Source of the DNA: Agromyces protaetiae
GTDB taxonomy: Bacteria; Actinomycetota; Actinomycetes; Actinomycetales; Microbacteriaceae
DNA length: 64,000 nt
Direction: 5' to 3'
NCBI RefSeq assembly: GCF_030866785.1
Contig: NZ_CP133018.1
Location: forward strand, 2,232,001-2,296,000
Shown here piece by piece: positions 1-64,000 of the stretch. Under the pieces are notes generated by a model that searched no databases, was not told where the DNA came from, and was given only the letters and a program-made list of their open reading frames with translations. Within the stretch, counting starts at the first letter, position 1; each line of letters begins with the position of its first letter. Both the position numbers and the translations under genes were made by a program.

Positions 1-2
1 TC

Positions 3-746
3 GTGATTATCGCGACGATCTCCAACGTGCAGCAGACGCCCTCGATGGCGGCGGTCGTCGCGGATCGTGTGGGGGCCAACCCTGCCGCCGCGTACGACAT
101 GAACGCGGCCTGCGCCGGCTACGCCTATGCGGTCGCCCAGGCCGACGCGCTCATCCGCGCGGGCGCGGCGCGTCATGCCCTCGTGATCGGTGCGGAGAAG
201 CTCTCCGACGTCGTCGACCCGACCGACCGGAGCATCTCGTTCCTCCTCGGCGACGGTGCGGGTGCGGTCGTGATCGGCCCGAGTGACACGCCCGGGATCT
301 CCGCCACGGTGTGGGGGTCCGACGGCTCGAAGGCCGGCGCGGTGGGCATGGACCACACGCTCATCGAGTTCCGCGAAGGCGCCGCCGCGTGGCCCACGCT
401 CCGGCAGGAGGGCCAGACGGTGTTCCGCTGGGCCGTCTGGGACATGGCGAAGGTGGCCAAAGAGGCGCTGGACCGCGCGGGCGTGACCGCCGCCGACATC
501 GCCGCGTTCATCCCGCACCAGGCCAACATGCGCATCATCGACGAGTTCGCGAAGCAGCTCAAGCTGCCCGAGGACGTCGTGATCGCGCGCGACATCGCCA
601 CGACCGGCAACACGTCCGCCGCCTCGATCCCGCTCGCGACGCACCGTCTCCTCGATGAGCACCCCGAGCTGTCGGGCGGCCTCGCCCTGCAGATCGGGTT
701 CGGCGCCGGGCTCGTCTTCGGCGCACAGGTCGTCGTCCTCCCCTGA
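3..746 (+). CDS. fabH: beta-ketoacyl-ACP synthase III, C-terminal part (5' end outside window)
   Basis: Condenses an acyl-CoA primer with malonyl-ACP to start type II fatty-acid synthesis in the cytoplasm. The visible 247 residues hold the whole catalytic triad: Cys37 in NAACAGYAYA, His172 in PHQANMRI and Asn203 in TTGNTSAASIP. They also hold the glycine-rich LLGDGAGAVV stretch. The family is about 320-330 residues long, so roughly 80 N-terminal residues lie before the window and the first GTG in frame is not the true start. acpP and fabF follow on the same strand, the usual actinobacterial FAS-II order. Confidence 0.95.
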   Translation: MIIATISNVQQTPSMAAVVADRVGANPAAAYDMNAACAGYAYAVAQADALIRAGAARHALVIGAEKLSDVVDPTDRSISFLLGDGAGAVVIGPSDTPGISATVWGSDGSKAGAVGMDHTLIEFREGAAAWPTLRQEGQTVFRWAVWDMAKVAKEALDRAGVTAADIAAFIPHQANMRIIDEFAKQLKLPEDVVIARDIATTGNTSAASIPLATHRLLDEHPELSGGLALQIGFGAGLVFGAQVVVLP

Positions 747-811
747 TCCCCCTCGCCCATCCATCTAGACTGTGTCTCGGTCATCCGAGACACCCGCAAG
801 GAGAAGAACAC

Positions 812-1060
812 ATGGCATTGTCCACCGAAGAAGTCCTCGCCGGCCTGGCCGAGCTCATCAACGACGAGACCGGCATCGCGACCGACACGGTCGAGCTGGA
901 CAAGTCGTTCACCGATGACCTCGACATCGACTCCATCTCGATGATGACGATCGTCGTCAACGCGGAGGAGAAGTTCGACGTGAAGATCCCCGACGAAGAG
1001 GTCAAGAACCTCAAGACCGTCGGCGACGCGGTGAGCTTCATCGTCAAGGCCCAGGCCTAG
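812..1060 (+). CDS. acpP: acyl carrier protein
   Basis: An 82-residue acidic protein that carries growing acyl chains on a phosphopantetheine arm. The attachment serine is Ser41 in DDLDIDSISMM, a variant of the usual DSL motif (DSI here). A strong ribosome site (aaggagaa) lies just before the ATG. It sits 65 nt after fabH and 82 nt before fabF and works as the shared substrate carrier of both. Confidence 0.96.
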   Translation: MALSTEEVLAGLAELINDETGIATDTVELDKSFTDDLDIDSISMMTIVVNAEEKFDVKIPDEEVKNLKTVGDAVSFIVKAQA

Positions 1061-1142
1061 TAGTACCGGTGCGGGTGGGTCGCGCCATCGCGCGATCCAC
1101 CCCGCACCGACGTGTCTCGTTCCTCCAACGGAGTCTCTCTTC

Positions 1143-2378
1143 ATGACCAAGAAGATCGTCATCACGGGTATCGGCGCGTCCTCGCCGCTCGGCGGCACCG
1201 CCCGTGACAGCTGGAATGCCCTGCTCGCCGGCACGTCCGGCGCACGCTCGCTCGAACACGAGTGGGTCGCCGAGTACGACCTGCCCGTGACGTTCGCCGC
1301 CGAGGCGATCGTCCGACCCGAAGAGGTCCTCGAGCGCCCCGTCGCCAAGCGGCTCGACCCGTCGGCGCAGTTCGCGCTCATCTCGGCGAAGGAGGCCTGG
1401 GCTGACGCGGGCGCGCCCGAGGTCGAGCCCGAGCGGCTCGGTGTCGACTTCGCGACGGGCATCGGCGGCGTCTGGACCCTGCTCGACGCCTGGGACACGC
1501 TGCGCGACCGCGGCCCCCGGCGCGTCATGCCGATGACCGTGCCGATGCTCATGCCGAACGCCGCCGCCGCCGCGGTCTCCATGCACTTCGGGGCGCGCGC
1601 GTTCGCGCGAACCGTCGCGTCGGCCTGCGCGTCGAGCACCGAGTCCATCGCGAACGCGTACGAGCACCTGCAGTTGGGGCTCGCCGACGTGATCATCGCG
1701 GGCGGCACCGAGTCGGCCATCCACCCGATCACGATCGCGTCGTTCGCGTCGATGCAGGCGCTCTCGCGCCGCAACGACGACCCGGCGACCGCGTCCCGGC
1801 CCTACAGCGTCGACCGCGACGGGTTCGTCATGGGCGAGGGGGCGGCAAGCCTCGTGCTCGAGACCGAAGAGCATGCGCTCGCGCGCGGCGCCCGCATCTA
1901 TGGCGAGCTCGCGGGTTCGGGCGTCACCGCGGACTCGTACCACATCACCGCGAACGACCCCGAGGGCCGCGGCGCGAGCCGCGCCGTGCTCGCCGCGCTC
2001 GAGCAGGCCGGTGCGACCCCCGACGACGTCACGCACATCAACGCGCACGCGACGAGCACGCCGGTCGGCGACATCGCCGAGTACGCCGCGCTGCACTCGG
2101 TGTTCGGCGACCGGGTGCACGACATCCCCGTCTCTGCGACCAAGGCGTCGACGGGCCACCTGCTCGGCGGCACCGGCGCGCTCGAGGCCGTCTTCTCGCT
2201 GCTCGCCGTCGTCGAGCGTCAGGCGCCGCCGACGATCAACCTGACGACGCAGGACCCCGAGATCCCCCTCAAGGTGTCCGGCGAGCCGCAGCCGCTCGGC
2301 GACGGCCCGCAGCTGGCGATCTCGAACTCGTTCGGGTTCGGCGGGCACAACGCGGTCGTCGCGATCCGCACGGTCTGA
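1143..2378 (+). CDS. fabF: beta-ketoacyl-ACP synthase II
   Basis: Elongating condensing enzyme of type II fatty-acid synthesis, 411 residues, the usual family length. The Cys-His-His triad is visible: Cys162 in ASACASSTE, His302 in INAHATSTPVGD and His339 in KASTGHLLGGTG, with the conserved Lys334. The C-terminal SNSFGFGGHNA loop is intact. The gene is the last of fabH-acpP-fabF and is followed by a strong hairpin. Confidence 0.96.
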   Translation: MTKKIVITGIGASSPLGGTARDSWNALLAGTSGARSLEHEWVAEYDLPVTFAAEAIVRPEEVLERPVAKRLDPSAQFALISAKEAWADAGAPEVEPERLGVDFATGIGGVWTLLDAWDTLRDRGPRRVMPMTVPMLMPNAAAAAVSMHFGARAFARTVASACASSTESIANAYEHLQLGLADVIIAGGTESAIHPITIASFASMQALSRRNDDPATASRPYSVDRDGFVMGEGAASLVLETEEHALARGARIYGELAGSGVTADSYHITANDPEGRGASRAVLAALEQAGATPDDVTHINAHATSTPVGDIAEYAALHSVFGDRVHDIPVSATKASTGHLLGGTGALEAVFSLLAVVERQAPPTINLTTQDPEIPLKVSGEPQPLGDGPQLAISNSFGFGGHNAVVAIRTV

Positions 2379-2401
2379 GCGGTCCTCACGGCGAACACGA
2401 A

Positions 2402-2426
2402 ACGGCCCCGGCATCGCCGGGGCCGT
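2402..2426 (+). terminator. hairpin downstream of fabF
   Basis: Perfect 11-bp GC-rich stem (acggccccggc / gccggggccgt) with a 3-nt loop, 24 nt after the fabF stop. No clear T-run follows, which is common in high-GC actinobacteria. It lies between convergent genes and may act on both strands. Confidence 0.7.
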
Positions 2427-2522
2427 GTCGTCACGGTGTGCGGGTTTCGCGTATCGCGCGGACCGGGAGTTCGCCTCGACCGGCCTTCGCACCGCGCCAG
2501 CCCGACCCCGTGGAATCTCTGG

Positions 2523-3035
2523 TCACCCCACGTGGTGCAACCAGACGACGGGCGCGAAGTCGCTCGCGTGCCGGAACGGTTCGAGCTCGTCGTCCCAGGC
2601 CTGCCCGAGCGCGAGCCGCAGCTCGCGGTGCAGTTCGAGCGCGTCGTGGCCGCCGACCTCCATCGCGTAGCGGATGCGGTCCTCGGGCACGACGACGTTG
2701 CCCGCCGAGTCGGTCTGCGCGAAGAACACGCCGAGATCGGGCGTGTGCATCCATCTGGCGCCGTCCGAGCCCAGACCGGGATCCTCGCTCACCTCATACC
2801 TGAGCTGCGACCAGCCGCGCAGCGCCGACGCGATGCGGGCGCCGTCGCCGACCTGGCCCTCCCACGTGAACTCGGCCCGCAGCGACCCGCGCAGCACGGG
2901 CTGCTCGTTCCAGTCGAAGTTCACCGCCTCGCCCAGCGCACGACCAGCGGCCCACTCGACGTGCGGGCAGATGGCGCGCGGAGATGAGTGCACGTAGAGC
3001 ACGCCTCGCGCCGCTCGCGTCACTTCGTCCGCCAT
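2523..3035 (-). CDS. DUF3145 family protein
   Basis: A 170-residue soluble protein of the actinobacterial DUF3145 family, recognised by its opening (RGVLYVHSSPRAICPHVEWA) and by the WTxQP-type core, here NFDWNEQPVLRGSLRAE. No catalytic motif or membrane segment is evident and the biochemical role is not known to me. The family is commonly found beside the FAS-II cluster, as here, where it converges on fabF. The ATG at 3035 fits the family N-terminus. Confidence 0.85.
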   Translation of the reverse strand: MADEVTRAARGVLYVHSSPRAICPHVEWAAGRALGEAVNFDWNEQPVLRGSLRAEFTWEGQVGDGARIASALRGWSQLRYEVSEDPGLGSDGARWMHTPDLGVFFAQTDSAGNVVVPEDRIRYAMEVGGHDALELHRELRLALGQAWDDELEPFRHASDFAPVVWLHHVG

Positions 3036-3258
3036 CTCGTTCTCCGTTCCAGTGAGGTGCGTCTTCCCCTACGACCTCGGAACGCGTCGACAGCGCGTGG
3101 ATGTTCGATTGTCTCCGACGGCGAGCCGTCACCCGCGATTATGCCCCGGATCGGCCGATCGGACAAGCGCGGGCGCGCGTGGCGACGCGCTCCAGAGCGG
3201 GTCGAACACTATGCTCGGTGAGGAATTCCGGCCCGACCGAGACGACGAGGGAGCGCAC

Positions 3259-3867
3259 ATGGCCGTCCGCGACGCACTGCTCAGCATCCTGCTGGTCGGC
3301 CCCGCCTACGGTTTCCAGCTCCACGGCGAGCTCGCGGCGCGTACCGGCGGCCGCCGGGCGATCAACGTGGGCCAGACGTACGGCACGCTCGACCGGCTCG
3401 CCGAGCGCGGCCTCATCGAACCGGCCGGCGAGACCGACGACGGGCTGCCACTGCACCGGCTCACCGAAGCCGGCCGCGTCGCGGCGCTCGCCTGGCTGCA
3501 CGGCACGGATGCCTCGGTCAGCGACCCGTGGGACGAGACCGTCGAACGCGTGCTGATCGCGAGCTCCCTCCCGGGCGTCTCGCTCACGTCCATCCTCGGA
3601 ACAGAGCGTGAGCGCTGGGCCGCACGGCGGCACGCCGCGCAGGCCACCGCCGAGGCATCCGCCCGTCTGGAACCCGCCGCGCCCCCCGCAGCCTCGGTCC
3701 TGACTCGGCACGCCGGCGCGATCGATGCCGCTCGCGCGGCCGCGCTCATCGACTGGCTCGACGAGATCGCGGCGGCGCGACCCGCACCGTTCGGGTTCTC
3801 ACCGGAGCGGCCCAGACGCGGGCGACGGCCGGCGGCTCAGCCAGCCACTCAACCGGCCTCGGCGTAA
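3259..3867 (+). CDS. PadR-family transcriptional regulator
   Basis: A 202-residue protein whose first 80 residues form a PadR winged helix (DALLSILLVGPAYGFQLHGE, then QTYGTLDRLAERGLIEP). The remainder is an Ala/Arg-rich, probably helical dimerisation part ending in a Pro/Arg/Ala tail. The ATG at 3259 is chosen because the PadR domain starts there and gaggg precedes it; the open frame runs further upstream without domain content. Its last 19 nt overlap the convergent polymerase gene. The ligand and targets cannot be told from the sequence. Confidence 0.85.
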   Translation: MAVRDALLSILLVGPAYGFQLHGELAARTGGRRAINVGQTYGTLDRLAERGLIEPAGETDDGLPLHRLTEAGRVAALAWLHGTDASVSDPWDETVERVLIASSLPGVSLTSILGTERERWAARRHAAQATAEASARLEPAAPPAASVLTRHAGAIDAARAAALIDWLDEIAAARPAPFGFSPERPRRGRRPAAQPATQPASA

Positions 3868-5711
3868 CTCCCAACTGCACGCAACTCGAGCGGGAAGTCG
3901 ACGGGGAAGTCGCCGAACAGCAGCCGGCCCGCCTCGGCAGCGGTCTCGTGCACCGCGCGGGCGACCTCGTCGGCGTGCTCGGCCGGTGCGTGCACGATCA
4001 CCTCGTCGTGCAGGAAGTAGACGAGATGCGGGACGCGCGCAAAGACCGGGCCGGATGCATCGGCCGGTGCCGCCGCGGGCCGGTCGGCGCCGATCGTCGC
4101 GAGCCGGCGGCGCAGGCCGGCCATCCAGATCACGGCCCACTCGGCGGCCGTGCCCTGCACGACGAAGTTCCGCGTGAAGCGTCCCCAGTCCCGCGCGACC
4201 GTGCGCGCCCGTCGCTCGTCTGAGGGCGAGGCATCCGGCTGGCTCGCGCGACTCTGCACCGCGCGCCAGTCGGGGCCGGGCAGGGGCGACGAGCGGCCCA
4301 GCAGCGTCGTGACCCGGAGGCCCCGTTCGCCGTCGGCGGCGGCGCGGTCGACGAGCGCCATCGCGCGGGGATACGCGCGCGCGAGCCTGGGCACGAGGCG
4401 GCCGCTATCGCCCGAGGTCGCGCCGTAGATCGCCCCGAGCACGGCGTACTTGGCCTCGGTCCGGGTGGCGACGACCCCGGCGCCGACGAGGCCCGCGTAG
4501 AGGTCTCGTCCCCGGCCCGCCTCGGCCAGCGCGAGGTCATGCGACATGCCGGCGAGCACGCGCGGTTCGAGCTGCGCCGCGTCGGCGACCACCAGGCACC
4601 ACCCGGGGTCCGCGACGAGCGCCCGCCTGATCTGCTTCGGCAGTTGCAGCGCACCGCCGCCGGCGGTCGCCCACCGCCCGCTCGCGGCGCCGCCAGGCAC
4701 GTACTCGGGCCGGAACCGCCCGTCGACCACCCACTCCTCGAGCCAGCCCCAGCCGTTCGCGCTCAGCACGCGCGCGAGCTTCTTGTACGAGATGAGCGGC
4801 TCGATCGCCGGATGCTCGAGTTCCCTCAGCTCCCATCGACTGGTGGAGTCGACCGCCAGACCGGCCGCGCGCAACGCGCGCAGCAGGTCGGTGTGGGAGT
4901 CCGGATTCAGCCGGGGTGCATCGAGTGCGTCGCGCACCTCGGCGGCGAGCTCGAGCATGCGCACCGGCTTGCCGGTGCCGTACGGGCGCGGACCGAGCAG
5001 CTCGACGAGCACCCGATCGTGTTCGTCGGCGCGCCACGGCACGCCGGCCGCGGCGAGCTCGCACGCGATGAGCGCACCGGCCGACTCGGCGGCGACGAGC
5101 AGCCGGAGCCGACCGGCGCCGTCGCTCGCCTCGACGAGGGCGAGCTGGCGCCGGTACTCGGCGATGAGCGCGTCAGGGGTCTCGCCCGGCGTGCGGTCGT
5201 CGCGGGCTTCGTCGAGGCGCGCGCCGTGGTCGGTCGCGCGGTCGTGGTCGTGCGGTGCGCCGTCGCTCGGCGCCCCGACCGGCGGTATGCGGTCGTCGGA
5301 TGCCTCGCCCCACCCCTCGTCGAAGAGCGTCGCAGCACCGGCCGCCGCGGCGACGCCTGGCCCCGGCGAGGCCGCCGCGGGCGAGGCCCCGTCGGGCGCT
5401 TCCGCGGGCCCGCGGCGAAGCCACGCCGGCCGCGGCGGCGCGTCGGCGCGCGCCCGCTCGGTCAGCGTGCTGTGCTCGAGGATCGCCGCGCTCAGCCGGA
5501 GGTCGTGGCAGCGCTCGACGCGGACGCCGGCGGCGAGCAACCCCGGGGCCCAGTCGCGGGTGTCGTGCCAGATCCATCTGGGTCGCTGCGCCTCGTACCG
5601 GCGTACGACATCCGGAAGACCGGCACGGTCGGTCGTCGCGAGGTGTGCGTCGGCGTCGGGGTCGACGAGCGTCACCGGGCCCCGCCCCTCGCCGGCGATC
5701 ACAATGCGCAC
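3849..5711 (-). CDS. DNA polymerase I-like protein (3'-5' exonuclease/polymerase type)
   Basis: A 620-residue family-A DNA polymerase of the short actinobacterial bifunctional 3'-5' exonuclease/polymerase type. Motif A is VVADAAQLEPRVLAG near residue 373, motif B has TRTEAKYAVLGAIYGATSG near 424, and motif C is LHDEVIVHA near 568. The N-terminal third is divergent: exonuclease acidic residues are not clear and an Ala/Pro/Asp-rich linker covers about residues 90-180. There is no 5'-nuclease domain, so it is not the main PolA. It is probably an accessory repair polymerase. The divergent gene at 5973 encodes a nuclease-like protein. Confidence 0.85.
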   Translation of the reverse strand: MRIVIAGEGRGPVTLVDPDADAHLATTDRAGLPDVVRRYEAQRPRWIWHDTRDWAPGLLAAGVRVERCHDLRLSAAILEHSTLTERARADAPPRPAWLRRGPAEAPDGASPAAASPGPGVAAAAGAATLFDEGWGEASDDRIPPVGAPSDGAPHDHDRATDHGARLDEARDDRTPGETPDALIAEYRRQLALVEASDGAGRLRLLVAAESAGALIACELAAAGVPWRADEHDRVLVELLGPRPYGTGKPVRMLELAAEVRDALDAPRLNPDSHTDLLRALRAAGLAVDSTSRWELRELEHPAIEPLISYKKLARVLSANGWGWLEEWVVDGRFRPEYVPGGAASGRWATAGGGALQLPKQIRRALVADPGWCLVVADAAQLEPRVLAGMSHDLALAEAGRGRDLYAGLVGAGVVATRTEAKYAVLGAIYGATSGDSGRLVPRLARAYPRAMALVDRAAADGERGLRVTTLLGRSSPLPGPDWRAVQSRASQPDASPSDERRARTVARDWGRFTRNFVVQGTAAEWAVIWMAGLRRRLATIGADRPAAAPADASGPVFARVPHLVYFLHDEVIVHAPAEHADEVARAVHETAAEAGRLLFGDFPVDFPLELRAVGSYAEAG

Positions 5712-5771
5712 GAATCAATTGTCGACTGCGCCGCCGACATGCGCTGCACCGGACGCGCGACCTCAGGGCCC

Positions 5772-5887
5772 GGTGTCGCGCGTGTGGTCGCGCCGCGGTC
5801 GCCTGGAACGCCGATCGTGCGACACCACCGTCGGGTGTCGCCCGGATCGCTGAATCGCGTCGCGAATGCGGGGCAGATGTGCGACAC
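5772..5887. promoter_or_regulatory. four copies of GGTGTCGC/GCGACAC in a divergent promoter region
   Basis: Copies at 5772-5779 (GGTGTCGC), 5819-5826 (GCGACACC), 5834-5841 (GGTGTCGC) and 5881-5887 (GCGACAC). The middle two form an inverted repeat with a 7-nt spacer. The outer ones lie 47 nt from the nearest inner copy on each side. The block lies between the divergent polymerase-like and nuclease-like genes and could be an operator; no known regulator matches it. Confidence 0.4.
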
Positions 5888-5972
5888 AGCGTCACGGGTG
5901 CGGCGGCGGCGGGGATGTCGGGGATGTCAGGGGTGCCGGTGAGGATGGACGTATGAATCTGGGGAGCCGCGC

Positions 5973-6728
5973 GTGGCGGCGGTGAGCTTCGTGTGCGGGC
6001 ACGGCGCAGCGGCCGGTGCGCCGGGCGTCGTCACGCTGCGTCGGGCGTGTCCGGTGTGCATGCTCGTGCACGAGACGCAGCGCAGCCGCGCCGAACTACT
6101 GCGCCGGGTCTCCCCCGCCCAACGGTCAGCGCTCGGCGCGGAGACGCGTATCGGCGCCGAGTACGAGTGGCGCTGCTCGCGCGGTCACGACCGGTACCGC
6201 GCGACGATCGTCGACCAGCTGACCGGTACCGCGTGCGCGAAGTGCCGGCAGAGCGCGGCGGCCCCGGCCGCCCGCGTCGAGGCCGGGGTGCCCTACATGA
6301 ACCCCGGCCTCCGCGTCGGCACCTCGATCACGGAGCATCGGCTGAAGACCATGCTCGCCGAGCGCATCCGGCTCAACCACCGCGTGAACGCCATCCACAT
6401 CGCACGGACCTTCCATGGGCGCCGCGAGGTCTGGCCCGACATCATCGTGCCGCAGCTGCGGCTCACCGTGGAGTACGACGACCCCGGTCGCAGCCGTCGT
6501 GCACATCGCGGTCTGAAGGCCGGTACCGACGCCGACAAAGACGATGCGCTCCGCGAGGTCGGGTGGGAGGTGATCCGGGTGCGCGCCGGTGGCCTCGGGC
6601 CACTCGGCCCGAACAGCATCGTGTGCCAGAGCCTCTCCGCCGACGTCGTCGACCGCGTCGTGCAGCGCATGCGCGAGCTGCGCGGCGATGCCGCCGTCGA
6701 TGCGATCACGGCCACCGGTTCCGGCTGA
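5973..6728 (+). CDS. zinc-ribbon protein with Vsr/DUF559-like nuclease fold
   Basis: 251 residues. The N-terminal half has paired cysteines (VCGHG, CPVC, then WRCSRGHDRY and CAKC), resembling the zinc-ribbon repeats of DUF4379-type proteins. The C-terminal half reads WPDIIVPQLRLTVEYDDPGR, then DADKDDALREVGWEVIRVR. This is the pattern of the DUF559/very-short-patch-repair nuclease group, a PD-(D/E)XK relative: Asp, Glu, a run of charged residues, then GWxVIRVR. The canonical lysine is not obvious. Start GTG at 5973 follows gggga at good spacing. A DNA-repair or restriction role is inference. Confidence 0.6.
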   Translation: MAAVSFVCGHGAAAGAPGVVTLRRACPVCMLVHETQRSRAELLRRVSPAQRSALGAETRIGAEYEWRCSRGHDRYRATIVDQLTGTACAKCRQSAAAPAARVEAGVPYMNPGLRVGTSITEHRLKTMLAERIRLNHRVNAIHIARTFHGRREVWPDIIVPQLRLTVEYDDPGRSRRAHRGLKAGTDADKDDALREVGWEVIRVRAGGLGPLGPNSIVCQSLSADVVDRVVQRMRELRGDAAVDAITATGSG

Positions 6729-6859
6729 GACCGCGCGCACGAACTCGGCTCCTCGGCTCATGGGCTCGCTCCGCGACGGAGCATCGAGTATATTGCCATT
6801 CGGGTGTGGTGACTCGATGACGACGGGCCGACGGTGTTCGGCTCGAGTGGAGGATTCAG

Positions 6860-7264
6860 ATGACGCACACCACTCGTGGGCTGTTCGCCCTCTCCATCGC
6901 CGTCCTGGTCTCGGTCGTGCCCGCCGTTCCGGCGACGGCCGGCGACGGCCACGGCGACCGGAGCAGCGACGGCGCGACCTCGATGCTCGACCTCGACACG
7001 AGCGCCAGGTACGACTGCCCCGACGGCGGCACGTGCTGGGGCGTGCTCATCGCACAGGATCTGCATACCGAGAGCGAGATCAGCATCACCTGGACGCTTG
7101 CCGACGGGGCGGGCGCGCTCGACCTGTTGACCGACACCGACGGCGACCTGACCGAGACCTATCTGAACTTCGTCTGCGGTACGCCGATCACCGGCGTCCG
7201 AGCTCTCGGGACGACCCACGACGGACTCTCGATCCAGGCGGGCCCGGTCGACGCTCCGTGCTGA
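6860..7264 (+). CDS. small secreted protein of unknown function
   Basis: 134 residues with a clear Sec signal peptide: a short basic start, a hydrophobic core (LFALSIAVLVSVVPAV) and an ATAG cleavage region near residue 29. The mature part is acidic and holds four cysteines (DCPDGGTCWG, VCG and the terminal PC), enough for two disulfides. No family recognised. An aggagga ribosome site fixes the ATG. It converges on the aldolase gene across a strong hairpin. Confidence 0.7.
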   Translation: MTHTTRGLFALSIAVLVSVVPAVPATAGDGHGDRSSDGATSMLDLDTSARYDCPDGGTCWGVLIAQDLHTESEISITWTLADGAGALDLLTDTDGDLTETYLNFVCGTPITGVRALGTTHDGLSIQAGPVDAPC

Positions 7265-7327
7265 ACCACCATGCGCGTCCGCTGCGGCCACGCGAATCCG
7301 GCTGAGACGACCTGCATGCGCTGCATG

Positions 7328-7363
7328 ACGCGGGCGGGCGCCGGGATCGGCGCCCGCCCGCGT
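7328..7363 (+). terminator. bidirectional hairpin between convergent genes
   Basis: A perfect 15-bp stem (7328-7342 with 7349-7363) and a 6-nt loop lie 63 nt after the secreted-protein stop and 35 nt after the aldolase stop on the other strand. It is suited to terminating both transcripts. Confidence 0.75.
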
Positions 7364-7398
7364 GCGGTGCTGTGTGGTGCAGTGCTGTGCAGCGTGGC

Positions 7399-8169
7399 TC
7401 AGCCGTGTACGGCCTGCGAGAGCCGGCGGATGAGCGCGGCCGGGTCGGGCGAGCCCCACACGTTCCGGCCGAAGGCGACGCCCGCGGCGCCGGCCGCGGT
7501 GACGCCGGCCGCGAGTGCGACGACGTCGTCCTCGGAGTCCGTCTTCGGGCCGCCGAGGGCGACGACGGGCACCGGGCATGCGTCGACCACACGGGCGAAC
7601 TCCTCGGGCGCCGTCGGAGACACGGTCTTCACGATGTCGGCGCCGAACTCCGCCGCGATGCGCGCACCGAGCGCGACGTTCTCGATGTTCCACTCGACGG
7701 CGCGGCCCCAGCCGCCGGGGATGACCTCGGCCATGACGGGGAGCCCGTACTGCTCCGCCTCGCGCACGACCTTCCCGAGCCGGCTCAACGAGAGGTGCTC
7801 GTCGTGCTGACCGGTGAACACGAGCAGCACGATGCAGTCGGCGCCGATCCGCACGGCGTCCTCGACCTGGTAGAGCAGCGTCGAGACATCGCCCTCGGGG
7901 AACCCGCCGAGCTCGGTCGTGCCGCCGTCGACGCGGAGCACGAGTCCGGTGCGGGCGAACGCGTCGGCGTACTCCCTGGCGATGTGCCAGGTCGCCAGCA
8001 CGCCGTCGGGCCCGCCCTCGGCGATGTCGAGCATGGTGCGGCCGAGGGGCGGGCTCGGCGAGATGTACGCGGCGTGGTCGACCGCGGCGAACACGCTCTT
8101 GCCATCAGGGGCGAAGATACGGCCCATACGGCGGGTCTTTGCGGCGCCGATCGAAGAGAAGACGGTCAT
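7399..8169 (-). CDS. class I aldolase, DhnA/DeoC-LacD family
   Basis: A 256-residue TIM-barrel aldolase of the DhnA/FbaB/LsrF group. The probable Schiff-base lysine lies in GADIVKTVSP, and ALGGPKTD near the C-terminus fits the phosphate-binding loop. It is the last gene of a leftward operon behind a zinc dehydrogenase and an FGGY kinase. It therefore probably cleaves a phosphorylated sugar or polyol derivative made by the kinase; the substrate is unknown. The pairing with an FGGY kinase recalls LsrK/LsrF of autoinducer-2 metabolism, but no Lsr transporter is present. Confidence 0.75.
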   Translation of the reverse strand: MTVFSSIGAAKTRRMGRIFAPDGKSVFAAVDHAAYISPSPPLGRTMLDIAEGGPDGVLATWHIAREYADAFARTGLVLRVDGGTTELGGFPEGDVSTLLYQVEDAVRIGADCIVLLVFTGQHDEHLSLSRLGKVVREAEQYGLPVMAEVIPGGWGRAVEWNIENVALGARIAAEFGADIVKTVSPTAPEEFARVVDACPVPVVALGGPKTDSEDDVVALAAGVTAAGAAGVAFGRNVWGSPDPAALIRRLSQAVHG

Positions 8170-8187
8170 TGCAGGTGGTTCCTTTCG

Positions 8188-9507
8188 TTAGGTTCTGGTC
8201 GTGGTCGCGGCGACGACGGCTTGCGTCTCCGCGAAGTCGCCGAGCTCGAGGAATCGGCGGTAGCCGTCCTCGTACTCGGTGAGAGGTTCGGGTTCGATGC
8301 GCGTCATCTCGCGCGCGGGCCAAGCGTCGGGTTCGTCGGTCTCCCCCGGGCGCGGCCACCAGCCGGCTGCGGCACCGGCCGAGTAGGCGCTGCCGAGCGC
8401 CGCGAGGTCGGGCTCGTCGGGAACCAGCACGGGCAGACCGAGGATCGACGCCTTGATGCTGCACCAGAGCCGGCTGCGCGACGGAGACCCGGTGCAGATC
8501 AGCACCTCGGGCGAGATGCCCTGCGTGCGGATGCCGTCGAGGATGTGGCGCAGCCCGTAGGCGGTGCCCTCCAGCACCGCCCGCGTGAGCTGCGCCGGGC
8601 CCGTGCCGCTCGCGAGCCCCGAGAGCCCGCCGCGCACGTCGCGATTCCAGCGCGGAGCGCGTTCGCCCTCGAGGTACGGGGCGAAGACGACGCCGCCGGC
8701 ACCCGCCGGCACGCCCTCGGCCACGCCGAGCAGCCACTCCACCGGGCGCGCGGTCAGGTCGCGAAGCCATTCGATCGAGAGCCCGTGCGCGTTCACCGGG
8801 CCGCCGACGATCGCGATGTCGCGGTTCGGCGACGCGATCCGGAACGCGTCGGCGTCGAGCTGCAGGGCGGGTGCGGTCGCCACCAGTCCGCCGGTACGTC
8901 CGCCGGGGTCCATCGCGAGTCCGACGCGGGTCAGCCCGCCCGCCCAGAACGCGAGGAACGCATCCTGACCGCCGGCGGCGATCAGCACACCCGTCGGCAG
9001 CCCGTGCGCGCCGTTCGACGTGCCGATGACCGACCCGGTCCGGTGCAGGTCACCGAACCCGGGGATCGGGTCGTCGTCGATCCATCGCGACTGCACGTCA
9101 CGCGCACCGAACTGCCGTGCGACCCAGTCGTATCCCTGCGAGCACGCGAGGCCGCCCTCGCCCGCCAGCACCTCGGCCTGCGCCAGATGCTGGTCGCGCG
9201 GCGGCAGCGTGGCACCGGCCGGATGCCTCACGGTGACCGCGTGCGGCACAGCGTCCGCGACGACCGACGGGCTCTGCCCGCCGATGCTCACCGCGCGCGG
9301 ACGTGCGGCCTCCGGATGCTCCGTGCCGACCTCACGGACGACGTGCGCGACCGCATGCAGCCACGCCGAGGCATCCGCCCGCCCCTCGGGCCAGCGTTCC
9401 GCACCCGGATAACGCGCCGTCGCGCTCGCGAGGACGCGACCGGTCTCGTCGATCGCGATCGCCCGCGCCGAGCTCGATCCGAGGTCGACGCCGATGACGG
9501 CGGCCAC
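8188..9507 (-). CDS. FGGY-family carbohydrate kinase
   Basis: A 439-residue two-domain sugar kinase. The N-terminal phosphate loop is VIGVDLGSSSARAIAID, a GGQ lies near residue 105, and the FGGY C-terminal signature region reads APYLEGERAPRWNRDVRG. It phosphorylates a pentulose, polyol or related substrate using ATP; which one cannot be told. It is slightly short against xylulokinases (about 480). It lies 2 nt downstream of the dehydrogenase gene, so the two are co-transcribed and probably consecutive steps. Confidence 0.8.
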   Translation of the reverse strand: MAAVIGVDLGSSSARAIAIDETGRVLASATARYPGAERWPEGRADASAWLHAVAHVVREVGTEHPEAARPRAVSIGGQSPSVVADAVPHAVTVRHPAGATLPPRDQHLAQAEVLAGEGGLACSQGYDWVARQFGARDVQSRWIDDDPIPGFGDLHRTGSVIGTSNGAHGLPTGVLIAAGGQDAFLAFWAGGLTRVGLAMDPGGRTGGLVATAPALQLDADAFRIASPNRDIAIVGGPVNAHGLSIEWLRDLTARPVEWLLGVAEGVPAGAGGVVFAPYLEGERAPRWNRDVRGGLSGLASGTGPAQLTRAVLEGTAYGLRHILDGIRTQGISPEVLICTGSPSRSRLWCSIKASILGLPVLVPDEPDLAALGSAYSAGAAAGWWPRPGETDEPDAWPAREMTRIEPEPLTEYEDGYRRFLELGDFAETQAVVAATTTRT

Positions 9508-9509
9508 CG

Positions 9510-10577
9510 TCAGCTCCCGACGAGCACGCGCATCACCGGATTGTGCGCGGCGAAGTCGAGCGCCTCGGCGGCCTGCTCGAGCGGATAGTCGGCGGTGATC
9601 AGCGCCTGCAGCTGCTCGGTCACGACGCCGGCGCCGATGAGCGAGCTCGCACGCTTCCAGTCCTCGGGCTCCTGGCTGTAGACACCGATGATGGAGAGAC
9701 CGTGGTGATGGATCTCGTCGGGCGAGACCTCGGAGCGCAAGTCCTTCGGGAAGGCGCCGAAGAGCACGACCGACCCCGCGATCGCGGCCAGCCGCACCGC
9801 CTGCTCGAGCGCGCCGGGCACACCGGCCGTGACGAACACGATGTCCTGGTCGTGCTCTCGCGCCGCGAGCTCGTCAGGGGTCGCCACCCAGTCGGCGCCC
9901 GCCTCGAGCGCCTCCTGGAGGCGCTCACGGTCGACGTCGATCACGCCGATGCTCGAGGCGCCCGCGAGCTTGGCGAGCGCCAGGTGCAGTCGGCCCATGA
10001 AGCCCGCGCCGGTGATCGCGACCCGGTCGCCGGGCTGCAGACCCGACAACCGCACCGAGTTGGCGACACAGGCCAGCGGCTCGGTCATCGCGGCGATCTG
10101 CGCCGGTGCGTCGCCCGTCGGCCACACGCTGGCCGCATCGGCCACGAGGTGCGTCGCGAGCCCGCCGCCCATCGCGATGGTGCCGTCGGTGAGGGCCGCC
10201 TCCTGGGGCGCGAGGTCGAGCGCCGTCCGGTTGCGGCGCGACGTGCGCGACGCCCGGTTGCGGGACAGCATGTCGATCGCGACGCGCGCACCGATCGGCG
10301 GCACACCCGGCAGATCGGCGACCTTGGCGCCGTGCGCCACGACGATCCCGGCCGCCTCGTGACCGGCCGCGACCGGGTAGATCTTGCGCTCGCCGCGGAA
10401 GAGCCGGCGTTCCATGGTGCAGAGGCCGCACTTCTCGAGGGCGACGAGCACCTGCTGGGGTCCGAGGTCGGGCAGTGCGACCTCGCGCATCTCGACGACG
10501 CCGGGCTCGGTCATCACCGCGGCGGTGAGGTGGGTGGGAACGGCTGAGCCTGGGTGATCGGCGTGAGGAGTGGTCAT
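9510..10577 (-). CDS. zinc-dependent medium-chain dehydrogenase
   Basis: A 355-residue MDR-family alcohol/polyol dehydrogenase. The N-terminal catalytic domain has EKCGLCTMERRLFRGE and the GHEAAGIVVAHG zinc-site region. The Rossmann domain has AITGAGFMGRLHLALAKLAG. The structural-zinc cysteine cluster is absent, replaced by an Arg-rich stretch (RNRASRTSRRNR). The ATG at 10577 is preferred because the open frame upstream runs into the shared promoter. It is the first gene of the dehydrogenase-kinase-aldolase operon and is divergent from the aldehyde dehydrogenase. Confidence 0.8.
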   Translation of the reverse strand: MTTPHADHPGSAVPTHLTAAVMTEPGVVEMREVALPDLGPQQVLVALEKCGLCTMERRLFRGERKIYPVAAGHEAAGIVVAHGAKVADLPGVPPIGARVAIDMLSRNRASRTSRRNRTALDLAPQEAALTDGTIAMGGGLATHLVADAASVWPTGDAPAQIAAMTEPLACVANSVRLSGLQPGDRVAITGAGFMGRLHLALAKLAGASSIGVIDVDRERLQEALEAGADWVATPDELAAREHDQDIVFVTAGVPGALEQAVRLAAIAGSVVLFGAFPKDLRSEVSPDEIHHHGLSIIGVYSQEPEDWKRASSLIGAGVVTEQLQALITADYPLEQAAEALDFAAHNPVMRVLVGS

Positions 10578-10645
10578 GGGATCGACGCTAATGACGCCGT
10601 GACCGCCGATCCCGGGGTCGCGGGCATGAACCCCGGAGCGCCGCG

Positions 10646-10664
10646 ACTGTGCCCGCTGCACAGT
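10646..10664. promoter_or_regulatory. palindromic operator candidate, dehydrogenase/aldehyde dehydrogenase promoter
   Basis: Perfect 7-bp arms (actgtgc / gcacagt) with a 5-nt spacer, in the 167-bp gap between the divergent operons. Its core TGTGCCCGCTGCACA recurs with one difference at 17568-17582. The nearby PucR regulator (13732-14907) is the obvious candidate binder. Confidence 0.55.
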
Positions 10665-10744
10665 GACACCGGGAATCCCCGTTTCGAGGATGGAGTCATG
10701 GCCGCACGGGCGGCTCATCCGCGAGAACAGGAAGCGAACCCCCA

Positions 10745-12301
10745 GTGGCATCAGAGGCAGACGGCACGACCGACCAGCAGCATCAGACCGCGCCCGCGGC
10801 GCCGCCCGCGGGACGGGGTTCGATCGACCCGGCGTGGCTGCCGGCCGACGGCCTGATTCCCGCGCTCATCGATGGGCGCGAGGTCTTCGGGGACGCCCGA
10901 CGGGCGTGCACCGACCCGTACACGGGCGAGGTGTTCGCGCACGCCGCCGAGTCCGGCCCGGAGGACGTCGACCGCGCGATCGCCGCCGCGCGCCGGACGT
11001 TCGACGACGCGTCCTGGCGTGGACTCCACGCGACCGCGCGAGCCGACGTGCTCGACCGAATGGCGGAGATCATCACCGCGGAGTCGGCACGGCTCGCCGC
11101 GCTCGAGACGATGGACACCGGCAAGGGCTACTTCTCAGCGCTGCACAACGACGCATACGAGGCCGCCCAGGCGCTCCGGTACGCAGCCTCGGCACTGCGC
11201 ACGCACACGAGCGACGTCCACCGCGGCAACTACCCGCCCGGGTTGATCCCAGGCGGCCCCGAACTCGTGGTCGTCCGCCTCGACGATCCCGTCGGCGTCG
11301 TCGCCGAGCTGCTGCCGTGGAACGGCCCGCTGATGACGGGCAGCCAGCGCATCGCCATGGCGCTGGCCGCCGGCTGCTCGATCGTGGTCAAGCCGCCGGT
11401 CGACGCCGTCGTCTCCGCCGTCGAGATCGGCCGCATCGCGCTCCGCGCCGGGGTGCCGGCCGGCGTGCTCAACGTCGTGCTCGGCCGCGGCGCGACCGTG
11501 GGCGAGGCGCTCGTCACCGATCCCCGCATCGACCTGATCAGCCTGACCGGCGGCGTCGAGACCGGCAAGCGGGTCATGGCCGCCGCAGCCGCGAACCTCA
11601 CGCCCGTGCACCTCGAGCTCGGCGGCAAGTCCCCCGCCGTGGTCTTCGCCGACGCGGATCTGGACGCCGCCGCGCAGTGGATCACGATCGGCGCGTTCTC
11701 CAACCAGGGCGAGGTCTGCGTCGCGGGCACACGGGTGCTCATCCAGGACACCGTCTACGACGAGGTCGTCGACCGCATCGGACAGGCGACCGCGGCGCTT
11801 CCGCTCGGCGACCCGTTCGACCCCGACGTCTTCATCGGCCCGCTCATCCATGCGGAACACGCCGCGTCGGTGCGCGGCTACATCGACCGCGCCGTCGCCC
11901 GCGGCGACGCGGGCGTCGCCGCGCAGGGATCGCTCACGGCCGGGCTGCCCGACACCTTCGTGCCCGCCACACTGCTCCGCGACGTGAAGCCCGGCAGCGA
12001 GGTCGAGCAGTCGGAGATCTTCGGCCCGGTGCTCGGCGCCTCGTCGTTCGCGACCGAGCAGGAGGCGTTCCTGCGGGCCAACGGCACGAGCTTCGGCCTG
12101 GCGGGGGCGGTCTTCACCGGGGACGCGTCTCGCGCCTGGCGCGCCGCGACGGCCCTCGACTGCGGCGAGGTCTACGTGAACACGTACTACGTGGGCGCGA
12201 TCAACGGCGGGCGCGGCGAGCCGCGGCGTCAGAGCGGGTTCTCGCGCACCGGGTTCGAGGCGTACACCCGCAAGAAGTCCATCACGTTCAACTTCGGCTG
12301 A
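10745..12301 (+). CDS. aldehyde dehydrogenase family protein
   Basis: A 518-residue NAD(P)+-dependent aldehyde dehydrogenase. The general base is the Glu of LELGGKSPAVVF, and the catalytic cysteine lies in NQGEVCVAGTR. The nucleotide fold has LLPWNGP and SLTGGVETGK. A Pro/Ala/Gln-rich stretch of about 25 residues precedes the domain. The start is GTG at 10745 with aggaag about 9 nt upstream. It is the first gene of a rightward operon (ALDH, MFS, PucR) and probably oxidises the aldehyde produced by the divergent pathway. Confidence 0.85.
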   Translation: MASEADGTTDQQHQTAPAAPPAGRGSIDPAWLPADGLIPALIDGREVFGDARRACTDPYTGEVFAHAAESGPEDVDRAIAAARRTFDDASWRGLHATARADVLDRMAEIITAESARLAALETMDTGKGYFSALHNDAYEAAQALRYAASALRTHTSDVHRGNYPPGLIPGGPELVVVRLDDPVGVVAELLPWNGPLMTGSQRIAMALAAGCSIVVKPPVDAVVSAVEIGRIALRAGVPAGVLNVVLGRGATVGEALVTDPRIDLISLTGGVETGKRVMAAAAANLTPVHLELGGKSPAVVFADADLDAAAQWITIGAFSNQGEVCVAGTRVLIQDTVYDEVVDRIGQATAALPLGDPFDPDVFIGPLIHAEHAASVRGYIDRAVARGDAGVAAQGSLTAGLPDTFVPATLLRDVKPGSEVEQSEIFGPVLGASSFATEQEAFLRANGTSFGLAGAVFTGDASRAWRAATALDCGEVYVNTYYVGAINGGRGEPRRQSGFSRTGFEAYTRKKSITFNFG

Positions 12302-12308
12302 GCGCGAG

Positions 12309-13718
12309 GTGCTGATCGCATCGGACGGCCCGCGCGAGGCGGGAGACCCGGGGGTTCCCCGTCGCTCGCCCCGCGCGTGGATCGTGCTGCTCGCCTGCAC
12401 CGCGCAGTTCCTGGTCGTCCTCGACGTGTCGCTCGTCACCGTCGCGGTGCCGTCTATCGCACGGTCGCTCGGGCTGGACGAGCTGTCGATGTCGTGGGTC
12501 GTGAGCGCCTACACCGTCGCGTTCGCCGCGGTGCTGCTCACGGGCGGACGCCTGTGCGACGTGCTCGGCGCGAAACGCACCTTCGTGCTCGCCGGGGCGC
12601 TCTTCGCCGCGACGGCGGTCGTGGGCGCGCTGAGCGTGAGCGGGGAGATGCTCATCGTGGCGCGTGCCGCGCAGGGCGTCGCCGCGGCCCTGCTCGCACC
12701 CACCTCGCTCACGCTGCTGCAGAACGTGCCCGACCCGCGCGCCCGCCTCCGCGCCGTGGCCGCGTGGAGCGCCACCTCGAGCGTGGGTGGCGCGCTGGGC
12801 GCCACCCTCGGCGGGGTGCTGCTGCTCGCGTGGCCGTGGCCGGCCGTGCTGGGCTTCGAGGCCGCTGCGGCGCTCGTCGCCACGGTCGCCGCGGTGTTCG
12901 CACTGCCCGCCGTGGCGCGCGGCACGGGGCGCGCCTTCGACGGGATCGGCGCCATCGCGCTCGCGGTGACGATCGCCGCCGCCATCGTCGCGCTCGTGGA
13001 GACCGGGACGTCCGGCCCGGCAGCGGCCACGAGTTGGATCGCGCTCGGGGCGGCGGTGCTCGGCGCGATCGTGGTGATCGTGCGCCGACGGCGCGCCCCC
13101 GACGCGAGCCTGCTCCCGCCCGCGCTGCTGCGTCAGCCGAGGATCACGGCGGCGAACCTGCTGATCCTGCTGGTCGCGATGGCGTGCTTCCCGCTCTGGT
13201 ACCTGCTCACGCTGACCCTGCAGGCGGGACATCAGCTCACGCCGTTCGTGTCCGGCCTGCTGTTCCTGGTGCCCTCGGCCGCGGTCGTGCTGGGCTCGCT
13301 CGCCGTGCCCGTGCTCGGCCGCCGGCTCGCGCTGCGAACGATCCTGCTGGTCGGCACCGCGATCGCGACCTGCGGCCTCGCCGGGCTCGCGCTCGGCGCG
13401 ACCGGGGGCGAGCTGTGGCTCGGGACCGTGCTGCCCGCGACCGCCGTCGCGCTCGGCATGGGCCTGCTGTTCACCACGCTGACCTCGACGGCGACGCAGG
13501 ACCCGCCCGCCGGTACGGCCGGCCTCGCAGCCGGACTCGTGAACACCTCGCGGCAGGTCGGCAGCGCGATCGGCCTCGCGGTCGTCACCATCGCCTACGC
13601 CAACACCGCGTCGATCGTAATCGCGTTCGCGGCGGCGGCCGCGGCCGGTGCGGTCGCCGTCGTCGTCACGGTGCTGGTGCGCCGTGCGATCGCGCGGGTC
13701 GTCTCCGAGGGCGAATGA
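12309..13718 (+). CDS. MFS transporter, DHA2 (14-helix) type
   Basis: 469 residues with about 14 hydrophobic segments and a cytoplasmic motif A-like loop (GGRLCDVLGAKR). The first helix region reads LLACTAQFLVVLDVSLVTVAVPSIA, the EmrB/QacA-type opening with its conserved Asp. Such proteins are proton-driven exporters of drugs or metabolites. Here, 7 nt after the aldehyde dehydrogenase gene and before a PucR regulator, it may export a pathway intermediate or be an importer of the substrate. The start is GTG at 12309. Confidence 0.8.
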   Translation: MLIASDGPREAGDPGVPRRSPRAWIVLLACTAQFLVVLDVSLVTVAVPSIARSLGLDELSMSWVVSAYTVAFAAVLLTGGRLCDVLGAKRTFVLAGALFAATAVVGALSVSGEMLIVARAAQGVAAALLAPTSLTLLQNVPDPRARLRAVAAWSATSSVGGALGATLGGVLLLAWPWPAVLGFEAAAALVATVAAVFALPAVARGTGRAFDGIGAIALAVTIAAAIVALVETGTSGPAAATSWIALGAAVLGAIVVIVRRRRAPDASLLPPALLRQPRITAANLLILLVAMACFPLWYLLTLTLQAGHQLTPFVSGLLFLVPSAAVVLGSLAVPVLGRRLALRTILLVGTAIATCGLAGLALGATGGELWLGTVLPATAVALGMGLLFTTLTSTATQDPPAGTAGLAAGLVNTSRQVGSAIGLAVVTIAYANTASIVIAFAAAAAAGAVAVVVTVLVRRAIARVVSEGE

Positions 13719-13731
13719 ACGGGAGAATGCG

Positions 13732-14907
13732 ATGGTGACCAGTCTCGATCCGGCCTCGCTCGAGCGAGAGCTCACCACCCTCGCCCTCGAAGGCGCCGAC
13801 TGGGCAGGCCTGCTCGCCCGGTTCTCCGACCGGACGGGCCTGCCGGTGAGCCTCATCGGCGTGCACGGCGAGCCGCTCGTGATGCCGACCGGCGACGGTG
13901 CGCCCCGTGCGCTCTCCGCCGGAGACATCGCGAGCGCGTTCGCGCAGAGCCTCGCCGCGATCGAGCTGTCGACCGACTCCGGGCCGGCGACCGGCATGCC
14001 GGTGCTGTCGGGCACGCGCCGCGTGGGCCTGCTCGCGACCCCGGGTGCAGTGGAGCCGCGGCGCGTCGCCCTGCTCGAATCCGCACGCACCGCGATCGCG
14101 ATCGAAGGCGTGCGCCGCGACACGCTGCGCCAGGCGCGGAGTGAGAACGCCAGCCAGATCGTCGATGAGCTGCGCTACGGCTCGCTCAGGAACCCGGGGC
14201 GCGTCGCACGCGCGGCCCTCAAGTTCGGCATCACCCTCGACCGGCCGCACCGCGGCGTCGTGTTCCACTACCGCGGGCCGCAGCGGCACGCGTGGGCGAC
14301 CGCGGTCGCCTGGCTCCCGACCCCGACCAGGATGAGCGGCGATCTCGCGTGGACGGTCGCCGACGAGGCGACGGTCGGCGAACTCGTCCGGGTGCAGACC
14401 CGGATGCAGGGCATCGTCGGGGACGAGCCGTTGCGCATGAGCGTCGGCGCGTCGGTGCGCGGCGGCGAGCACACGGCCGCGTCCTTCCGTTCGGCCGAGT
14501 CCGGGCTCGGGCTGCTGCTGAACCGGGGCGACACGACGCTGTCGTATGACGACCTCGGCGCCGAACAGCTCCTCATGGAGCTCTCGGTCGAGCAACTGCA
14601 CGCCTTCGCGGCGCGCCAGATCGGGCCCCTGCTCGGGCGGGACGACCTCATGACGACGCTGCGCATGTGGTTCGAGCTCGACGGCAGCCGCGGCGCGATC
14701 GCCGAGCGTCTCTTCCTGCACCGGAACTCGGTCGGCTACCGGCTCGGGCTGATCAAGCAGCTGCTCGGCGCCGACAGCTTCGAACCGACCAGATCACCGC
14801 ACCTGCTCGCAGGCTTGCAGGCGCACCAGGTGGCGCTGGCCATGGAGACGTTCGCGGCGCTGCCGACCGACGATCACTCGATGACCACGCCCAGCCCGTC
14901 GACGTAG
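13732..14907 (+). CDS. PucR/CdaR-type transcriptional regulator
   Basis: 391 residues. The C-terminal helix-turn-helix ([20 protein letters not shown], then [13 protein letters not shown]) is the PucR HTH_30 domain. The middle has a GGDEF-like degenerate region around residues 215-270, and the N-terminus is a putative sensor domain. The ATG at 13732 with gggag upstream is chosen over the longer frame that overlaps the MFS gene. It probably controls the surrounding catabolic operons through the TGTGC-N5-GCACA palindromes (inference). Its end overlaps aroC by 34 nt. Confidence 0.8.
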
Positions 14908-16094
14908 GCCTGCACGTTCCGGCGCAGCTCCTCGACCGAGTCGCCGCCGAACTTCTCGAGCACGGCGCGGGCGACGGTCAGTGCCGTGACGTACTCGGCC
15001 ACGACCGCGGTCGGCACGATCGCGCAGACGTCACTGCGCTGATGGATCGCGCTCGCGGGCTCTTTGGTCGCCACGTCGACCGTCGACAGGGCACGCGGCA
15101 CCGACGAGATGGGCTTGAGCGCGGCGCGCAACCGAACGGCCTCGCCCGTGCTCATTCCACCTTCGATGCCGCCCGCGCGTGCCGAGAGCCGGCGGATCAC
15201 GAGCTTGCCGTCGCGCTCCCCCGCCTTCTCGATCTCGTCGTGCGCGCGCGAACCCGGCCGCGTCGCGGTGGTGAAACCGTCGCCGATCTCCACGCCCTTG
15301 ATCGCCTGGATGCCGAGCATGGCCTCGCCGAGCGCGGCGTCGAGCCGGCGGTCGCCGTGCACGTAGCTCCCGATGCCGGGCGGCAGCCCGTAGACCAGCA
15401 CCTCGACGACGCCGCCGAGGGTGTCGCCTGCGGCGCGGTACTCGTCGATCTCCTGCTGCATGCGCGCGCTGGTCTCCGGGTCGATGCAGCGCATCGGTTC
15501 GGCGTCGAGCCGCGAGGCATCCTCCGGCCGCGCGTAGTGTCCCTCGGGCAGCGCGACCGAGCCGCAGCCGACCACGTGGCCGACGACGTCGACGCCGAGC
15601 GCCTGCTTCAAGAGCTCCTTCGCGAACGCGCCGAGCGCGACCCGGGTCGCGGTCTCGCGCGCGCTCGCGCGCTCGAGCACCGGCCTGATGTCGTCGAACC
15701 CGTACTTGAGCATGCCCGCGAGGTCCGCGTGCCCCGGACGAGGACGGGTCAGGGCCTGACCGCGACCCCGCGCCATGCGATCGGGCTCGTCGTAGCGGCG
15801 GCCCTCGTCGTCGACGGCCGACACGGCCATGACCTCGGTCCACTTCGGCCACTCGGAGTTGCCGATCACCAGCGAGACGGGCGAACCGAGGGTCCGGCCG
15901 TGACGCACACCGCCGAGGATCTCGAGCGCGTCCTGCTCGAACTTCATGCGCGCTCCGCGCCCATAGCCCCAGCGCCGCCGTTCGAGGGCGTGGGCCACCG
16001 TCTCGGGTTCGATCTCGACGCCGGCCGGCAGGCCGTCGATCACGCCCACGAGGGCCTTGCCGTGCGACTCACCAGAGGTGATCCAGCGGAGCAT
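14874..16094 (-). CDS. aroC: chorismate synthase
   Basis: Makes chorismate from 5-enolpyruvylshikimate-3-phosphate using reduced FMN, the last shikimate step. All signatures are present: the N-terminal [21 protein letters not shown], then [17 protein letters not shown] with [10 protein letters not shown], and the C-terminal [11 protein letters not shown] region. The 406-residue length is normal. It is not next to aroK/aroB in this window, and it overlaps the convergent regulator gene. Confidence 0.95.
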
Positions 16095-16147
16095 GGTTCT
16101 CGACTTTCTTTCTCACACACGCGTGCGGCGCTCTCGTCACACGCGCG

Positions 16148-16173
16148 TGCGGGGCGACCGAAGCCGCCCCGCA
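16148..16173 (-). terminator. hairpin between the MFS gene and aroC
   Basis: A perfect 9-bp stem (tgcggggcg / cgccccgca) with an 8-nt loop, 15 nt beyond the stop of the leftward MFS gene and before aroC. It may end the MFS transcript. No T-tract is seen. Confidence 0.5.
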
Positions 16174-16187
16174 CATAACGGACCTGT

Positions 16188-17477
16188 TCAGGCTACCTTC
16201 CTGAGGAACTGCACCAGGACGCCGCCGATGAGCGCGACCACCGCGCCGACCAGGAACAGCACAGGATAGTTCTCGCCGCCCTCGGTCGCGCCGATGGCGA
16301 GCAGGAACGGCGCCACGATCGGGACGATCGACTGCGGCAGGGTGTTCGCGATGTTCAGCACACCCATGTCCTTGCCGCGGTCATTGTCGTCGGAGATGAG
16401 CTCGGAGACGATGGCGACGTCGACCGCGAGGTACACGCCCTGACCGAACCCGATGATGCCGACCGCGATGAGGAACCAGCCCTCAGTCTCGCCGAACGCG
16501 AGCATGCCGAGACCCGTGGCCATGATCACGCCGGCGACGACGGCGATGATCTTGCGCTTGCCGAGGCGGTCGGAGAGCCAGCCCGCGATGAGCGACGCGA
16601 TCACGGCGGCGATCGAGGTCACGAAGGTCGCGTTCCCGACGACCGCGCTCGCGGCCTCCTGCGACAGCTGCAGCTGACTCATGACGTAGTAGAGCTGGTA
16701 GGTGATGAGGCTGAAGTAGCCGAGGTACACGAGGAGACGCCCGAACCAGAAGATGCCGTAGTCCCGGTTCTTCACGGGGTTCACGAAGAACGACCCGAAG
16801 AAGCTCGCCAGGGTGAACGGCGGCAGCGAGGCCCGGTCGGCCGGCTGGTCCACCTTGCGCAGCGCGATGAGCAGCCAGGCCGACGTGAACGCCACGACGG
16901 CGCCCGGCACGAGGTACATGAGCGGCGGCACGGCCGACACCCAGATCACGAGGTAGACGGCGATGACCTGGCTGCCCGTGAGCACGATGCCGAACCAGGC
17001 CGACACCCGTCCGCGCAGCCGCACCGGGATCTGGTCGGGGATCACCGCGTGGCATGCGCACGAGACCGCGTTCAGGAAGAACTGCGCGATGGCCCAGCCG
17101 ATCGTGAGCATGGCGATCGAGTCCGCGAACGCGAGGATCGTGAGGCCCACGAGCCCGCCGATGGTGCCGATCAGCACCCAGCTGCGACGTCGGCCGAACG
17201 ACCAGGTGGTCCGGTCGGACAGCCGGCCGAACAGCGGCTGCGCGATCAGGGCGATGAACGCTCCGGGCGCGACCACGATGCCGAGGTTCACGATGCGGTC
17301 TTCGGGCGTGAGCGTCCCGACGCTGATCGACAGCGCGATGAACGCGGGCGCGAACACGGCGACGAACGCGCCGAACTGGGCGAGGATGACGCCGATCAGC
17401 AGCGCGGGCGAGACGGAGGTGGGGGTGCGGGCGGCGTCGCCGGTGGACGCCTGCGCCGTCGAAGTGTCGTTGAGCAA
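16188..17477 (-). CDS. MFS transporter, GPH/SLC45-like sugar type
   Basis: 429 residues with about 12 membrane segments. The loop after helix 2 reads GRLSDRTTWSFGRRRSWVLIG, which matches the LSDRTxxxxGRRRPW form of glycoside/sugar symporters of the GPH/SLC45 group. A second motif A is GWLSDRLGKRK. It probably imports a sugar or glycoside together with protons or sodium. A palindrome upstream (17568-17582) nearly equals the one in the dehydrogenase promoter, suggesting that it brings in the substrate of that pathway. Confidence 0.8.
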   Translation of the reverse strand: MLNDTSTAQASTGDAARTPTSVSPALLIGVILAQFGAFVAVFAPAFIALSISVGTLTPEDRIVNLGIVVAPGAFIALIAQPLFGRLSDRTTWSFGRRRSWVLIGTIGGLVGLTILAFADSIAMLTIGWAIAQFFLNAVSCACHAVIPDQIPVRLRGRVSAWFGIVLTGSQVIAVYLVIWVSAVPPLMYLVPGAVVAFTSAWLLIALRKVDQPADRASLPPFTLASFFGSFFVNPVKNRDYGIFWFGRLLVYLGYFSLITYQLYYVMSQLQLSQEAASAVVGNATFVTSIAAVIASLIAGWLSDRLGKRKIIAVVAGVIMATGLGMLAFGETEGWFLIAVGIIGFGQGVYLAVDVAIVSELISDDNDRGKDMGVLNIANTLPQSIVPIVAPFLLAIGATEGGENYPVLFLVGAVVALIGGVLVQFLRKVA

Positions 17478-17567
17478 CTCTGCTCCTCAATCGGTCACGG
17501 GTTGAGGCGCCTCGGGGCGAGGGCCTTACTGTGATCGAAGCTACTGAGCGCCCGACGGGCGCCCCCA

Positions 17568-17582
17568 TGTGCCGCGGGCACA
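17568..17582. promoter_or_regulatory. second TGTGC-N5-GCACA palindrome, upstream of the MFS gene
   Basis: On the minus strand it reads TGTGCCCGCGGCACA, identical in 14 of 15 positions to the core at 10648-10662. It lies about 90 nt before the start of the sugar-type MFS gene. A shared operator is the simplest reading. Confidence 0.55.
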
Positions 17583-17706
17583 ACGAATCCGGGTTGCGAT
17601 GGGGCGCGGCATCCTCATGGAACGGATGTCTCGCGACCGATCTCGAACAGAATACGCACCGTCAAGCCCTCCCCCTCGCGACCCCGTCCGCCGTAGCGTG
17701 CTGCCC

Positions 17707-17844
17707 ATGACTGGACGCGACGAACCCAACACGCAGGGCGACCCCGACGAGAACACCGAGGCCGACACCGCATCGGGCGGGGCGCCGGAGGCGCCGGACA
17801 CCACCGACGACGAAGGCCGGCCGGTCGACAACCCCTCAGGCTGA
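17707..17844 (+). CDS. small acidic hypothetical protein
   Basis: A possible 45-residue protein rich in Asp, Glu, Thr, Pro and Gly, with no hydrophobic core and probably disordered. The ATG at 17707 has no good ribosome site, and the frame is open further upstream to 17569. Its last 9 nt overlap the convergent membrane-protein gene. Composition looks protein-like, but nothing else supports it. Confidence 0.35.
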   Translation: MTGRDEPNTQGDPDENTEADTASGGAPEAPDTTDDEGRPVDNPSG

Positions 17845-18450
17845 GGTCTCCTGCGGGGCACGCTGTACGCGCTGCCGAGGTCTGCGCTCGAGCCTGACCC
17901 AGGCCACGAGGATCCCGGCGAGCAGACCGCCGACCCCGTCCGCCGCGAGGTCGCCGATCGTGTCGGTGTAGGTCACGAAGATCTCGTCGGTCACGAACTC
18001 CTTGCCGAGCCACTCGATCATCTCCCAGATCGCGCCGAGCGCGAGGCCCAGAGCGGTGACGATCACGATCGGCGTGCGGCGAAGCGCGCCGACGGCCGCC
18101 GGCGCCGGAACGACCTCGAGACGGGCCAGCGCGAGGTAGAGCAGCGCCGCGAGCACGCCGGTACAGACGACGTGCATGACGAGGTCCCAGCCGGGGACCG
18201 TGCGGTACAGGTCGAACACGTTGCTCCACGCGGCCGCGAGCACGACGACGCCTGAGATCAGGTCGAAACCCGCGCGTGCGCCCAGGAACCTCGGGGCGAA
18301 GACGGCCGGGAGCGCGGCCGCCACGACGCCGGCATCCGTCGGGGCGAACCAGATGAAGGCCACGACGATGCCGAGCACGCCGATGACCCGCACGACGTCG
18401 GCGCCCCACTCGAGGCGGGTGCGGGGGGGCCGCAGGAAGTCATCGATCAT
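17836..18450 (-). CDS. YjdF/DUF2238-like membrane protein
   Basis: 204 residues with about six membrane segments. GAIWEMIEWLGKEFV followed by YTDTIGDLAADGVGGLLAG matches the WExxEW and DTxxDLxxDxxG pattern of YjdF/DUF2238 inner-membrane proteins. Function is unknown. The ATG at 18450 overlaps the upstream gene stop by 4 nt (ATGA), showing translational coupling to the phosphatase-family gene. Confidence 0.7.
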   Translation of the reverse strand: MIDDFLRPPRTRLEWGADVVRVIGVLGIVVAFIWFAPTDAGVVAAALPAVFAPRFLGARAGFDLISGVVVLAAAWSNVFDLYRTVPGWDLVMHVVCTGVLAALLYLALARLEVVPAPAAVGALRRTPIVIVTALGLALGAIWEMIEWLGKEFVTDEIFVTYTDTIGDLAADGVGGLLAGILVAWVRLERRPRQRVQRAPQETSA

Positions 18451-19310
18451 GCCGCGCTCCCCTCCCCGACGCGCACGACCGCCTGCACCGGCAGATGGTC
18501 GGACGGCCAGTCGCCGTCGATCCGGCGCGCGTTGATCGCCACCCGGTCGACGGTCAGGCCCTCGGAGACGAGAATCCGATCGAGCCGTGACCCCTCGGGG
18601 CGAGGCATCCGATAGCCGCCGAACGTGCCGACCGCGGCGGTGAGGCGATGCCCCCCGTTCGTCCACGTGTCGACGAGCAGGTCGTCCGCGAGCAGCGCGC
18701 CGACCGTGCGCGAGCGATCGCCCGCGTTCAGGTCACCGGTGACGATGGTGGGGTCGTCGCCGACGAGCGCGCGGACGTAGGCGACCGAACGGATCCGCGA
18801 CCGCCCCGAGAACGGGTCGAGATGGGTGTTCAGCACCCCGAGCCGGCTCCCGGTCGCGACGTCGCGGAAGCGGGCGGCGACCGCGATCCGAGGGATGACG
18901 TTCCCCCACGACCGCGATCCATCCTGGTCCGGATGCTCCGACAGCGCGTGCTGCCGCCACTCGATGAGCTCGAGCCGGCGGGAGTCGTACACGATGGGGC
19001 ATCCCTCGCCCGTGCGCTGCCGCCCACGACCGTGGCCGACGAACCGGTGACCCGGCCCGAGCGCGGCGAGCACGTCGCGCATCTGGTGCGGCACCGCCTC
19101 TTGGAGGCAGAGCAGCGTCGGCCGCTCGTCGGCGAGAAGCGTACGTGCCCGCGGACGGCGGTGGGACCAGCGATCGGCTCGACGCCCGCTGAGCCGGCCG
19201 AGCGGTCGCCTGAGGTTGAAGGTCATGACGTGCAGACCCGGCGGCGCCACTGGGCCGACGAGCGGACCACGACCGACGTCGCGATCACGTGCAGTCGGAT
19301 GGCTCACCAC
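18447..19310 (-). CDS. endonuclease/exonuclease/phosphatase family protein
   Basis: A 287-residue member of the DNase I-like fold. Metal and catalytic motifs are visible: MTFNLR, LCLQEA (Glu), LNTHLDPF, VTGDLNAGD and SDHLPVQAVV (Asp-His). The target could be a phosphodiester, a phospholipid head group or an inositol phosphate; the sequence does not decide. There is no signal peptide. It is coupled by a 4-nt overlap to the YjdF-like gene. Confidence 0.8.
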   Translation of the reverse strand: MVSHPTARDRDVGRGPLVGPVAPPGLHVMTFNLRRPLGRLSGRRADRWSHRRPRARTLLADERPTLLCLQEAVPHQMRDVLAALGPGHRFVGHGRGRQRTGEGCPIVYDSRRLELIEWRQHALSEHPDQDGSRSWGNVIPRIAVAARFRDVATGSRLGVLNTHLDPFSGRSRIRSVAYVRALVGDDPTIVTGDLNAGDRSRTVGALLADDLLVDTWTNGGHRLTAAVGTFGGYRMPRPEGSRLDRILVSEGLTVDRVAINARRIDGDWPSDHLPVQAVVRVGEGSAA

Positions 19311-19401
19311 GGCTCCTCGGTCGGCTCTTTCACGATACCGACGGTCGATGCGTGGCGCCCGCGCTTGACGCCCCGCGCCGCGTTCGCTATCGGCGCCGGG
19401 C

Positions 19402-20748
19402 TCAGTCGAAGATGCCGTCGAGCACGCTGCCGATCACGAGGCCACCGAGGATGCCGCCCATCATGTCGCCGCCGCCACCGCGTGGCCGGCCGCCGCCCCA
19501 GCCGCCGCCACCGCCCCAGGGATCTTGGGGACGCGCGGAGTCGATGTCACGCTGCGCGAGGTGCAGTGCCTCACCCGCGAGATGGGCGGCACGGCGGGCC
19601 ATGGCCATGGCCTGCTCGCGGTCGTCCTCGTCGATCGCGGTCGCGGCGGCCGCCCGGCCGAGCAGGTGGTCGAGCTCGACGCGGATCCGCTCGGCCTCCG
19701 CGAGGCGCGTCCGGGCATCGGCGCCGATCCAGCCGCGGTGACCGGCGATGAGGTCGCGGGCCACGGCGAGCTGACGGTCGGCGTCGTCGATCGCATGGAT
19801 GACGTGGTCGAGCGGTGGGATGGGCCGGGCCGCGCGCTCGCGTGCGGCCGCGATCGCCGCGTCCAGGCCGGCGTTGGCCTCGCGCAGCCGATCGAGGTGC
19901 GTGAACGGGTCGGCGTTCACGCCCGCGGGCGGCAGCGCCGCGAGGGCGGCCTGCAACTCCCCGATCGCGGCGGTGACCTTGGGTGAAGCGGGTTCCTTGA
20001 GCGCCACGACGAGGTCGCCCCGCGAGTCGTCCACGATCGCGCCCAGTGTGGACTCGGCACGCAGCGCCTCGACCTCGAACGTCTCGACCGCGTCGAGGAG
20101 CGTCGCCGCTCGTCGCACCGATTCGGTGGATGCCTCGAGCGCGAGGTTGGCCTGCTCGCGCTGCCCGGCCGCACGTCGGCGCTCGGCGACGCCCGCGCTG
20201 TGCTCGGCGAAGCCGAGGAGCTGCTCGGCCTCGCCCGGATTGGCCTCGACCTGGGCGAGCGCGTCGGCGGCATAGCGCGCAGCCAGCCGCGACACGGTCT
20301 CGCGTGCGTGCGGAATCCGCTCGCGGAGGCGCGAGGCATCCGCTCGCACCGAGGCGAGGATCTCGGGTGCGCGACGCGCGCGCGCGATCTTGTCGGCGAG
20401 CGCGGCCGTATGGTCGTCGAGGAGCTCTTCGCCCCACTCGCACAACTGCACAATGCGCGCGTTGCGGGTACGCAGCTCTTCGGCGGTGTCGGGGATCTCG
20501 TCGTGATTGAGCTGGTGCAGCCGGAACGCCTCGCCCATGTGCGTGCGCACCGCGGTGAGCGCCTCGGCGAGCCCGGTCGTCGCGTCGGGGCCGAGCTCGG
20601 CCTCGGCGAACACGAGCTCGTCGGAGGTCACGCGAATGCGCTCGTCGGCGGCGACCAGGGCCGCTCTGGCGCGCTGCGCGAGGTCGGCGTCTTCTGCCCG
20701 CACCTGCTGTTCCTGCTCGCGTCGGCGCTTGCCCCAGAATCCGGCCAT
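19402..20748 (-). CDS. coiled-coil protein with glycine-rich C-terminus
   Basis: 448 residues, mostly charged Ala/Glu/Arg helices that look like long coiled coils. They end in a Gly/Trp-rich tail (WGGGGGWGGGRPRGGGGD) and a short hydrophobic end (MMGGILGGLVIGSVLDGIFD). The tail resembles that of actinobacterial TPM-domain proteins, but the TPM phosphatase domain and signal peptide are missing. It starts MAGFWGKRRRE at 20748; the longer open frame upstream is antisense to the regulator and is rejected. Role unknown. Confidence 0.7.
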   Translation of the reverse strand: MAGFWGKRRREQEQQVRAEDADLAQRARAALVAADERIRVTSDELVFAEAELGPDATTGLAEALTAVRTHMGEAFRLHQLNHDEIPDTAEELRTRNARIVQLCEWGEELLDDHTAALADKIARARRAPEILASVRADASRLRERIPHARETVSRLAARYAADALAQVEANPGEAEQLLGFAEHSAGVAERRRAAGQREQANLALEASTESVRRAATLLDAVETFEVEALRAESTLGAIVDDSRGDLVVALKEPASPKVTAAIGELQAALAALPPAGVNADPFTHLDRLREANAGLDAAIAAARERAARPIPPLDHVIHAIDDADRQLAVARDLIAGHRGWIGADARTRLAEAERIRVELDHLLGRAAAATAIDEDDREQAMAMARRAAHLAGEALHLAQRDIDSARPQDPWGGGGGWGGGRPRGGGGDMMGGILGGLVIGSVLDGIFD

Positions 20749-20849
20749 GCCTTCGATCCTATTGGCGCCCTCGCCAGCGTGGTGCACTCCCTCGAGGTCC
20801 CAGCGACCCGATGGCCTGCGAGCCCGACGGATCCGCGCGGGTCGCGGTC

Positions 20850-22523
20850 TCAACGCAGGTCGTCTCGCATGGCCGAACGGATGCGCGTGGCGATGTGCAG
20901 GTTGAGCCGGGAGTCCGGGTCGGCAACGTCGCGGCCGCTCACCTCGCGGATACGGCCGAGACGGTACCGCAGCGTACTCCGGTGGATGATCAGCGCCTTC
21001 GCCGTGCGATCGTAGTTGCCACCTGCATCCAGGTACACGCCGAGGGTGCGAACGAGGTCTGAACGGTGAGCCCGGTCGTGTTCGATCAGCGTGCCGAGCC
21101 ACTCAGACACGAACCGTTCGAGTTCGGCCCCATCACCCGAGGTGTCGAGGATGCGAAGCAGACCGAGATCGTCGTGGTTCGATATGCCGAACGGCCGACG
21201 CGACTCGGCCCGGATGTGCAAGGCGCGCCTGGCCTCGCCGAACGAAAGGGCGAGGTCTCCGGGGAGGTACCGGCCGCCGATGCCGATCGTACCCCGCGTA
21301 CTGCACACCGCGGTGGACAGCCTCTCGTAGAGGCTGGAGAGGTCGTGGCCATCGGCGACCACCGCGAGCATCACCTCGGATCGCCGTGTGATCAGGGCCG
21401 GCACGCGCATCGCGGCGAGCTCGTGTCTCAGCGCGGCGCCGAGGTCGACACCGTTCGGCGTCGGGGACTCCCAGATGACGAGGACCACGCGTTGGGCACC
21501 GCTCAGATCGAAGTGCAGCGCTTCGGCTCGGGCGAGGCCGTCGACGACGACGGTGCCCTCGACGAGATCGTCCGCGAGGTCGCGCCCCAGCCTGATCTCC
21601 ACCTCCGCGATCTCCCGGCGGTGGGCGAGCTCGACGGCGATCATCGCGCTCGCGTACTCGACGGCGAATCGATCGATGTCGCTCCGGCTGTCGTCCGGAT
21701 CGTAGATCCCGATGACTCCGAGCGTCTCCCCACGAGCGCGGATCAGCGTCGAACGCCACTCAGCGCTGAGCGACCCGGCGGGCGAAGGCCTGCCGTCGGG
21801 AAGCAGCGCGCTCGAGGGCCCTGCGGGGCCTCCGGCGGCGATGAAGACGCGTTCGTTGCCGAAGGAGTCCTGCAGCATGACCGACCGCCGGAGGATGTCG
21901 CTCAGGGTCTCGACGATCTGCGCCTCGCCGTCGCCGGTTCCCGCCGCGGCGAGGAGCGAATCACGGATGTGCTGGTGCGAGCTCAGCCGGGCGATCGTGG
22001 CCGCCATCGTACGGTTCGAACCCGCCTGCGTCTCGCCGAGCAGGCTGAGCTCGCGGGCGTGACGGCGCTCGCGGTCGATGAGGTCGGCCGTCGCGAGCGC
22101 AGCCCCGGTCGGCTCTGCCAGCGCGTGCAGCAGGAACATCTCCCCGCTCGATGGTTCCGCTGACGACTGGAGCACGAAGGCTCCTCTGACCTTGCCGGTC
22201 CCCCAGAAGAACAGCACGTACCGCCAGACATCACCATGCTCGAGGACGCCGCTCGTGCCTGCCCGCGCCTCGACGGCCAGATCGAGTCGGCGGTTCGCTC
22301 TGCCCGAATAGCGGACGAGCCCGGCGTCCGCGGCGATGTACACCGTGCGAACCACGCATCCGGTGAGCGCCCTGGCTGACGCGCTCGCGAGGCGCACCGT
22401 TCCTGCTACGGACGGGCGCTCGAACATTCTCGATCCCAGCTTGAAGAGGTCGAACAGACTCGCCTGCGTCTCGGAGTCGAGGTCGGCCTGCGCGAAAGGG
22501 TCTGGATCGCTCATTGCGCCCAT
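20850..22523 (-). CDS. PucR-type regulator divergent from the chaperone operon
   Basis: 557 residues. The C-terminus holds a PucR HTH: LDAGGNYDRTAKALIIHRST, then LRYRLGRIREVSGRD. The N-terminal two thirds contain two GAF-like stretches (about 25-190 and 210-330) and a middle PucR-type region. The start at 22523 (MGAMSDPD) follows ggagag; MSDPD at 22514 is an alternative. Divergent arrangement with dnaK across 180 bp suggests that it senses stress and controls that operon, which is inference. An apparent 1171-residue extension of the frame is antisense to dnaK and is not real. Confidence 0.75.
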   Translation of the reverse strand: MGAMSDPDPFAQADLDSETQASLFDLFKLGSRMFERPSVAGTVRLASASARALTGCVVRTVYIAADAGLVRYSGRANRRLDLAVEARAGTSGVLEHGDVWRYVLFFWGTGKVRGAFVLQSSAEPSSGEMFLLHALAEPTGAALATADLIDRERRHARELSLLGETQAGSNRTMAATIARLSSHQHIRDSLLAAAGTGDGEAQIVETLSDILRRSVMLQDSFGNERVFIAAGGPAGPSSALLPDGRPSPAGSLSAEWRSTLIRARGETLGVIGIYDPDDSRSDIDRFAVEYASAMIAVELAHRREIAEVEIRLGRDLADDLVEGTVVVDGLARAEALHFDLSGAQRVVLVIWESPTPNGVDLGAALRHELAAMRVPALITRRSEVMLAVVADGHDLSSLYERLSTAVCSTRGTIGIGGRYLPGDLALSFGEARRALHIRAESRRPFGISNHDDLGLLRILDTSGDGAELERFVSEWLGTLIEHDRAHRSDLVRTLGVYLDAGGNYDRTAKALIIHRSTLRYRLGRIREVSGRDVADPDSRLNLHIATRIRSAMRDDLR

Positions 22524-22703
22524 CGTGATGCACTCTCCGCACCTCGACACTAACCCGTTCCGGTGTACCCCGACAGTGCGAGACCTGAGGTTTCTTTCAC
22601 CCTCGGAGGACGAAGATTCGCGCGAGACACAGGCGCACACTCGGCACCAGGCGCGACACGTGGTCGGGTGCTCGATCCGGCCACACCACGAAGGGGACGT
22701 CTC

Positions 22704-24584
22704 ATGGCCAAAGCAGTCGGCATCGACCTGGGTACCACGAACTCGGTGATCGCGGTGTGGGAGGGCGGCGAGGCAAAGGTCATCCCGAACGCGGAGGGCG
22801 CTCGCACGACCCCGTCCGTCGTCGCATTCACGGACACCGGTGAGCGACTGGTCGGGCAACTGGCCCGGCGGCAGGCGATCCTGAACCCCAAAGGCACGAT
22901 CTCTTCGGCGAAGCGATTCATCGGGCGCAACTTCGACGAGGTCGAGGCGGAGGCCAAGGCGGTCGGATTCGACATCGTGCCAGGTCCGAACGGCGAGGCG
23001 AGGTTCACCATCCGCGGAAAGCTGTACGCACCGGAGGAGATCAGCGCACTCGTACTGCGGAAGCTCGCCGACGACGCAGGGAAGTTCCTCGGTGAGAAGG
23101 TCACCGAGGCCGTCATCACGGTCCCGGCGTACTTCAACGACGCCCAGCGCACGGCGACGAAGGACGCCGGCCGCATCGCCGGGCTGGAGGTGCTCCGCAT
23201 CATCAACGAACCGACGGCAGCAGCGCTCGCCTACGGGATGGACAAGAAGGAGCATGAGACCGTCCTCGTCTTCGACCTCGGCGGCGGCACGTTCGATGTG
23301 AGCCTGCTCGACGTGGGTGACGGCGTCGTGGAGGTGCGCTCGACCGCGGGCGACACCCACCTCGGCGGCGACGACTTCGATCGCCGTATCGTCGACTACC
23401 TCGCGGACGAGTTCCAGAAAGACAACGGCATCGATCTCCGCCAGGACTCCCAGGCGCTGCAGCGTCTCTTCGAGGCGGCCGAGAAAGCCAAGGTCGAGCT
23501 CAGTACGGTCAGCCAGACGCAGGTCAGTCTGCCGTTCATCACGGCGGATGCCGCCGGCCCGAAACACCTCACCACGACGCTCAAACGCGCCACCTTCGAG
23601 AGCATCACCGCGGACCTGGTGGAACGCTGCCTCGGCCCGGTGCGTCAGGCGATGGAGGACGGAAAGGTCACGGAGAACGACATCGACGAAGTGATCCTCG
23701 TCGGCGGCTCGACGAGGATCCCGGCCGTGCAGAGCCTCGTCAGGCGGCTCACCGGCGGCAAGGACCCGAACATGACCGTGAATCCGGATGAGGTGGTCGC
23801 CGTCGGCGCAGCCATTCAGGCGGGCGTGCTCAAGGGTGAGGTCGGCGACGTGCTCCTGCTCGACGTGACCCCGCTCTCGCTGGGTGTCGAGACCCGCGGC
23901 GGGGTGATGACGAAGATCATCGAACGGAACACGACCATCCCCGCGCGCCGGAGCGAGGTGTTCTCCACCGCTCAGGACAACCAGGACTCCGTCGAGATCG
24001 TGGTGCTGCAGGGTGAGCGCGAGCGCGCCGCCGACAACCGCGTCCTCGGCCAGTTCACCTTGACCGGGATCCGACCGGCGCCACGTGGCGAACCGCAAGT
24101 CGAGGTCACCTTCGACATCGATGCCAACGGCATCCTCAATGTCAACGCACGCGACAAAGACACCGGAGCAGAGCAGGGCATCACGATCAGCGGCACCACC
24201 AATCTCGATCAGGCCGAGATCGAGCGCATGGTGCAGGAAGCAGAACACCACCGCGCCGAAGACGCACGCCTGCGCGAAGACATCGACGCCCGGAACGAAC
24301 TGGACGCGGCTGCGTACCGGGTCGAGCGCGCGCTGTCGGAGCGCGGCGGGTCGGTACCCGAGCATGAGCGCTCACGCGCCGAGATGCTGATCGGACAGGC
24401 GAGGGAGGCCGTCGAGCGACAGGTCTCCGCGTCCGAAGCCCGAGAGCTGACCGGCGAACTGCAGCAGGTGGAGGCCGCGCTGTCGGTCGCCCGGGCGGCC
24501 GAGTCGTCGCCTGAGAGGCCGGCCGATACCGGCGAGAGCGACGCGGCGGACGACGTCGTGGACGCCGAGTTCGATCGGAACTGA
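22704..24584 (+). CDS. dnaK: chaperone DnaK (Hsp70), accessory copy
   Basis: A 626-residue Hsp70. Nucleotide-binding motifs are intact: [36 protein letters not shown] and [14 protein letters not shown]. The substrate domain and linker ([19 protein letters not shown]) follow, and the tail ends in DVVDAEFD. The ATG at 22704 begins the family N-terminus; the open frame 5' of it is promoter. It heads the operon with grpE 14 nt downstream. It is called accessory because the locus lacks hspR and carries clpB, thioredoxin and a reductase. No HAIR (CTTGAGT-N7-ACTCAAG) or CIRCE element is seen upstream. Confidence 0.93.
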
Positions 24585-24598
24585 GGACCTCGAGAGCC

Positions 24599-25135
24599 AT
24601 GGAACTCCCCGACGAGCGCAGCACGGACGCTGATGACGGTCTCGCCTCCGACGAGCGTTCCGACACCGAGGACCAGCCCTCACCGACCCCGCCAGACGAT
24701 CTGGAGCTCCGCCTCGCGGACGCCGAGAACGGCTGGCGTCGTGCGGCGGCGGATCTGGACAACGCCCGGAAACGTGCAACGCGTGAACTCGCACTGGCAC
24801 GCGACGCGGAGCGGGCTCGCGCCGCATCCGTCTTCCTTCCCGTCGTGGATGGGCTCGCAGACGCGGTCGGCTACGCGAAGCAGGTGAACGAAGGACTCGC
24901 CGAGGGCATGGACTCGATCCGCGAACACGCCGTCGCCGCGCTCGAGCGACTGGGCTTCCCGCGGATCGACCACGTCGGAGTGCCGTTCGACCCGCGCATC
25001 CACGAGGTCGTCTCGGTCGTCGAGGACGCTGACGCACCGCCGCGGACGGTGGTGGCCGTCACTCGGCTGGGATTCGGGACTGCCGAGCATCTGCTGCGGC
25101 CGGCAGGCGTCGTGGTCACCTCGGCGGAGGAGTGA
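24599..25135 (+). CDS. grpE: nucleotide exchange factor GrpE
   Basis: 178 residues. An acidic N-terminal tail, a long helix with LADAENGWRRAAADLDNARKR, and a C-terminal beta domain (GVPFDPRIHEVVSVVEDAD, then GFGTAEHLLRPAGVVV). It speeds ADP release from DnaK. It lies between dnaK and dnaJ with short gaps, so the Hsp70 cycle is encoded as one unit. It is divergent from typical housekeeping GrpE, with few lysines in the beta domain. Confidence 0.88.
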   Translation: MELPDERSTDADDGLASDERSDTEDQPSPTPPDDLELRLADAENGWRRAAADLDNARKRATRELALARDAERARAASVFLPVVDGLADAVGYAKQVNEGLAEGMDSIREHAVAALERLGFPRIDHVGVPFDPRIHEVVSVVEDADAPPRTVVAVTRLGFGTAEHLLRPAGVVVTSAEE

Positions 25136-25139
25136 TGTC

Positions 25140-26075
25140 GTGGCAGACGACTATTACCAGCTCCTCGGCGTCCCGAGGTCGGCCGACGCCAAGGAGATCC
25201 AGCGCGCGTACCGCACGCTTGCCCGCAAGTTCCACCCGGATGTGAACAAGGAGGCGGGCGCCGAGGACAGGTTCAAGCAGATCAGCGAGGCGTACCACGT
25301 GCTGTCCGACCCGGAGTCGCGGGCCCAGTACGACCGGTTCGGCCCGGAGTTCCGCCAGTACGCCGCTGAACGCGAGTACGCCACGCAGGCCGGCGGCACC
25401 CGCGGAGGCGGCGGCCGCTCCAGAGCCCGGCCGGGACCGTCCGGTTTCAGCTGGTCGAGCGCGCAGGGCGCCGCCGGTCCGGGCGGCGATTCCGTCAACT
25501 GGGACGACCTCTTCGGCGACGTGTTCGGCTCGATGCGGGGCATGGACCGCGAGGCCGAGCTCGAGCTGACCGTCGAGGAGGCCTTCCACGGCGGTCCGAG
25601 GACCATCGTGCTCTCCGGTCCGGACGGCGACCGTCAGACGTACGACATCCAGATCCCGTCCGGTGTCCTCGACGGCCAGCGTATCCGCGTCGCCGGTGGC
25701 GGCGGTGCCGGGAGGCAGGATGGCGGGTCCGGAGACCTCATCATCACGTTCAGGGTCCGACCCGACCGCCGCCTCCGGCTCGACGGCAAGAACATCGAGC
25801 TGGATCTCCCGATCTCTCCCTGGGAAGCCGCTCTCGGGGCACGCGTGTCGACTCGGGTGCCCGGCGGCCCGATCACCGTGCGGGTTCCGCCCGGCTCATC
25901 GAGTGGGCGGCGGCTGCGGCTGAAGGGCCAGGGGATGCCGCAACCGGGCGGACGGCCAGGCGACCTGTTCGCGAAGGTCAAAGTCGTGGTCCCCCCACAC
26001 CTGACCGACCGTGAGCGCGAGCTCTTCCAACAGCTGCAGCGCGAGTCCGCCTTCGATCCGAGGTCGTCATCATGA
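25140..26075 (+). CDS. cbpA: DnaJ/CbpA-type co-chaperone without zinc fingers
   Basis: 311 residues. The J domain (about 4-68) has the [17 protein letters not shown] helix with the HPD triad. A Gly/Phe-type linker follows, then two C-terminal substrate domains. No CxxCxGxG zinc repeats are present, so it is a type II CbpA-like protein. The start is GTG at 25140, 4 nt after grpE. The next gene encodes a CbpM-like modulator, which supports the CbpA reading. Confidence 0.88.
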
Positions 26076-26379
26076 GTTCGCCCCTGCTCCCGGCGCTCCC
26101 GCCCCGCCTGGACCTCGAGATGGTCGCCGCCGCGTCGCGGGTGCATCCCGAGCTGGTTCGACGGTTCGTCGAACTCGACCTCGTGCCTGCCATGCAGGAC
26201 GGGTCGGGTCGGTTGTGGTTCACCCCGGCCGCGCCCGAACTGGTGCGTCGCATCGTGCGGCTGCACGCCGACCTGTCGCTCAACTACGCCGCCGTCGCCC
26301 TGGTCATCGACCTGCTCGCCCGCATCGATGCGCTCGAGAACCGGCGATGGGTGCTCTCCGCCCGAAACGAGGCCCCGCC

Positions 26380-26389
<10 letters not shown>
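26072..26389 (+). CDS. cbpM: CbpM-like chaperone modulator (MerR-type fold)
   Basis: A 105-residue small winged-helix-like protein: [20 protein letters not shown], then [20 protein letters not shown]. The second part matches the DLGINLAGVALVLDLL helix of CbpM proteins, which bind the J domain of CbpA and inhibit it. It sits where hspR stands in the housekeeping actinobacterial dnaK operon. A DNA-binding repressor role is an alternative. The ATG overlaps the dnaJ stop (ATGA), and its 3' end overlaps the clpB start by 10 nt. Confidence 0.75.
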
Positions 26390-29051
<2,662 letters not shown>

Positions 29052-29055
<4 letters not shown>

Positions 29056-29552
29056 CGACGAGCGAGGCGACCACGATCATCCGCTGCCCCAATTGCGGGC
29101 ACAAGAACCGCGTACCCCTCGCGGCCGATGGGCGGCCGCGGTGCGGGCACTGTCATCGGGCGCTTCCCTGGATCGTCAGCGCGCTCGACGACACCTTCGC
29201 CGAGATCGCCGAGCAGGCGGACCCCCCGGTGATCGTGGATATGTGGGCGACCTGGTGCAGCCCCTGCCGCATGGTCAGCCCGGTACTCGAGCAACTCGCC
29301 ACCGAGCGCGCGGGCGACGTGAAGCTGGTCAAAGTGGATATCGACCGGGCTCCGCGTCTTTCCTCGCGGTTCACGGTGCAGGCGGTGCCGACATTGATGA
29401 TCCTGCACCACGGCAAGGTCGTCGCCCGGCAGGCCGGCGCCGCACCCGTCGAGGTGTTGCGCCGCTGGTTCGATGACGCGATGACGAAGGACGCGGAGGA
29501 CGAGAAGAAGGCCGGCGCCGGCAGCGGCGATGGACGAGGACGTGGCTCATGA
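29052..29552 (+). CDS. thioredoxin with N-terminal zinc finger (Trx2/TrxC type)
   Basis: 166 residues. The N-terminal zinc ribbon has CPNCGHKN and CGHCHR. The thioredoxin fold has active site WCSPC, where Ser replaces the usual Gly of WCGPC, and the cis-proline loop VQAVPTLMI. The acidic/Gly tail of about 25 residues is unusual. The ATG overlaps the clpB stop (ATGA). Zinc-ribbon thioredoxins are linked to oxidative stress. Here it stands beside a reductase-like gene, its probable electron donor or partner. Confidence 0.9.
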
Positions 29553-31267
29553 TCACCGACCGCGATCCCCCTGGAAGCCCCGATCCGGTCGCGGAGACGC
29601 CCGACGCGCTCGGCGCATACCCACGGCTCACGCCCGCCCAGCTCCAGGCGCTGAGCGACGTCGGGAGGACCGTACCCGTGTCTCAAGGTCAGGTGCTCGC
29701 CCGAGCCGGCGAGCGCCTCGGGTCGTTCTTCGTCGTGGTCGAGGGCCGGGTCATGGTCTCCGACGGCGACCCGGACGTTCACCGGCCCGACCAGGGATCG
29801 AGCCCTGACGATGCCGGCGGTGCGGATGCGCGCGTCGAGGTCCACGGACCCGGCCGTTTCGTCGGCGACATCGGCCTCCTCGAAGGGCAGCCCTCCTTCG
29901 CCACGATCACCGCGCTGGAACGCGGGGCGGTGCTCGACGTGCCGATCCCGGAACTGGAACGGATCGTGACGGGCGATCCACTGATCGGCGACGTCATCCT
30001 CCGCGCGTATCTCATCCGGCGGTCGATGGCGATCGGCTTCGGCAGCGGACTGCGTGTCGTCGGATCGCGTCTCTCCCCCGACACCCGGCGACTGCTCGAC
30101 TTCGCCGCGCGCAACCGGATCCCGCACCGACTGCTCGACCTGGAACACGATCCAGGCGCCGAAGCCATCGTCCGCCGGCTCGGCCTGAACGTCGCCGACG
30201 TCCCGGTCGTCATCGTGGGAGGCTCGCGGGTCCTGCGGAACCCGTCCGTCGCCGAGCTCTCGGACGCGCTGGGCCTGCGAAGTACCAGACCTCCAGCGAC
30301 CACCGATGTGCTGGTCGTCGGCGCAGGTCCGGCGGGCCTCGCTGCCGCGATCTACGCTGCCTCCGATGGACTCTCGGTCGTCCTCTCCGACGCCGTGGCG
30401 ACCGGCGGACAGGCCGCTCGCTCCGCCCGGATCGAGAACTACCTCGGATTCCCCGCCGGGATCTCGGGCGCAGAGCTCGCCGACCGTGCCGGCCTGCAGG
30501 TCGCGAAGTTCGGCGCCGCGCTCGTCGCACCCGCCGCAGCCGAACAGCTCATTTCCGACATGGGTACGGTCGAGGTCCAGTTCTCCGACGGGACGAGCGT
30601 CAGCCCACGAGCGGTGGTGATCGCATCCGGAATGGAGTACAACCGCCTCGCCGCCGCCAATCTCGATCGCTTCGAGTACACCAGCGTCTACTACGCCGCG
30701 ACGATCAACGAAGCACGAGAGTGCGGCACCGACCCGGTCGTCGTGGTCGGCGGCGCGAACTCGGCCGGTCAGGCGGCGGTCTTCCTGGCAGACACGGCCT
30801 CGCACGTCCACCTCGTCGTACGCGGGCCGGACCTGGCGGCGAGCATGTCGCGATACCTGGTCGCCCAGGTCGAGGCACATCCTCGTATCGAGGTACGCCG
30901 GAACACCGTGGTGATCGAGGCGAACGGCACCACTCACCTCGAGTCGGTCACCGTCGAGCATCTGCTCTCCGGCAGACGAGAGGAGATCCGCACCGCCCAC
31001 CTCTTCGTCTTCATCGGTGCGAGGCCTGCCACGTCCTGGCTCGGACCCGAGCTCGAACGCGACGAGCGTGGCTACCTCATCACCGGACCGCCACGAGAGT
31101 CCTCCGGCTCGCGCCGGCAGCCCTTCGAGACCTCGGTTCCCGGTGTCTTCGCCGTGGGTGACGCCCGCAGCGGGTCGGTGAAGCGCATGTCGGCGGCGAT
31201 CGGCGAAGGTGCGAGCGTCGTCAGGATGGTGCACGACTACCTCGACACCGGCGGCAGCCGGCTCTGA
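29549..31267 (+). CDS. cNMP-domain/thioredoxin-reductase-like FAD protein
   Basis: 572 residues. A cyclic-nucleotide-binding-type beta barrel (about 1-150, VSQGQVLARAGERLGSFFVV), a glutaredoxin/thioredoxin-like fold without active cysteines (about 160-245), then a thioredoxin-reductase-like module with VVGAGPAGLAAAIYAA (FAD), VVGGANSAGQAAVFLA (NADPH) and VFAVGDARSGSVKRM. The CxxC of true thioredoxin reductases is missing; the site reads YTSVYYAATINEAREC. That YYAAT form is typical of the fused-regulator/reductase group. Whether it reduces the adjacent thioredoxin is open. It is coupled to the thioredoxin gene by a 4-nt overlap. Confidence 0.8.
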   Translation: MITDRDPPGSPDPVAETPDALGAYPRLTPAQLQALSDVGRTVPVSQGQVLARAGERLGSFFVVVEGRVMVSDGDPDVHRPDQGSSPDDAGGADARVEVHGPGRFVGDIGLLEGQPSFATITALERGAVLDVPIPELERIVTGDPLIGDVILRAYLIRRSMAIGFGSGLRVVGSRLSPDTRRLLDFAARNRIPHRLLDLEHDPGAEAIVRRLGLNVADVPVVIVGGSRVLRNPSVAELSDALGLRSTRPPATTDVLVVGAGPAGLAAAIYAASDGLSVVLSDAVATGGQAARSARIENYLGFPAGISGAELADRAGLQVAKFGAALVAPAAAEQLISDMGTVEVQFSDGTSVSPRAVVIASGMEYNRLAAANLDRFEYTSVYYAATINEARECGTDPVVVVGGANSAGQAAVFLADTASHVHLVVRGPDLAASMSRYLVAQVEAHPRIEVRRNTVVIEANGTTHLESVTVEHLLSGRREEIRTAHLFVFIGARPATSWLGPELERDERGYLITGPPRESSGSRRQPFETSVPGVFAVGDARSGSVKRMSAAIGEGASVVRMVHDYLDTGGSRL

Positions 31268-31372
31268 GCCAGGTGCGACCAATCGATGGGGCCTCCGGGT
31301 TCTCTCGCCTGCTCGCGATGCCCGGGCTTGCGCCGAGCCCCCCTCATCGTGCCACGATACTGAGGGTCGCTC

Positions 31373-32833
31373 ATGGTATCGGACGCGGCGGACGGCATGA
31401 GATCGGCGGCACAGGGCCTCGCCGCCGATGGGAGCGAGGAGCGCACGGTGGCACAGGACGGGAACGCCGACGTGCTGGTGATCTTCGGGATCACCGGCAA
31501 CCTCGCGAAGGTGATGACCTTCCGATCGCTGTACCGCCTGGAGGCGAGGGGGCTGCTCGACTGCCCGATCCTCGGGGTCGCCTACGAGGACTGGACGATC
31601 GATCAGCTCGTCGAGCGCGCCCGGAGCTCGATCGCGGCGACGGGCGAACCGCTCGACGAGGCGGTGTTCGCCCGGCTCGCCGCCCGACTCGCGTACGTAC
31701 ACGGTGACTTCGACGATGCGGCCACCTACGAGCGGGTCGCCACCGCCATGGGCGGGGCGACGACGCCGGTCTTCTACCTCGAGGTCCCGCCGGCGCTCTT
31801 CTCGAGGGTCGTCGCCGGCCTGGCGGGTGCGGATGTCACAGCGAACGCCCGTTTCGTGATCGAGAAGCCGTTCGGTCACGACCTCGCCTCCGCTCGCGAA
31901 CTCGCCGCGGACCTGCACCGGCACCTCGACGAGTCGCAGATCTTCCGGATCGACCACTACCTCGGGAAGATGGGCCTCGAGGAGATCCTCTATCTGCGGT
32001 TCGCGAACACCATGCTCGAGCCGGTGTGGAACCGGAACTACGTCGAGTGCGTGCAGATCACGATGGCCGAGGACATCAGCGTCTCAGACCGGGGCCATTT
32101 CTACGATCCGGTCGGCGCGCTCCGCGACGTGGTCGTCAACCACCTCATGCAGGTCTTCGCGGCGGTCGCGATGGAGGCGCCGTCGCACGGCGACCCCGAG
32201 ACGATCAAGGACATGGAGACCGCACTGTTCCGGTCCACCGCCGACGCCGACCCCCGCCGGTACGTCCGCGGCCAGTTCGACGGGTATCGCGAGATCGACG
32301 GGGTCGCGGCCGACTCCACGACGGAGACGTACTGCGCGCTCCAGCTCGAGGTCGACAACTGGCGCTGGGCCGGCGTGCCGTTCTTCATCCGCACCGGCAA
32401 GCTCTTGCCGATGCGGCAGACGGAGGCCCGCCTGATCTTCAAGCGACCCCCGAACCTCGGCTTCGGGCAGTTCGACGCGACACGCGAGCCCGACCAGCTC
32501 GTGATGCGGATCGATCCGTCGACCGGCCTGCGGGTCCAGCTGAACGCCCACCGGGCGGACACCCCGAGGCCCGGCGCGGTGACCCTCGACCTGCGCTTCT
32601 CCGAAGAGGGCGGCGAAGGCCCGACCCCGTACGAGGTGCTCCTGCATGCGGCGCTCACCGGCCGGCGAGCCCGGTTCTCGCGGCAGGACACCGTGGAGGC
32701 GGCCTGGCGGGTGATCCAACCGCTGCTCGACCATCCGTCGCCGATCCGGCCGTACGCGCCGAAGACCTGGGGCCCGGCCGAGGCCGACGCCCTCGTCGCC
32801 GACGTCGGCGGGTGGCGGAAGCCGTGGCGGTGA
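31373..32833 (+). CDS. zwf: glucose-6-phosphate dehydrogenase
   Basis: 486 residues. The coenzyme motif is [19 protein letters not shown] and the active site [13 protein letters not shown], where Met-Gly replaces the Glu-Thr after DHYLGK in housekeeping enzymes. It oxidises glucose 6-phosphate and makes NADPH. It follows the reductase-like gene after 105 bp without opcA or tal neighbours. It is probably a stress-linked copy feeding NADPH to the thioredoxin system (inference). A GTG at 31448 with gagga upstream is an equally good start and would remove 25 residues. Confidence 0.9.
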
Positions 32834-32876
32834 CGCCCGACTCGACGTCGCGATGTCTCGGGTGTCACCGATCCGA

Positions 32877-33179
32877 TCACCGGGACCGGCGCTGCCCAGG
32901 ACGGCTTCTCAGAGGTTGCGGGGTGCGTCCGGGTCGTCCGCGATCCGGTCCGCCTGACGCGCCACGGCCCTGCTCGGCCTCGCTCAGCGGGGGCAGGCCG
33001 ACCTGGTCAGCCGGAACCCCCGCGTACGGGTCAGCGCTGGGGAATTCCTGGCTGAAGGAGCCTGCGACGACTCCCCCGGGGGGAACTTCGTCGCCTGCGG
33101 CGCCCAACAGCGTCTCCTCGCCGGGCGCCTGCTCCGGTACGTCGTCTCCGAGGTGCTTGCGATGCCACTCGCCGCTCAT
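32877..33179 (-). CDS. hydrophilic hypothetical protein
   Basis: A possible 100-residue protein, MSGEWHRKHLGDDVPEQA onward, Pro/Gly/Glu-rich in the middle and Arg/Gly-rich at the end. A good ribosome site (gggagag) precedes the ATG at 33179. No family is recognised. The Arg-rich C-terminus looks like antisense-type composition and could mark a frameshift. It is convergent with zwf. Confidence 0.4.
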   Translation of the reverse strand: MSGEWHRKHLGDDVPEQAPGEETLLGAAGDEVPPGGVVAGSFSQEFPSADPYAGVPADQVGLPPLSEAEQGRGASGGPDRGRPGRTPQPLRSRPGQRRSR

Positions 33180-33460
33180 GTGCTCTCCCATCACGTCCAA
33201 CAGGGCCACACCGAAGACCGGGCGACTCTGGAGCTCGCCCGCATCGTGCACGGAGTGTCGATGAAGTCTACGACGCGCGGAGGCCGCCCCCGACTCCGAA
33301 CCTCGGTGATTGCTCGACCGATCTCGACATGACCGGGGATTTCTCGCCGATCCCGAGACAAAGGTCGGATACGCGTTGACGCATCAAGTCCCGGCCCTCG
33401 GCTTCGCCACACGAACTCGTGCTGCCGTCTCGTCACTCGCGCTGTTCGCGCCCGTTCGGG
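33180..33460. other. non-coding stretch, no gene recognised
   Basis: 281 bp between the hypothetical gene and the decayed Fic gene. Short frames exist on both strands, but none has a ribosome site or recognisable content. GC is lower than in flanking genes. Confidence 0.4.
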
Positions 33461-33993
33461 CTACTCGATAACGAGGATCGGAACGAACTCCGCCAAGGGG
33501 ATCGGATCCCGGTTCTGATCGAACGCCCGGAGCAGGTCGATGTACGTGCGCTTGTCGATGCTCCAGTCATAGACAGCCGGCGGCGAATCCGTACCCTGCG
33601 CTGCGAGATAAACAAGGTCACCGATCAAGCGCGTCGCGCGCCCATTGCCGTCGACGAACGGATGAATCCGGACGAGTTCGGCGTGCATGGCGATGCCGAA
33701 CTGACGAGCATCCCAGTCGGTCGTTCTCGCCCATCGGTACGAGAGATTGTTCAAGGTCGCATGCAAGTCGACCTGCACCTGTGCCGGATCGACCCCGATG
33801 CTGAGACACCCAGCTCGCCGCGCAGTACCGCGTTGATGAGGTCCAGAGCGACAGCCTGCTCGATCTCTTGCTCAAGTTCAAAGATCGCGGCCTTCAGGGG
33901 CGGATCCCCGACCACCGCTCGAGCCTCCGCCGTGAGCGCATCCGCTTCGTCCGGATCGAGCGGCGTCTCGCCGTATCCAGGATCGCACGTCAC
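33461..33993 (-). pseudogene. Fic-family AMP transferase (toxin), internally deleted and frameshifted
   Basis: Reads as two frames. From 33993 an N-terminal part (TPLDPDEADALTAEARAVVG to about INAVLRGELG). Then, in another frame from about 33803, SIGVDPAQVQVDLHATLNNL and the intact Fic motif HPFVDGNGRATR. Between the two the helical segment with the WxWAG-type motif of Fic proteins is missing. This points to a deletion of roughly 100-200 bp that also broke the frame. The ATG at 33993 overlaps the antitoxin stop (ATGA). Intact Fic enzymes transfer AMP to target proteins. This copy should be inactive. Confidence 0.75.
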
Positions 33994-34163
33994 TTGCCCG
34001 CGCGAATCGCGCGCGCCTTGGCAGCCTCGACGAAACGACGGGCCTCTGCCGACGCCACGTACCCACTCGGCACCACCCGGTTCTCCAGCTTCGCCGACGC
34101 CGCAGTCGAACGAAACACCGCACGCCGCAGTGCAACCGGCGACACCTTCCGAACAGCAGCCAT
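33990..34163 (-). CDS. VbhA/FicA-like antitoxin of the Fic module
   Basis: 57 residues. STAASAKLENRVV contains the (S/T)xxxE(G/N) inhibitory motif (SAKLEN) of class I Fic antitoxins, whose glutamate blocks ATP binding in the partner Fic protein. A strong gggagg ribosome site lies 7 nt before the ATG at 34163. It is followed by the Fic gene with a 4-nt overlap, the order of vbhA-vbhT. It is still open although the toxin is broken. Confidence 0.65.
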   Translation of the reverse strand: MAAVRKVSPVALRRAVFRSTAASAKLENRVVPSGYVASAEARRFVEAAKARAIRAGK

Positions 34164-34366
34164 GTCACACCTCCCAAGAACGTTTCGCCGTTGTACGGGG
34201 GAATGCTGGCCTTCGGCCATGGGACCCACCCTTGCAGCATTTGCACACCAGTTGGGAGGCATCAACCAGAATCATGATCGGCTTGAGGACCAACCCCAGC
34301 CAGTCTGGCTGCTCGGACGGCCCGTCTGCTGCCGACCTGCGGGCTGGGGACCACGTCAGGCATGTG

Positions 34367-34440
34367 TAGGGCGGACGGGACTTGAACCCGTGACCGATGG
34401 ATTATGAGTCCACTGCTCTAACCGGCTGAGCTACCGCCCC
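34367..34440 (-). tRNA. tRNA with CAU anticodon, probably tRNA-Ile2
   Basis: Cloverleaf on the minus strand: acceptor GGGGCGG/CCGCCCT, D arm AGCTCAGCCGGTTAGAGC, anticodon loop ACTCATAAT with CAT, T arm GGGTTCAAGTCCC. CCA is not encoded. The overall sequence resembles actinobacterial tRNA-Ile2, whose C34 becomes lysidine. Elongator tRNA-Met is the alternative. Confidence 0.85.
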
Positions 34441-34463
34441 GTGCGTCGAGGGCGGGGCAGCCG

Positions 34464-35711
34464 CTACTCGGGGAGCGACGCCGACTCGACGTCGGTGACC
34501 GGGTCGGCCACCGGCCTCCCACGATACAGGCTCTCGAACGTGTTCAGCGTGGTCTGGATATCGTGCGGGGCGATCATCCGAAGCGAGCCCTCTTTGAGCG
34601 CCCGATAGTCCTCGGCAGGCGCTTCGAGCACGGTGCGCAGCTTGGCCGCGAGGTCTTCGGCGCTGCTGGGCTCGAAGAGGTAGCCGTTCTCGCCGTCGTG
34701 CACGAGGTGTGGCAGCGCCATCGCGTTCGCGGCGACGACCGGCAGCGCGGAGGCCATGGCCTCCATGGTCACGATCGACTGCAGCTCGGCGATCGACGGC
34801 ATCGCGAGCACACTGGCTCGGTGGTAGGCCTCGCGAAGCTCTTCGTCGGTGACGTACCCGGTGAAGGTGACGCGGTCGGCGAGTCCGAGCTCGGCGGCGA
34901 GCTGCTGCAGGTTCTTCAGCTGGTCGCCGCCGCCGACGATCTCGACCTTGGCGTCGAGCTCGGCGGGCAGCAGGGCGGCGGCGCGCAGCAGCACGTCGAT
35001 CTGCTTCTCGCCGGTGACCCGGCCGACGAACAGGATGCGGTTCTCAGTGCGCGGCTCCCAGTTCGGGGAGTACTTGTGCGCGTCGATGCCGCACGAGATC
35101 GCGTGCACCCCGCGAAGACCGGTGTGCTTCTCGAGGAACTGGGCGGCCCGACGTGTCGGCGTGGTGACCGCCTGCGCACGGCCGAAGCTGCGGCCCGCGG
35201 CCTTCCACGCGAGACCGACCGCGAAGTCCTGTACCCACTTCGGCAGCAGCGTAAACTCGAGCATGTTCTCGGGCATGAAGTGGTTGGTGCCGACGATGCG
35301 GATGCCCCGCTTCTCGGCCTCGACCGACAGTCCGCGACCGACCACGATGTGCGACTGGAAGTGCACCACGTCGGGCTTGACCCGGTCGATCACGCGCGCG
35401 CTGTTCTGCGTGATGCGCCACGGCAGCGCGAAGCGCAGCCAGTCGTGGGGGTACCAGCGCCACGAGTACAGCCGGTGGGCGGTGATCTCCTGGCCCTCGT
35501 GGATCTCGGTCCAGGTGCCGTGCTTGCGGCTCGCGGCCGGCGCCATGACGTGCACCTCGTGACCGCGCTCGACCAGCCCTGCGGCGAGCCGTTCGGCGAA
35601 CCGCGCGGCACCGTTCACATCGGGCGCGAACGTGTCGGCGCCGATGAGGATGCGCAACGGCCGGTCGGGCTCGGCGGCGTCGGCGGGCGACGCACCGGAT
35701 GTGTCAGGCAC
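34464..35711 (-). CDS. GT4-family glycosyltransferase
   Basis: 415 residues, GT-B fold. The N-terminal domain has PDVNGAARFAERLAAGL, the sugar-nucleotide domain ILFVGRVTGEKQIDVLLRA, and the GT4 E-x7-E region AELQSIVTMEAMASALPVV. It transfers a sugar, probably glucose or mannose from a nucleotide donor, to a lipid or other acceptor at the inner membrane face. Membrane glycolipid synthesis is a plausible role, as for actinobacterial diacylglycerol glycosyltransferases; the acceptor is not shown. Monocistronic, next to a tRNA. Confidence 0.85.
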   Translation of the reverse strand: MPDTSGASPADAAEPDRPLRILIGADTFAPDVNGAARFAERLAAGLVERGHEVHVMAPAASRKHGTWTEIHEGQEITAHRLYSWRWYPHDWLRFALPWRITQNSARVIDRVKPDVVHFQSHIVVGRGLSVEAEKRGIRIVGTNHFMPENMLEFTLLPKWVQDFAVGLAWKAAGRSFGRAQAVTTPTRRAAQFLEKHTGLRGVHAISCGIDAHKYSPNWEPRTENRILFVGRVTGEKQIDVLLRAAALLPAELDAKVEIVGGGDQLKNLQQLAAELGLADRVTFTGYVTDEELREAYHRASVLAMPSIAELQSIVTMEAMASALPVVAANAMALPHLVHDGENGYLFEPSSAEDLAAKLRTVLEAPAEDYRALKEGSLRMIAPHDIQTTLNTFESLYRGRPVADPVTDVESASLPE

Positions 35712-35874
35712 GGGTGTGGGTCCTCACAGTTCGGTCGGGGGCCGATCGGCCCTCCGATGGCTGGCGCGGATCGTGGCGCGCGGGCTGTGTCAGAACATAG
35801 TCTACGCAGCGCAGATCCGAGGCCCTTGGGTGCGCATGTCACCCGATCGGATGACTCGGGGCGCCGCCGTTCGC

Positions 35875-36792
35875 TCAGACGCGCGTCTGCGGGTGGTTGC
35901 GCGCGAGCTGGAACACGCCCCACACCGCGATGAGGCCCGCGAGCACGAACACGCCGATCGCCCAGAGCGGTGCCTGCGAGGCCTCGCCGAGCACGACGAT
36001 GCCGATGGTCACGGCGACGATCGGGTCGACGACCGTGAGCCCGGCGATCACGAGGTCGGGCGGACCCGACGCGTGCGCGTTCTGGACGAAGTATGCCCCG
36101 AGCGCGGTCGCCGCGAGCAGGGCGATCACGCACGTGAGTGTGAGCCATTCGAACTCGCCCTGCTGCAGCCGGCCGAGGATGACCTTCGCGAGCGTGGCCA
36201 CGAAACCGTAGATCACGCCGGCCATGATCACGTAGAAGATCGCCCGCAGCCGATTGCGGAAGATGATGAACGCGGCCCCGGCTGCGGCGAGGACGACCGC
36301 CAGGACGATCAGGATCGTGATGAGGTGCTGGTCGGTCACCGGCTTGTCGACGGCGGTGAAGGCGGCGACGCCGACGAAGAGGAAGACGCCGCCGACGCAC
36401 ATGGCGATCGCGATGATCGCCTTATGGTTGAGCTTCACGTGCGCGACGCGCGAGTTCACGATCGAGGTCAGCACGAGCGCGATCGCGCCGAGCGGCTGCA
36501 CGACGATGATCGGTGCGAAATAGAGGCTCGAGAGCTGGAAGACGATCGCGAGGCCCAGCATGAGCGTGCCGAGCACCCACGACGGGCGTGCGAGCAGCAG
36601 CATCAGCTGCCGGCCGTTGAGTCCCTTGCCGAACGAGTCGACCGTCCGCGACTCGACCTTCACGACGCCGCGGTGCTGGAACTGCGCTCCGAGGGAGAGG
36701 AAGATCGCGCCGACGAGCGCCAGCGGGATGCCGATGAACTGAACGGGGTCGAGGGCGATCTGCTCGGTGAGCTCGCTCAGGTCCGGATCCAC
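35875..36792 (-). CDS. DMT-superfamily membrane transporter
   Basis: 305 residues with nine or ten predicted membrane helices and two repeated halves typical of EamA/NIPA-type proteins. The first half has FQLSSLYFAPIIVVQPLGAI, the second DLVIAGLTVVDPIVAVTIGI then VVLGE. It probably exports or imports a small metabolite or magnesium; the substrate is unknown. It is divergent from def across only 41 bp. Confidence 0.75.
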   Translation of the reverse strand: MDPDLSELTEQIALDPVQFIGIPLALVGAIFLSLGAQFQHRGVVKVESRTVDSFGKGLNGRQLMLLLARPSWVLGTLMLGLAIVFQLSSLYFAPIIVVQPLGAIALVLTSIVNSRVAHVKLNHKAIIAIAMCVGGVFLFVGVAAFTAVDKPVTDQHLITILIVLAVVLAAAGAAFIIFRNRLRAIFYVIMAGVIYGFVATLAKVILGRLQQGEFEWLTLTCVIALLAATALGAYFVQNAHASGPPDLVIAGLTVVDPIVAVTIGIVVLGEASQAPLWAIGVFVLAGLIAVWGVFQLARNHPQTRV

Positions 36793-36833
36793 GCAGTCGA
36801 CCCTACCGGCTTGCTCACCGATATCCTTGGCGA

Positions 36834-37397
36834 ATGGCCGTACGACCGATCCGAATCACCGGCGACCCCGCGCTCCACTCCCCTGCCGCGTGGGTGCCCG
36901 AGATCGATCAGGGCATCCGTGAGCTCATCGACGACCTCTACGAGACCATGGACCGGGCTCCGGGGGTCGGTCTCGCCGCACCCCAGGTCGGTGTCCCGCT
37001 CCGGATCTTCACGTACGGCTGGACCGACGAAGACGGCGTCGCCTGGCGCGGGGTCGCGATCAACCCCGAGCTGTGGATCTCTCCCCCGCCGCCGGGTGAG
37101 CCGGGCGACGACGAGGCGGAGGGCTGCCTGTCGTTCCCGGGTGAGCGGTTCGGGCTGCGCCGGGCCGAGCGGGCGATCCTGCGCGCCACCGACATCGAGG
37201 GCACACGCTACGAGATCGAGGCGAGCGGATGGCTCGCCCGCATCTTCCAGCACGAGTACGACCATCTCGACGGCGTGCTGTACACCGACCGGCTCGGCGA
37301 CGACGACCGCAAGATCGTGCACAAGATCACGAAGAAGCTCGGCTGGGGCAAGCCCGGCAAGCAGTGGCTGCCGGGCGTCGACGACCTCGAAGGCTGA
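36834..37397 (+). CDS. def: peptide deformylase
   Basis: Removes the formyl group from N-terminal methionine of new proteins. The 187 residues hold all three metal-site motifs: GVGLAAPQVG, EGCLSFPG (Cys ligand) and QHEYDHLDG (two His and the catalytic Glu). The length is normal. No fmt gene is adjacent. Confidence 0.95.
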   Translation: MAVRPIRITGDPALHSPAAWVPEIDQGIRELIDDLYETMDRAPGVGLAAPQVGVPLRIFTYGWTDEDGVAWRGVAINPELWISPPPPGEPGDDEAEGCLSFPGERFGLRRAERAILRATDIEGTRYEIEASGWLARIFQHEYDHLDGVLYTDRLGDDDRKIVHKITKKLGWGKPGKQWLPGVDDLEG

Positions 37398-37423
37398 GCC
37401 GCCCACCTATCCGCGCCCGTGCG

Positions 37424-37729
37424 TCACGTGAGCGCGCGGATGCCCGCGGCGACGCCGGCCGCCGCGAACACCACGATCACGAACGGCACCCTGAGCGCGA
37501 ACAGCGCGGCCGCGACGATCACGGCGGGCAACCGGGCGTCGATCTCGAGCGCCTGCCCCGCACCGAACGTCTGCACCGCGATGAGCGCGGCGAGCAGCGC
37601 CACCGTGAGCAGGTCGGCGATCCGTGCCGGGCGCTCGCGCTCGAGGAATCCGGCCGGGACGAAGTACCCCGCGAGCTTGAGAGTGAGCGTCGCCGCGCTC
37701 GCGAGCAGGATGATGTGCCAGACGGTCAT
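37424..37729 (-). CDS. azlD: AzlD-type branched-chain amino-acid export subunit
   Basis: A 101-residue small protein with three or four membrane helices (WHIILLASAATLTLKLAGYF, then LTVALLAALIAVQTF). It is the partner of the large AzlC permease, which overlaps it by 4 nt upstream. The pair exports branched-chain amino acids or analogues in characterised relatives. Confidence 0.82.
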   Translation of the reverse strand: MTVWHIILLASAATLTLKLAGYFVPAGFLERERPARIADLLTVALLAALIAVQTFGAGQALEIDARLPAVIVAAALFALRVPFVIVVFAAAGVAAGIRALT

Positions 37730-38520
37730 GCGGCACGCCTCCGCCCGAGGACGTCGAACCACCCGACGCCGACCGCGACGAGCGCGGCGACGAGGACCGG
37801 CAGGCCGGGCATGAGCACGGGCGTCGTCATCGCCGCCACGAGGCCGGCGGCGACCGCGACCGCGCCGGTCTGCAGCGTCTTCAGCCGCGGCCACAGCAGG
37901 CCCAGGAACGCGGCCGCCGCGGCCGCGTCGAGCCCCCAGGCATTCGTATCGCCGATGGCGTCGCCGATCAGCGCACCGATCAGCGTGGTGAGGTTCCATC
38001 CGATGAAGATGGCGATGCCGGTCACCCAGAACCCGATCCGCGCCTGGCGCTCATCGGTCTGCGCGAGTGCGACGGCCGTCGACTCGTCGATCGTCACCCA
38101 CGCCGCCGCGGCGCGGCGCCACGGGCCGCCCCGGTCGACGACCGGCTTCATCCGCATGCCGTAGACGACATTGCGCACGCCCAGCAGCGCGGCGGTGGCG
38201 ATCGCGGAGCCGCCCGCGGCGACGCCGCCACTGGCGAGCACGCCGACGAGCGCGAACTGCGATCCGCCCGTGAACATGATCAGGCTGAGGAACGAGGTCT
38301 GCCAGACGTCGAGCCCTGCCGCGACAGCGAGCGCGCCGAACGAGATGCCATACACGGCCGTGGCGAGCCCGACGGCGAGCCCGTCCCGCACCGCGGGCGA
38401 CCTCACGCCGCTTCGCGGCGCGGCATCCGCCTCGTCCTGTTCCCCGCCCACCTCGCCTCCATGCACGACTCGCCACCCGAACCGATTCAGGATAGCGACA
38501 TCTCGGTGCCCGGGGCTCAT
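37726..38520 (-). CDS. azlC: AzlC-type amino-acid export permease
   Basis: 264 residues with about six to eight helices. AVYGISFGALAVAAGLDVWQ and LSLIMFTGGSQFALVGVLAS are the AzlC signature stretches; AWVTIDESTAVAL is also conserved. The conserved domain begins near residue 43, so the true start may be a GTG inside the listed N-terminus. It is coupled to azlD by ATGA overlap. Confidence 0.82.
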   Translation of the reverse strand: MSPGHRDVAILNRFGWRVVHGGEVGGEQDEADAAPRSGVRSPAVRDGLAVGLATAVYGISFGALAVAAGLDVWQTSFLSLIMFTGGSQFALVGVLASGGVAAGGSAIATAALLGVRNVVYGMRMKPVVDRGGPWRRAAAAWVTIDESTAVALAQTDERQARIGFWVTGIAIFIGWNLTTLIGALIGDAIGDTNAWGLDAAAAAAFLGLLWPRLKTLQTGAVAVAAGLVAAMTTPVLMPGLPVLVAALVAVGVGWFDVLGRRRAA

Positions 38521-38533
38521 GCCGCGGCCGAGC

Positions 38534-39028
38534 TCAGTCGGCGCGCCAGCGCACGCCCATGATCTGCGAGACCGCCTCGAGCAGGTCGGCCGCGCGCACC
38601 GTCACCGCGTACTCCGGGATCGGTTCCAGCTGGGTGCGATGCACCGGCCCGAGCGAGACGGTCGCCGTGTCCAGCTCGTCGGCGTCGTCGACGGTCAACA
38701 CCACGTCGAACCCGTTCTGCACCTCGTCCGACGCGATCTGACGCAGCCGCCAGTACGGGCCGATCGGCTCGAGATCCGATTCGTACGCCTGACCGAAGCT
38801 GATCGGAAGCTCGAACGCGAGCGCCCGGATCAGATCCCCGCCGTGCAGCATGGTCTGCGGGCCGGGCACCACGCGTCCTGGCAGCGAGGATCCGTAGAGC
38901 AGGAGTTCGTCGTCGGCGTGACCGGCGAGCAGCAGCATCCGGCGCCCGTCGACGTCGGGCACCCGCCTGGCCGAGAACGGCAGGTCGCCGTCACCGACCG
39001 TCAGCTCGAAGCCCGCCTCGTCGCCCAC
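38534..39028 (-). CDS. hypothetical protein
   Basis: About 164 residues if started at the GTG of 39028. The frame is open to 39238, but that longer form runs into the start of the divergent hydrolase gene. Mixed alpha/beta composition, no signal peptide, no membrane segment and no family recognised. FELPISFGQAYESDLEPIGP and DVVLTVDDADELDTATVSLG suggest a folded domain. It lies 13 nt upstream of azlC and may be co-transcribed with it. Confidence 0.55.
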   Translation of the reverse strand: MGDEAGFELTVGDGDLPFSARRVPDVDGRRMLLLAGHADDELLLYGSSLPGRVVPGPQTMLHGGDLIRALAFELPISFGQAYESDLEPIGPYWRLRQIASDEVQNGFDVVLTVDDADELDTATVSLGPVHRTQLEPIPEYAVTVRAADLLEAVSQIMGVRWRAD

Positions 39029-39230
39029 TCTGAGAGCATCCCAGACCCGCCCTGCATCGTCGCTCTGAATTCGCCGCACGACGCACGCCTGCTGAGGGCG
39101 GACGTTCCTGATGGCCTCGCTTGCGGCACGCTCGTGATCGGCGGAGAGTACCGACCTGAGGCACCTACTCACTGGAGCTGTGCCGCGACGCAACCTCGCG
39201 GCCACGCAATCGACAGAGACGGAAGACCAC

Positions 39231-40271
39231 ATGTGCACGGGGCTGAGCTACACGACGAAAGACCACTACTTCGGACGGAACCTGGATCTCGAGTATTCGT
39301 ACGGCGAGACCGTCACGATCACGCCGCGCAACTTCACCTTCGAGTTCCGACAGTGCCCGGCACTCACGACCCACTACGCGATCATCGGAATCGCCGCGGT
39401 CGCCGACGATTACCCGCTGTACTTCGACGCCGTGAATGAGAAGGGCCTCGGCATGGCCGGGCTGAACTTTCCTGGCACGGCCGAGTACAAGCCCGCGGCT
39501 GATCAGCGCACGAACGTCGCACCCTTCGAGTTCATCCCCTGGGTGCTGGGCCAATTCGAGACCGTCGAAGACGTGAAGACCGCGCTCGAAACCGTGAACG
39601 TGCTCGATGTGTCGTTCAGTCAGGCGTTCCCGGTCTCGCCGCTGCACTGGATCATCGCCGACAAGGAGCGATCGATCACGGTCGAAAGCGTGCGCGAGGG
39701 TCTCCGCGTGTACGACAACCCGTTCGGGGTGCTGACCAACAACCCCACCTTCGACATCCAAACGTTCACGCTCAACAACTATCAGCACCTCTCGGCCTAC
39801 CCGCCAGAGAACCACTTCGCCCCGGACGTGAGTCTCGACACATACAGCCGCGGCATGGGAGCGATCGGCCTTCCCGGCGACCTGTCGTCAGCGTCTCGGT
39901 TCGTGAAGGCCGTGTTCACCAAGATGAACTCGGTCGCCGGCGAGTCCGAATCGGAATCGATCAGCCAGTTCTTCCACATCCTCGGGTCGGTCGCGCAGCA
40001 GCGCGGGTGCGTGCATGTCGGCGACGACGGCAAGTTCGAGATCACGATCTACTCGTCCTGCTGCAACGCCGACCGCGGCATCCTGTACTACACGACGTAC
40101 GAGAACTCCCAGATCACGGCGGTGGACATGCACAACGAGGATCTCGACGGGTCGGCGCTCGTGGAGTATCCGATGGTCAAGAGCCAGCACGTGCTGGCGC
40201 AGAACTCGCCTGCCGGTCAGCGTCCGCCGAACATGACGCAGCCGATGGACGCGACTCCCACCCGAACGTGA
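39231..40271 (+). CDS. choloylglycine hydrolase/penicillin V acylase family amidase
   Basis: A 346-residue Ntn-hydrolase. The nucleophile is Cys2, exposed after removal of Met1 (MCTGLSYTTKDHYFGRNLDL). Conserved residues include Arg and Asp in FGRNLDLEYSYGE, Asn-Pro in FGVLTNNPTFD, and the C-terminal TTYENSQITAVDM strand. Relatives cleave bile-salt amides, penicillin V or acyl-homoserine lactones; the substrate cannot be decided here. No signal peptide. Base composition is about 53-55 % GC in the lines I counted, well below its neighbours, which suggests acquisition. It ends 71 nt before the left island repeat. Confidence 0.88.
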   Translation: MCTGLSYTTKDHYFGRNLDLEYSYGETVTITPRNFTFEFRQCPALTTHYAIIGIAAVADDYPLYFDAVNEKGLGMAGLNFPGTAEYKPAADQRTNVAPFEFIPWVLGQFETVEDVKTALETVNVLDVSFSQAFPVSPLHWIIADKERSITVESVREGLRVYDNPFGVLTNNPTFDIQTFTLNNYQHLSAYPPENHFAPDVSLDTYSRGMGAIGLPGDLSSASRFVKAVFTKMNSVAGESESESISQFFHILGSVAQQRGCVHVGDDGKFEITIYSSCCNADRGILYYTTYENSQITAVDMHNEDLDGSALVEYPMVKSQHVLAQNSPAGQRPPNMTQPMDATPTRT

Positions 40272-40312
40272 GCAGACGGGTTCGAACGGAGTTCGCCGAA
40301 ACGCAACACAAT

Positions 40313-40338
40313 GGCCCGGCCTCCGAAGAGACCGGGCC
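40313..40338 (-). terminator. displaced tRNA-Asn terminator at the left island flank
   Basis: A 7-bp stem (ggcccgg / ccgggcc) with a 12-nt loop, followed on the minus strand by a T-rich stretch (attgtgttgcgttt). It lies directly beyond the left tRNA fragment. Before the island inserted it would have followed tRNA-Asn. Confidence 0.6.
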
Positions 40339-40342
40339 TGAA

Positions 40343-40385
40343 CTGCTCCCCCACTTGGACTCGAACCAAGAACCTATCGGTTAAC
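40343..40385. repeat. left attachment-site repeat (tRNA-Asn 3' fragment)
   Basis: 43 nt identical to 59266-59308. It comprises the discriminator, acceptor 3' strand, T arm and anticodon-arm 3' side of tRNA-Asn. The match stops abruptly at 40386, where the tRNA would continue. It is a crossover-site copy left by integration. Confidence 0.9.
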
Positions 40386-40467
40386 GACCTCGTACCGGGC
40401 TGGCGCAGGATCCGGCCGAGGTCCCGCGGAATCAGAGGCATCGCCGGAGGACTTACAGGCGCCGGCA

Positions 40468-40827
40468 TCACGGGATTTCACCGGGAATCATCTCATTCCG
40501 TGTCAATATTGCATCGTATTTTGCACTGGGCAGTTTCATGTTGCGCACGAAGCGAACGATGTCGAATCCTCGGAGTGTCGACCTGCGTAGATCGTCGCGG
40601 ATGTCGCGACGAGGATCGTGCCGAACACAGCCGCGTTGATAGAGGACGGCCCGCCATGCTCCGTCCACTCGTCCCGTTCGAGCCCGCGTGTCGGCGGGAT
40701 CGTCCATCGGCTTGACACCCAGACCCGCCGAAGCGTCGTCACGCTGCAGTTTCTCGAGGAACGTCTGCACCTTCGCCTTGGGTGTTGTCGAGTGTCGGCC
40801 GGGGCGTTCGAGCAGAAGCACGAGCAC
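40468..40827 (-). pseudogene. truncated frame after mcrC, possible helicase N-terminus remnant
   Basis: A 119-codon frame starting one base after the mcrC stop. FLEKLQRDDASAGLGVKPMD and TRTGRVDGAWRAVLY-like residues (RARTGRVDGAWRAVL) recall the RelE-like N-terminal segment found ahead of some UvrD-type helicases. After about residue 60 the likeness ends and the frame stops near the island end. I read it as the decayed stub of a sixth operon gene. A small RelE-like protein is the alternative. Confidence 0.4.
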
Positions 40828-40828
40828 T

Positions 40829-42091
40829 TCATGCCGGAGTCTGTTCGATGACGGGAGCAGACAGCAGATCGAGATCGATGCGACCCGACACAGAGCGATG
40901 CAGCACCGCGCTCGCGATCCGGTCGATCGCGGCTAACGATTCGCGGGGCGATACGGCGAGGTCGAGTGGCACCTCGGCGATCTCAACGCCCGAGTGGATG
41001 ACTCGGCGGGTGATCGCTTCCCCACCCTGCGCGTAGACGAGCAGCGCCTCGGTCACCTCTAGCGCGGTGCAGTACGCGAGCATCTGGTACTTGTCCGCGT
41101 TCGGATAACGACCGGACGCGTCGGCCGCCTTGTACTTCGCATCGAGCACCGTGCGGGGGATGCCTCGGTCGAGGTGGACGAGGTCGACCGCCATGGGTAC
41201 CCGCGAGCGGCCATCCGTGCGTTCGGTGTCGAGGTGTGCGCGGTACTGCGCTGCGAGCCGAGCGCCGCGACGCGCGAACGCCTCGCCGAGCGCCACGGTG
41301 ACGAAGTCTTCGAACACCTTCCACATCGAGACTGCGAACGCAGCGACCTTGATGCCGCCATTCCCGTTCTGCGCTGACGAATTGGCGAGAATGACCTCGG
41401 CCAACCGCAGCACGGGGTGGTAACGCTCGTTCAAGCGAGTTGCCCGCCACTCGGGTCGGCGTTGGTTCGGGCGCAGTACCGCCACCCCCGAGAGCCGGTT
41501 GTCGAGATGTGCGAGTCGCGCGCGAACACCTCGTGCAATGCCGGGCACGGCGCTCATCCGCCTGAGGGCGGTTCGCAGGATCTGGTTCTCGGCGATGTCG
41601 ACGAGGTAGTCGTCGTAGCTCACCTCGAGGGGCACGGCGCGCCCGGGGCGCGCGCGAAGCTGGTCGCCCACGCGGATTCGGCCGCGCACGACCATGGAGG
41701 ACTCATCGACCGTGCGGTACCCCTGCAGCACGCCGTGCATCAGCGCATGGTCGGCTAGGCGCGCGAGACTCTCCGCGAGCGCGGGCCACAGTTCGTCGTA
41801 CCGTTCCGCCTCGACAGTCTCGGGGCGGAATCCGGGATCTGCGGCGTACCCCAGCATGAACACGAGGTGTCCGAGCTTCACCCGCCGCTTCGGCCAAACC
41901 TCGACCTGAACGTCGCCAGCTCTTACCGCCCCAACGAGTCCGGCCGGACGAACCATCCAGCCCTGCTCGAGATCAGGGCGGAGGTCGAGGAACCCCGTTG
42001 CGCTGAGCGCCGCTGCCTCGGCTCGCGTGAACTCTGCTCGCACGCCGAAGGCCGCGGATTCGTCAAGCTGGATCCGACGGAGCTCGCTCAT
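40829..42091 (-). CDS. mcrC: McrC-family nuclease subunit
   Basis: 420 residues. The C-terminal half holds a PD-(D/E)XK nuclease site: MAVDLVHL near 297 (Asp) and TVLDAKYKAAD near 315 (Asp-x-Lys). The N-terminal half contains GAVRAGDVQVEVWPK, the McrC/DUF2357-like binding region. McrC stimulates McrB GTP hydrolysis and cuts DNA. It follows mcrB with a 4-nt overlap and is the last intact gene of the operon. Confidence 0.88.
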   Translation of the reverse strand: MSELRRIQLDESAAFGVRAEFTRAEAAALSATGFLDLRPDLEQGWMVRPAGLVGAVRAGDVQVEVWPKRRVKLGHLVFMLGYAADPGFRPETVEAERYDELWPALAESLARLADHALMHGVLQGYRTVDESSMVVRGRIRVGDQLRARPGRAVPLEVSYDDYLVDIAENQILRTALRRMSAVPGIARGVRARLAHLDNRLSGVAVLRPNQRRPEWRATRLNERYHPVLRLAEVILANSSAQNGNGGIKVAAFAVSMWKVFEDFVTVALGEAFARRGARLAAQYRAHLDTERTDGRSRVPMAVDLVHLDRGIPRTVLDAKYKAADASGRYPNADKYQMLAYCTALEVTEALLVYAQGGEAITRRVIHSGVEIAEVPLDLAVSPRESLAAIDRIASAVLHRSVSGRIDLDLLSAPVIEQTPA

Positions 42092-44412
42092 TCCGAATCG
42101 ATGCCCGTTTCAGACGGCCCGGTTGGACCCACTGACTGTACGGCTCGCCCTTCGTACTCCGCTGTCCCAGTATCGACCGCGAGGTCGACCGGTCCCAGCC
42201 TTCGCGAATCGACCGCGCGCAGCAGCGCGTCGAGCCCGAATTGCTCACGGATCACCTCGGGCGATCGCTGCCCGTAGTAGTGGTCCTCGAGCAGCGGCAG
42301 GATGTCGTACTTCCAGATCCGTTCGAGCCCAGCCTTCGTGCTCGCGCTCGTCCTCATTAGGAATGACGGCCCAATCTGCAGGTCCCGCTCGTCGATGCGC
42401 GAGTTGAGCTCGGCGAGCAACTGCGCCCGCAGCGTGTCGACATGGTTCGCCCGCAGGTACGACTCGAGCACGCTCTTCGTCGGCTCTACCGCCGGGTGCA
42501 ACTCGACGAACGGGAACCGCCTCCGGATCGCCGCGTCAACCAGCGAGATCGAGCGGTCAACGGTATTCATCGTGCCGATGATGAAGAGGTTCTTGGGCAG
42601 GCGGAATTCCTCGATGTCGCCGCTGTACTGCAACCGCACGGCTTCATTCCGGTACTCCAGTAGGTAGTACAGCTCGCCAAACACTTTCGCGAGATTGCCA
42701 CGGTTCATCTCATCGATGATCAACACGTAGGGCGCATCGGCGTTCTCGGCCAGCCGCGCCTCGTCGGCGATCTGGCGAAGCGGGCCGGGCTTTAGCTCGA
42801 AAGTGACGGTTCCCGACTCGGTCGATGGCCGAAGTCCCTCGAAAAAATCCTCATACGCGTATGACGGATGGAACTGTACGAGACGAACCCGGCTGCGGTC
42901 ACTGCCGACGACGTGCCGAGCGATCGCCTGCGCCACGTAGGTCTTGCCGGTGCCCGGAGGGCCGTAGAACACGAGCTGCTGCCGGTCTTGCAGCAGCTCG
43001 ATGATCTCCTGCAGGCTCGGGCGGGGCATGTGCAGCGATGCGGCTAGTTCGTCGGTCCCGGCCGGGAGCTCCGGCACCGTGGCAACGGGCGGAGGAAGTG
43101 GCGGCTCATCACCCGACAGGTCGTCATCGTCAATGCGACGTTCGGGCGCGAGGTACTGGTCGAGCACACCGAGCGCACTCGTCACGTCGACCACCGCTCC
43201 CTGGCCATCGAGCAGAGAAGGCAGGGGCTCGGGCAGATCCTTCAGGCCGGGTGCGCTCGCTGACCAGGCGGCTGGTCGACGCAGTCGAGACGAACCGCCC
43301 TCGACGAGTTCGGCGTCGCCGAGGACACTTCCCACGACCAACGCGTCGTCGAGGATACCGACGATGACGTCGTCGGCCGACATCTTGAGGATGAAGTCGG
43401 AGTACTCGCGCACCAGCGTCAGGCGCTGCGCGTACGTGAGATGGGCGTAGCCCGACTCCACAGCGGCGCGGATCGTCGGCTGTGCCGCGGTGGCGACATC
43501 CAGCTCGAGGTTCGTTGCGGGCAACGACACGAAACCGTCGTCGAGCCACGACTGCACGAGAGCCGCGCCGCCCTGTTTGGCCCGGACGAGCCACGCTCGC
43601 CGACCTGCGCTGGTCTTCACCTCCCACTGCGAACGGTAGGGCTCGCGGTACCAGTGCACTCGACTGCCAGCCGCGTCATCGACCTTCGTGCGGATCGCCT
43701 CGAGGTCTCGGTTGATCGCCTCCTCATCGTTTCCAGACGCTCCCCCGATCTCGTGCGCGAAGGCGTCGCGGATGAGCTTGCGATCCGCCGCCCGGACGAC
43801 GGCTTCGTATGAGCCCGGCCACGTCAGGTAGCAGATCGATGCCCGGATCGCCGGCGAATCCTTCGGCGTCGTCGCCACGAGCGCGCCGAACGCCCAGGGG
43901 TTGCCGAGCGCCGCGCGACGTTGGTCGTCGGTCGCATCGAACCAGGTTTCGACAAAACGGCACATCCACAGCAGCTGCGCCCAGACCTGCACCTTGAAGC
44001 CGACGCCACCGCGGAACACCCCCGGCAGTTCGACTGCCCGGCGCATCCAGTCCGGCGTGGCTGGGCGCGAAGGCGCCCACGAGAGCACGCGATCGACGCG
44101 CTCGATCTTGGTCGTCGGCTTGAAGTCGCTCAGCGGCAGTACATGGACGAACAGCAGTTCCGCGACGAAAACGAGTAGGTCGTCGGATTCGCTGCCGATC
44201 TGATCCGACAGCTTCTCGAAGAACGACCGGTCGCCGAGGTCGGCATTCTCGCCACCGACGAGAGCCGAAAGCCGGCGGGCGTTCTCGCGGGTCCACGTCG
44301 GGCGACCGAGGATCGGAGAGGGCTCGCCGCGGAGCCCCGCGCCCAGCACGCGCCACGCCGCATCTTCCAGCTCTGGGCTGGGTCCGCTCCCCCGGTCGAT
44401 TGCGTCGGTCAT
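42088..44412 (-). CDS. mcrB: McrB-family AAA+ GTPase with unusual N-terminal half
   Basis: 774 residues. The AAA+ module starts near residue 470: VFYGPPGTGKTYVAQAIARH, YVLIIDEMNRGNLAKVFGEL and the McrB signature MNTVDRSISLVDAAIRRRF. About 450 N-terminal residues precede it. They are acidic and helical, and I do not recognise an EVE, DUF3578 or other known reader domain in them. The N-terminus of McrB normally recognises modified DNA, so this part probably sets target choice. ATGA overlaps link it to the methylase gene upstream and mcrC downstream. Confidence 0.87.
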   Translation of the reverse strand: MTDAIDRGSGPSPELEDAAWRVLGAGLRGEPSPILGRPTWTRENARRLSALVGGENADLGDRSFFEKLSDQIGSESDDLLVFVAELLFVHVLPLSDFKPTTKIERVDRVLSWAPSRPATPDWMRRAVELPGVFRGGVGFKVQVWAQLLWMCRFVETWFDATDDQRRAALGNPWAFGALVATTPKDSPAIRASICYLTWPGSYEAVVRAADRKLIRDAFAHEIGGASGNDEEAINRDLEAIRTKVDDAAGSRVHWYREPYRSQWEVKTSAGRRAWLVRAKQGGAALVQSWLDDGFVSLPATNLELDVATAAQPTIRAAVESGYAHLTYAQRLTLVREYSDFILKMSADDVIVGILDDALVVGSVLGDAELVEGGSSRLRRPAAWSASAPGLKDLPEPLPSLLDGQGAVVDVTSALGVLDQYLAPERRIDDDDLSGDEPPLPPPVATVPELPAGTDELAASLHMPRPSLQEIIELLQDRQQLVFYGPPGTGKTYVAQAIARHVVGSDRSRVRLVQFHPSYAYEDFFEGLRPSTESGTVTFELKPGPLRQIADEARLAENADAPYVLIIDEMNRGNLAKVFGELYYLLEYRNEAVRLQYSGDIEEFRLPKNLFIIGTMNTVDRSISLVDAAIRRRFPFVELHPAVEPTKSVLESYLRANHVDTLRAQLLAELNSRIDERDLQIGPSFLMRTSASTKAGLERIWKYDILPLLEDHYYGQRSPEVIREQFGLDALLRAVDSRRLGPVDLAVDTGTAEYEGRAVQSVGPTGPSETGIDSE

Positions 44413-47400
44413 GCTGACTCCTTCTCCGGATGCCTCGGGCCGAAGCCGGGCGCGGGATCGAGGGACGATACGAATATGGTTCCCTCGTCGATGCAGCGCT
44501 GTATCGCGTCGTAGTTTTCAAGGACTAGGCGCTTGGTGCGGTACTCACCGAACTCGGCCTCATCGCTCCTTTTCACACTCCAGAAGCTGTCCATCATGTA
44601 CTCGAGTTCGTCCCGCGATGTGCCGTAAAGGTGGAAAAACGCGGCCTCGATCTCGGCCCGCATCAGTTCGCGGCGGCGCGTGTTCCAGACGAAAGGCGCA
44701 ACTCCATCGTCGAGCACTCGTCCCCAGTCGGCCATCGCCCACGACGTGTAGACGAGTTCGGCCAGTCGAGGACGCAGCCATTCGCCCATGCTTTGTCCCG
44801 CCCAATGAACCGTGGCTTGAAAGCTGTGAGGAGAGAGTACCGGGAGCTGATTTGCGATGAAGAAGTTGACGTGGCTGCCACCGACCTTGAGGCGAGCGAC
44901 AAAATCGAACACATACGAACTCAGCAGAGGCACCAGCATCCACCCATCGGGACCGGCCGTAACGATTGGAAGATTGTTTCCGACCGCGGACACAGGCCAC
45001 ATCGAACTCACAATCGTTCGCTCGTTCGTTGCATTTGTGGTGTCTCGGAACCCAAACCAGGGCCCGACCTGGCCAGCTTGCTTCTGAACCTCGCGCTCAG
45101 CTACCCAATAACGAGGCAATGACTCGAACTCCGGCGACGCCTTCTCGTCGTCTGTGACTCCACGGATATCCTCGCCATCCATGGTCGCCCATCGATGGTC
45201 GTAGTGGTGGACCATCTTTCCTTCGTATAGCGGGAGCATCCGCTCGTTGCCACGATGAAACACGTTGCCCACGAGAACCCAGCCGTCGGAAGCGAGATCA
45301 TCCCGGGTTCGGAAGAGCTCTGAATCGCTCGTCATATTGAAGAGACCCTGTATCAGAGAAACCCCCCAAGGATTGCCATGCTCCAAGTCATTCCTGTTTA
45401 TCCAGATTGGCGCGCGTCGGTAGATCGCAAGCGCAAGCTCTGCATCATGTCGAGTACGAAACACGGGCGCCGTGCCCGTATTCGGGTTCAGCAACAGAAT
45501 CTCCTCGGACGAGAGGGCGAATCGCGCAACCCCAATGCTTTGCGGGTTATTCAAGAAGAACGCGAACTGAGCGCGATCGATCGAGCGATCTCGCCCACCC
45601 ATCGCGAGGATGCAGAACTTTGTGCGCGAGTCGACCGCCCCGAAGAGCTTCTTCGTGTTGTCAAAGTCGTACAACGCAGCTAGCGAAGATGATCTGACGA
45701 TGTCTTTGAAGAAGTATTGAGTGTTATCGTCAGTCGCGATACCTGTCTGGACGATCACACCCGAACACCCAAAGGGCGTGGTCAATGTCCGGAAAAGTTC
45801 AGCAAAGACGGCGTACATGTTTACGCGTCCACGCCCAGTTAGCGGGTACCGACCGTTCGCAGTGAACTTGCGCAGACCGTCGATGCGTCGCTTTTCAGTT
45901 CGATACTCGCGATCGAGGATCGGATCGGTCTCGGCGAGCCTAGCAATAAGCGCCTTTCGCTTCGAACCAGTGGCGCGAGCGATCTCCTCATCGCGCGAGG
46001 CGAAGAACTCCTTCTCCCGTAACTCGATCTGTTCCCACGGCGGGTTGCCGAGCATGCATGAGAATCCGCCTGCCCAACCGTCCGGCCCGGCATCTTGCCC
46101 CTCCAGTTCGCCGAAGATTTCGGGGAACTCGAGGTGCCAGTGGAAGAACTGGTACTCCCTCGACAGCGCTTCCACATGAGCCGCCGTTACAGCGTGCTGC
46201 CTCGCACCCTCCGTCGTCGCCAGGTCGTCGACGACGGCGGTCGTCGGTGGCGGCGGGGCATCCATCACCAGCGGCCAGACGAACGCGGCAGCCCAGGCAT
46301 CCGCTCGCAGCTGGAGCACGCGCCGCTCGGGCGATGCCATCAAGGCATCCCATTCCGCTCCGCGCGAGCGGATGCTGGCGAGGTCGTCGGTGGGCGCGGT
46401 CAGTCGACCGCGTGCCGCCGCGTAGGTCTTCGCGAGTTCGGGGTCGCTGAAGCCGCCGAGCAGGCCTTGGCCCTTCAGCTCGATGCCGTTGCGCTTGCGA
46501 ACGCCGGCGGCGACCTTCTTGTCGTCGCCCTCGATCTCCTTGAACGCGTCGGTGGGCACGCCCGCCCTGAGCAGCGCCGGAGTCGTACCGAACAGGCTGT
46601 TGCCGATACGGATCCGGGCGTCGAGGAAGCCGAGGGGTTTCCCCGGCTCGAGCGCTTCGAGCCAGAGCGAGACCTTTGCGAGCTCCGCCGCGAGGTCGTT
46701 CATATCGACGCCGTAGATGCAGCGCGCGACGACGTCGTGCAGGGCGTGCTGCACTGTCTCGGAAGTCGGCTCGTCCTCGCCCGAGCGCACCTGCGCCAGC
46801 CGGCGCGCGATGCGCCGTGCCGCGGCGACCAGGAAGCCGCCCGACCCGCTCGCGGGGTCGCACACGGTGACGGACAGCAGGTTGCGTTCCTTCTCCTCCG
46901 CCGTCGTGCCCGACGTGACCGCGTCGTCGAGCACCGGGTCGAGTGCCGAGTCCAGCAGCGCGGAGACCAGCGCCGGAGGCGTGTAGTAGGAGCCGGTCGT
47001 CTTGCGCTCGTTACCCGAGAGGTGCTCGAGCCGGAATTCCTGAGTGTCGAGGTCGACCCTGGGCACCAGCTCGAGCAGGGACTCGTAGACCCCGCCGAGT
47101 TCCTCGGCACCGAGGTGGCGGTAGTCGATCGGTTGCGTGCGCTCGTTGCGGAGCTTGATCCACGCGAGATGCCGCATCGCGGTGAGGAGCGCTTGGTTCG
47201 TCAACTCCGCGCCAAGCAGCAGGTCGCGGTTCGGAGCATCCTCGATGTCGGGTGCGCGCCGGTCGGGGTCGAAGAGCCCGCCGAGTGCCGGAACGCCGAG
47301 CTGAGGCATCCCGTTGCCACCGAGTGCCGCGAGCACCATGCGCAGCGACCGCCACAGGTCGGGGTGCACGCCGCCCGAACGGAGCCGTGAGAGCTTTCGC

Positions 47401-48386
47401 AGCCTCACCGTCGAGAAGTACTGCTGGTAGCGCTCGCGCGCCTCGGCCGGCGCCGCCGGGTCGAGCAGTGCGCCGCGGTCCTCCGCGACGAACGCGAAGA
47501 GCAGCCGGTAGATGAGGCGCAGCAGCGCCTTGTGGTACTCGCGGTCGCTCAGGATGCCCCGGTGCAGCGCCGCACGGAGCCAGTCGTTCTTCGGGTTCGC
47601 GAGGAACCCGGTGCCCAGTGCCTTGATCGCTTCCTCAACGCCGCGACGAAGATCCTCCAGCGCACGTGTGCCGGCCTCAGCGGCCTCGGATCGCCATGCC
47701 TCGAGCCAGCAGTCGGCCGGGCCGGCCTCGGTGCCACCACGCTTCTCGACACGTGACTGGTGGCACAGCAGCCAGAGCATCTGGAACTCGGCGTACAGCT
47801 CGCCGTCGAAGATCGCCTCGAGGTCGAACTCGACGTAGGCGGAGCCTGCGAACGCGGTCGAGTCGCGCAGCAGCCGCAGCCGCACGCCGTTGCTCAGGAT
47901 GCCCCAGAGGTCGTCGTCGGTGCGGTTCAGGTACTCCTGCAGCATCGCCTGCGGCGCGCGTGCCGCGCCGGCGATGTTCGCGTTCCGCCGGTCGAGGTCG
48001 GCCCCCGGGCCGAGCAGGTGGATCGGCACGTGAGCCCAGCGGTGCGAGATCGGGTACTCGGTGCCCTCGATCGTGACGGCGGTCGCAGCAGGCAACCGCC
48101 CGTATCCGAGTTCGTTCAGCAGCACGAGCAGCCAACGGTCGCGCGCGCGGCCGGTGCCGGCCGCCGTCGCGTCGGTCGCCGCCGCTTCGCGCCATGCGCT
48201 CCATGCACCCCGCAGGTACGACCAGGCGCGAGCCGCGGCATCCCGAGGCTTCTCGTTGCCGACGAGGTGGTACGACGACGACGACAGGCTGGCAGGGTCA
48301 CTGAGTTCGTTCGCCTGTATGCGCTGCATGAGCGCAGCGGGCAGCACACCGCCGACCACCTTGATGGCCTGCAGTTCGCCGCTCAC
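44409..48386 (-). CDS. large N6-adenine DNA methyltransferase (type IIG/DrmMI-like)
   Basis: 1325 residues. SAM motif I is VCDPASGSGGFLVAAARR near 507; the catalytic NPPW is in MLGNPPWEQIELREKEF near 780. The N-terminal 450 residues have WGILSNGVRLRLLRD, like the nuclease-associated part of Eco57I-type enzymes, but no clear catalytic Asp-Glu-Lys set. Residues about 850-1170 are the likely target-recognition region, and their DNA is visibly less GC-rich than the rest. It probably marks host DNA for the system. PglX of BREX and DrmMI of DISARM are the nearest relatives I can name. The start is GTG, overlapping the SNF2 gene by 4 nt. Confidence 0.83.
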   Translation of the reverse strand: MSGELQAIKVVGGVLPAALMQRIQANELSDPASLSSSSYHLVGNEKPRDAAARAWSYLRGAWSAWREAAATDATAAGTGRARDRWLLVLLNELGYGRLPAATAVTIEGTEYPISHRWAHVPIHLLGPGADLDRRNANIAGAARAPQAMLQEYLNRTDDDLWGILSNGVRLRLLRDSTAFAGSAYVEFDLEAIFDGELYAEFQMLWLLCHQSRVEKRGGTEAGPADCWLEAWRSEAAEAGTRALEDLRRGVEEAIKALGTGFLANPKNDWLRAALHRGILSDREYHKALLRLIYRLLFAFVAEDRGALLDPAAPAEARERYQQYFSTVRLRKLSRLRSGGVHPDLWRSLRMVLAALGGNGMPQLGVPALGGLFDPDRRAPDIEDAPNRDLLLGAELTNQALLTAMRHLAWIKLRNERTQPIDYRHLGAEELGGVYESLLELVPRVDLDTQEFRLEHLSGNERKTTGSYYTPPALVSALLDSALDPVLDDAVTSGTTAEEKERNLLSVTVCDPASGSGGFLVAAARRIARRLAQVRSGEDEPTSETVQHALHDVVARCIYGVDMNDLAAELAKVSLWLEALEPGKPLGFLDARIRIGNSLFGTTPALLRAGVPTDAFKEIEGDDKKVAAGVRKRNGIELKGQGLLGGFSDPELAKTYAAARGRLTAPTDDLASIRSRGAEWDALMASPERRVLQLRADAWAAAFVWPLVMDAPPPPTTAVVDDLATTEGARQHAVTAAHVEALSREYQFFHWHLEFPEIFGELEGQDAGPDGWAGGFSCMLGNPPWEQIELREKEFFASRDEEIARATGSKRKALIARLAETDPILDREYRTEKRRIDGLRKFTANGRYPLTGRGRVNMYAVFAELFRTLTTPFGCSGVIVQTGIATDDNTQYFFKDIVRSSSLAALYDFDNTKKLFGAVDSRTKFCILAMGGRDRSIDRAQFAFFLNNPQSIGVARFALSSEEILLLNPNTGTAPVFRTRHDAELALAIYRRAPIWINRNDLEHGNPWGVSLIQGLFNMTSDSELFRTRDDLASDGWVLVGNVFHRGNERMLPLYEGKMVHHYDHRWATMDGEDIRGVTDDEKASPEFESLPRYWVAEREVQKQAGQVGPWFGFRDTTNATNERTIVSSMWPVSAVGNNLPIVTAGPDGWMLVPLLSSYVFDFVARLKVGGSHVNFFIANQLPVLSPHSFQATVHWAGQSMGEWLRPRLAELVYTSWAMADWGRVLDDGVAPFVWNTRRRELMRAEIEAAFFHLYGTSRDELEYMMDSFWSVKRSDEAEFGEYRTKRLVLENYDAIQRCIDEGTIFVSSLDPAPGFGPRHPEKESA

Positions 48387-51238
48387 GCGGACACCTCCGG
48401 ACGGTACATGTAGACCCCGAGGATGTCGGGAGGAGTCTGGGCGCGCACGGCGAGACCACGAACGACGAGGTCGCCGGCACGGTCACCGCGCGCGGCCCGG
48501 CGCACGGCCGCGTGGTCGTCGCGGAGCTGGCCGGCGACGCTCGATGCCTGCTCGGACAGGAGCCGCTGCAGAGCCGGGATCGCCCCGGTGACCACGGAGA
48601 GTGTGTTGCGAGCGAGGTCTGGCGGGGTATTCTGCGTCGGCACACTGAGCAGCAGCCGGTCGATCTCGGTGGGATCGAGCCACGACGGGTCGCTGGGGCG
48701 TCCGGTGAACGCGACAATCCGGGCCTCCTCCGCGAGGCTGGTGCGCTCGCCGCCGCGCGTCGGAAGCACGAGGTGCGTTCGGAACCGCACGAGCAGCGCG
48801 ACGGTCATGGTGTCGACGGCGTCGGTGGTGATCATGCCGGCTCGCCTCGCCGGGCGCTCCCGCTCGGGAAGCTGCGCGTCGAGGGCCGAGTTGAGCACGT
48901 ACTCGGCGAGCGCATTGACCGTCGGGTCCGTTCGGTGCAGCACCGCCGAACCCTTCGGCGCCGGAAGATCCGGCGCGAAGGAGGTGATCACTCGACCGCT
49001 CGCGCTTCTCAACGCATCGCTCAGCGCGACGGGAGCCATGGCGAAATCCACGTTGAACCCGCCACCCGGAGTGTCGGAGACGAGCACGTCGAGGCCGAGC
49101 ATCGCATCGCGCACGAACTCCGCGACGTCGCCGGGCTCGCCGAGGCTCCGCCGTGCGTCGCCGAGCGCTTGCATCACCTCAGCCGGGCGGATGCTGGCCT
49201 GCGCGAACCGGCTTCGGCTCGCCTTCTCGCGCTCGGCGCTTGACTCCCACTCGGCGTCGAAGCTCGTGATCGCGGGTTCATTCAGCCCCAAGTCGAACTC
49301 GAGCTGCTCATTGCCCTTGCCGCGGAGCAACGCCCCCTCCACCAGCGCGCTCAGCACCTGGTCGCTCTGCGCGGGCACCGGCACACTGATGCCGAGATCG
49401 CGCCTGATGCGCTCATGCTTGCGCAGCAGCACGTCGAGCACGATGCCGTCGATTCCGTTGTCACTGCCGTAGATCGTCTGGGCGCGCACGATGTCGCGAG
49501 GCTGGCCGAACCGGTCGACGCGACCCTCGCGCTGTTCGTGCCGGGTCGGGTTCCATGCCAGGTCGTAGTGGACGACAGCCTGGAAGTCGTCTTGCAGGTT
49601 CACGCCCTCCGAGAGGCAGTCGGTGGCCACGAGGATGCGATTGTCGCCCTCGGTGCGCTCGGCGAGCGCGGCGATGCGCGCTGCCCGCTCCTCCGACGGA
49701 AGCTCGCCGGTGACGACCTCGACCTCCACGCGCTTGAACGCACCGGCGAGGTACTCGCGTACGTATTTCGCGGTCTGGATAAATCGGCAGAAGACGATCG
49801 GGCTGTAGCCGTCGCGCAGCAGTGCCTTCACCTGGCGCTCGAGCAGGGCGAGCTTCGCGTCATCCGATGGATTCGCGACGAGCGCGTTGGCACGCTCGGC
49901 CAAATCACGGAGCATCCGCGACTCGCTCTCATCGTGATCTGCGCCGGGGGCGACGTCGGCGGCGTCGGCACTCTCGTCCTCGTACTGGTCGAGGACCTCG
50001 GCGGCGCCGACCTCGTCGGCCTCGCGCTCGGTCGCCGCCTCTGTGCTCGCCGCCCGCGTGCGAAGCGTCATCGCCGCAGCTGCCGGCGAAGACGCCATGG
50101 CGCGGAGCAGCGCGAGGGCGGACCACCACCGCACGCGCTGTTGCAGCTTCGTGCCGGAGGTGTCCTGCACCTGTCCGCGCACGTAGGCCAGCACCTCCTC
50201 GAAGAGGTCGGCGTGGCTGCCAGAGAGCTTATAGGCGACTTCGCTTGTCTGTCGGTCGGACGGAAACTTCGTGTCCTCGTCGAGGTAGCTGCGGATGTCG
50301 GCGCGACGACGCTGCACCATGTGAGAGGCCAGCCGACGACGACCTTGATCCGATGCGAGGTCGGTCGTCTTCAGCTCGGGGTCGAGCAGTCCGATGAGGT
50401 TGCGGAACGCGCCATCGTTGCCGGAGTGCGGTGTGGCGGTCGTGAGCACCAGGTGCCGATCGGGATCGTCGGCGAGCGCACGCACGAGCTCGTACCGCTG
50501 GGTGCGACCGCCGGAGCCTCTGCCCGAGTCGTCGACCGCGACGCTGTGGGCCTCGTCGACGATGACGAGGTCGGGCGCGCTGTTCTGGAACTCATACCGG
50601 CGCCGGCTCACCTTGATGAAGTCGAGCGAGACCACCGTGACGGGGTATCGCTCGAAGACCGACTCATTCATGGTGAGCCCGCGCTCCAGTGAAGTGATGG
50701 TGCTCGGCAACACCAGCTGGGCGTCGAGGCCGAACTTCTCGCTGAGCTCGCGGCGCCACTGCTCCGCGAGGCTCGGTGGGCACAGCACCGCCAGGCGCTT
50801 CGCGCTGCCCTGTTCGAGCAGCTCACTGGCGATGAGGCCGGCCTCGACGGTCTTGCCGATGCCGACGTCGTCGGCGATCAGGAGCCGCACGGTCTCCTGG
50901 CGAAGGGCGAGGAGCAGCGGGACGAGCTGGTAGGGCCTCGGGTCGACGTTGAGCCGTGCAAGCGAACGGAACGGGCCACCGGTCGACCGGAAGCCGATGC
51001 GGAGGGCTTCGCGGAGCATCCGTGCCGAGCGGGCGTCGCCACGGTCGTCGGGCGACGGCGCGTCGAAGGTCGCCGCGGTCACCGCTTCGACCGCGGGCAG
51101 GAGCCCTGCGACCTCGGCATCGGAGCCACCGAGCGGCTTCGCGACCACGAAGTCGGCGTCGGAGCCCGGAAGGACCACCCAGTCACGCCCCCTAGCGTTG
51201 ACGAGCGAACCGATGGCGAATGCGGTCGTCGTGGTCAC
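48383..51238 (-). CDS. SNF2-family helicase/ATPase, DrmD-like
   Basis: 951 residues. Helicase motif I is LLIADDVGIGKTVEAGLIAS near 126, DEAH in LVIVDEAHSVAVDD near 228, motif III LTTATPHSG, and the C-lobe EQREGRVDRFGQPRDIVRAQ near 575. An acidic insert lies between the lobes (about 390-450). Length and the closing PPDILGVYMYRP fit DrmD of class 1 DISARM and related DpdE-type proteins. It probably translocates on DNA. GTG start, with 4-nt overlaps on both sides. Confidence 0.85.
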   Translation of the reverse strand: MTTTTAFAIGSLVNARGRDWVVLPGSDADFVVAKPLGGSDAEVAGLLPAVEAVTAATFDAPSPDDRGDARSARMLREALRIGFRSTGGPFRSLARLNVDPRPYQLVPLLLALRQETVRLLIADDVGIGKTVEAGLIASELLEQGSAKRLAVLCPPSLAEQWRRELSEKFGLDAQLVLPSTITSLERGLTMNESVFERYPVTVVSLDFIKVSRRRYEFQNSAPDLVIVDEAHSVAVDDSGRGSGGRTQRYELVRALADDPDRHLVLTTATPHSGNDGAFRNLIGLLDPELKTTDLASDQGRRRLASHMVQRRRADIRSYLDEDTKFPSDRQTSEVAYKLSGSHADLFEEVLAYVRGQVQDTSGTKLQQRVRWWSALALLRAMASSPAAAAMTLRTRAASTEAATEREADEVGAAEVLDQYEDESADAADVAPGADHDESESRMLRDLAERANALVANPSDDAKLALLERQVKALLRDGYSPIVFCRFIQTAKYVREYLAGAFKRVEVEVVTGELPSEERAARIAALAERTEGDNRILVATDCLSEGVNLQDDFQAVVHYDLAWNPTRHEQREGRVDRFGQPRDIVRAQTIYGSDNGIDGIVLDVLLRKHERIRRDLGISVPVPAQSDQVLSALVEGALLRGKGNEQLEFDLGLNEPAITSFDAEWESSAEREKASRSRFAQASIRPAEVMQALGDARRSLGEPGDVAEFVRDAMLGLDVLVSDTPGGGFNVDFAMAPVALSDALRSASGRVITSFAPDLPAPKGSAVLHRTDPTVNALAEYVLNSALDAQLPERERPARRAGMITTDAVDTMTVALLVRFRTHLVLPTRGGERTSLAEEARIVAFTGRPSDPSWLDPTEIDRLLLSVPTQNTPPDLARNTLSVVTGAIPALQRLLSEQASSVAGQLRDDHAAVRRAARGDRAGDLVVRGLAVRAQTPPDILGVYMYRPEVSA

Positions 51239-54200
51239 GCGGCACCCTTTCCGAATACGGAGGCGTTCGCCTCGATCACATGCTCGAGATCGTCGTTGGC
51301 ACCGATGGAGACGACATTCCAGCCGTCCCAGCTGAGTTCGGTGACATCGGCTTGGCCGTGCCCCTCGAAGACGACGACGGCGCGCGGGTTGTCGTAGGCG
51401 AAGTCGACGATGAAGCCGCCCACCTCGTCACCGAGACGCTCGGGCAGATGGAAGCCGCGCTCGCGGAGGATCGACAGCATCGCGCGGGCGCGGTCGCCGA
51501 GGAGATCCTCGTCGGTGAGCGGCTGGGATTTCGGTGCTGGACCTGTCGAGGATGCCGCGCCGGTGCCCGAGGTGGTGGGAACCTGAGGCGCGGGGGGAAT
51601 GTGTGCCAGCGGCTTCGGAGTCGTGCCTGCGCGGGCGAGCCGAAGGAACAGCGGCACGATCTCGCGACGGTCGATCTGCTCGTGCCGGTTCTGGTTCGAG
51701 TACGAGAGCAGACAGCGGTAGCAACCGCGCACGCACGAGTCGGGCGTCTCCGCGCCGGTCTCCGGATCGACGTGCATGATCCGAAGCGCCTCGCGCGCGA
51801 CCTGCGCGATCGCGTCGGCGTCAGCCTGCAGCCGACGGAGAGCCCCGGCGCCACCCTCGGCCGCCTCGGTGAGAAGCAACCGCCCGCGTTCCTCACCGTC
51901 GGGAAGGAGTTCGCTCGCAAGCTCGGAATCCTCGAGCTGGAACCGCGCTTCGATACCACGCTCGAGTGCGTACTGGGCGGTGATCGCCTGCGTCTCAGAG
52001 AGGGACTCTGTCCAGCGGAGCACGACGATGTTGCGGCGGTCCTCGACGTACGGGGTGACCATCGCCTTGGTCTTCACATCCTCAGGCCGAGGGGTCTCGT
52101 CCTCGTCCTCGTCGGTCTCCGTGTCGATCTCCGAGGCCTCACGTTCGCTCAGCCACTTGCCCCGGACGGTATCGAGCCAGAAGCCGTACTGGTCGGGATT
52201 GCGCCGCTTGCGTCGGCCGAGATTGGTGATCCGGATCTCAGCCGCGTCGCCGTAGGAGACGTCGAGGATGGGGTCGCCCGAGGCATCCGCCACGGTCGAT
52301 TCGGCCTTGCCCGGGTGACCGGCGCGTGGGACGAACCGGTAGGTCGTGCGGAGTTCGTAGCCGATGCGGTTGCGCTCCTCCTCATCGGCGCTGATCCGCT
52401 CGCGGCGACGCGTGATTACGGTCTGCAGCTGCAGGAGTCGCGTCCACGCGGGCGGCAAGGTCGCGCCGCACGACTCGCAGACATCGAACGCCTTCGCGTC
52501 GAGGTGATGCGTGCCGCAGTTGCCGCACACCTTCGCGTCAGACAGGGTCACGTCGGTGGCCGATTCGCCGCCCTCGCGCGGAAGGCTGATCCGCGTGACC
52601 TGGTACCGAGCACCTTCGTGGTAGATCAGCGAGTTCGGGCCGAACTCACTGATGGCGAGGAAGCGCGGACGCTGGAGCCAGCTGCTGTCGCGGCCCCCGA
52701 GCCCCGGAATAAATGCCGCAAGCGGCAGGCGTGGGAAGGAATAGCCCGGGAGGAACCCCTCCGAAGCGAGGTACCGGTAGGTGTAGAAGTCGGACTGGTT
52801 GAAGCCCTGCCCGCCGGCATCGTTGAGCAGCAGGTCGATGCGCTGGCGGGCCTCGCGCATCCGCCGCTCGGCTTCCTCACGCTGCTTGCGGCCGGCCGAG
52901 ACGTTCGATACCTGGCCGTACGCCACGTCGCGCTCGGCGACCGCCGACGCGTACAGCTGCCGCCACCGGTCGCACGCGCGGTCGAATGCCGTCGGGGCTC
53001 CATCGATGACACCGTCGATCCAGCCGTCGAACCACCAGCTCGAGGCATCCAGCGTTGATTGCAATGGTGCGAGCACGCGAGTGGCCGCCGCGCGAGCCCG
53101 ATTCGAGACATCCGGCGCGCCCAGGTAGGCGGCCAGGGTCTCCTTCACCGGCAGCTCACCGCCACCCTGCACATCGAGCACGTCACTCAGGGATGACCCG
53201 AGCCCGTGCCGCGTCGGGGCGAGCGCCTCCGCGAGCCAGACGGCGTGGACATGGGCGCGGACGAGATCCTCGTTCGCCAGGTCGAGTCGCGGGGGCAGCA
53301 CCTGACCGGCCACCATGAGATCCGAGCGCTCGAAGTAGTACGCGTCATGAGCGTTCCCGGAGGCGCAGTAGGTGACCACCAACGCCGGCTGCCCCGAGCG
53401 CCCAGCGCGTCCGCTGCGCTGCGCATAGTTCGCCGGCGTCGGCGGTACGTTCCGCATCGCGACCGTGTTCAGGGCCGCGATGTCGACACCGAGTTCCATC
53501 GTCGGCGAGCAGAACAGCAGCGGGAGGGCCGCGGACATGAACGCTTGCTCGCGATCGATCCGGATATCGGCGGGCACCTGAGCCGTGTGCTCGGCGGCCC
53601 GGATGCCGGCCAGCTCGGTGGCGTGCTCGCGATAGAGGTCGCGGAAGTACTCGACCACCCGTGGACGCTGCTCGTTGTCGAAATGGCGGCGCACCGGGTC
53701 GGATGCACCAGTTGTGCCGTCGCCCGCCTTGAGCGCGATCGCAGCCGAGTTGATGCGGTAGCCGCTGGTGTGCTCCTCCACGACGCGCTTCACGACGCCG
53801 GCGCGCTCGAGTACTTCGAGCAGCGAGGCGATCACGTCGGTGGCGTCGTTCGTGGTGAGCTTCAGCCCGAAGCGTTCCGGCTGAGCCACCCACTTGCCGT
53901 AGGCGCCCCGACCGGTGAGCGTGAGGATGGAGCGCGCTCCGCCCTGCTTTCCCGGCTCGGGGCGGGCGACCCCGACCAGCGGCGGCGGCTCGAGCTCGCC
54001 GAGAGCCCAGAGGCCGGCAAGCCGGGCCCGACTGTCACGCTGGAGCCGTTCGAACGCATCGCGCCCGAGTGCCTCCGAGTCGATCGCGAGCACCCGACGG
54101 AACTCGTCGAGCAGCACCGTCGCGGCTTCGAGGCGCTGCCCTGGCGCAGCATCGCGGAGTACCGAGTGCGCGTCCTGCCACCGATCCTCGAGGTCGACGA

Positions 54201-56448
54201 GCTCCTCGACGTCGGGGTAGACGACAGCCATGAGGCCGGACTGCTCAAGATTCGGCAGTGTGACCCGCCAGCCGCGCTGGAGGTCCGCGATCGCACGGAA
54301 CTCCAGCACGTTGCGGAGCGCGCGCTCACCTGCCCTGCGCCCGAGACCGTCCGGTGCCAGCAAGAAATCGAAGGGCTCGAGCGCCAGAGCGTCGAAGACG
54401 GCTTGGCCGATGTCGAGCAGCTCGATGCCGTCCGGTTCGGCCCGAAGCGCACGGTAGAGCGCTCCGCGGAGCTGGACCACCTGGACGAAATCGTTGAGAT
54501 GGCCGGCCTGCAGCGAGGCATCCTGACGGTTGTCGACGAAGGTGAGGAGCTTCCTCGCCTCAGCCGGTAGCTCATCCGCCGGGAACTCCTTGAGGGAGGC
54601 GATCAGCGAGGTCGCGAGCACCGTCATGGCGCTCGAACGGCCCTCACGGTCGAGGGTGACGAGCTTGGTGTACTCGCTCGTGCGCGGCGCCTCGTACGAC
54701 ACGGCGCACTTGAGGCAGAACCGGAAGATGCCGGGAACCCATGCCGCGAGCGTCTCGCCTTCGGGAACCTCGTTGTCACCGAGGATGGTCACTGCCCCGT
54801 TCGGATGGACCGACACGCGTTCGGGACCGCGGTCGGCCATCGTCCGCGTGACTGTGACGCCTGCTGCCCCCTGAGTCAGCCAGGAGGCAGGGAGGCGCCC
54901 GTCGGAGATCGGATTCGCCGGCCACGGCAGGTCGTCGGAGATGTACAGGTACCCGTCGCCCTGTTCAGCGACCCTCAGCTGATGTCGGGCGAGCGCGATG
55001 CCGTTCTCGCGGTGGACCATGAGGTAGTCCTGCCCACACTCGCGACAGAACGCGAGCGGGTAGAGGCGGCGCTCACTCTCGCCCGGCAGCACGAGCTGGA
55101 ACACCGTCTCGATCGCCCGCGTCGACACCGGTTCGGCGGTCGCGTAGACGCTTCCGCCCTTCGAAAGGAACTGGTGCAGGCGGAAGGCGAAGAAGGAGCG
55201 GCCCGAGCCGGTCTTGACCCGCGACCCTGCGAGGAGCGTCGCGCGGATGGCGTTGCCGCAGCGCTCTCGGTCGACGCCGGTCTGTTCGCTCAGGTCACGG
55301 CTCGCCGCCTCGACGGTCTGAGGGCGCCGCCGGACCAAAGGTCCATCTGGGCTCTCGCGCACGACGCCGAACTCGCTCTCGACCCAAGCGGCAAGCGGAT
55401 CGGTCGCGAGCTCTTCGACCGTGGGGTTCCAGGCCGGTGCTTCGATCTCGCCGCGTGCGCGGACCACGGATGCGAGGGGTGAGGCGTCCCTGGCGCCTTC
55501 CTCGGTGGCCGCTTCGTCGGTCGCCCGGACGAGCGTCTCGGTGATGACGGAGCGCGGAAGTACCTCTGTACCGAAGATGCGCGACGCGACCTCGGCGACG
55601 TCACGTCGCTGCTGGTCGAGTGTTCCACCGCTGGACATCGTTGCCGACGTGCCGATGCATTGCAGCGTGTCATCCGCCTGACACGCTTCGCGCACTCGCC
55701 GGACAAGCATGCTGACGTCCGCGCCCTGCCGGCCGCGATAGGTGTGCAGCTCGTCCAGCACGAGGAACTCGAGACCTTCGGCGGCCTTGATGAGCGATGC
55801 TCGCTCGTCGGGTCGAGTCAGTAGGAGTTCGAGCATCACGTAGTTCGTGAGCAGGATGTCGGGCGGATTGCGGAGGATCTCCTCACGGTCCTCGGTTGAC
55901 TCCTGACCGGTGTATCGCCGGAAGGTGACCGGCGCCCGGCCGTCGAACCCGAAGTGCAAGAACTTCTTCAGTTCCTCGAGCTGGCTGTTCGCGAGAGCGT
56001 TCATCGGGTAGACGACGATGGCCCTGATGCCTTGGCCAGATCCACTCCGAAGCACGCGATCGACGATCGGCACGATGTAGGCGAGCGACTTCCCGGACCC
56101 TGTGCCCGTCGTCAGGACGTAGCTGGCGCCGGTCTTCGCGACTTCGATCGCGTCGCGCTGGTGGCGATGGAAGACCAGCGCGCGGTTCCCGCGATCGTGC
56201 TCGCTGCTCTTCACTCGGAAAACCTCGCGGCAGGTTTCATGGAGCAGACCATCGTCGGCAAGCTCGTCGACCGAGCCGCCGGAGGCGAACGACGGGTTTA
56301 GCGAGAGCCAGGGGTCAGGCCACTGAGCGCCGCGCGCGCTCTCGGCTACGAGGGTCTCGCGCAGGCGCCTCTCCTGCACCTCCACGAAACCCTCGGTAAA
56401 CCGACGGTAGTCGTGAATGAGGTCTCGGTGAATGGAAAACGCGTCCAC
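51235..56448 (-). CDS. 1737-residue DEAD/DEAH helicase with DUF1998 and nuclease-like tail
   Basis: First gene of the defence operon. Motif I is YVLTTGTGSGKSLAYIVPIV near 112, motif II FLVLDELHTYRGRQGAD near 235, motif VI YAQRSGRAGRSGQPALVV near 1011. A zinc knuckle CGNCGTHH/CESCG is near 1303-1325, and the DUF1998 cysteine motif CVRGCYRCLLSYSNQNRHEQ is near 1570. The last 60 residues (GGFIVDFAYDNPRAVVVFEG, then GWNVVSIGAND) resemble a Vsr/DUF559-type fold. Large helicase-DUF1998 proteins include DruE (Druantia), MrfA and DrmA plus DrmB of DISARM. The GTG start at 56448 has no clear ribosome site. Confidence 0.82.
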   Translation of the reverse strand: MDAFSIHRDLIHDYRRFTEGFVEVQERRLRETLVAESARGAQWPDPWLSLNPSFASGGSVDELADDGLLHETCREVFRVKSSEHDRGNRALVFHRHQRDAIEVAKTGASYVLTTGTGSGKSLAYIVPIVDRVLRSGSGQGIRAIVVYPMNALANSQLEELKKFLHFGFDGRAPVTFRRYTGQESTEDREEILRNPPDILLTNYVMLELLLTRPDERASLIKAAEGLEFLVLDELHTYRGRQGADVSMLVRRVREACQADDTLQCIGTSATMSSGGTLDQQRRDVAEVASRIFGTEVLPRSVITETLVRATDEAATEEGARDASPLASVVRARGEIEAPAWNPTVEELATDPLAAWVESEFGVVRESPDGPLVRRRPQTVEAASRDLSEQTGVDRERCGNAIRATLLAGSRVKTGSGRSFFAFRLHQFLSKGGSVYATAEPVSTRAIETVFQLVLPGESERRLYPLAFCRECGQDYLMVHRENGIALARHQLRVAEQGDGYLYISDDLPWPANPISDGRLPASWLTQGAAGVTVTRTMADRGPERVSVHPNGAVTILGDNEVPEGETLAAWVPGIFRFCLKCAVSYEAPRTSEYTKLVTLDREGRSSAMTVLATSLIASLKEFPADELPAEARKLLTFVDNRQDASLQAGHLNDFVQVVQLRGALYRALRAEPDGIELLDIGQAVFDALALEPFDFLLAPDGLGRRAGERALRNVLEFRAIADLQRGWRVTLPNLEQSGLMAVVYPDVEELVDLEDRWQDAHSVLRDAAPGQRLEAATVLLDEFRRVLAIDSEALGRDAFERLQRDSRARLAGLWALGELEPPPLVGVARPEPGKQGGARSILTLTGRGAYGKWVAQPERFGLKLTTNDATDVIASLLEVLERAGVVKRVVEEHTSGYRINSAAIALKAGDGTTGASDPVRRHFDNEQRPRVVEYFRDLYREHATELAGIRAAEHTAQVPADIRIDREQAFMSAALPLLFCSPTMELGVDIAALNTVAMRNVPPTPANYAQRSGRAGRSGQPALVVTYCASGNAHDAYYFERSDLMVAGQVLPPRLDLANEDLVRAHVHAVWLAEALAPTRHGLGSSLSDVLDVQGGGELPVKETLAAYLGAPDVSNRARAAATRVLAPLQSTLDASSWWFDGWIDGVIDGAPTAFDRACDRWRQLYASAVAERDVAYGQVSNVSAGRKQREEAERRMREARQRIDLLLNDAGGQGFNQSDFYTYRYLASEGFLPGYSFPRLPLAAFIPGLGGRDSSWLQRPRFLAISEFGPNSLIYHEGARYQVTRISLPREGGESATDVTLSDAKVCGNCGTHHLDAKAFDVCESCGATLPPAWTRLLQLQTVITRRRERISADEEERNRIGYELRTTYRFVPRAGHPGKAESTVADASGDPILDVSYGDAAEIRITNLGRRKRRNPDQYGFWLDTVRGKWLSEREASEIDTETDEDEDETPRPEDVKTKAMVTPYVEDRRNIVVLRWTESLSETQAITAQYALERGIEARFQLEDSELASELLPDGEERGRLLLTEAAEGGAGALRRLQADADAIAQVAREALRIMHVDPETGAETPDSCVRGCYRCLLSYSNQNRHEQIDRREIVPLFLRLARAGTTPKPLAHIPPAPQVPTTSGTGAASSTGPAPKSQPLTDEDLLGDRARAMLSILRERGFHLPERLGDEVGGFIVDFAYDNPRAVVVFEGHGQADVTELSWDGWNVVSIGANDDLEHVIEANASVFGKGAA

Positions 56449-57820
56449 TCAGCACACCACTTCGTCTTGCAACAAGAACTGATCCTCCGGCCGGCGCCGG
56501 AACGAATACAGGGGCGGCGCTACGTTGCCGACTCTATCGAGTACGCCTCCGCAGGTGGGGGCGAACCGCGGTGACGTGCCTCGAAGTGGGGTCGGTGAAT
56601 CAGAGCGCCGCGATCCTACCCGAACGACGGACACAACGTGTCAAGTCTGGTTCGGTCACTTCGGAACGGTATCGTCGGCCGCTCGCCCCGCCGCCTCACC
56701 AGTTGATGTGCCATCCGGTGCTGGCGTGCGCCGTCGGCTCGCCCGACATGTAACCCCGCCATCATTGATACTGAATAGGACAGCCATCGCCCGCCGAGCA
56801 TGTGAGGTCCGATGCAGCACCGTCCACGTTCGGTGCGCTTCCGCTCGACTGGTCAGTGTCTACGACGCGACTCCATTCTCTGAGGCGGATGCGTATCTTC
56901 AGCATCACGGCAGGCCCGCGTTCGAGCGCAGCTAAACTCCGACGGCCGCCGCCGCGCTGCGAACGGCCGCGTGCGGAGTTTAATGTGGCGCCGCCCATAA
57001 GGCTCGGATCGTCCTCAAAGTACCCCTGCGCGGCGCAACCCGTTTGGTGCGGCACCACTACATCCACTCACCGTCGTACAATCGCACTTCGACCGCCCGC
57101 GTCCCTAGAACGAACCGAGCTGTCAGCGGCCGCAGCTCAGTCACCACTCAGCGCGATCCTGCGGGGACGAATTCGCGTGACCACCCGCCGATATTCTGCG
57201 TCGTCACAACCGTCGAACCGACCTTCATCAAGACCTCCTCCTTTCCGCGCTCGCCCTGAGCCGCGGCAGTCCGTTCATGCGCGGCTGACCTGCGATGCAG
57301 AAGAAGTGCGATATACGCCGAACCACCAACGACCTGCTTGCCACGGTTCCGGGAGACGCGGCCGGCGTTGGTGCGTCCTCGCGGGACGCACCGCCACCGC
57401 GGTCGGTGCGGACGAAATCCGGTGATTTGATGGTCGGGTGGAGCACATCGCCCCCGGCGCCGGATGTCACCGAAGCTGTCCACCACCGATGCACACAAAG
57501 GCTGCAACAAGTGCGAGAAGTCTTGCAGTCAGCTCGCACGCTGGTGGCAGATGAGCCGAGGCGTTGGGGCCGAGCGCGCTTTTCGTCTGGTTCTCTGAGC
57601 TGGCGAAACTTGCTGCACTTGTCACACTTGACGGGGTGGGGGCGGGACTTCCCCGAAGTTCCAGGGATCCTGCCTGTTGTAAGTACTCTCCGATTTCTCA
57701 CCGGCTTGTCGCAAGTTGGACCAATGGTCGCCCTCGAGGGGTTTGTCAGGGCGGGCGGAGGCCCTCAGGCGGAGCGGAAGGGGGCCAGCCCGCATCAGCG
57801 GATGCGTATCCTGGCAGAAG
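56449..57820. other. 1.37-kb stretch without a recognised gene, between operon and integrase
   Basis: Both neighbouring genes are transcribed away from this stretch, so it must hold both promoters. Several frames of 60-200 codons exist on either strand, but all are Arg/Ser/Pro-rich and lack ribosome sites and family likeness. A 61-codon frame (56634-56449, minus) ends directly before the helicase GTG. ACTTG-type repeats lie near the integrase end (57606-57630). It may also hold a small RNA or decayed cargo. Confidence 0.5.
57606..57630. repeat. three tandem 9-bp ACTTG units upstream of the integrase
   Basis: Units AAACTTGCT, GCACTTGTC and ACACTTGAC in register. GCACTTGT also occurs inverted at 57508-57515 (acaagtgc). 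The position before a tyrosine integrase gene fits arm-type binding sites or an operator. Confidence 0.4.
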
Positions 57821-59374
57821 GTGACCGTTGTCGAGTTGACGGACACCGCCGGCCGAAGCAACGGTTTCAAAGCCACAGCGCTGTACAAGTCACCGGTCGA
57901 CGGACGATTTAAGCGTCGGTCCCGACTCGGCCGCACGCGCGCCATCGCGAAGCAGAACCTTGAGACGTACCTCGAGAAGCTCGCTGGGCTCGGCGTCGAC
58001 TCTCTCGAGGCAACGACGTCCGACGACTCGCTCAAGCCCGGCGACACGGTCGCGAAACTTCTGGCTGTCGCACTCGATTACAAGGCTCAAAGAGGGGTCG
58101 CAGAGCAATCTATGAAGCGTTACCGCTCGTCAGCACGTCATATCGAGCGCTCGCTCGGCCGATGGCGTATCGACGAACTGACCGTCGGCCGCGTCAACAA
58201 GCTCATGCGGGAACTGTCAGACCGGGCGACCGCAGCGCGCAACGCCAAGATTCTGCTTTCGGAGATGACCGAGCTCGCGCATGCCGAGAGAGCGCTCGCT
58301 AGCGACCCCATGCTTGGCGCGATCACCCCGAAGATGGCAAGGAAGGATGCCGAGGATATCGTCATTGTCCGCCCACAGGAGGCGACGGAGATCTTCCACG
58401 CAATCGCGAACTACCGCCAAGGGCCGGGAGTACCAGGGCGCCGACTGGACGGTCAGTTGCTCGATCTCTTTCAGCTTCAGGCAGGCTCGGGCCTTCGCAT
58501 TGGCGAAGCACTCGCTCTTCGACGCAGCTCAGTCCTGCCGCCGACCGCCAGGCAGCAGGAATGGCGCGTAAACGTGGTCGCGACGATCGTCGACGCTAGG
58601 GGCGAGGCGAAGCACCAGGATGGGAAACTCAAAACGAGTTCGAGCGCACGGAACATCCCGGTCACGGGCTGGGCTGGGCTGGGCTGGGCTGGGCTGGGCT
58701 GGGCTGAGAAGCCTCTGCAACGGCGACTCGCAGCAACGTCAGGCGCCTCCGCCGATTCACCGCTGTTCCCGAGCGCTCGTGGCACCTGGCGGTCCCCGAA
58801 CAAGTTCGATTCGCAATGGCGGGCGATCCTCAAGGCACATCCAGAACTCCCGCGAATAACGTCTCACGCGTGGCGCCGAACGATCGCGACCGCCGTCGAA
58901 GAAGTCTCGGAACGTTATGCGAGGAAGTTGCTCGGCCATAAGGTCGCCAGAGCCGGCGAGGACGAAACACTCCACAAGCACTACGTGCGGCGCGGCCGGT
59001 TCGTCGAACTGGATAAGCGCGCAATGAAAGCGATCCGCCGCGCCACCATCGAGCGGCCAGCGAAGGAGCAAGCGGCCAGCTGGTACCAAGACGCCATTCA
59101 GAAGCCCGTCAGAGCAAACGCTCTGCGGCCTTCTGGCGTTTCACTAGGTATCACTCCATGCCACGGAGCATCTACCGCTATTTCGCACCTATTTTGCATT
59201 CGACGCGATCCCGGTCCCGGGAACAGAACACCGCCCGACCGAAATCCCCGGTCGGGCGGCGTAATCTGCTCCCCCACTTGGACTCGAACCAAGAACCTAT
59301 CGGTTAACAGCCGATTGCTCTGCCAATTGAGCTATGGAGGATCACTGCGCGTTCGGCAGCGTCGACAATCCTAG
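57821..59374 (+). CDS. int: tyrosine recombinase (integrase) of the island
   Basis: About 517 residues as read. An N-terminal SAM-like core-binding domain (AEQSMKRYRSSARHIERSLG) precedes the catalytic domain: Arg in QAGSGLRIGEALAL near 223, His-x-x-Arg in TSHAWRRTIATAV near 348, LLGHK and the nucleophile Tyr in HKHYVRRGR near 386. A run of GGGCT repeats inserts GWAGLGWAGLGWA in the middle. After the tyrosine the frame reads on for about 130 residues through the terminator and antisense through tRNA-Asn, so the true C-terminus is uncertain. The start is also uncertain (GTG 57821 or TTG 57836). Confidence 0.82.
   Translation: MTVVELTDTAGRSNGFKATALYKSPVDGRFKRRSRLGRTRAIAKQNLETYLEKLAGLGVDSLEATTSDDSLKPGDTVAKLLAVALDYKAQRGVAEQSMKRYRSSARHIERSLGRWRIDELTVGRVNKLMRELSDRATAARNAKILLSEMTELAHAERALASDPMLGAITPKMARKDAEDIVIVRPQEATEIFHAIANYRQGPGVPGRRLDGQLLDLFQLQAGSGLRIGEALALRRSSVLPPTARQQEWRVNVVATIVDARGEAKHQDGKLKTSSSARNIPVTGWAGLGWAGLGWAEKPLQRRLAATSGASADSPLFPSARGTWRSPNKFDSQWRAILKAHPELPRITSHAWRRTIATAVEEVSERYARKLLGHKVARAGEDETLHKHYVRRGRFVELDKRAMKAIRRATIERPAKEQAASWYQDAIQKPVRANALRPSGVSLGITPCHGASTAISHLFCIRRDPGPGNRTPPDRNPRSGGVICSPTWTRTKNLSVNSRLLCQLSYGGSLRVRQRRQS
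58666..58705 (+). repeat. (GGGCT)8 simple-sequence repeat inside the integrase gene
   Basis: Eight exact pentanucleotide units, 40 nt. Eight copies keep the frame open between the Arg and His-x-x-Arg active-site motifs. Gain or loss of one unit shifts the frame, and three units restore it. Confidence 0.9.
59231..59259 (-). terminator. hairpin between tRNA-Asn and the integrase catalytic end
   Basis: A perfect 10-bp stem (ccgcccgacc / ggtcgggcgg) with a 9-nt loop, 6 nt before the att core. On the minus strand it follows tRNA-Asn and is succeeded by a T-rich stretch (tgttctgttcc), so it now terminates the tRNA. Confidence 0.65.
59266..59308. repeat. right attachment-site repeat, within tRNA-Asn
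   Basis: 43 nt identical to 40343-40385. This copy is part of the intact tRNA, so integration kept the tRNA functional by supplying its 3' end from the island. Confidence 0.9.
59269..59341 (-). tRNA. tRNA-Asn (GTT)
   Basis: Minus-strand cloverleaf: acceptor TCCTCCA/TGGGGGA, D arm AGCTCAATTGGCAGAGC, anticodon loop CTGTTAA with GTT, T arm TTGGTTCGAGTCCAA. CCA is not encoded. It is the integration target of the island. Confidence 0.95.
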
Positions 59375-59433
59375 CAAAGCCGCGGCCGGACTCCCAATCG
59401 AGGCCGGCCCCGGCACACGCCCCCTTCGAGGGG

Positions 59434-60297
59434 TCACGCACCCGGTCCGCGGTCGAGGTCGTCGATGATCGCGTGGCCGCCGTCGAGCGCGCCGGCAAGC
59501 GCCTTCACGTACGGGTGGTGGGGGTCCTCGAGCACTTCGTCGATCGTGCCCAGCGCGACGACCGCGCCACGGTCGAGGACGGCGATGCGGTCGGCGACCC
59601 GGCGGAGCACGGGCAGGTCGTGCGAGATCACGAGCGCCGCGAACCGTTGCGACGCGCGGAGCTCGGTGATGACCTGCGCGACCACGTCGCGGACCGTCAG
59701 GTCGATGCCCGCGGTCGGCTCGTCGGCGATGTAGAGCATCGGGCCGAGCACGAGCGAGCGGGCGATCGCGACGCGTTGTCGCTGGCCGCCGCTCAGCTCG
59801 TACGGGTAGCGGTCGAGCATGCCGAGCGGCAGCCGGACCGCATCGACCAGGGAGGCCACGCGCGACGTGAGCGCACGCTGATCGTAGTGCCGATCGCGGG
59901 CGAGGATCGGTTCGGCCACGAGCTCGGCGACGGACCGGTCGGCCGGCAGCCTCGCGGCGGCGTCTTGGGGCAGGTAGCCGACGTGGAACTGGTGTTCGGC
60001 GAGGCGCCGACGAGACATCCGTCGCCCCATGCGGCGACCGAGCACGCGCACCTCGCCGCCGGTGACGACCGGCCGCACCTCCGCGTCCTTCGGGTCGAGG
60101 TACGCGCCCGAGAGCACCTTCGCGAGTGTGCTCTTGCCGCTGCCCGCGCTGCCGAGCACGCCGACCACCTCGCCCGGCGCGAGCCGGAACTCGATGCCGT
60201 GCAGCGCGACGTGCGCCTCGGATGCGCCGTGCGCCGGGTACTCGACCGAGAGGTCGCTCAGCTCGATCGGATGGCCGTGGGCGGGTGTACGGTGCAT
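59434..60297 (-). CDS. ABC transporter ATP-binding protein (extra ATPase)
   Basis: 287 residues. Walker A GSAGSGKSTLAKVLSG, signature LSGGQRQRVAIARSL, Walker B MLYIADEPTAGID, and the H-loop LVISHDLPVL. DppD/F-like, including the C-terminal HPYVKAL. ATG at 60297 overlaps the upstream stop by one base (TGATG); a TTG one codon earlier is possible. The preceding gene already encodes two ATPase domains, so this is a third one. Confidence 0.87.
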   Translation of the reverse strand: MHRTPAHGHPIELSDLSVEYPAHGASEAHVALHGIEFRLAPGEVVGVLGSAGSGKSTLAKVLSGAYLDPKDAEVRPVVTGGEVRVLGRRMGRRMSRRRLAEHQFHVGYLPQDAAARLPADRSVAELVAEPILARDRHYDQRALTSRVASLVDAVRLPLGMLDRYPYELSGGQRQRVAIARSLVLGPMLYIADEPTAGIDLTVRDVVAQVITELRASQRFAALVISHDLPVLRRVADRIAVLDRGAVVALGTIDEVLEDPHHPYVKALAGALDGGHAIIDDLDRGPGA

Positions 60298-61985
60298 CAA
60301 CCAGCTTCCTGAAGGCGGTGCAGCTCAGCTCGGCGCCCCGCCTGGGCGACCGGGTCGGGCACGGGCAGGCTCGCGAGCAGACGCTGCGTGTACGGATGCC
60401 TCGGCGAGCCCAGTACCTCGGCGCCGGTGCCCTCCTCGACGAGTTCCCCATGATAGAGCACCGCGATGCGGTCGACGAGGAGGTCGACCACGGCGAGGTC
60501 GTGACTGATGAACAGCGAGGCGAAGCCGAACTCGCGCTGCAGCTCGCCGAACAGCTCGAGCACCCGCGCCTGCACCGAGACATCCAGCGCCGACGTCGGC
60601 TCGTCGGCGATGAGCAGCTCGGGCTCGAGCGCGAGCGCCCGCGCGAGGCTCGCCCGCTGACGTTGCCCGCCCGACAGCTCGTGCGGATACCGGTCACCAT
60701 AGGCGCGCGGCAGCTGCACCGCCTCGAGCAGCTCGTCGACGCGGGCGCGTGCGCCGGAGGCCGAGTCCGCACGACCGTGGATGATCAGCGGCTCGGCCAC
60801 GCACTCGGCGATCGTGAGCAGCGGGTTGAAGCTCGAGGCCGGATCCTGGAACACGAAGCCGATGCGGCTCCTGACGGGCCGGAACTCGCGCTCCCGGATG
60901 CCTCGCATCTCATGTCCGAGCACCTGGAGCGAGCCGTTCGTCACGCCGGTCAGCCCCGCGATGGCCCGGCCGATCGTGGTCTTGCCCGACCCCGACTCCC
61001 CCACGAGACCCAGCACCTCGCCGGGGCGGATGACGAAGTCGACTCCCTTCACCGCCCGGAAGCCCGCCCGGCCGAACCGGCCCGGGTACTCGATCTCGAG
61101 CCCCCGCGCCTCGACCACGGGCGCCTGCTCGGCCCAGCCCTCGGGCCGCTGCGCGGCGCGCTCGGCCGCCCGGGCGACGCCGTGCCCCACGTACGGGACC
61201 GACGCGAGCAACTGCTTGGTGTACTCGGCCTGCGGTGCCGAGAACAGCGTGCGGGCGTCGGCCTGCTCGACGACGTTGCCCTGGTACATGACCGCGACCC
61301 GGTCGGCGAGGTCGGCGACCACGCCCATGTTGTGCGTGATGAGCACGATGGCGGTGCCGAACTCGTCGCGCAGCGTCCGCAACAGGTCGAGGATCTCCGC
61401 CTGCACGGTCACGTCCAGCGCGGTCGTCGGCTCGTCGGCCACGATCAGCCCGGGATCGAGGACGAGTGCCATCGCGATCACGATGCGCTGCTTCTGCCCG
61501 CCCGAGAACTGATGCGGGTAGTGGTCGATGCGCTGCTCGGGATCGGGGATGCCGACGCGGCGCAGCACGTCGATCGCCTTGGCGCGCGCCTCCTGCTTCG
61601 AGACGTCGCCGTGGGCACGCAGCCCCTCCATGATCTGCCAGCCCACGGTATAGACCGGGTTCAGCGCGGTCGACGGCTCCTGGAAGACCATGGCCACATC
61701 GGTGCCGCGGATCTCGCGCAACTGCGCGAGGTCGAGGCTGATCACGTCGTGCCGTCGCGTGCCCTCGCGGTTCGCGAGGATGACCGCACCGTTCGTGGTC
61801 GCGGTCTCCGGCAGCAGCCCCAGGATCGTCTTGGCGGTGACGGTCTTGCCGCTGCCGGACTCGCCGACGATCGCGAGCACCTCGCCGCGTTCAACGTGCA
61901 GCGAGACGTCGTCGACCGCCTTCACGGCGCCGGCGTCGGTCGCGAACGACACGCCCAGGTTCTCGATGCTGACGATGGGGCTCAT
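60297..61985 (-). CDS. double-ATPase protein of a peptide-type ABC transporter (DppDF-like fusion)
   Basis: 562 residues, two complete ATPase domains. First: GESGSGKTVTAKTILGL, FSGGQKQRIVIAMAL, LIVADEPTTALDVT. Second: GESGSGKTTIGRAIAGL, LSGGQRQRASLARAL, LLIADEPTSALDVS. Both carry the HPYTQRL/EYTKQLL oligopeptide-type tail. It powers uptake of peptides, opines or nickel. The ATG at 61985 overlaps the permease stop (ATGA); the longer open frame upstream is antisense reading. Confidence 0.92.
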   Translation of the reverse strand: MSPIVSIENLGVSFATDAGAVKAVDDVSLHVERGEVLAIVGESGSGKTVTAKTILGLLPETATTNGAVILANREGTRRHDVISLDLAQLREIRGTDVAMVFQEPSTALNPVYTVGWQIMEGLRAHGDVSKQEARAKAIDVLRRVGIPDPEQRIDHYPHQFSGGQKQRIVIAMALVLDPGLIVADEPTTALDVTVQAEILDLLRTLRDEFGTAIVLITHNMGVVADLADRVAVMYQGNVVEQADARTLFSAPQAEYTKQLLASVPYVGHGVARAAERAAQRPEGWAEQAPVVEARGLEIEYPGRFGRAGFRAVKGVDFVIRPGEVLGLVGESGSGKTTIGRAIAGLTGVTNGSLQVLGHEMRGIREREFRPVRSRIGFVFQDPASSFNPLLTIAECVAEPLIIHGRADSASGARARVDELLEAVQLPRAYGDRYPHELSGGQRQRASLARALALEPELLIADEPTSALDVSVQARVLELFGELQREFGFASLFISHDLAVVDLLVDRIAVLYHGELVEEGTGAEVLGSPRHPYTQRLLASLPVPDPVAQAGRRAELHRLQEAG

Positions 61986-63052
61986 CGCTTGACTCCGATT
62001 CCGTGCTCGTCGAACGTCTCCCCGGGCTCCAGCCCGTCGATGCCGCCCGGGCCGGCGACGAGGGTGCCACCCGGCACCACCGAGGTCTCGGCGACCTGGC
62101 CGGCGGCCTGGGCGACCCGTCGGCGACCGCGCAGGCGCGGGTCGGCGAGGTCGTTCAGGCTCTCGCCGACGAGCGTGATGCCGAGCACCGTGAACACGAT
62201 CGCGAGGCCCGGGTACAGCGCGGTCCACCAGATTCCGCTCAGCACGTCGGACTGCGCCTTGGAGAGGTCGTATCCCCACTCGGCCGCGGCCGTCGGCTCG
62301 ATGCCGAAGCCGAGGAACCCGAGTGCCGACAGCGTCAGGATCGCCTCGGACGAGTTCAACGTGATGATGAGCGGCAGCGTACGGGTGGCGTTGCGGAACA
62401 CGTGCTTGAACACGATCCGCCCGTTCGAGGCGCCCAGCACCTTCGCCGACTCCACGTACGCCTCGGCCTTGATGCGCACCGTCTCCGCACGGATCACGCG
62501 GAAGTACTGCGGGATGTAGATCACCGTGATCGAGATGGCGGCGGCGAGCACACCGCCCCAGAGGCTCGACTGTCCGCCCGAGATGACGATCGCCATCACG
62601 ATGGCGAGCAGCAACGACGGGAACGCATAGATGGCGTCGCTCACGACGACGAGCACCCGGTCGAGCCACCCGCCGAAATAGCCGGCGTACAGGCCGAGCG
62701 CGACGCCGATGAAGATCGACACCACCACGGCGACGATGATCGTGAGGATGGCGGTCTGCGAGCCCCAGATCACCCGCGACAGCACGTCGTACCCGCCGAC
62801 GGTCGTGCCGAACCAGTGCTCGGCCGACGGCGGCTGCTGCGAGCCGAAGGACTCGCCGTCGGCGCTGCGCTGCGCGAACCCGTACGGCGCGAGCAGCGGT
62901 GCGAAGATCGCGGCGAAGATGAAGATGCCGAGCATCACGAGGCCCGCGACGAGCATGCCGCGCTGCAGCCCGACGCTCTGCCTGAGCTGGTGGACGACGG
63001 GCAGCCGGTCGACGAGGCGGCGCTTGGGCGCCGGAGCTGAGGTGGCGGTCAT
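61982..63052 (-). CDS. ABC transporter permease, DppC type
   Basis: 356 residues, about six membrane helices, with the binding-protein-dependent transport signature around ESAKVLGASNGRIVFKHVFRN (EAA loop). An N-terminal cytoplasmic part and helix (GMLVAGLVMLGIFIFAAIFA) fit the OppC_N domain. A C-terminal Gly/Pro-rich extension of about 45 residues is longer than usual. It lies 2 nt after the DppB-type gene. Confidence 0.9.
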   Translation of the reverse strand: MTATSAPAPKRRLVDRLPVVHQLRQSVGLQRGMLVAGLVMLGIFIFAAIFAPLLAPYGFAQRSADGESFGSQQPPSAEHWFGTTVGGYDVLSRVIWGSQTAILTIIVAVVVSIFIGVALGLYAGYFGGWLDRVLVVVSDAIYAFPSLLLAIVMAIVISGGQSSLWGGVLAAAISITVIYIPQYFRVIRAETVRIKAEAYVESAKVLGASNGRIVFKHVFRNATRTLPLIITLNSSEAILTLSALGFLGFGIEPTAAAEWGYDLSKAQSDVLSGIWWTALYPGLAIVFTVLGITLVGESLNDLADPRLRGRRRVAQAAGQVAETSVVPGGTLVAGPGGIDGLEPGETFDEHGIGVKR

Positions 63053-63054
63053 GG

Positions 63055-64000
63055 TCAGTACCTCACCCTCGGGTCGACGAACGCCGCGATGATGTCGACG
63101 AGGAAGTTCGTGACCGCGACGATCACCGCCAGCAGCGCCACGATGCCCTGCACGGCGACGAAGTCACGCGACTCGAGGAAGCGGGCGAGGATGAATCCGA
63201 GCCCCTTCCACTCGAACGTCGTCTCGGTCAGCACCGCGCCGCCGAGCAGCAGCGCGATCTGCAGCCCGATGACGGTGATGATCGGGATGAGCGCCGGCCG
63301 GTAGGCGTGCTTTCGCAGCAGGCGCGACTCGCGCACACCCCGTGAGCGCGCCGCATCGACGTAGTCGGTGTTGAGCGTGCCGATGACGTTCGTCCGCACG
63401 AGCCGCAGGAAGATGCCGGCGGTCAGCAGGCCGAGCGCGATCGAGGGCAGCACCGCGTGCGCGAGCACGTCGCCGAGCACTTGCGGGTCGCCCGTCATGA
63501 TGGCGTCGATCGTGTAGAAGCCGGTGCGGTTCGGCAACATCTGCATCGCGATCTCGGACTCGACGTCGGAGCGACCGGCGACCGGCAACCACTTCAGCCA
63601 GACCGAGAAGATGAGCTTCAGGATGAGCCCGGCGAAGAAGACCGGGACCGCGTACCAGTAGATGGCGAGCACGCGGAAGATCGCGTCCTGCGGCTTGTCG
63701 CGGTGATACGCCGCAAGCAGGCCGAGCGGGATGCCGACGGCGAACGCGACGATGAGCGAGTAGAAGACCAGCTCGAACGTGGCGGGTCCGTACGTCATGA
63801 GCACTTCGAAGACGGGCCGGTTCGTGGTGAGTGTCGTCCCGAAGTCGAGGACGACGATCTGGCCGAGGTACTCGAGGTACTGGACGAAGATCGGCCGGTC
63901 GTACCCGGCTTCGGCGCGGAGCTCGGCGAGCTGTTCCGCGCTCAGCCGACCGCCCTGTGCCGCGGTGATGGGGTCGCCCGTCAGCCGCATCAGGAAGAAG
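63055..64000 (-). CDS. ABC transporter permease, DppB type (5' end outside window)
   Basis: At least 315 residues visible. DARSRGVRESRLLRKHAYR is the EAA loop; the helices and the RLTGDPI start region are typical of DppB/OppB, whose N-terminal helix lies beyond the right edge. The first ATG in frame at 63990 is internal. It is probably preceded by a substrate-binding protein gene outside the window. Confidence 0.9.
   Translation of the reverse strand, partial: FFLMRLTGDPITAAQGGRLSAEQLAELRAEAGYDRPIFVQYLEYLGQIVVLDFGTTLTTNRPVFEVLMTYGPATFELVFYSLIVAFAVGIPLGLLAAYHRDKPQDAIFRVLAIYWYAVPVFFAGLILKLIFSVWLKWLPVAGRSDVESEIAMQMLPNRTGFYTIDAIMTGDPQVLGDVLAHAVLPSIALGLLTAGIFLRLVRTNVIGTLNTDYVDAARSRGVRESRLLRKHAYRPALIPIITVIGLQIALLLGGAVLTETTFEWKGLGFILARFLESRDFVAVQGIVALLAVIVAVTNFLVDIIAAFVDPRVRY

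What the first reader, a model, noticed from the sequence alone, without database searches (positions are those of the whole stretch)
40829..56448. Five-gene translationally coupled defence operon that fits no standard system
Helicase-DUF1998, DrmD-like SNF2, large adenine methylase, McrB and McrC follow one another with 4-nt overlaps at 51235-51238, 48383-48386, 44409-44412 and 42088-42091. They are therefore one transcription and translation unit. DISARM has drmD and drmMI but also separate drmA, drmB and drmC. Druantia has DruE but no SNF2/methylase pair of this kind. BREX would need pglZ and brxC, absent here. McrBC normally cuts modified DNA, so pairing it with a methylase in one operon is paradoxical unless McrB reads another mark or the absence of one. 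The set may be a composite modification-and-restriction system.
Basis: partly seen in the sequence, partly recalled or inferred. Interest (0 to 1): 0.88.

Follow-up and report, generated by a model that had tools for sequence, protein, structure and literature searches.

The report
Mobile ARMADA defence operon with McrBC
A soil-type bacterium carries a recently inserted mobile island holding a known, recently named anti-phage system (ARMADA) joined in one operon to a second restriction enzyme (McrBC); the helicase's own cutting domain looks worn out, so the second enzyme may have taken over the cutting.

Summary
In detail: five intact genes on one strand, each neighbouring pair overlapping by 4 nt. 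The claim that the set fits no system is wrong. YprA helicase, RapA/SNF2 helicase and PglX-like methylase, in this order, match the published description of ARMADA Type I (Bell et al. 2025 preprint), and the same group had already noted a frequent link of such a cassette to McrBC.

Additions: (1) The operon is cargo of an ~19-kb element with an integrase, flanked by 41-bp repeats of tRNA-Asn; its SNF2 is absent from 36 of 36 congeners searched, and 5 of 5 inspected have an empty site. (2) McrBC diverges in step with the trio (YprA-McrC r 0.92, 22 loci) but is not universal. (3) A RelE-UvrD gene like ArmD of ARMADA Type II follows mcrC in many relatives; the window keeps a decayed scrap. (4) The helicase's Vsr-like nuclease lacks its motif in the window's whole clade; such loss occurs almost only with McrBC present (34 of 37, versus 14 of 29 intact; only suggestive after tree correction). 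The methylase is adenine-type and the host has no C5-cytosine methylase match, so no paradox remains.

The parts
51235..56448 (-). YprA-family helicase (ARMADA Type I, ArmC-like), 1737 aa: DEAD, helicase C, DUF1998/MZB, C-terminal Vsr-like domain
51247..51531 (-). Vsr-like nuclease fold at the C-terminus of the helicase (residues about 1640-1734), motif E..D..DGxxH lost
48383..51238 (-). RapA/BrxHII-like SNF2 helicase (ArmA-like), 951 aa
   Evidence: PADLOC model PDLC02853 full length 936 bits (labelled DpdE), DrmD 324 bits below its cut-off of 610
44409..48386 (-). PglX/Eco57I-like adenine-type DNA methylase (ArmB-like), 1325 aa
   Evidence: Pfam Eco57I; NPPW in 75 of 75 aligned rows
42088..44412 (-). 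McrB, NxxD-type GTPase, 774 aa
43093..44412 (-). N-terminal half of McrB (residues 1-440), presumed target reader: helical 1-250, mixed about 265-385; no confident match
   Evidence: model; replaced in part of the relatives; sequence searches of residues 259-425 empty
40829..42091 (-). McrC nuclease subunit, 420 aa; D303, D317, K319 invariant among 9 aligned rows
   Evidence: PF10117 189 bits; alignment
40642..40785 (-). Scrap of a RelE-like domain as in ArmD, directly behind mcrC (inside ORF 40468-40827); no UvrD part follows
   Evidence: E 5.3e-5, best of 1054 six-frame segments, next E 2
57716..59374 (+). Tyrosine recombinase (integrase) of the element; ORF limits as called, start uncertain
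   Evidence: PF00589, 27.3 bits against a cut-off of 27.1
40345..40385 (.). Left attachment repeat (41 bp identical to 59268-59308)
59268..59308 (.). Right attachment repeat, 3' part of tRNA-Asn (59268-59341, minus strand)

Best explanation
The five genes are an ARMADA Type I anti-phage system (YprA helicase, RapA-like SNF2, PglX-like adenine methylase) built as one operon with a McrBC Type IV restriction pair, carried by a small integrative element in tRNA-Asn. Most likely it gives two layers of defence. The methylase marks host DNA with N6-methyladenine and the two helicases act on incoming DNA that lacks the mark (inferred, by analogy with BREX and DISARM). McrB recognises phage DNA carrying some other modification, probably on cytosine, and McrC cuts it (family knowledge). 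Shown here: gene content, order, intact motifs of the five enzymes apart from the helicase's nuclease domain, joint descent, mobility. Inferred: the mark, the target, and that it defends at all.
For: Trio and order as published for ARMADA Type I. YprA upstream of SNF2 in 79 of 80 relatives and a methylase match downstream in 79 of 80. McrB within 500 bp of the methylase in 21 of 63 readable loci, McrC downstream in 31 of 50 loci extended into their genomes. Joint divergence of McrC and YprA, r 0.92 over 22 loci. Same five genes in Nocardioides plasmid pNOCA01. Integrase, attachment repeats, 0 of 36 congeners, 5 of 5 empty sites. No C5-cytosine methylase match in the host. Precedent of BREX plus a Type IV enzyme (PMC8565348, abstract).
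Against: In an even draw of the phylum only 1 of 12 other genomes with the SNF2 has a linked McrC. No phage or methylome data. Reader domain of McrB unidentified, so a cytosine target is a guess. YprA of ARMADA II (E. coli) and of Druantia III score alike against the window by BLAST, so type assignment rests on order, partners and domain make-up, not on a tree with the published reference.
Confidence: 0.65

Rival explanations
1. One composite machine rather than two layers: the trio detects DNA lacking the host mark, and McrC, not the helicase's worn-out Vsr domain, supplies the cut.
For: Vsr motif lost in 8 of 8 rows of the window's clade, where McrBC is adjacent in all 7 that can be read. 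Over all rows with known state, McrBC present in 34 of 37 motif-less and 14 of 29 motif-bearing rows (Fisher p 1.6e-4); with 25 kb readable 34 of 35 and 14 of 23 (p 5.7e-4). Joint divergence.
Against: After tree correction the support is weak: median sign-test p 0.125 and 0.031 by the two ways of pairing, 0.25 and 0.125 under the 25-kb rule; no association with direct adjacency, p 0.29. The pattern was sought after it was seen. Many McrBC-bearing systems keep the motif.
Confidence: 0.3
2. McrBC only travels with the trio as an independent module in a defence island; the operon adds co-expression and nothing else.
For: Other modules fill the place behind the methylase: a Gabija-like pair in L012, RelE-UvrD plus GmrSD in L041. 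In Streptomyces-type loci McrC lies several to 25 kb away. Only 1 of 12 in the even draw.
Against: Four 4-nt overlaps, also three in the Nocardioides plasmid; divergence in step.
Confidence: 0.25
3. The island is decaying and not functional: armD is a scrap and the helicase nuclease has lost its motif.
Against: Five long ORFs intact with intact ATPase, methylase and McrC motifs; the motif loss is shared by a whole clade with conserved genes, so it is not a fresh lesion; clade mates read here also lack an ArmD behind McrC.
Confidence: 0.1
4. It is a DISARM, Druantia, Dpd or BREX subtype.
For: Single-protein matches to DrmD, DrmMI, DruE and DpdE models.
Against: Fused DUF1998, so no split DrmA/DrmB; no DruH, DpdA, PglZ or BrxC match among the five proteins (for the three with more than 25 PADLOC families only the best 25 were shown) or in the Pfam scan of ten neighbouring ORFs. 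NCBIfam cut-offs for DrmD and DpdE not reached.
Confidence: 0.03

Closest known systems
ARMADA Type I (Bell et al. 2025 preprint, PMC12458937)
   Same: YprA first, then RapA-like helicase, then PglX-like methylase; fused DUF1998; Vsr-like C-terminal fold
   Different: McrBC joined into the operon (association known from the same group); Vsr motif lost although the preprint predicts an active domain; armD scrap behind mcrC
ARMADA Type II (E. coli, L087)
   Same: Homologous helicases and methylase; ArmD type RelE-UvrD gene related to the scrap
   Different: Other gene order, ArmD intact, no McrBC in the E. coli locus read
McrBC linked to a DISARM-like cassette (Bell et al. 2024, PMC11090510)
   Same: Described association of canonical NxxD McrBC with YprA, SWI2/SNF2 and PglX-like genes (passages only)
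   Different: No mention in the passages read of a lost helicase nuclease, ArmD or the mobile element
BREX plus BrxU island (Picton et al. 2021, PMC8565348)
   Same: Methylation-based system and a Type IV enzyme in one island, complementary layers (abstract)
   Different: BREX and a GmrSD-family enzyme instead of ARMADA and McrBC

Membership tests
ARMADA Type I | YprA-like helicase, then RapA/BrxHII-like helicase, then PglX-like methylase | tested here: met
   order as stated in the preprint
ARMADA Type I | YprA with fused DUF1998, CxxC zinc modules in the RecA2 region, helical extension before the OB-CON-DUF1998 part | tested here: met
ARMADA Type I | BrxA-like helical insert after RecA1 | not tested
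   that part was not modelled
ARMADA Type I | C-terminal Vsr-type domain, predicted active | tested here: inconclusive
ARMADA Type I | Place in the Type I clade of the YprA tree | tested here: inconclusive
   published reference sequences could not be fetched; the tree holds relatives only; ArmC (Type II) and DruE score alike
ARMADA Type II | Order RapA-like, methylase, YprA, then intact RelE-UvrD ArmD | tested here: not met
   YprA comes first; only an ArmD scrap; no other full ArmD in the genome
DISARM | Separate DrmA and DrmB genes | tested here: not met
   DUF1998 fused to the helicase; DrmD cut-off not reached
Druantia | DruE with DruH or the Type I/II partner genes | tested here: not met
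   only DruE-like partial matches of the helicase; no partner match among the rows shown for the five proteins
Dpd | DpdA and 7-deazaguanine genes | tested here: not met
   none among the five proteins or ten neighbouring ORFs; genome not searched
BREX | PglZ and BrxC | tested here: not met
   no match among the five proteins or ten neighbouring ORFs
McrBC (Type IV restriction) | McrB GTPase with NxxD motif and McrC with intact PD-(D/E)xK residues, adjacent | tested here: met
McrBC (Type IV restriction) | Cleavage of modified DNA | not testable with these tools
   reader region without confident match

The most novel reading that the evidence does not exclude
ARMADA-McrBC-ArmD is one composite system of actinomycetes in which the cutting step has moved from the helicase's Vsr domain to McrC: adenine marking separates self from non-self, and McrBC serves both as effector against unmarked DNA and as a trap for modified phage DNA. 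The window is a slimmed form that has lost armD.
Probability: 0.25. Interest if true: 0.75.

Novelty: new variant of a known kind. Interest (0 to 1): 0.5.

Why it matters
How ARMADA destroys phage DNA is not known. A clade in which the helicase's own nuclease has lost its motif while McrBC always stands in the operon makes the question testable: mutate McrC and see whether the trio still protects. The case also shows how a methylase-based and a modification-dependent system can share an operon without self-attack, and that ArmD, described in the preprint's main text as a Type II part, also accompanies Type I with McrBC.

Tried and rejected
Considered and rejected: DISARM, Druantia, Dpd and BREX membership (see membership rows); the PADLOC label DpdE for the SNF2, a full-length match without any Dpd partner; ORF 40217-40471 as a gene (it crosses the attachment site and has no Pfam match).

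Led nowhere: sequence searches for the McrB reader region; the whole-model fold search of McrB, in which only the AAA domain was effectively compared. The order of strands and helices at 265-385 reminds me of EVE/PUA-type readers, but that is recall and unconfirmed. IMG/VR gave one relative, L104, which I did not examine. Association of nuclease loss with directly adjacent McrB was tested and is absent (p 0.29).

Limits. Tree rows with over half gaps were dropped (75 kept); loci cut by contig ends were left out of the McrC counts. In the counts six rows count as McrBC-bearing on McrB alone. L038, L039 and L048 are the three motif-less rows counted as lacking McrC; for L038 and L039 only 7-8 kb were readable, and the genome of L048 has McrC on another contig. 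Contig identity rests on strand, coordinates and contig length; it was verified by overlapping sequence for L042 and L063 only. The ArmD of L038 is probably on another contig (an McrC beside it would overlap the methylase), so 31 of 50 for ArmD may be 30. The scan of 36 congeners used E 1e-150 for the SNF2. Supplements of PMC12458937 could not be read (no look-ups allowed), so ArmD in Type I or dead Vsr domains may be listed there; I found neither in the main-text parts I read nor through the searches. PMC13192584 and PMC13316683 were seen as search listings only; PMC12904381 and PMC7641849 as passages.
Full report
Observation. Five ORFs on the minus strand are open at the stated coordinates and overlap by GTGA or ATGA. 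Families: YprA-type helicase with MZB/DUF1998, SNF2, Eco57I/PglX-like methylase, McrB-type GTPase, McrC. Motifs are intact: TGTGSGKS and DELH in the helicase, GIGKT and DEAH in the SNF2, DPASGSG and NPPW in the methylase, GPPGTGKT, DEMNR and MNTVD in McrB, DAK in McrC.

What it is called. The 2025 preprint PMC12458937 (outline and abstract, parts 1-3 of 8, passages and legends seen; [quoted passage not shown] Its introduction, and the 2024 paper PMC11090510 (passages), report that such a cassette is frequently or prevalently associated with McrBC. The finding is therefore not an unknown system. The libraries at hand do not name it: in PADLOC 2023 the best match of the SNF2 is DpdE and of the helicase DruE.

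Element. A 51-bp repeat (94%; 41 bp identical) lies at 40335-40385 and 59258-59308, the latter overlapping tRNA-Asn. Between them lie the operon and a tyrosine recombinase. Third-position GC of the operon genes is 0.79-0.86, while many flanking genes reach 0.90-0.95. The SNF2 (E 1e-150) is absent from 36 of 36 congeners. In 5 of 5 congeners opened, genes of both flanks lie within 14 kb around one tRNA-Asn with a single copy of the repeat; the AzlC gene stands within about 0.5 kb of it in 4, and was not found in L098. The stretch 38521-40334, with a choloylglycine-hydrolase-like gene found in 2 of 41 genus genomes counting its own, has no counterpart between AzlC and tRNA-Asn in those four, so it may be an older insertion.

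Relatives. The scan of named genomes kept the best 80 loci. YprA lies upstream of the SNF2 on the same strand in 79 and a methylase match downstream in 79; the two misses are contig ends. Of 63 with enough sequence, McrB follows the methylase within 500 bp in 21, farther away in 6, and was not seen in 36. Extending 50 loci into their genomes: McrC on the same strand downstream in 31 (farthest 25.0 kb), an ArmD-like gene in 31 (one doubtful, L038), both in 20, neither in 8. McrC is followed by ArmD within 300 nt in 20 of the 49 genomes searched, 25 of which have both (this count does not require linkage to the trio), and also in L023, L032, L055 and L059. Against this, an even draw of 198 genomes of the phylum found the SNF2 in 13, and of the 12 others only 1 (G133) has a linked McrC, 20 kb away and with ArmD behind it. 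Linked McrBC thus marks part of the actinomycete lineage, not ARMADA I as a whole. Outside it, D. radiodurans pMP1 has trio and McrBC about 2 kb apart with a transposase gene between.

Joint descent. Among 22 loci bearing all five genes (window included) pairwise distances correlate: YprA-SNF2 0.96, YprA-MTase 0.78, YprA-McrC 0.92, YprA-McrB AAA 0.89, each with permutation p 0.0005. I did not correct for host relatedness; but three Actinokineospora strains fall in two groups that differ alike for all five genes. McrB residues 1-260 align poorly in part of the set while 260-440 and the AAA domain hold; the McrB of Actinoplanes regularis (L008) carries an Mrr N-terminal domain instead.

armD scrap. 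An ArmD N-terminal profile ranks the segment just behind mcrC first among 1054 six-frame segments of the window (E 5.3e-5, next 2). It covers 48 residues of the RelE-like part; no UvrD part follows before the attachment site. The genome has no other full ArmD, only one partial match at E 6e-24.

Mechanism. The methylase is adenine-type by its NPPW motif (family knowledge); McrBC enzymes known to me act mainly on modified cytosine, though an archaeal McrB with a YTH-like reader binds m6A in DNA (PMC7641849, passage), so an adenine target is not excluded. The host genome has no C5-cytosine methylase match, while 10 of 14 control genomes do. Methylase and McrBC can therefore live together. BREX plus BrxU (PMC8565348, abstract) is a tested precedent of two complementary layers. 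I rate two layers in one operon most likely, and transfer of the cutting step to McrC as the bolder reading.

Verdict. Real and mostly known, with three additions that I did not find in the texts seen: the mobile element, ArmD behind Type I McrBC with a scrap here, and the worn-out helicase nuclease in a McrBC-bearing clade.

Noticed in passing
window 58666-58705: Eight perfect copies of GGGCT inside the integrase ORF; a change in copy number would shift its frame, so the integrase might be phase-variable.
   Followed up: no
window 38521-40334: A choloylglycine-hydrolase-like gene beside the left attachment repeat, in 2 of 41 genus genomes counting its own; no counterpart between AzlC and tRNA-Asn in four congeners.
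   Followed up: partly
L082 13001-30773: D. radiodurans R1 plasmid pMP1 carries the trio and McrBC, with an IS630-like transposase gene right behind the split methylase genes.
   Followed up: partly
L083 2685-28982: Conjugative plasmid pNOCA01 of Nocardioides sp. JS614 has annotated DISARM drmA/drmB about 4.5 kb upstream of a complete trio plus McrBC operon.
   Followed up: partly
L101 10388-11626: A second, different McrC (PF10117) beside an SMC-like ATPase lies between methylase and McrB-McrC-ArmD in a Streptomyces island (L063).
   Followed up: no
L012 16876-20387; L041 16975-21358: Other modules behind the methylase: OLD-type ATPase plus UvrD helicase (Gabija-like by my recall), and RelE-UvrD plus a GmrSD N-terminal domain protein.
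   Followed up: partly
PADLOC model PDLC02853: The model labelled DpdE matches the ARMADA SNF2 over its full length (936 bits), so annotation with PADLOC 2.0 may mislabel ARMADA loci as Dpd.
   Followed up: no
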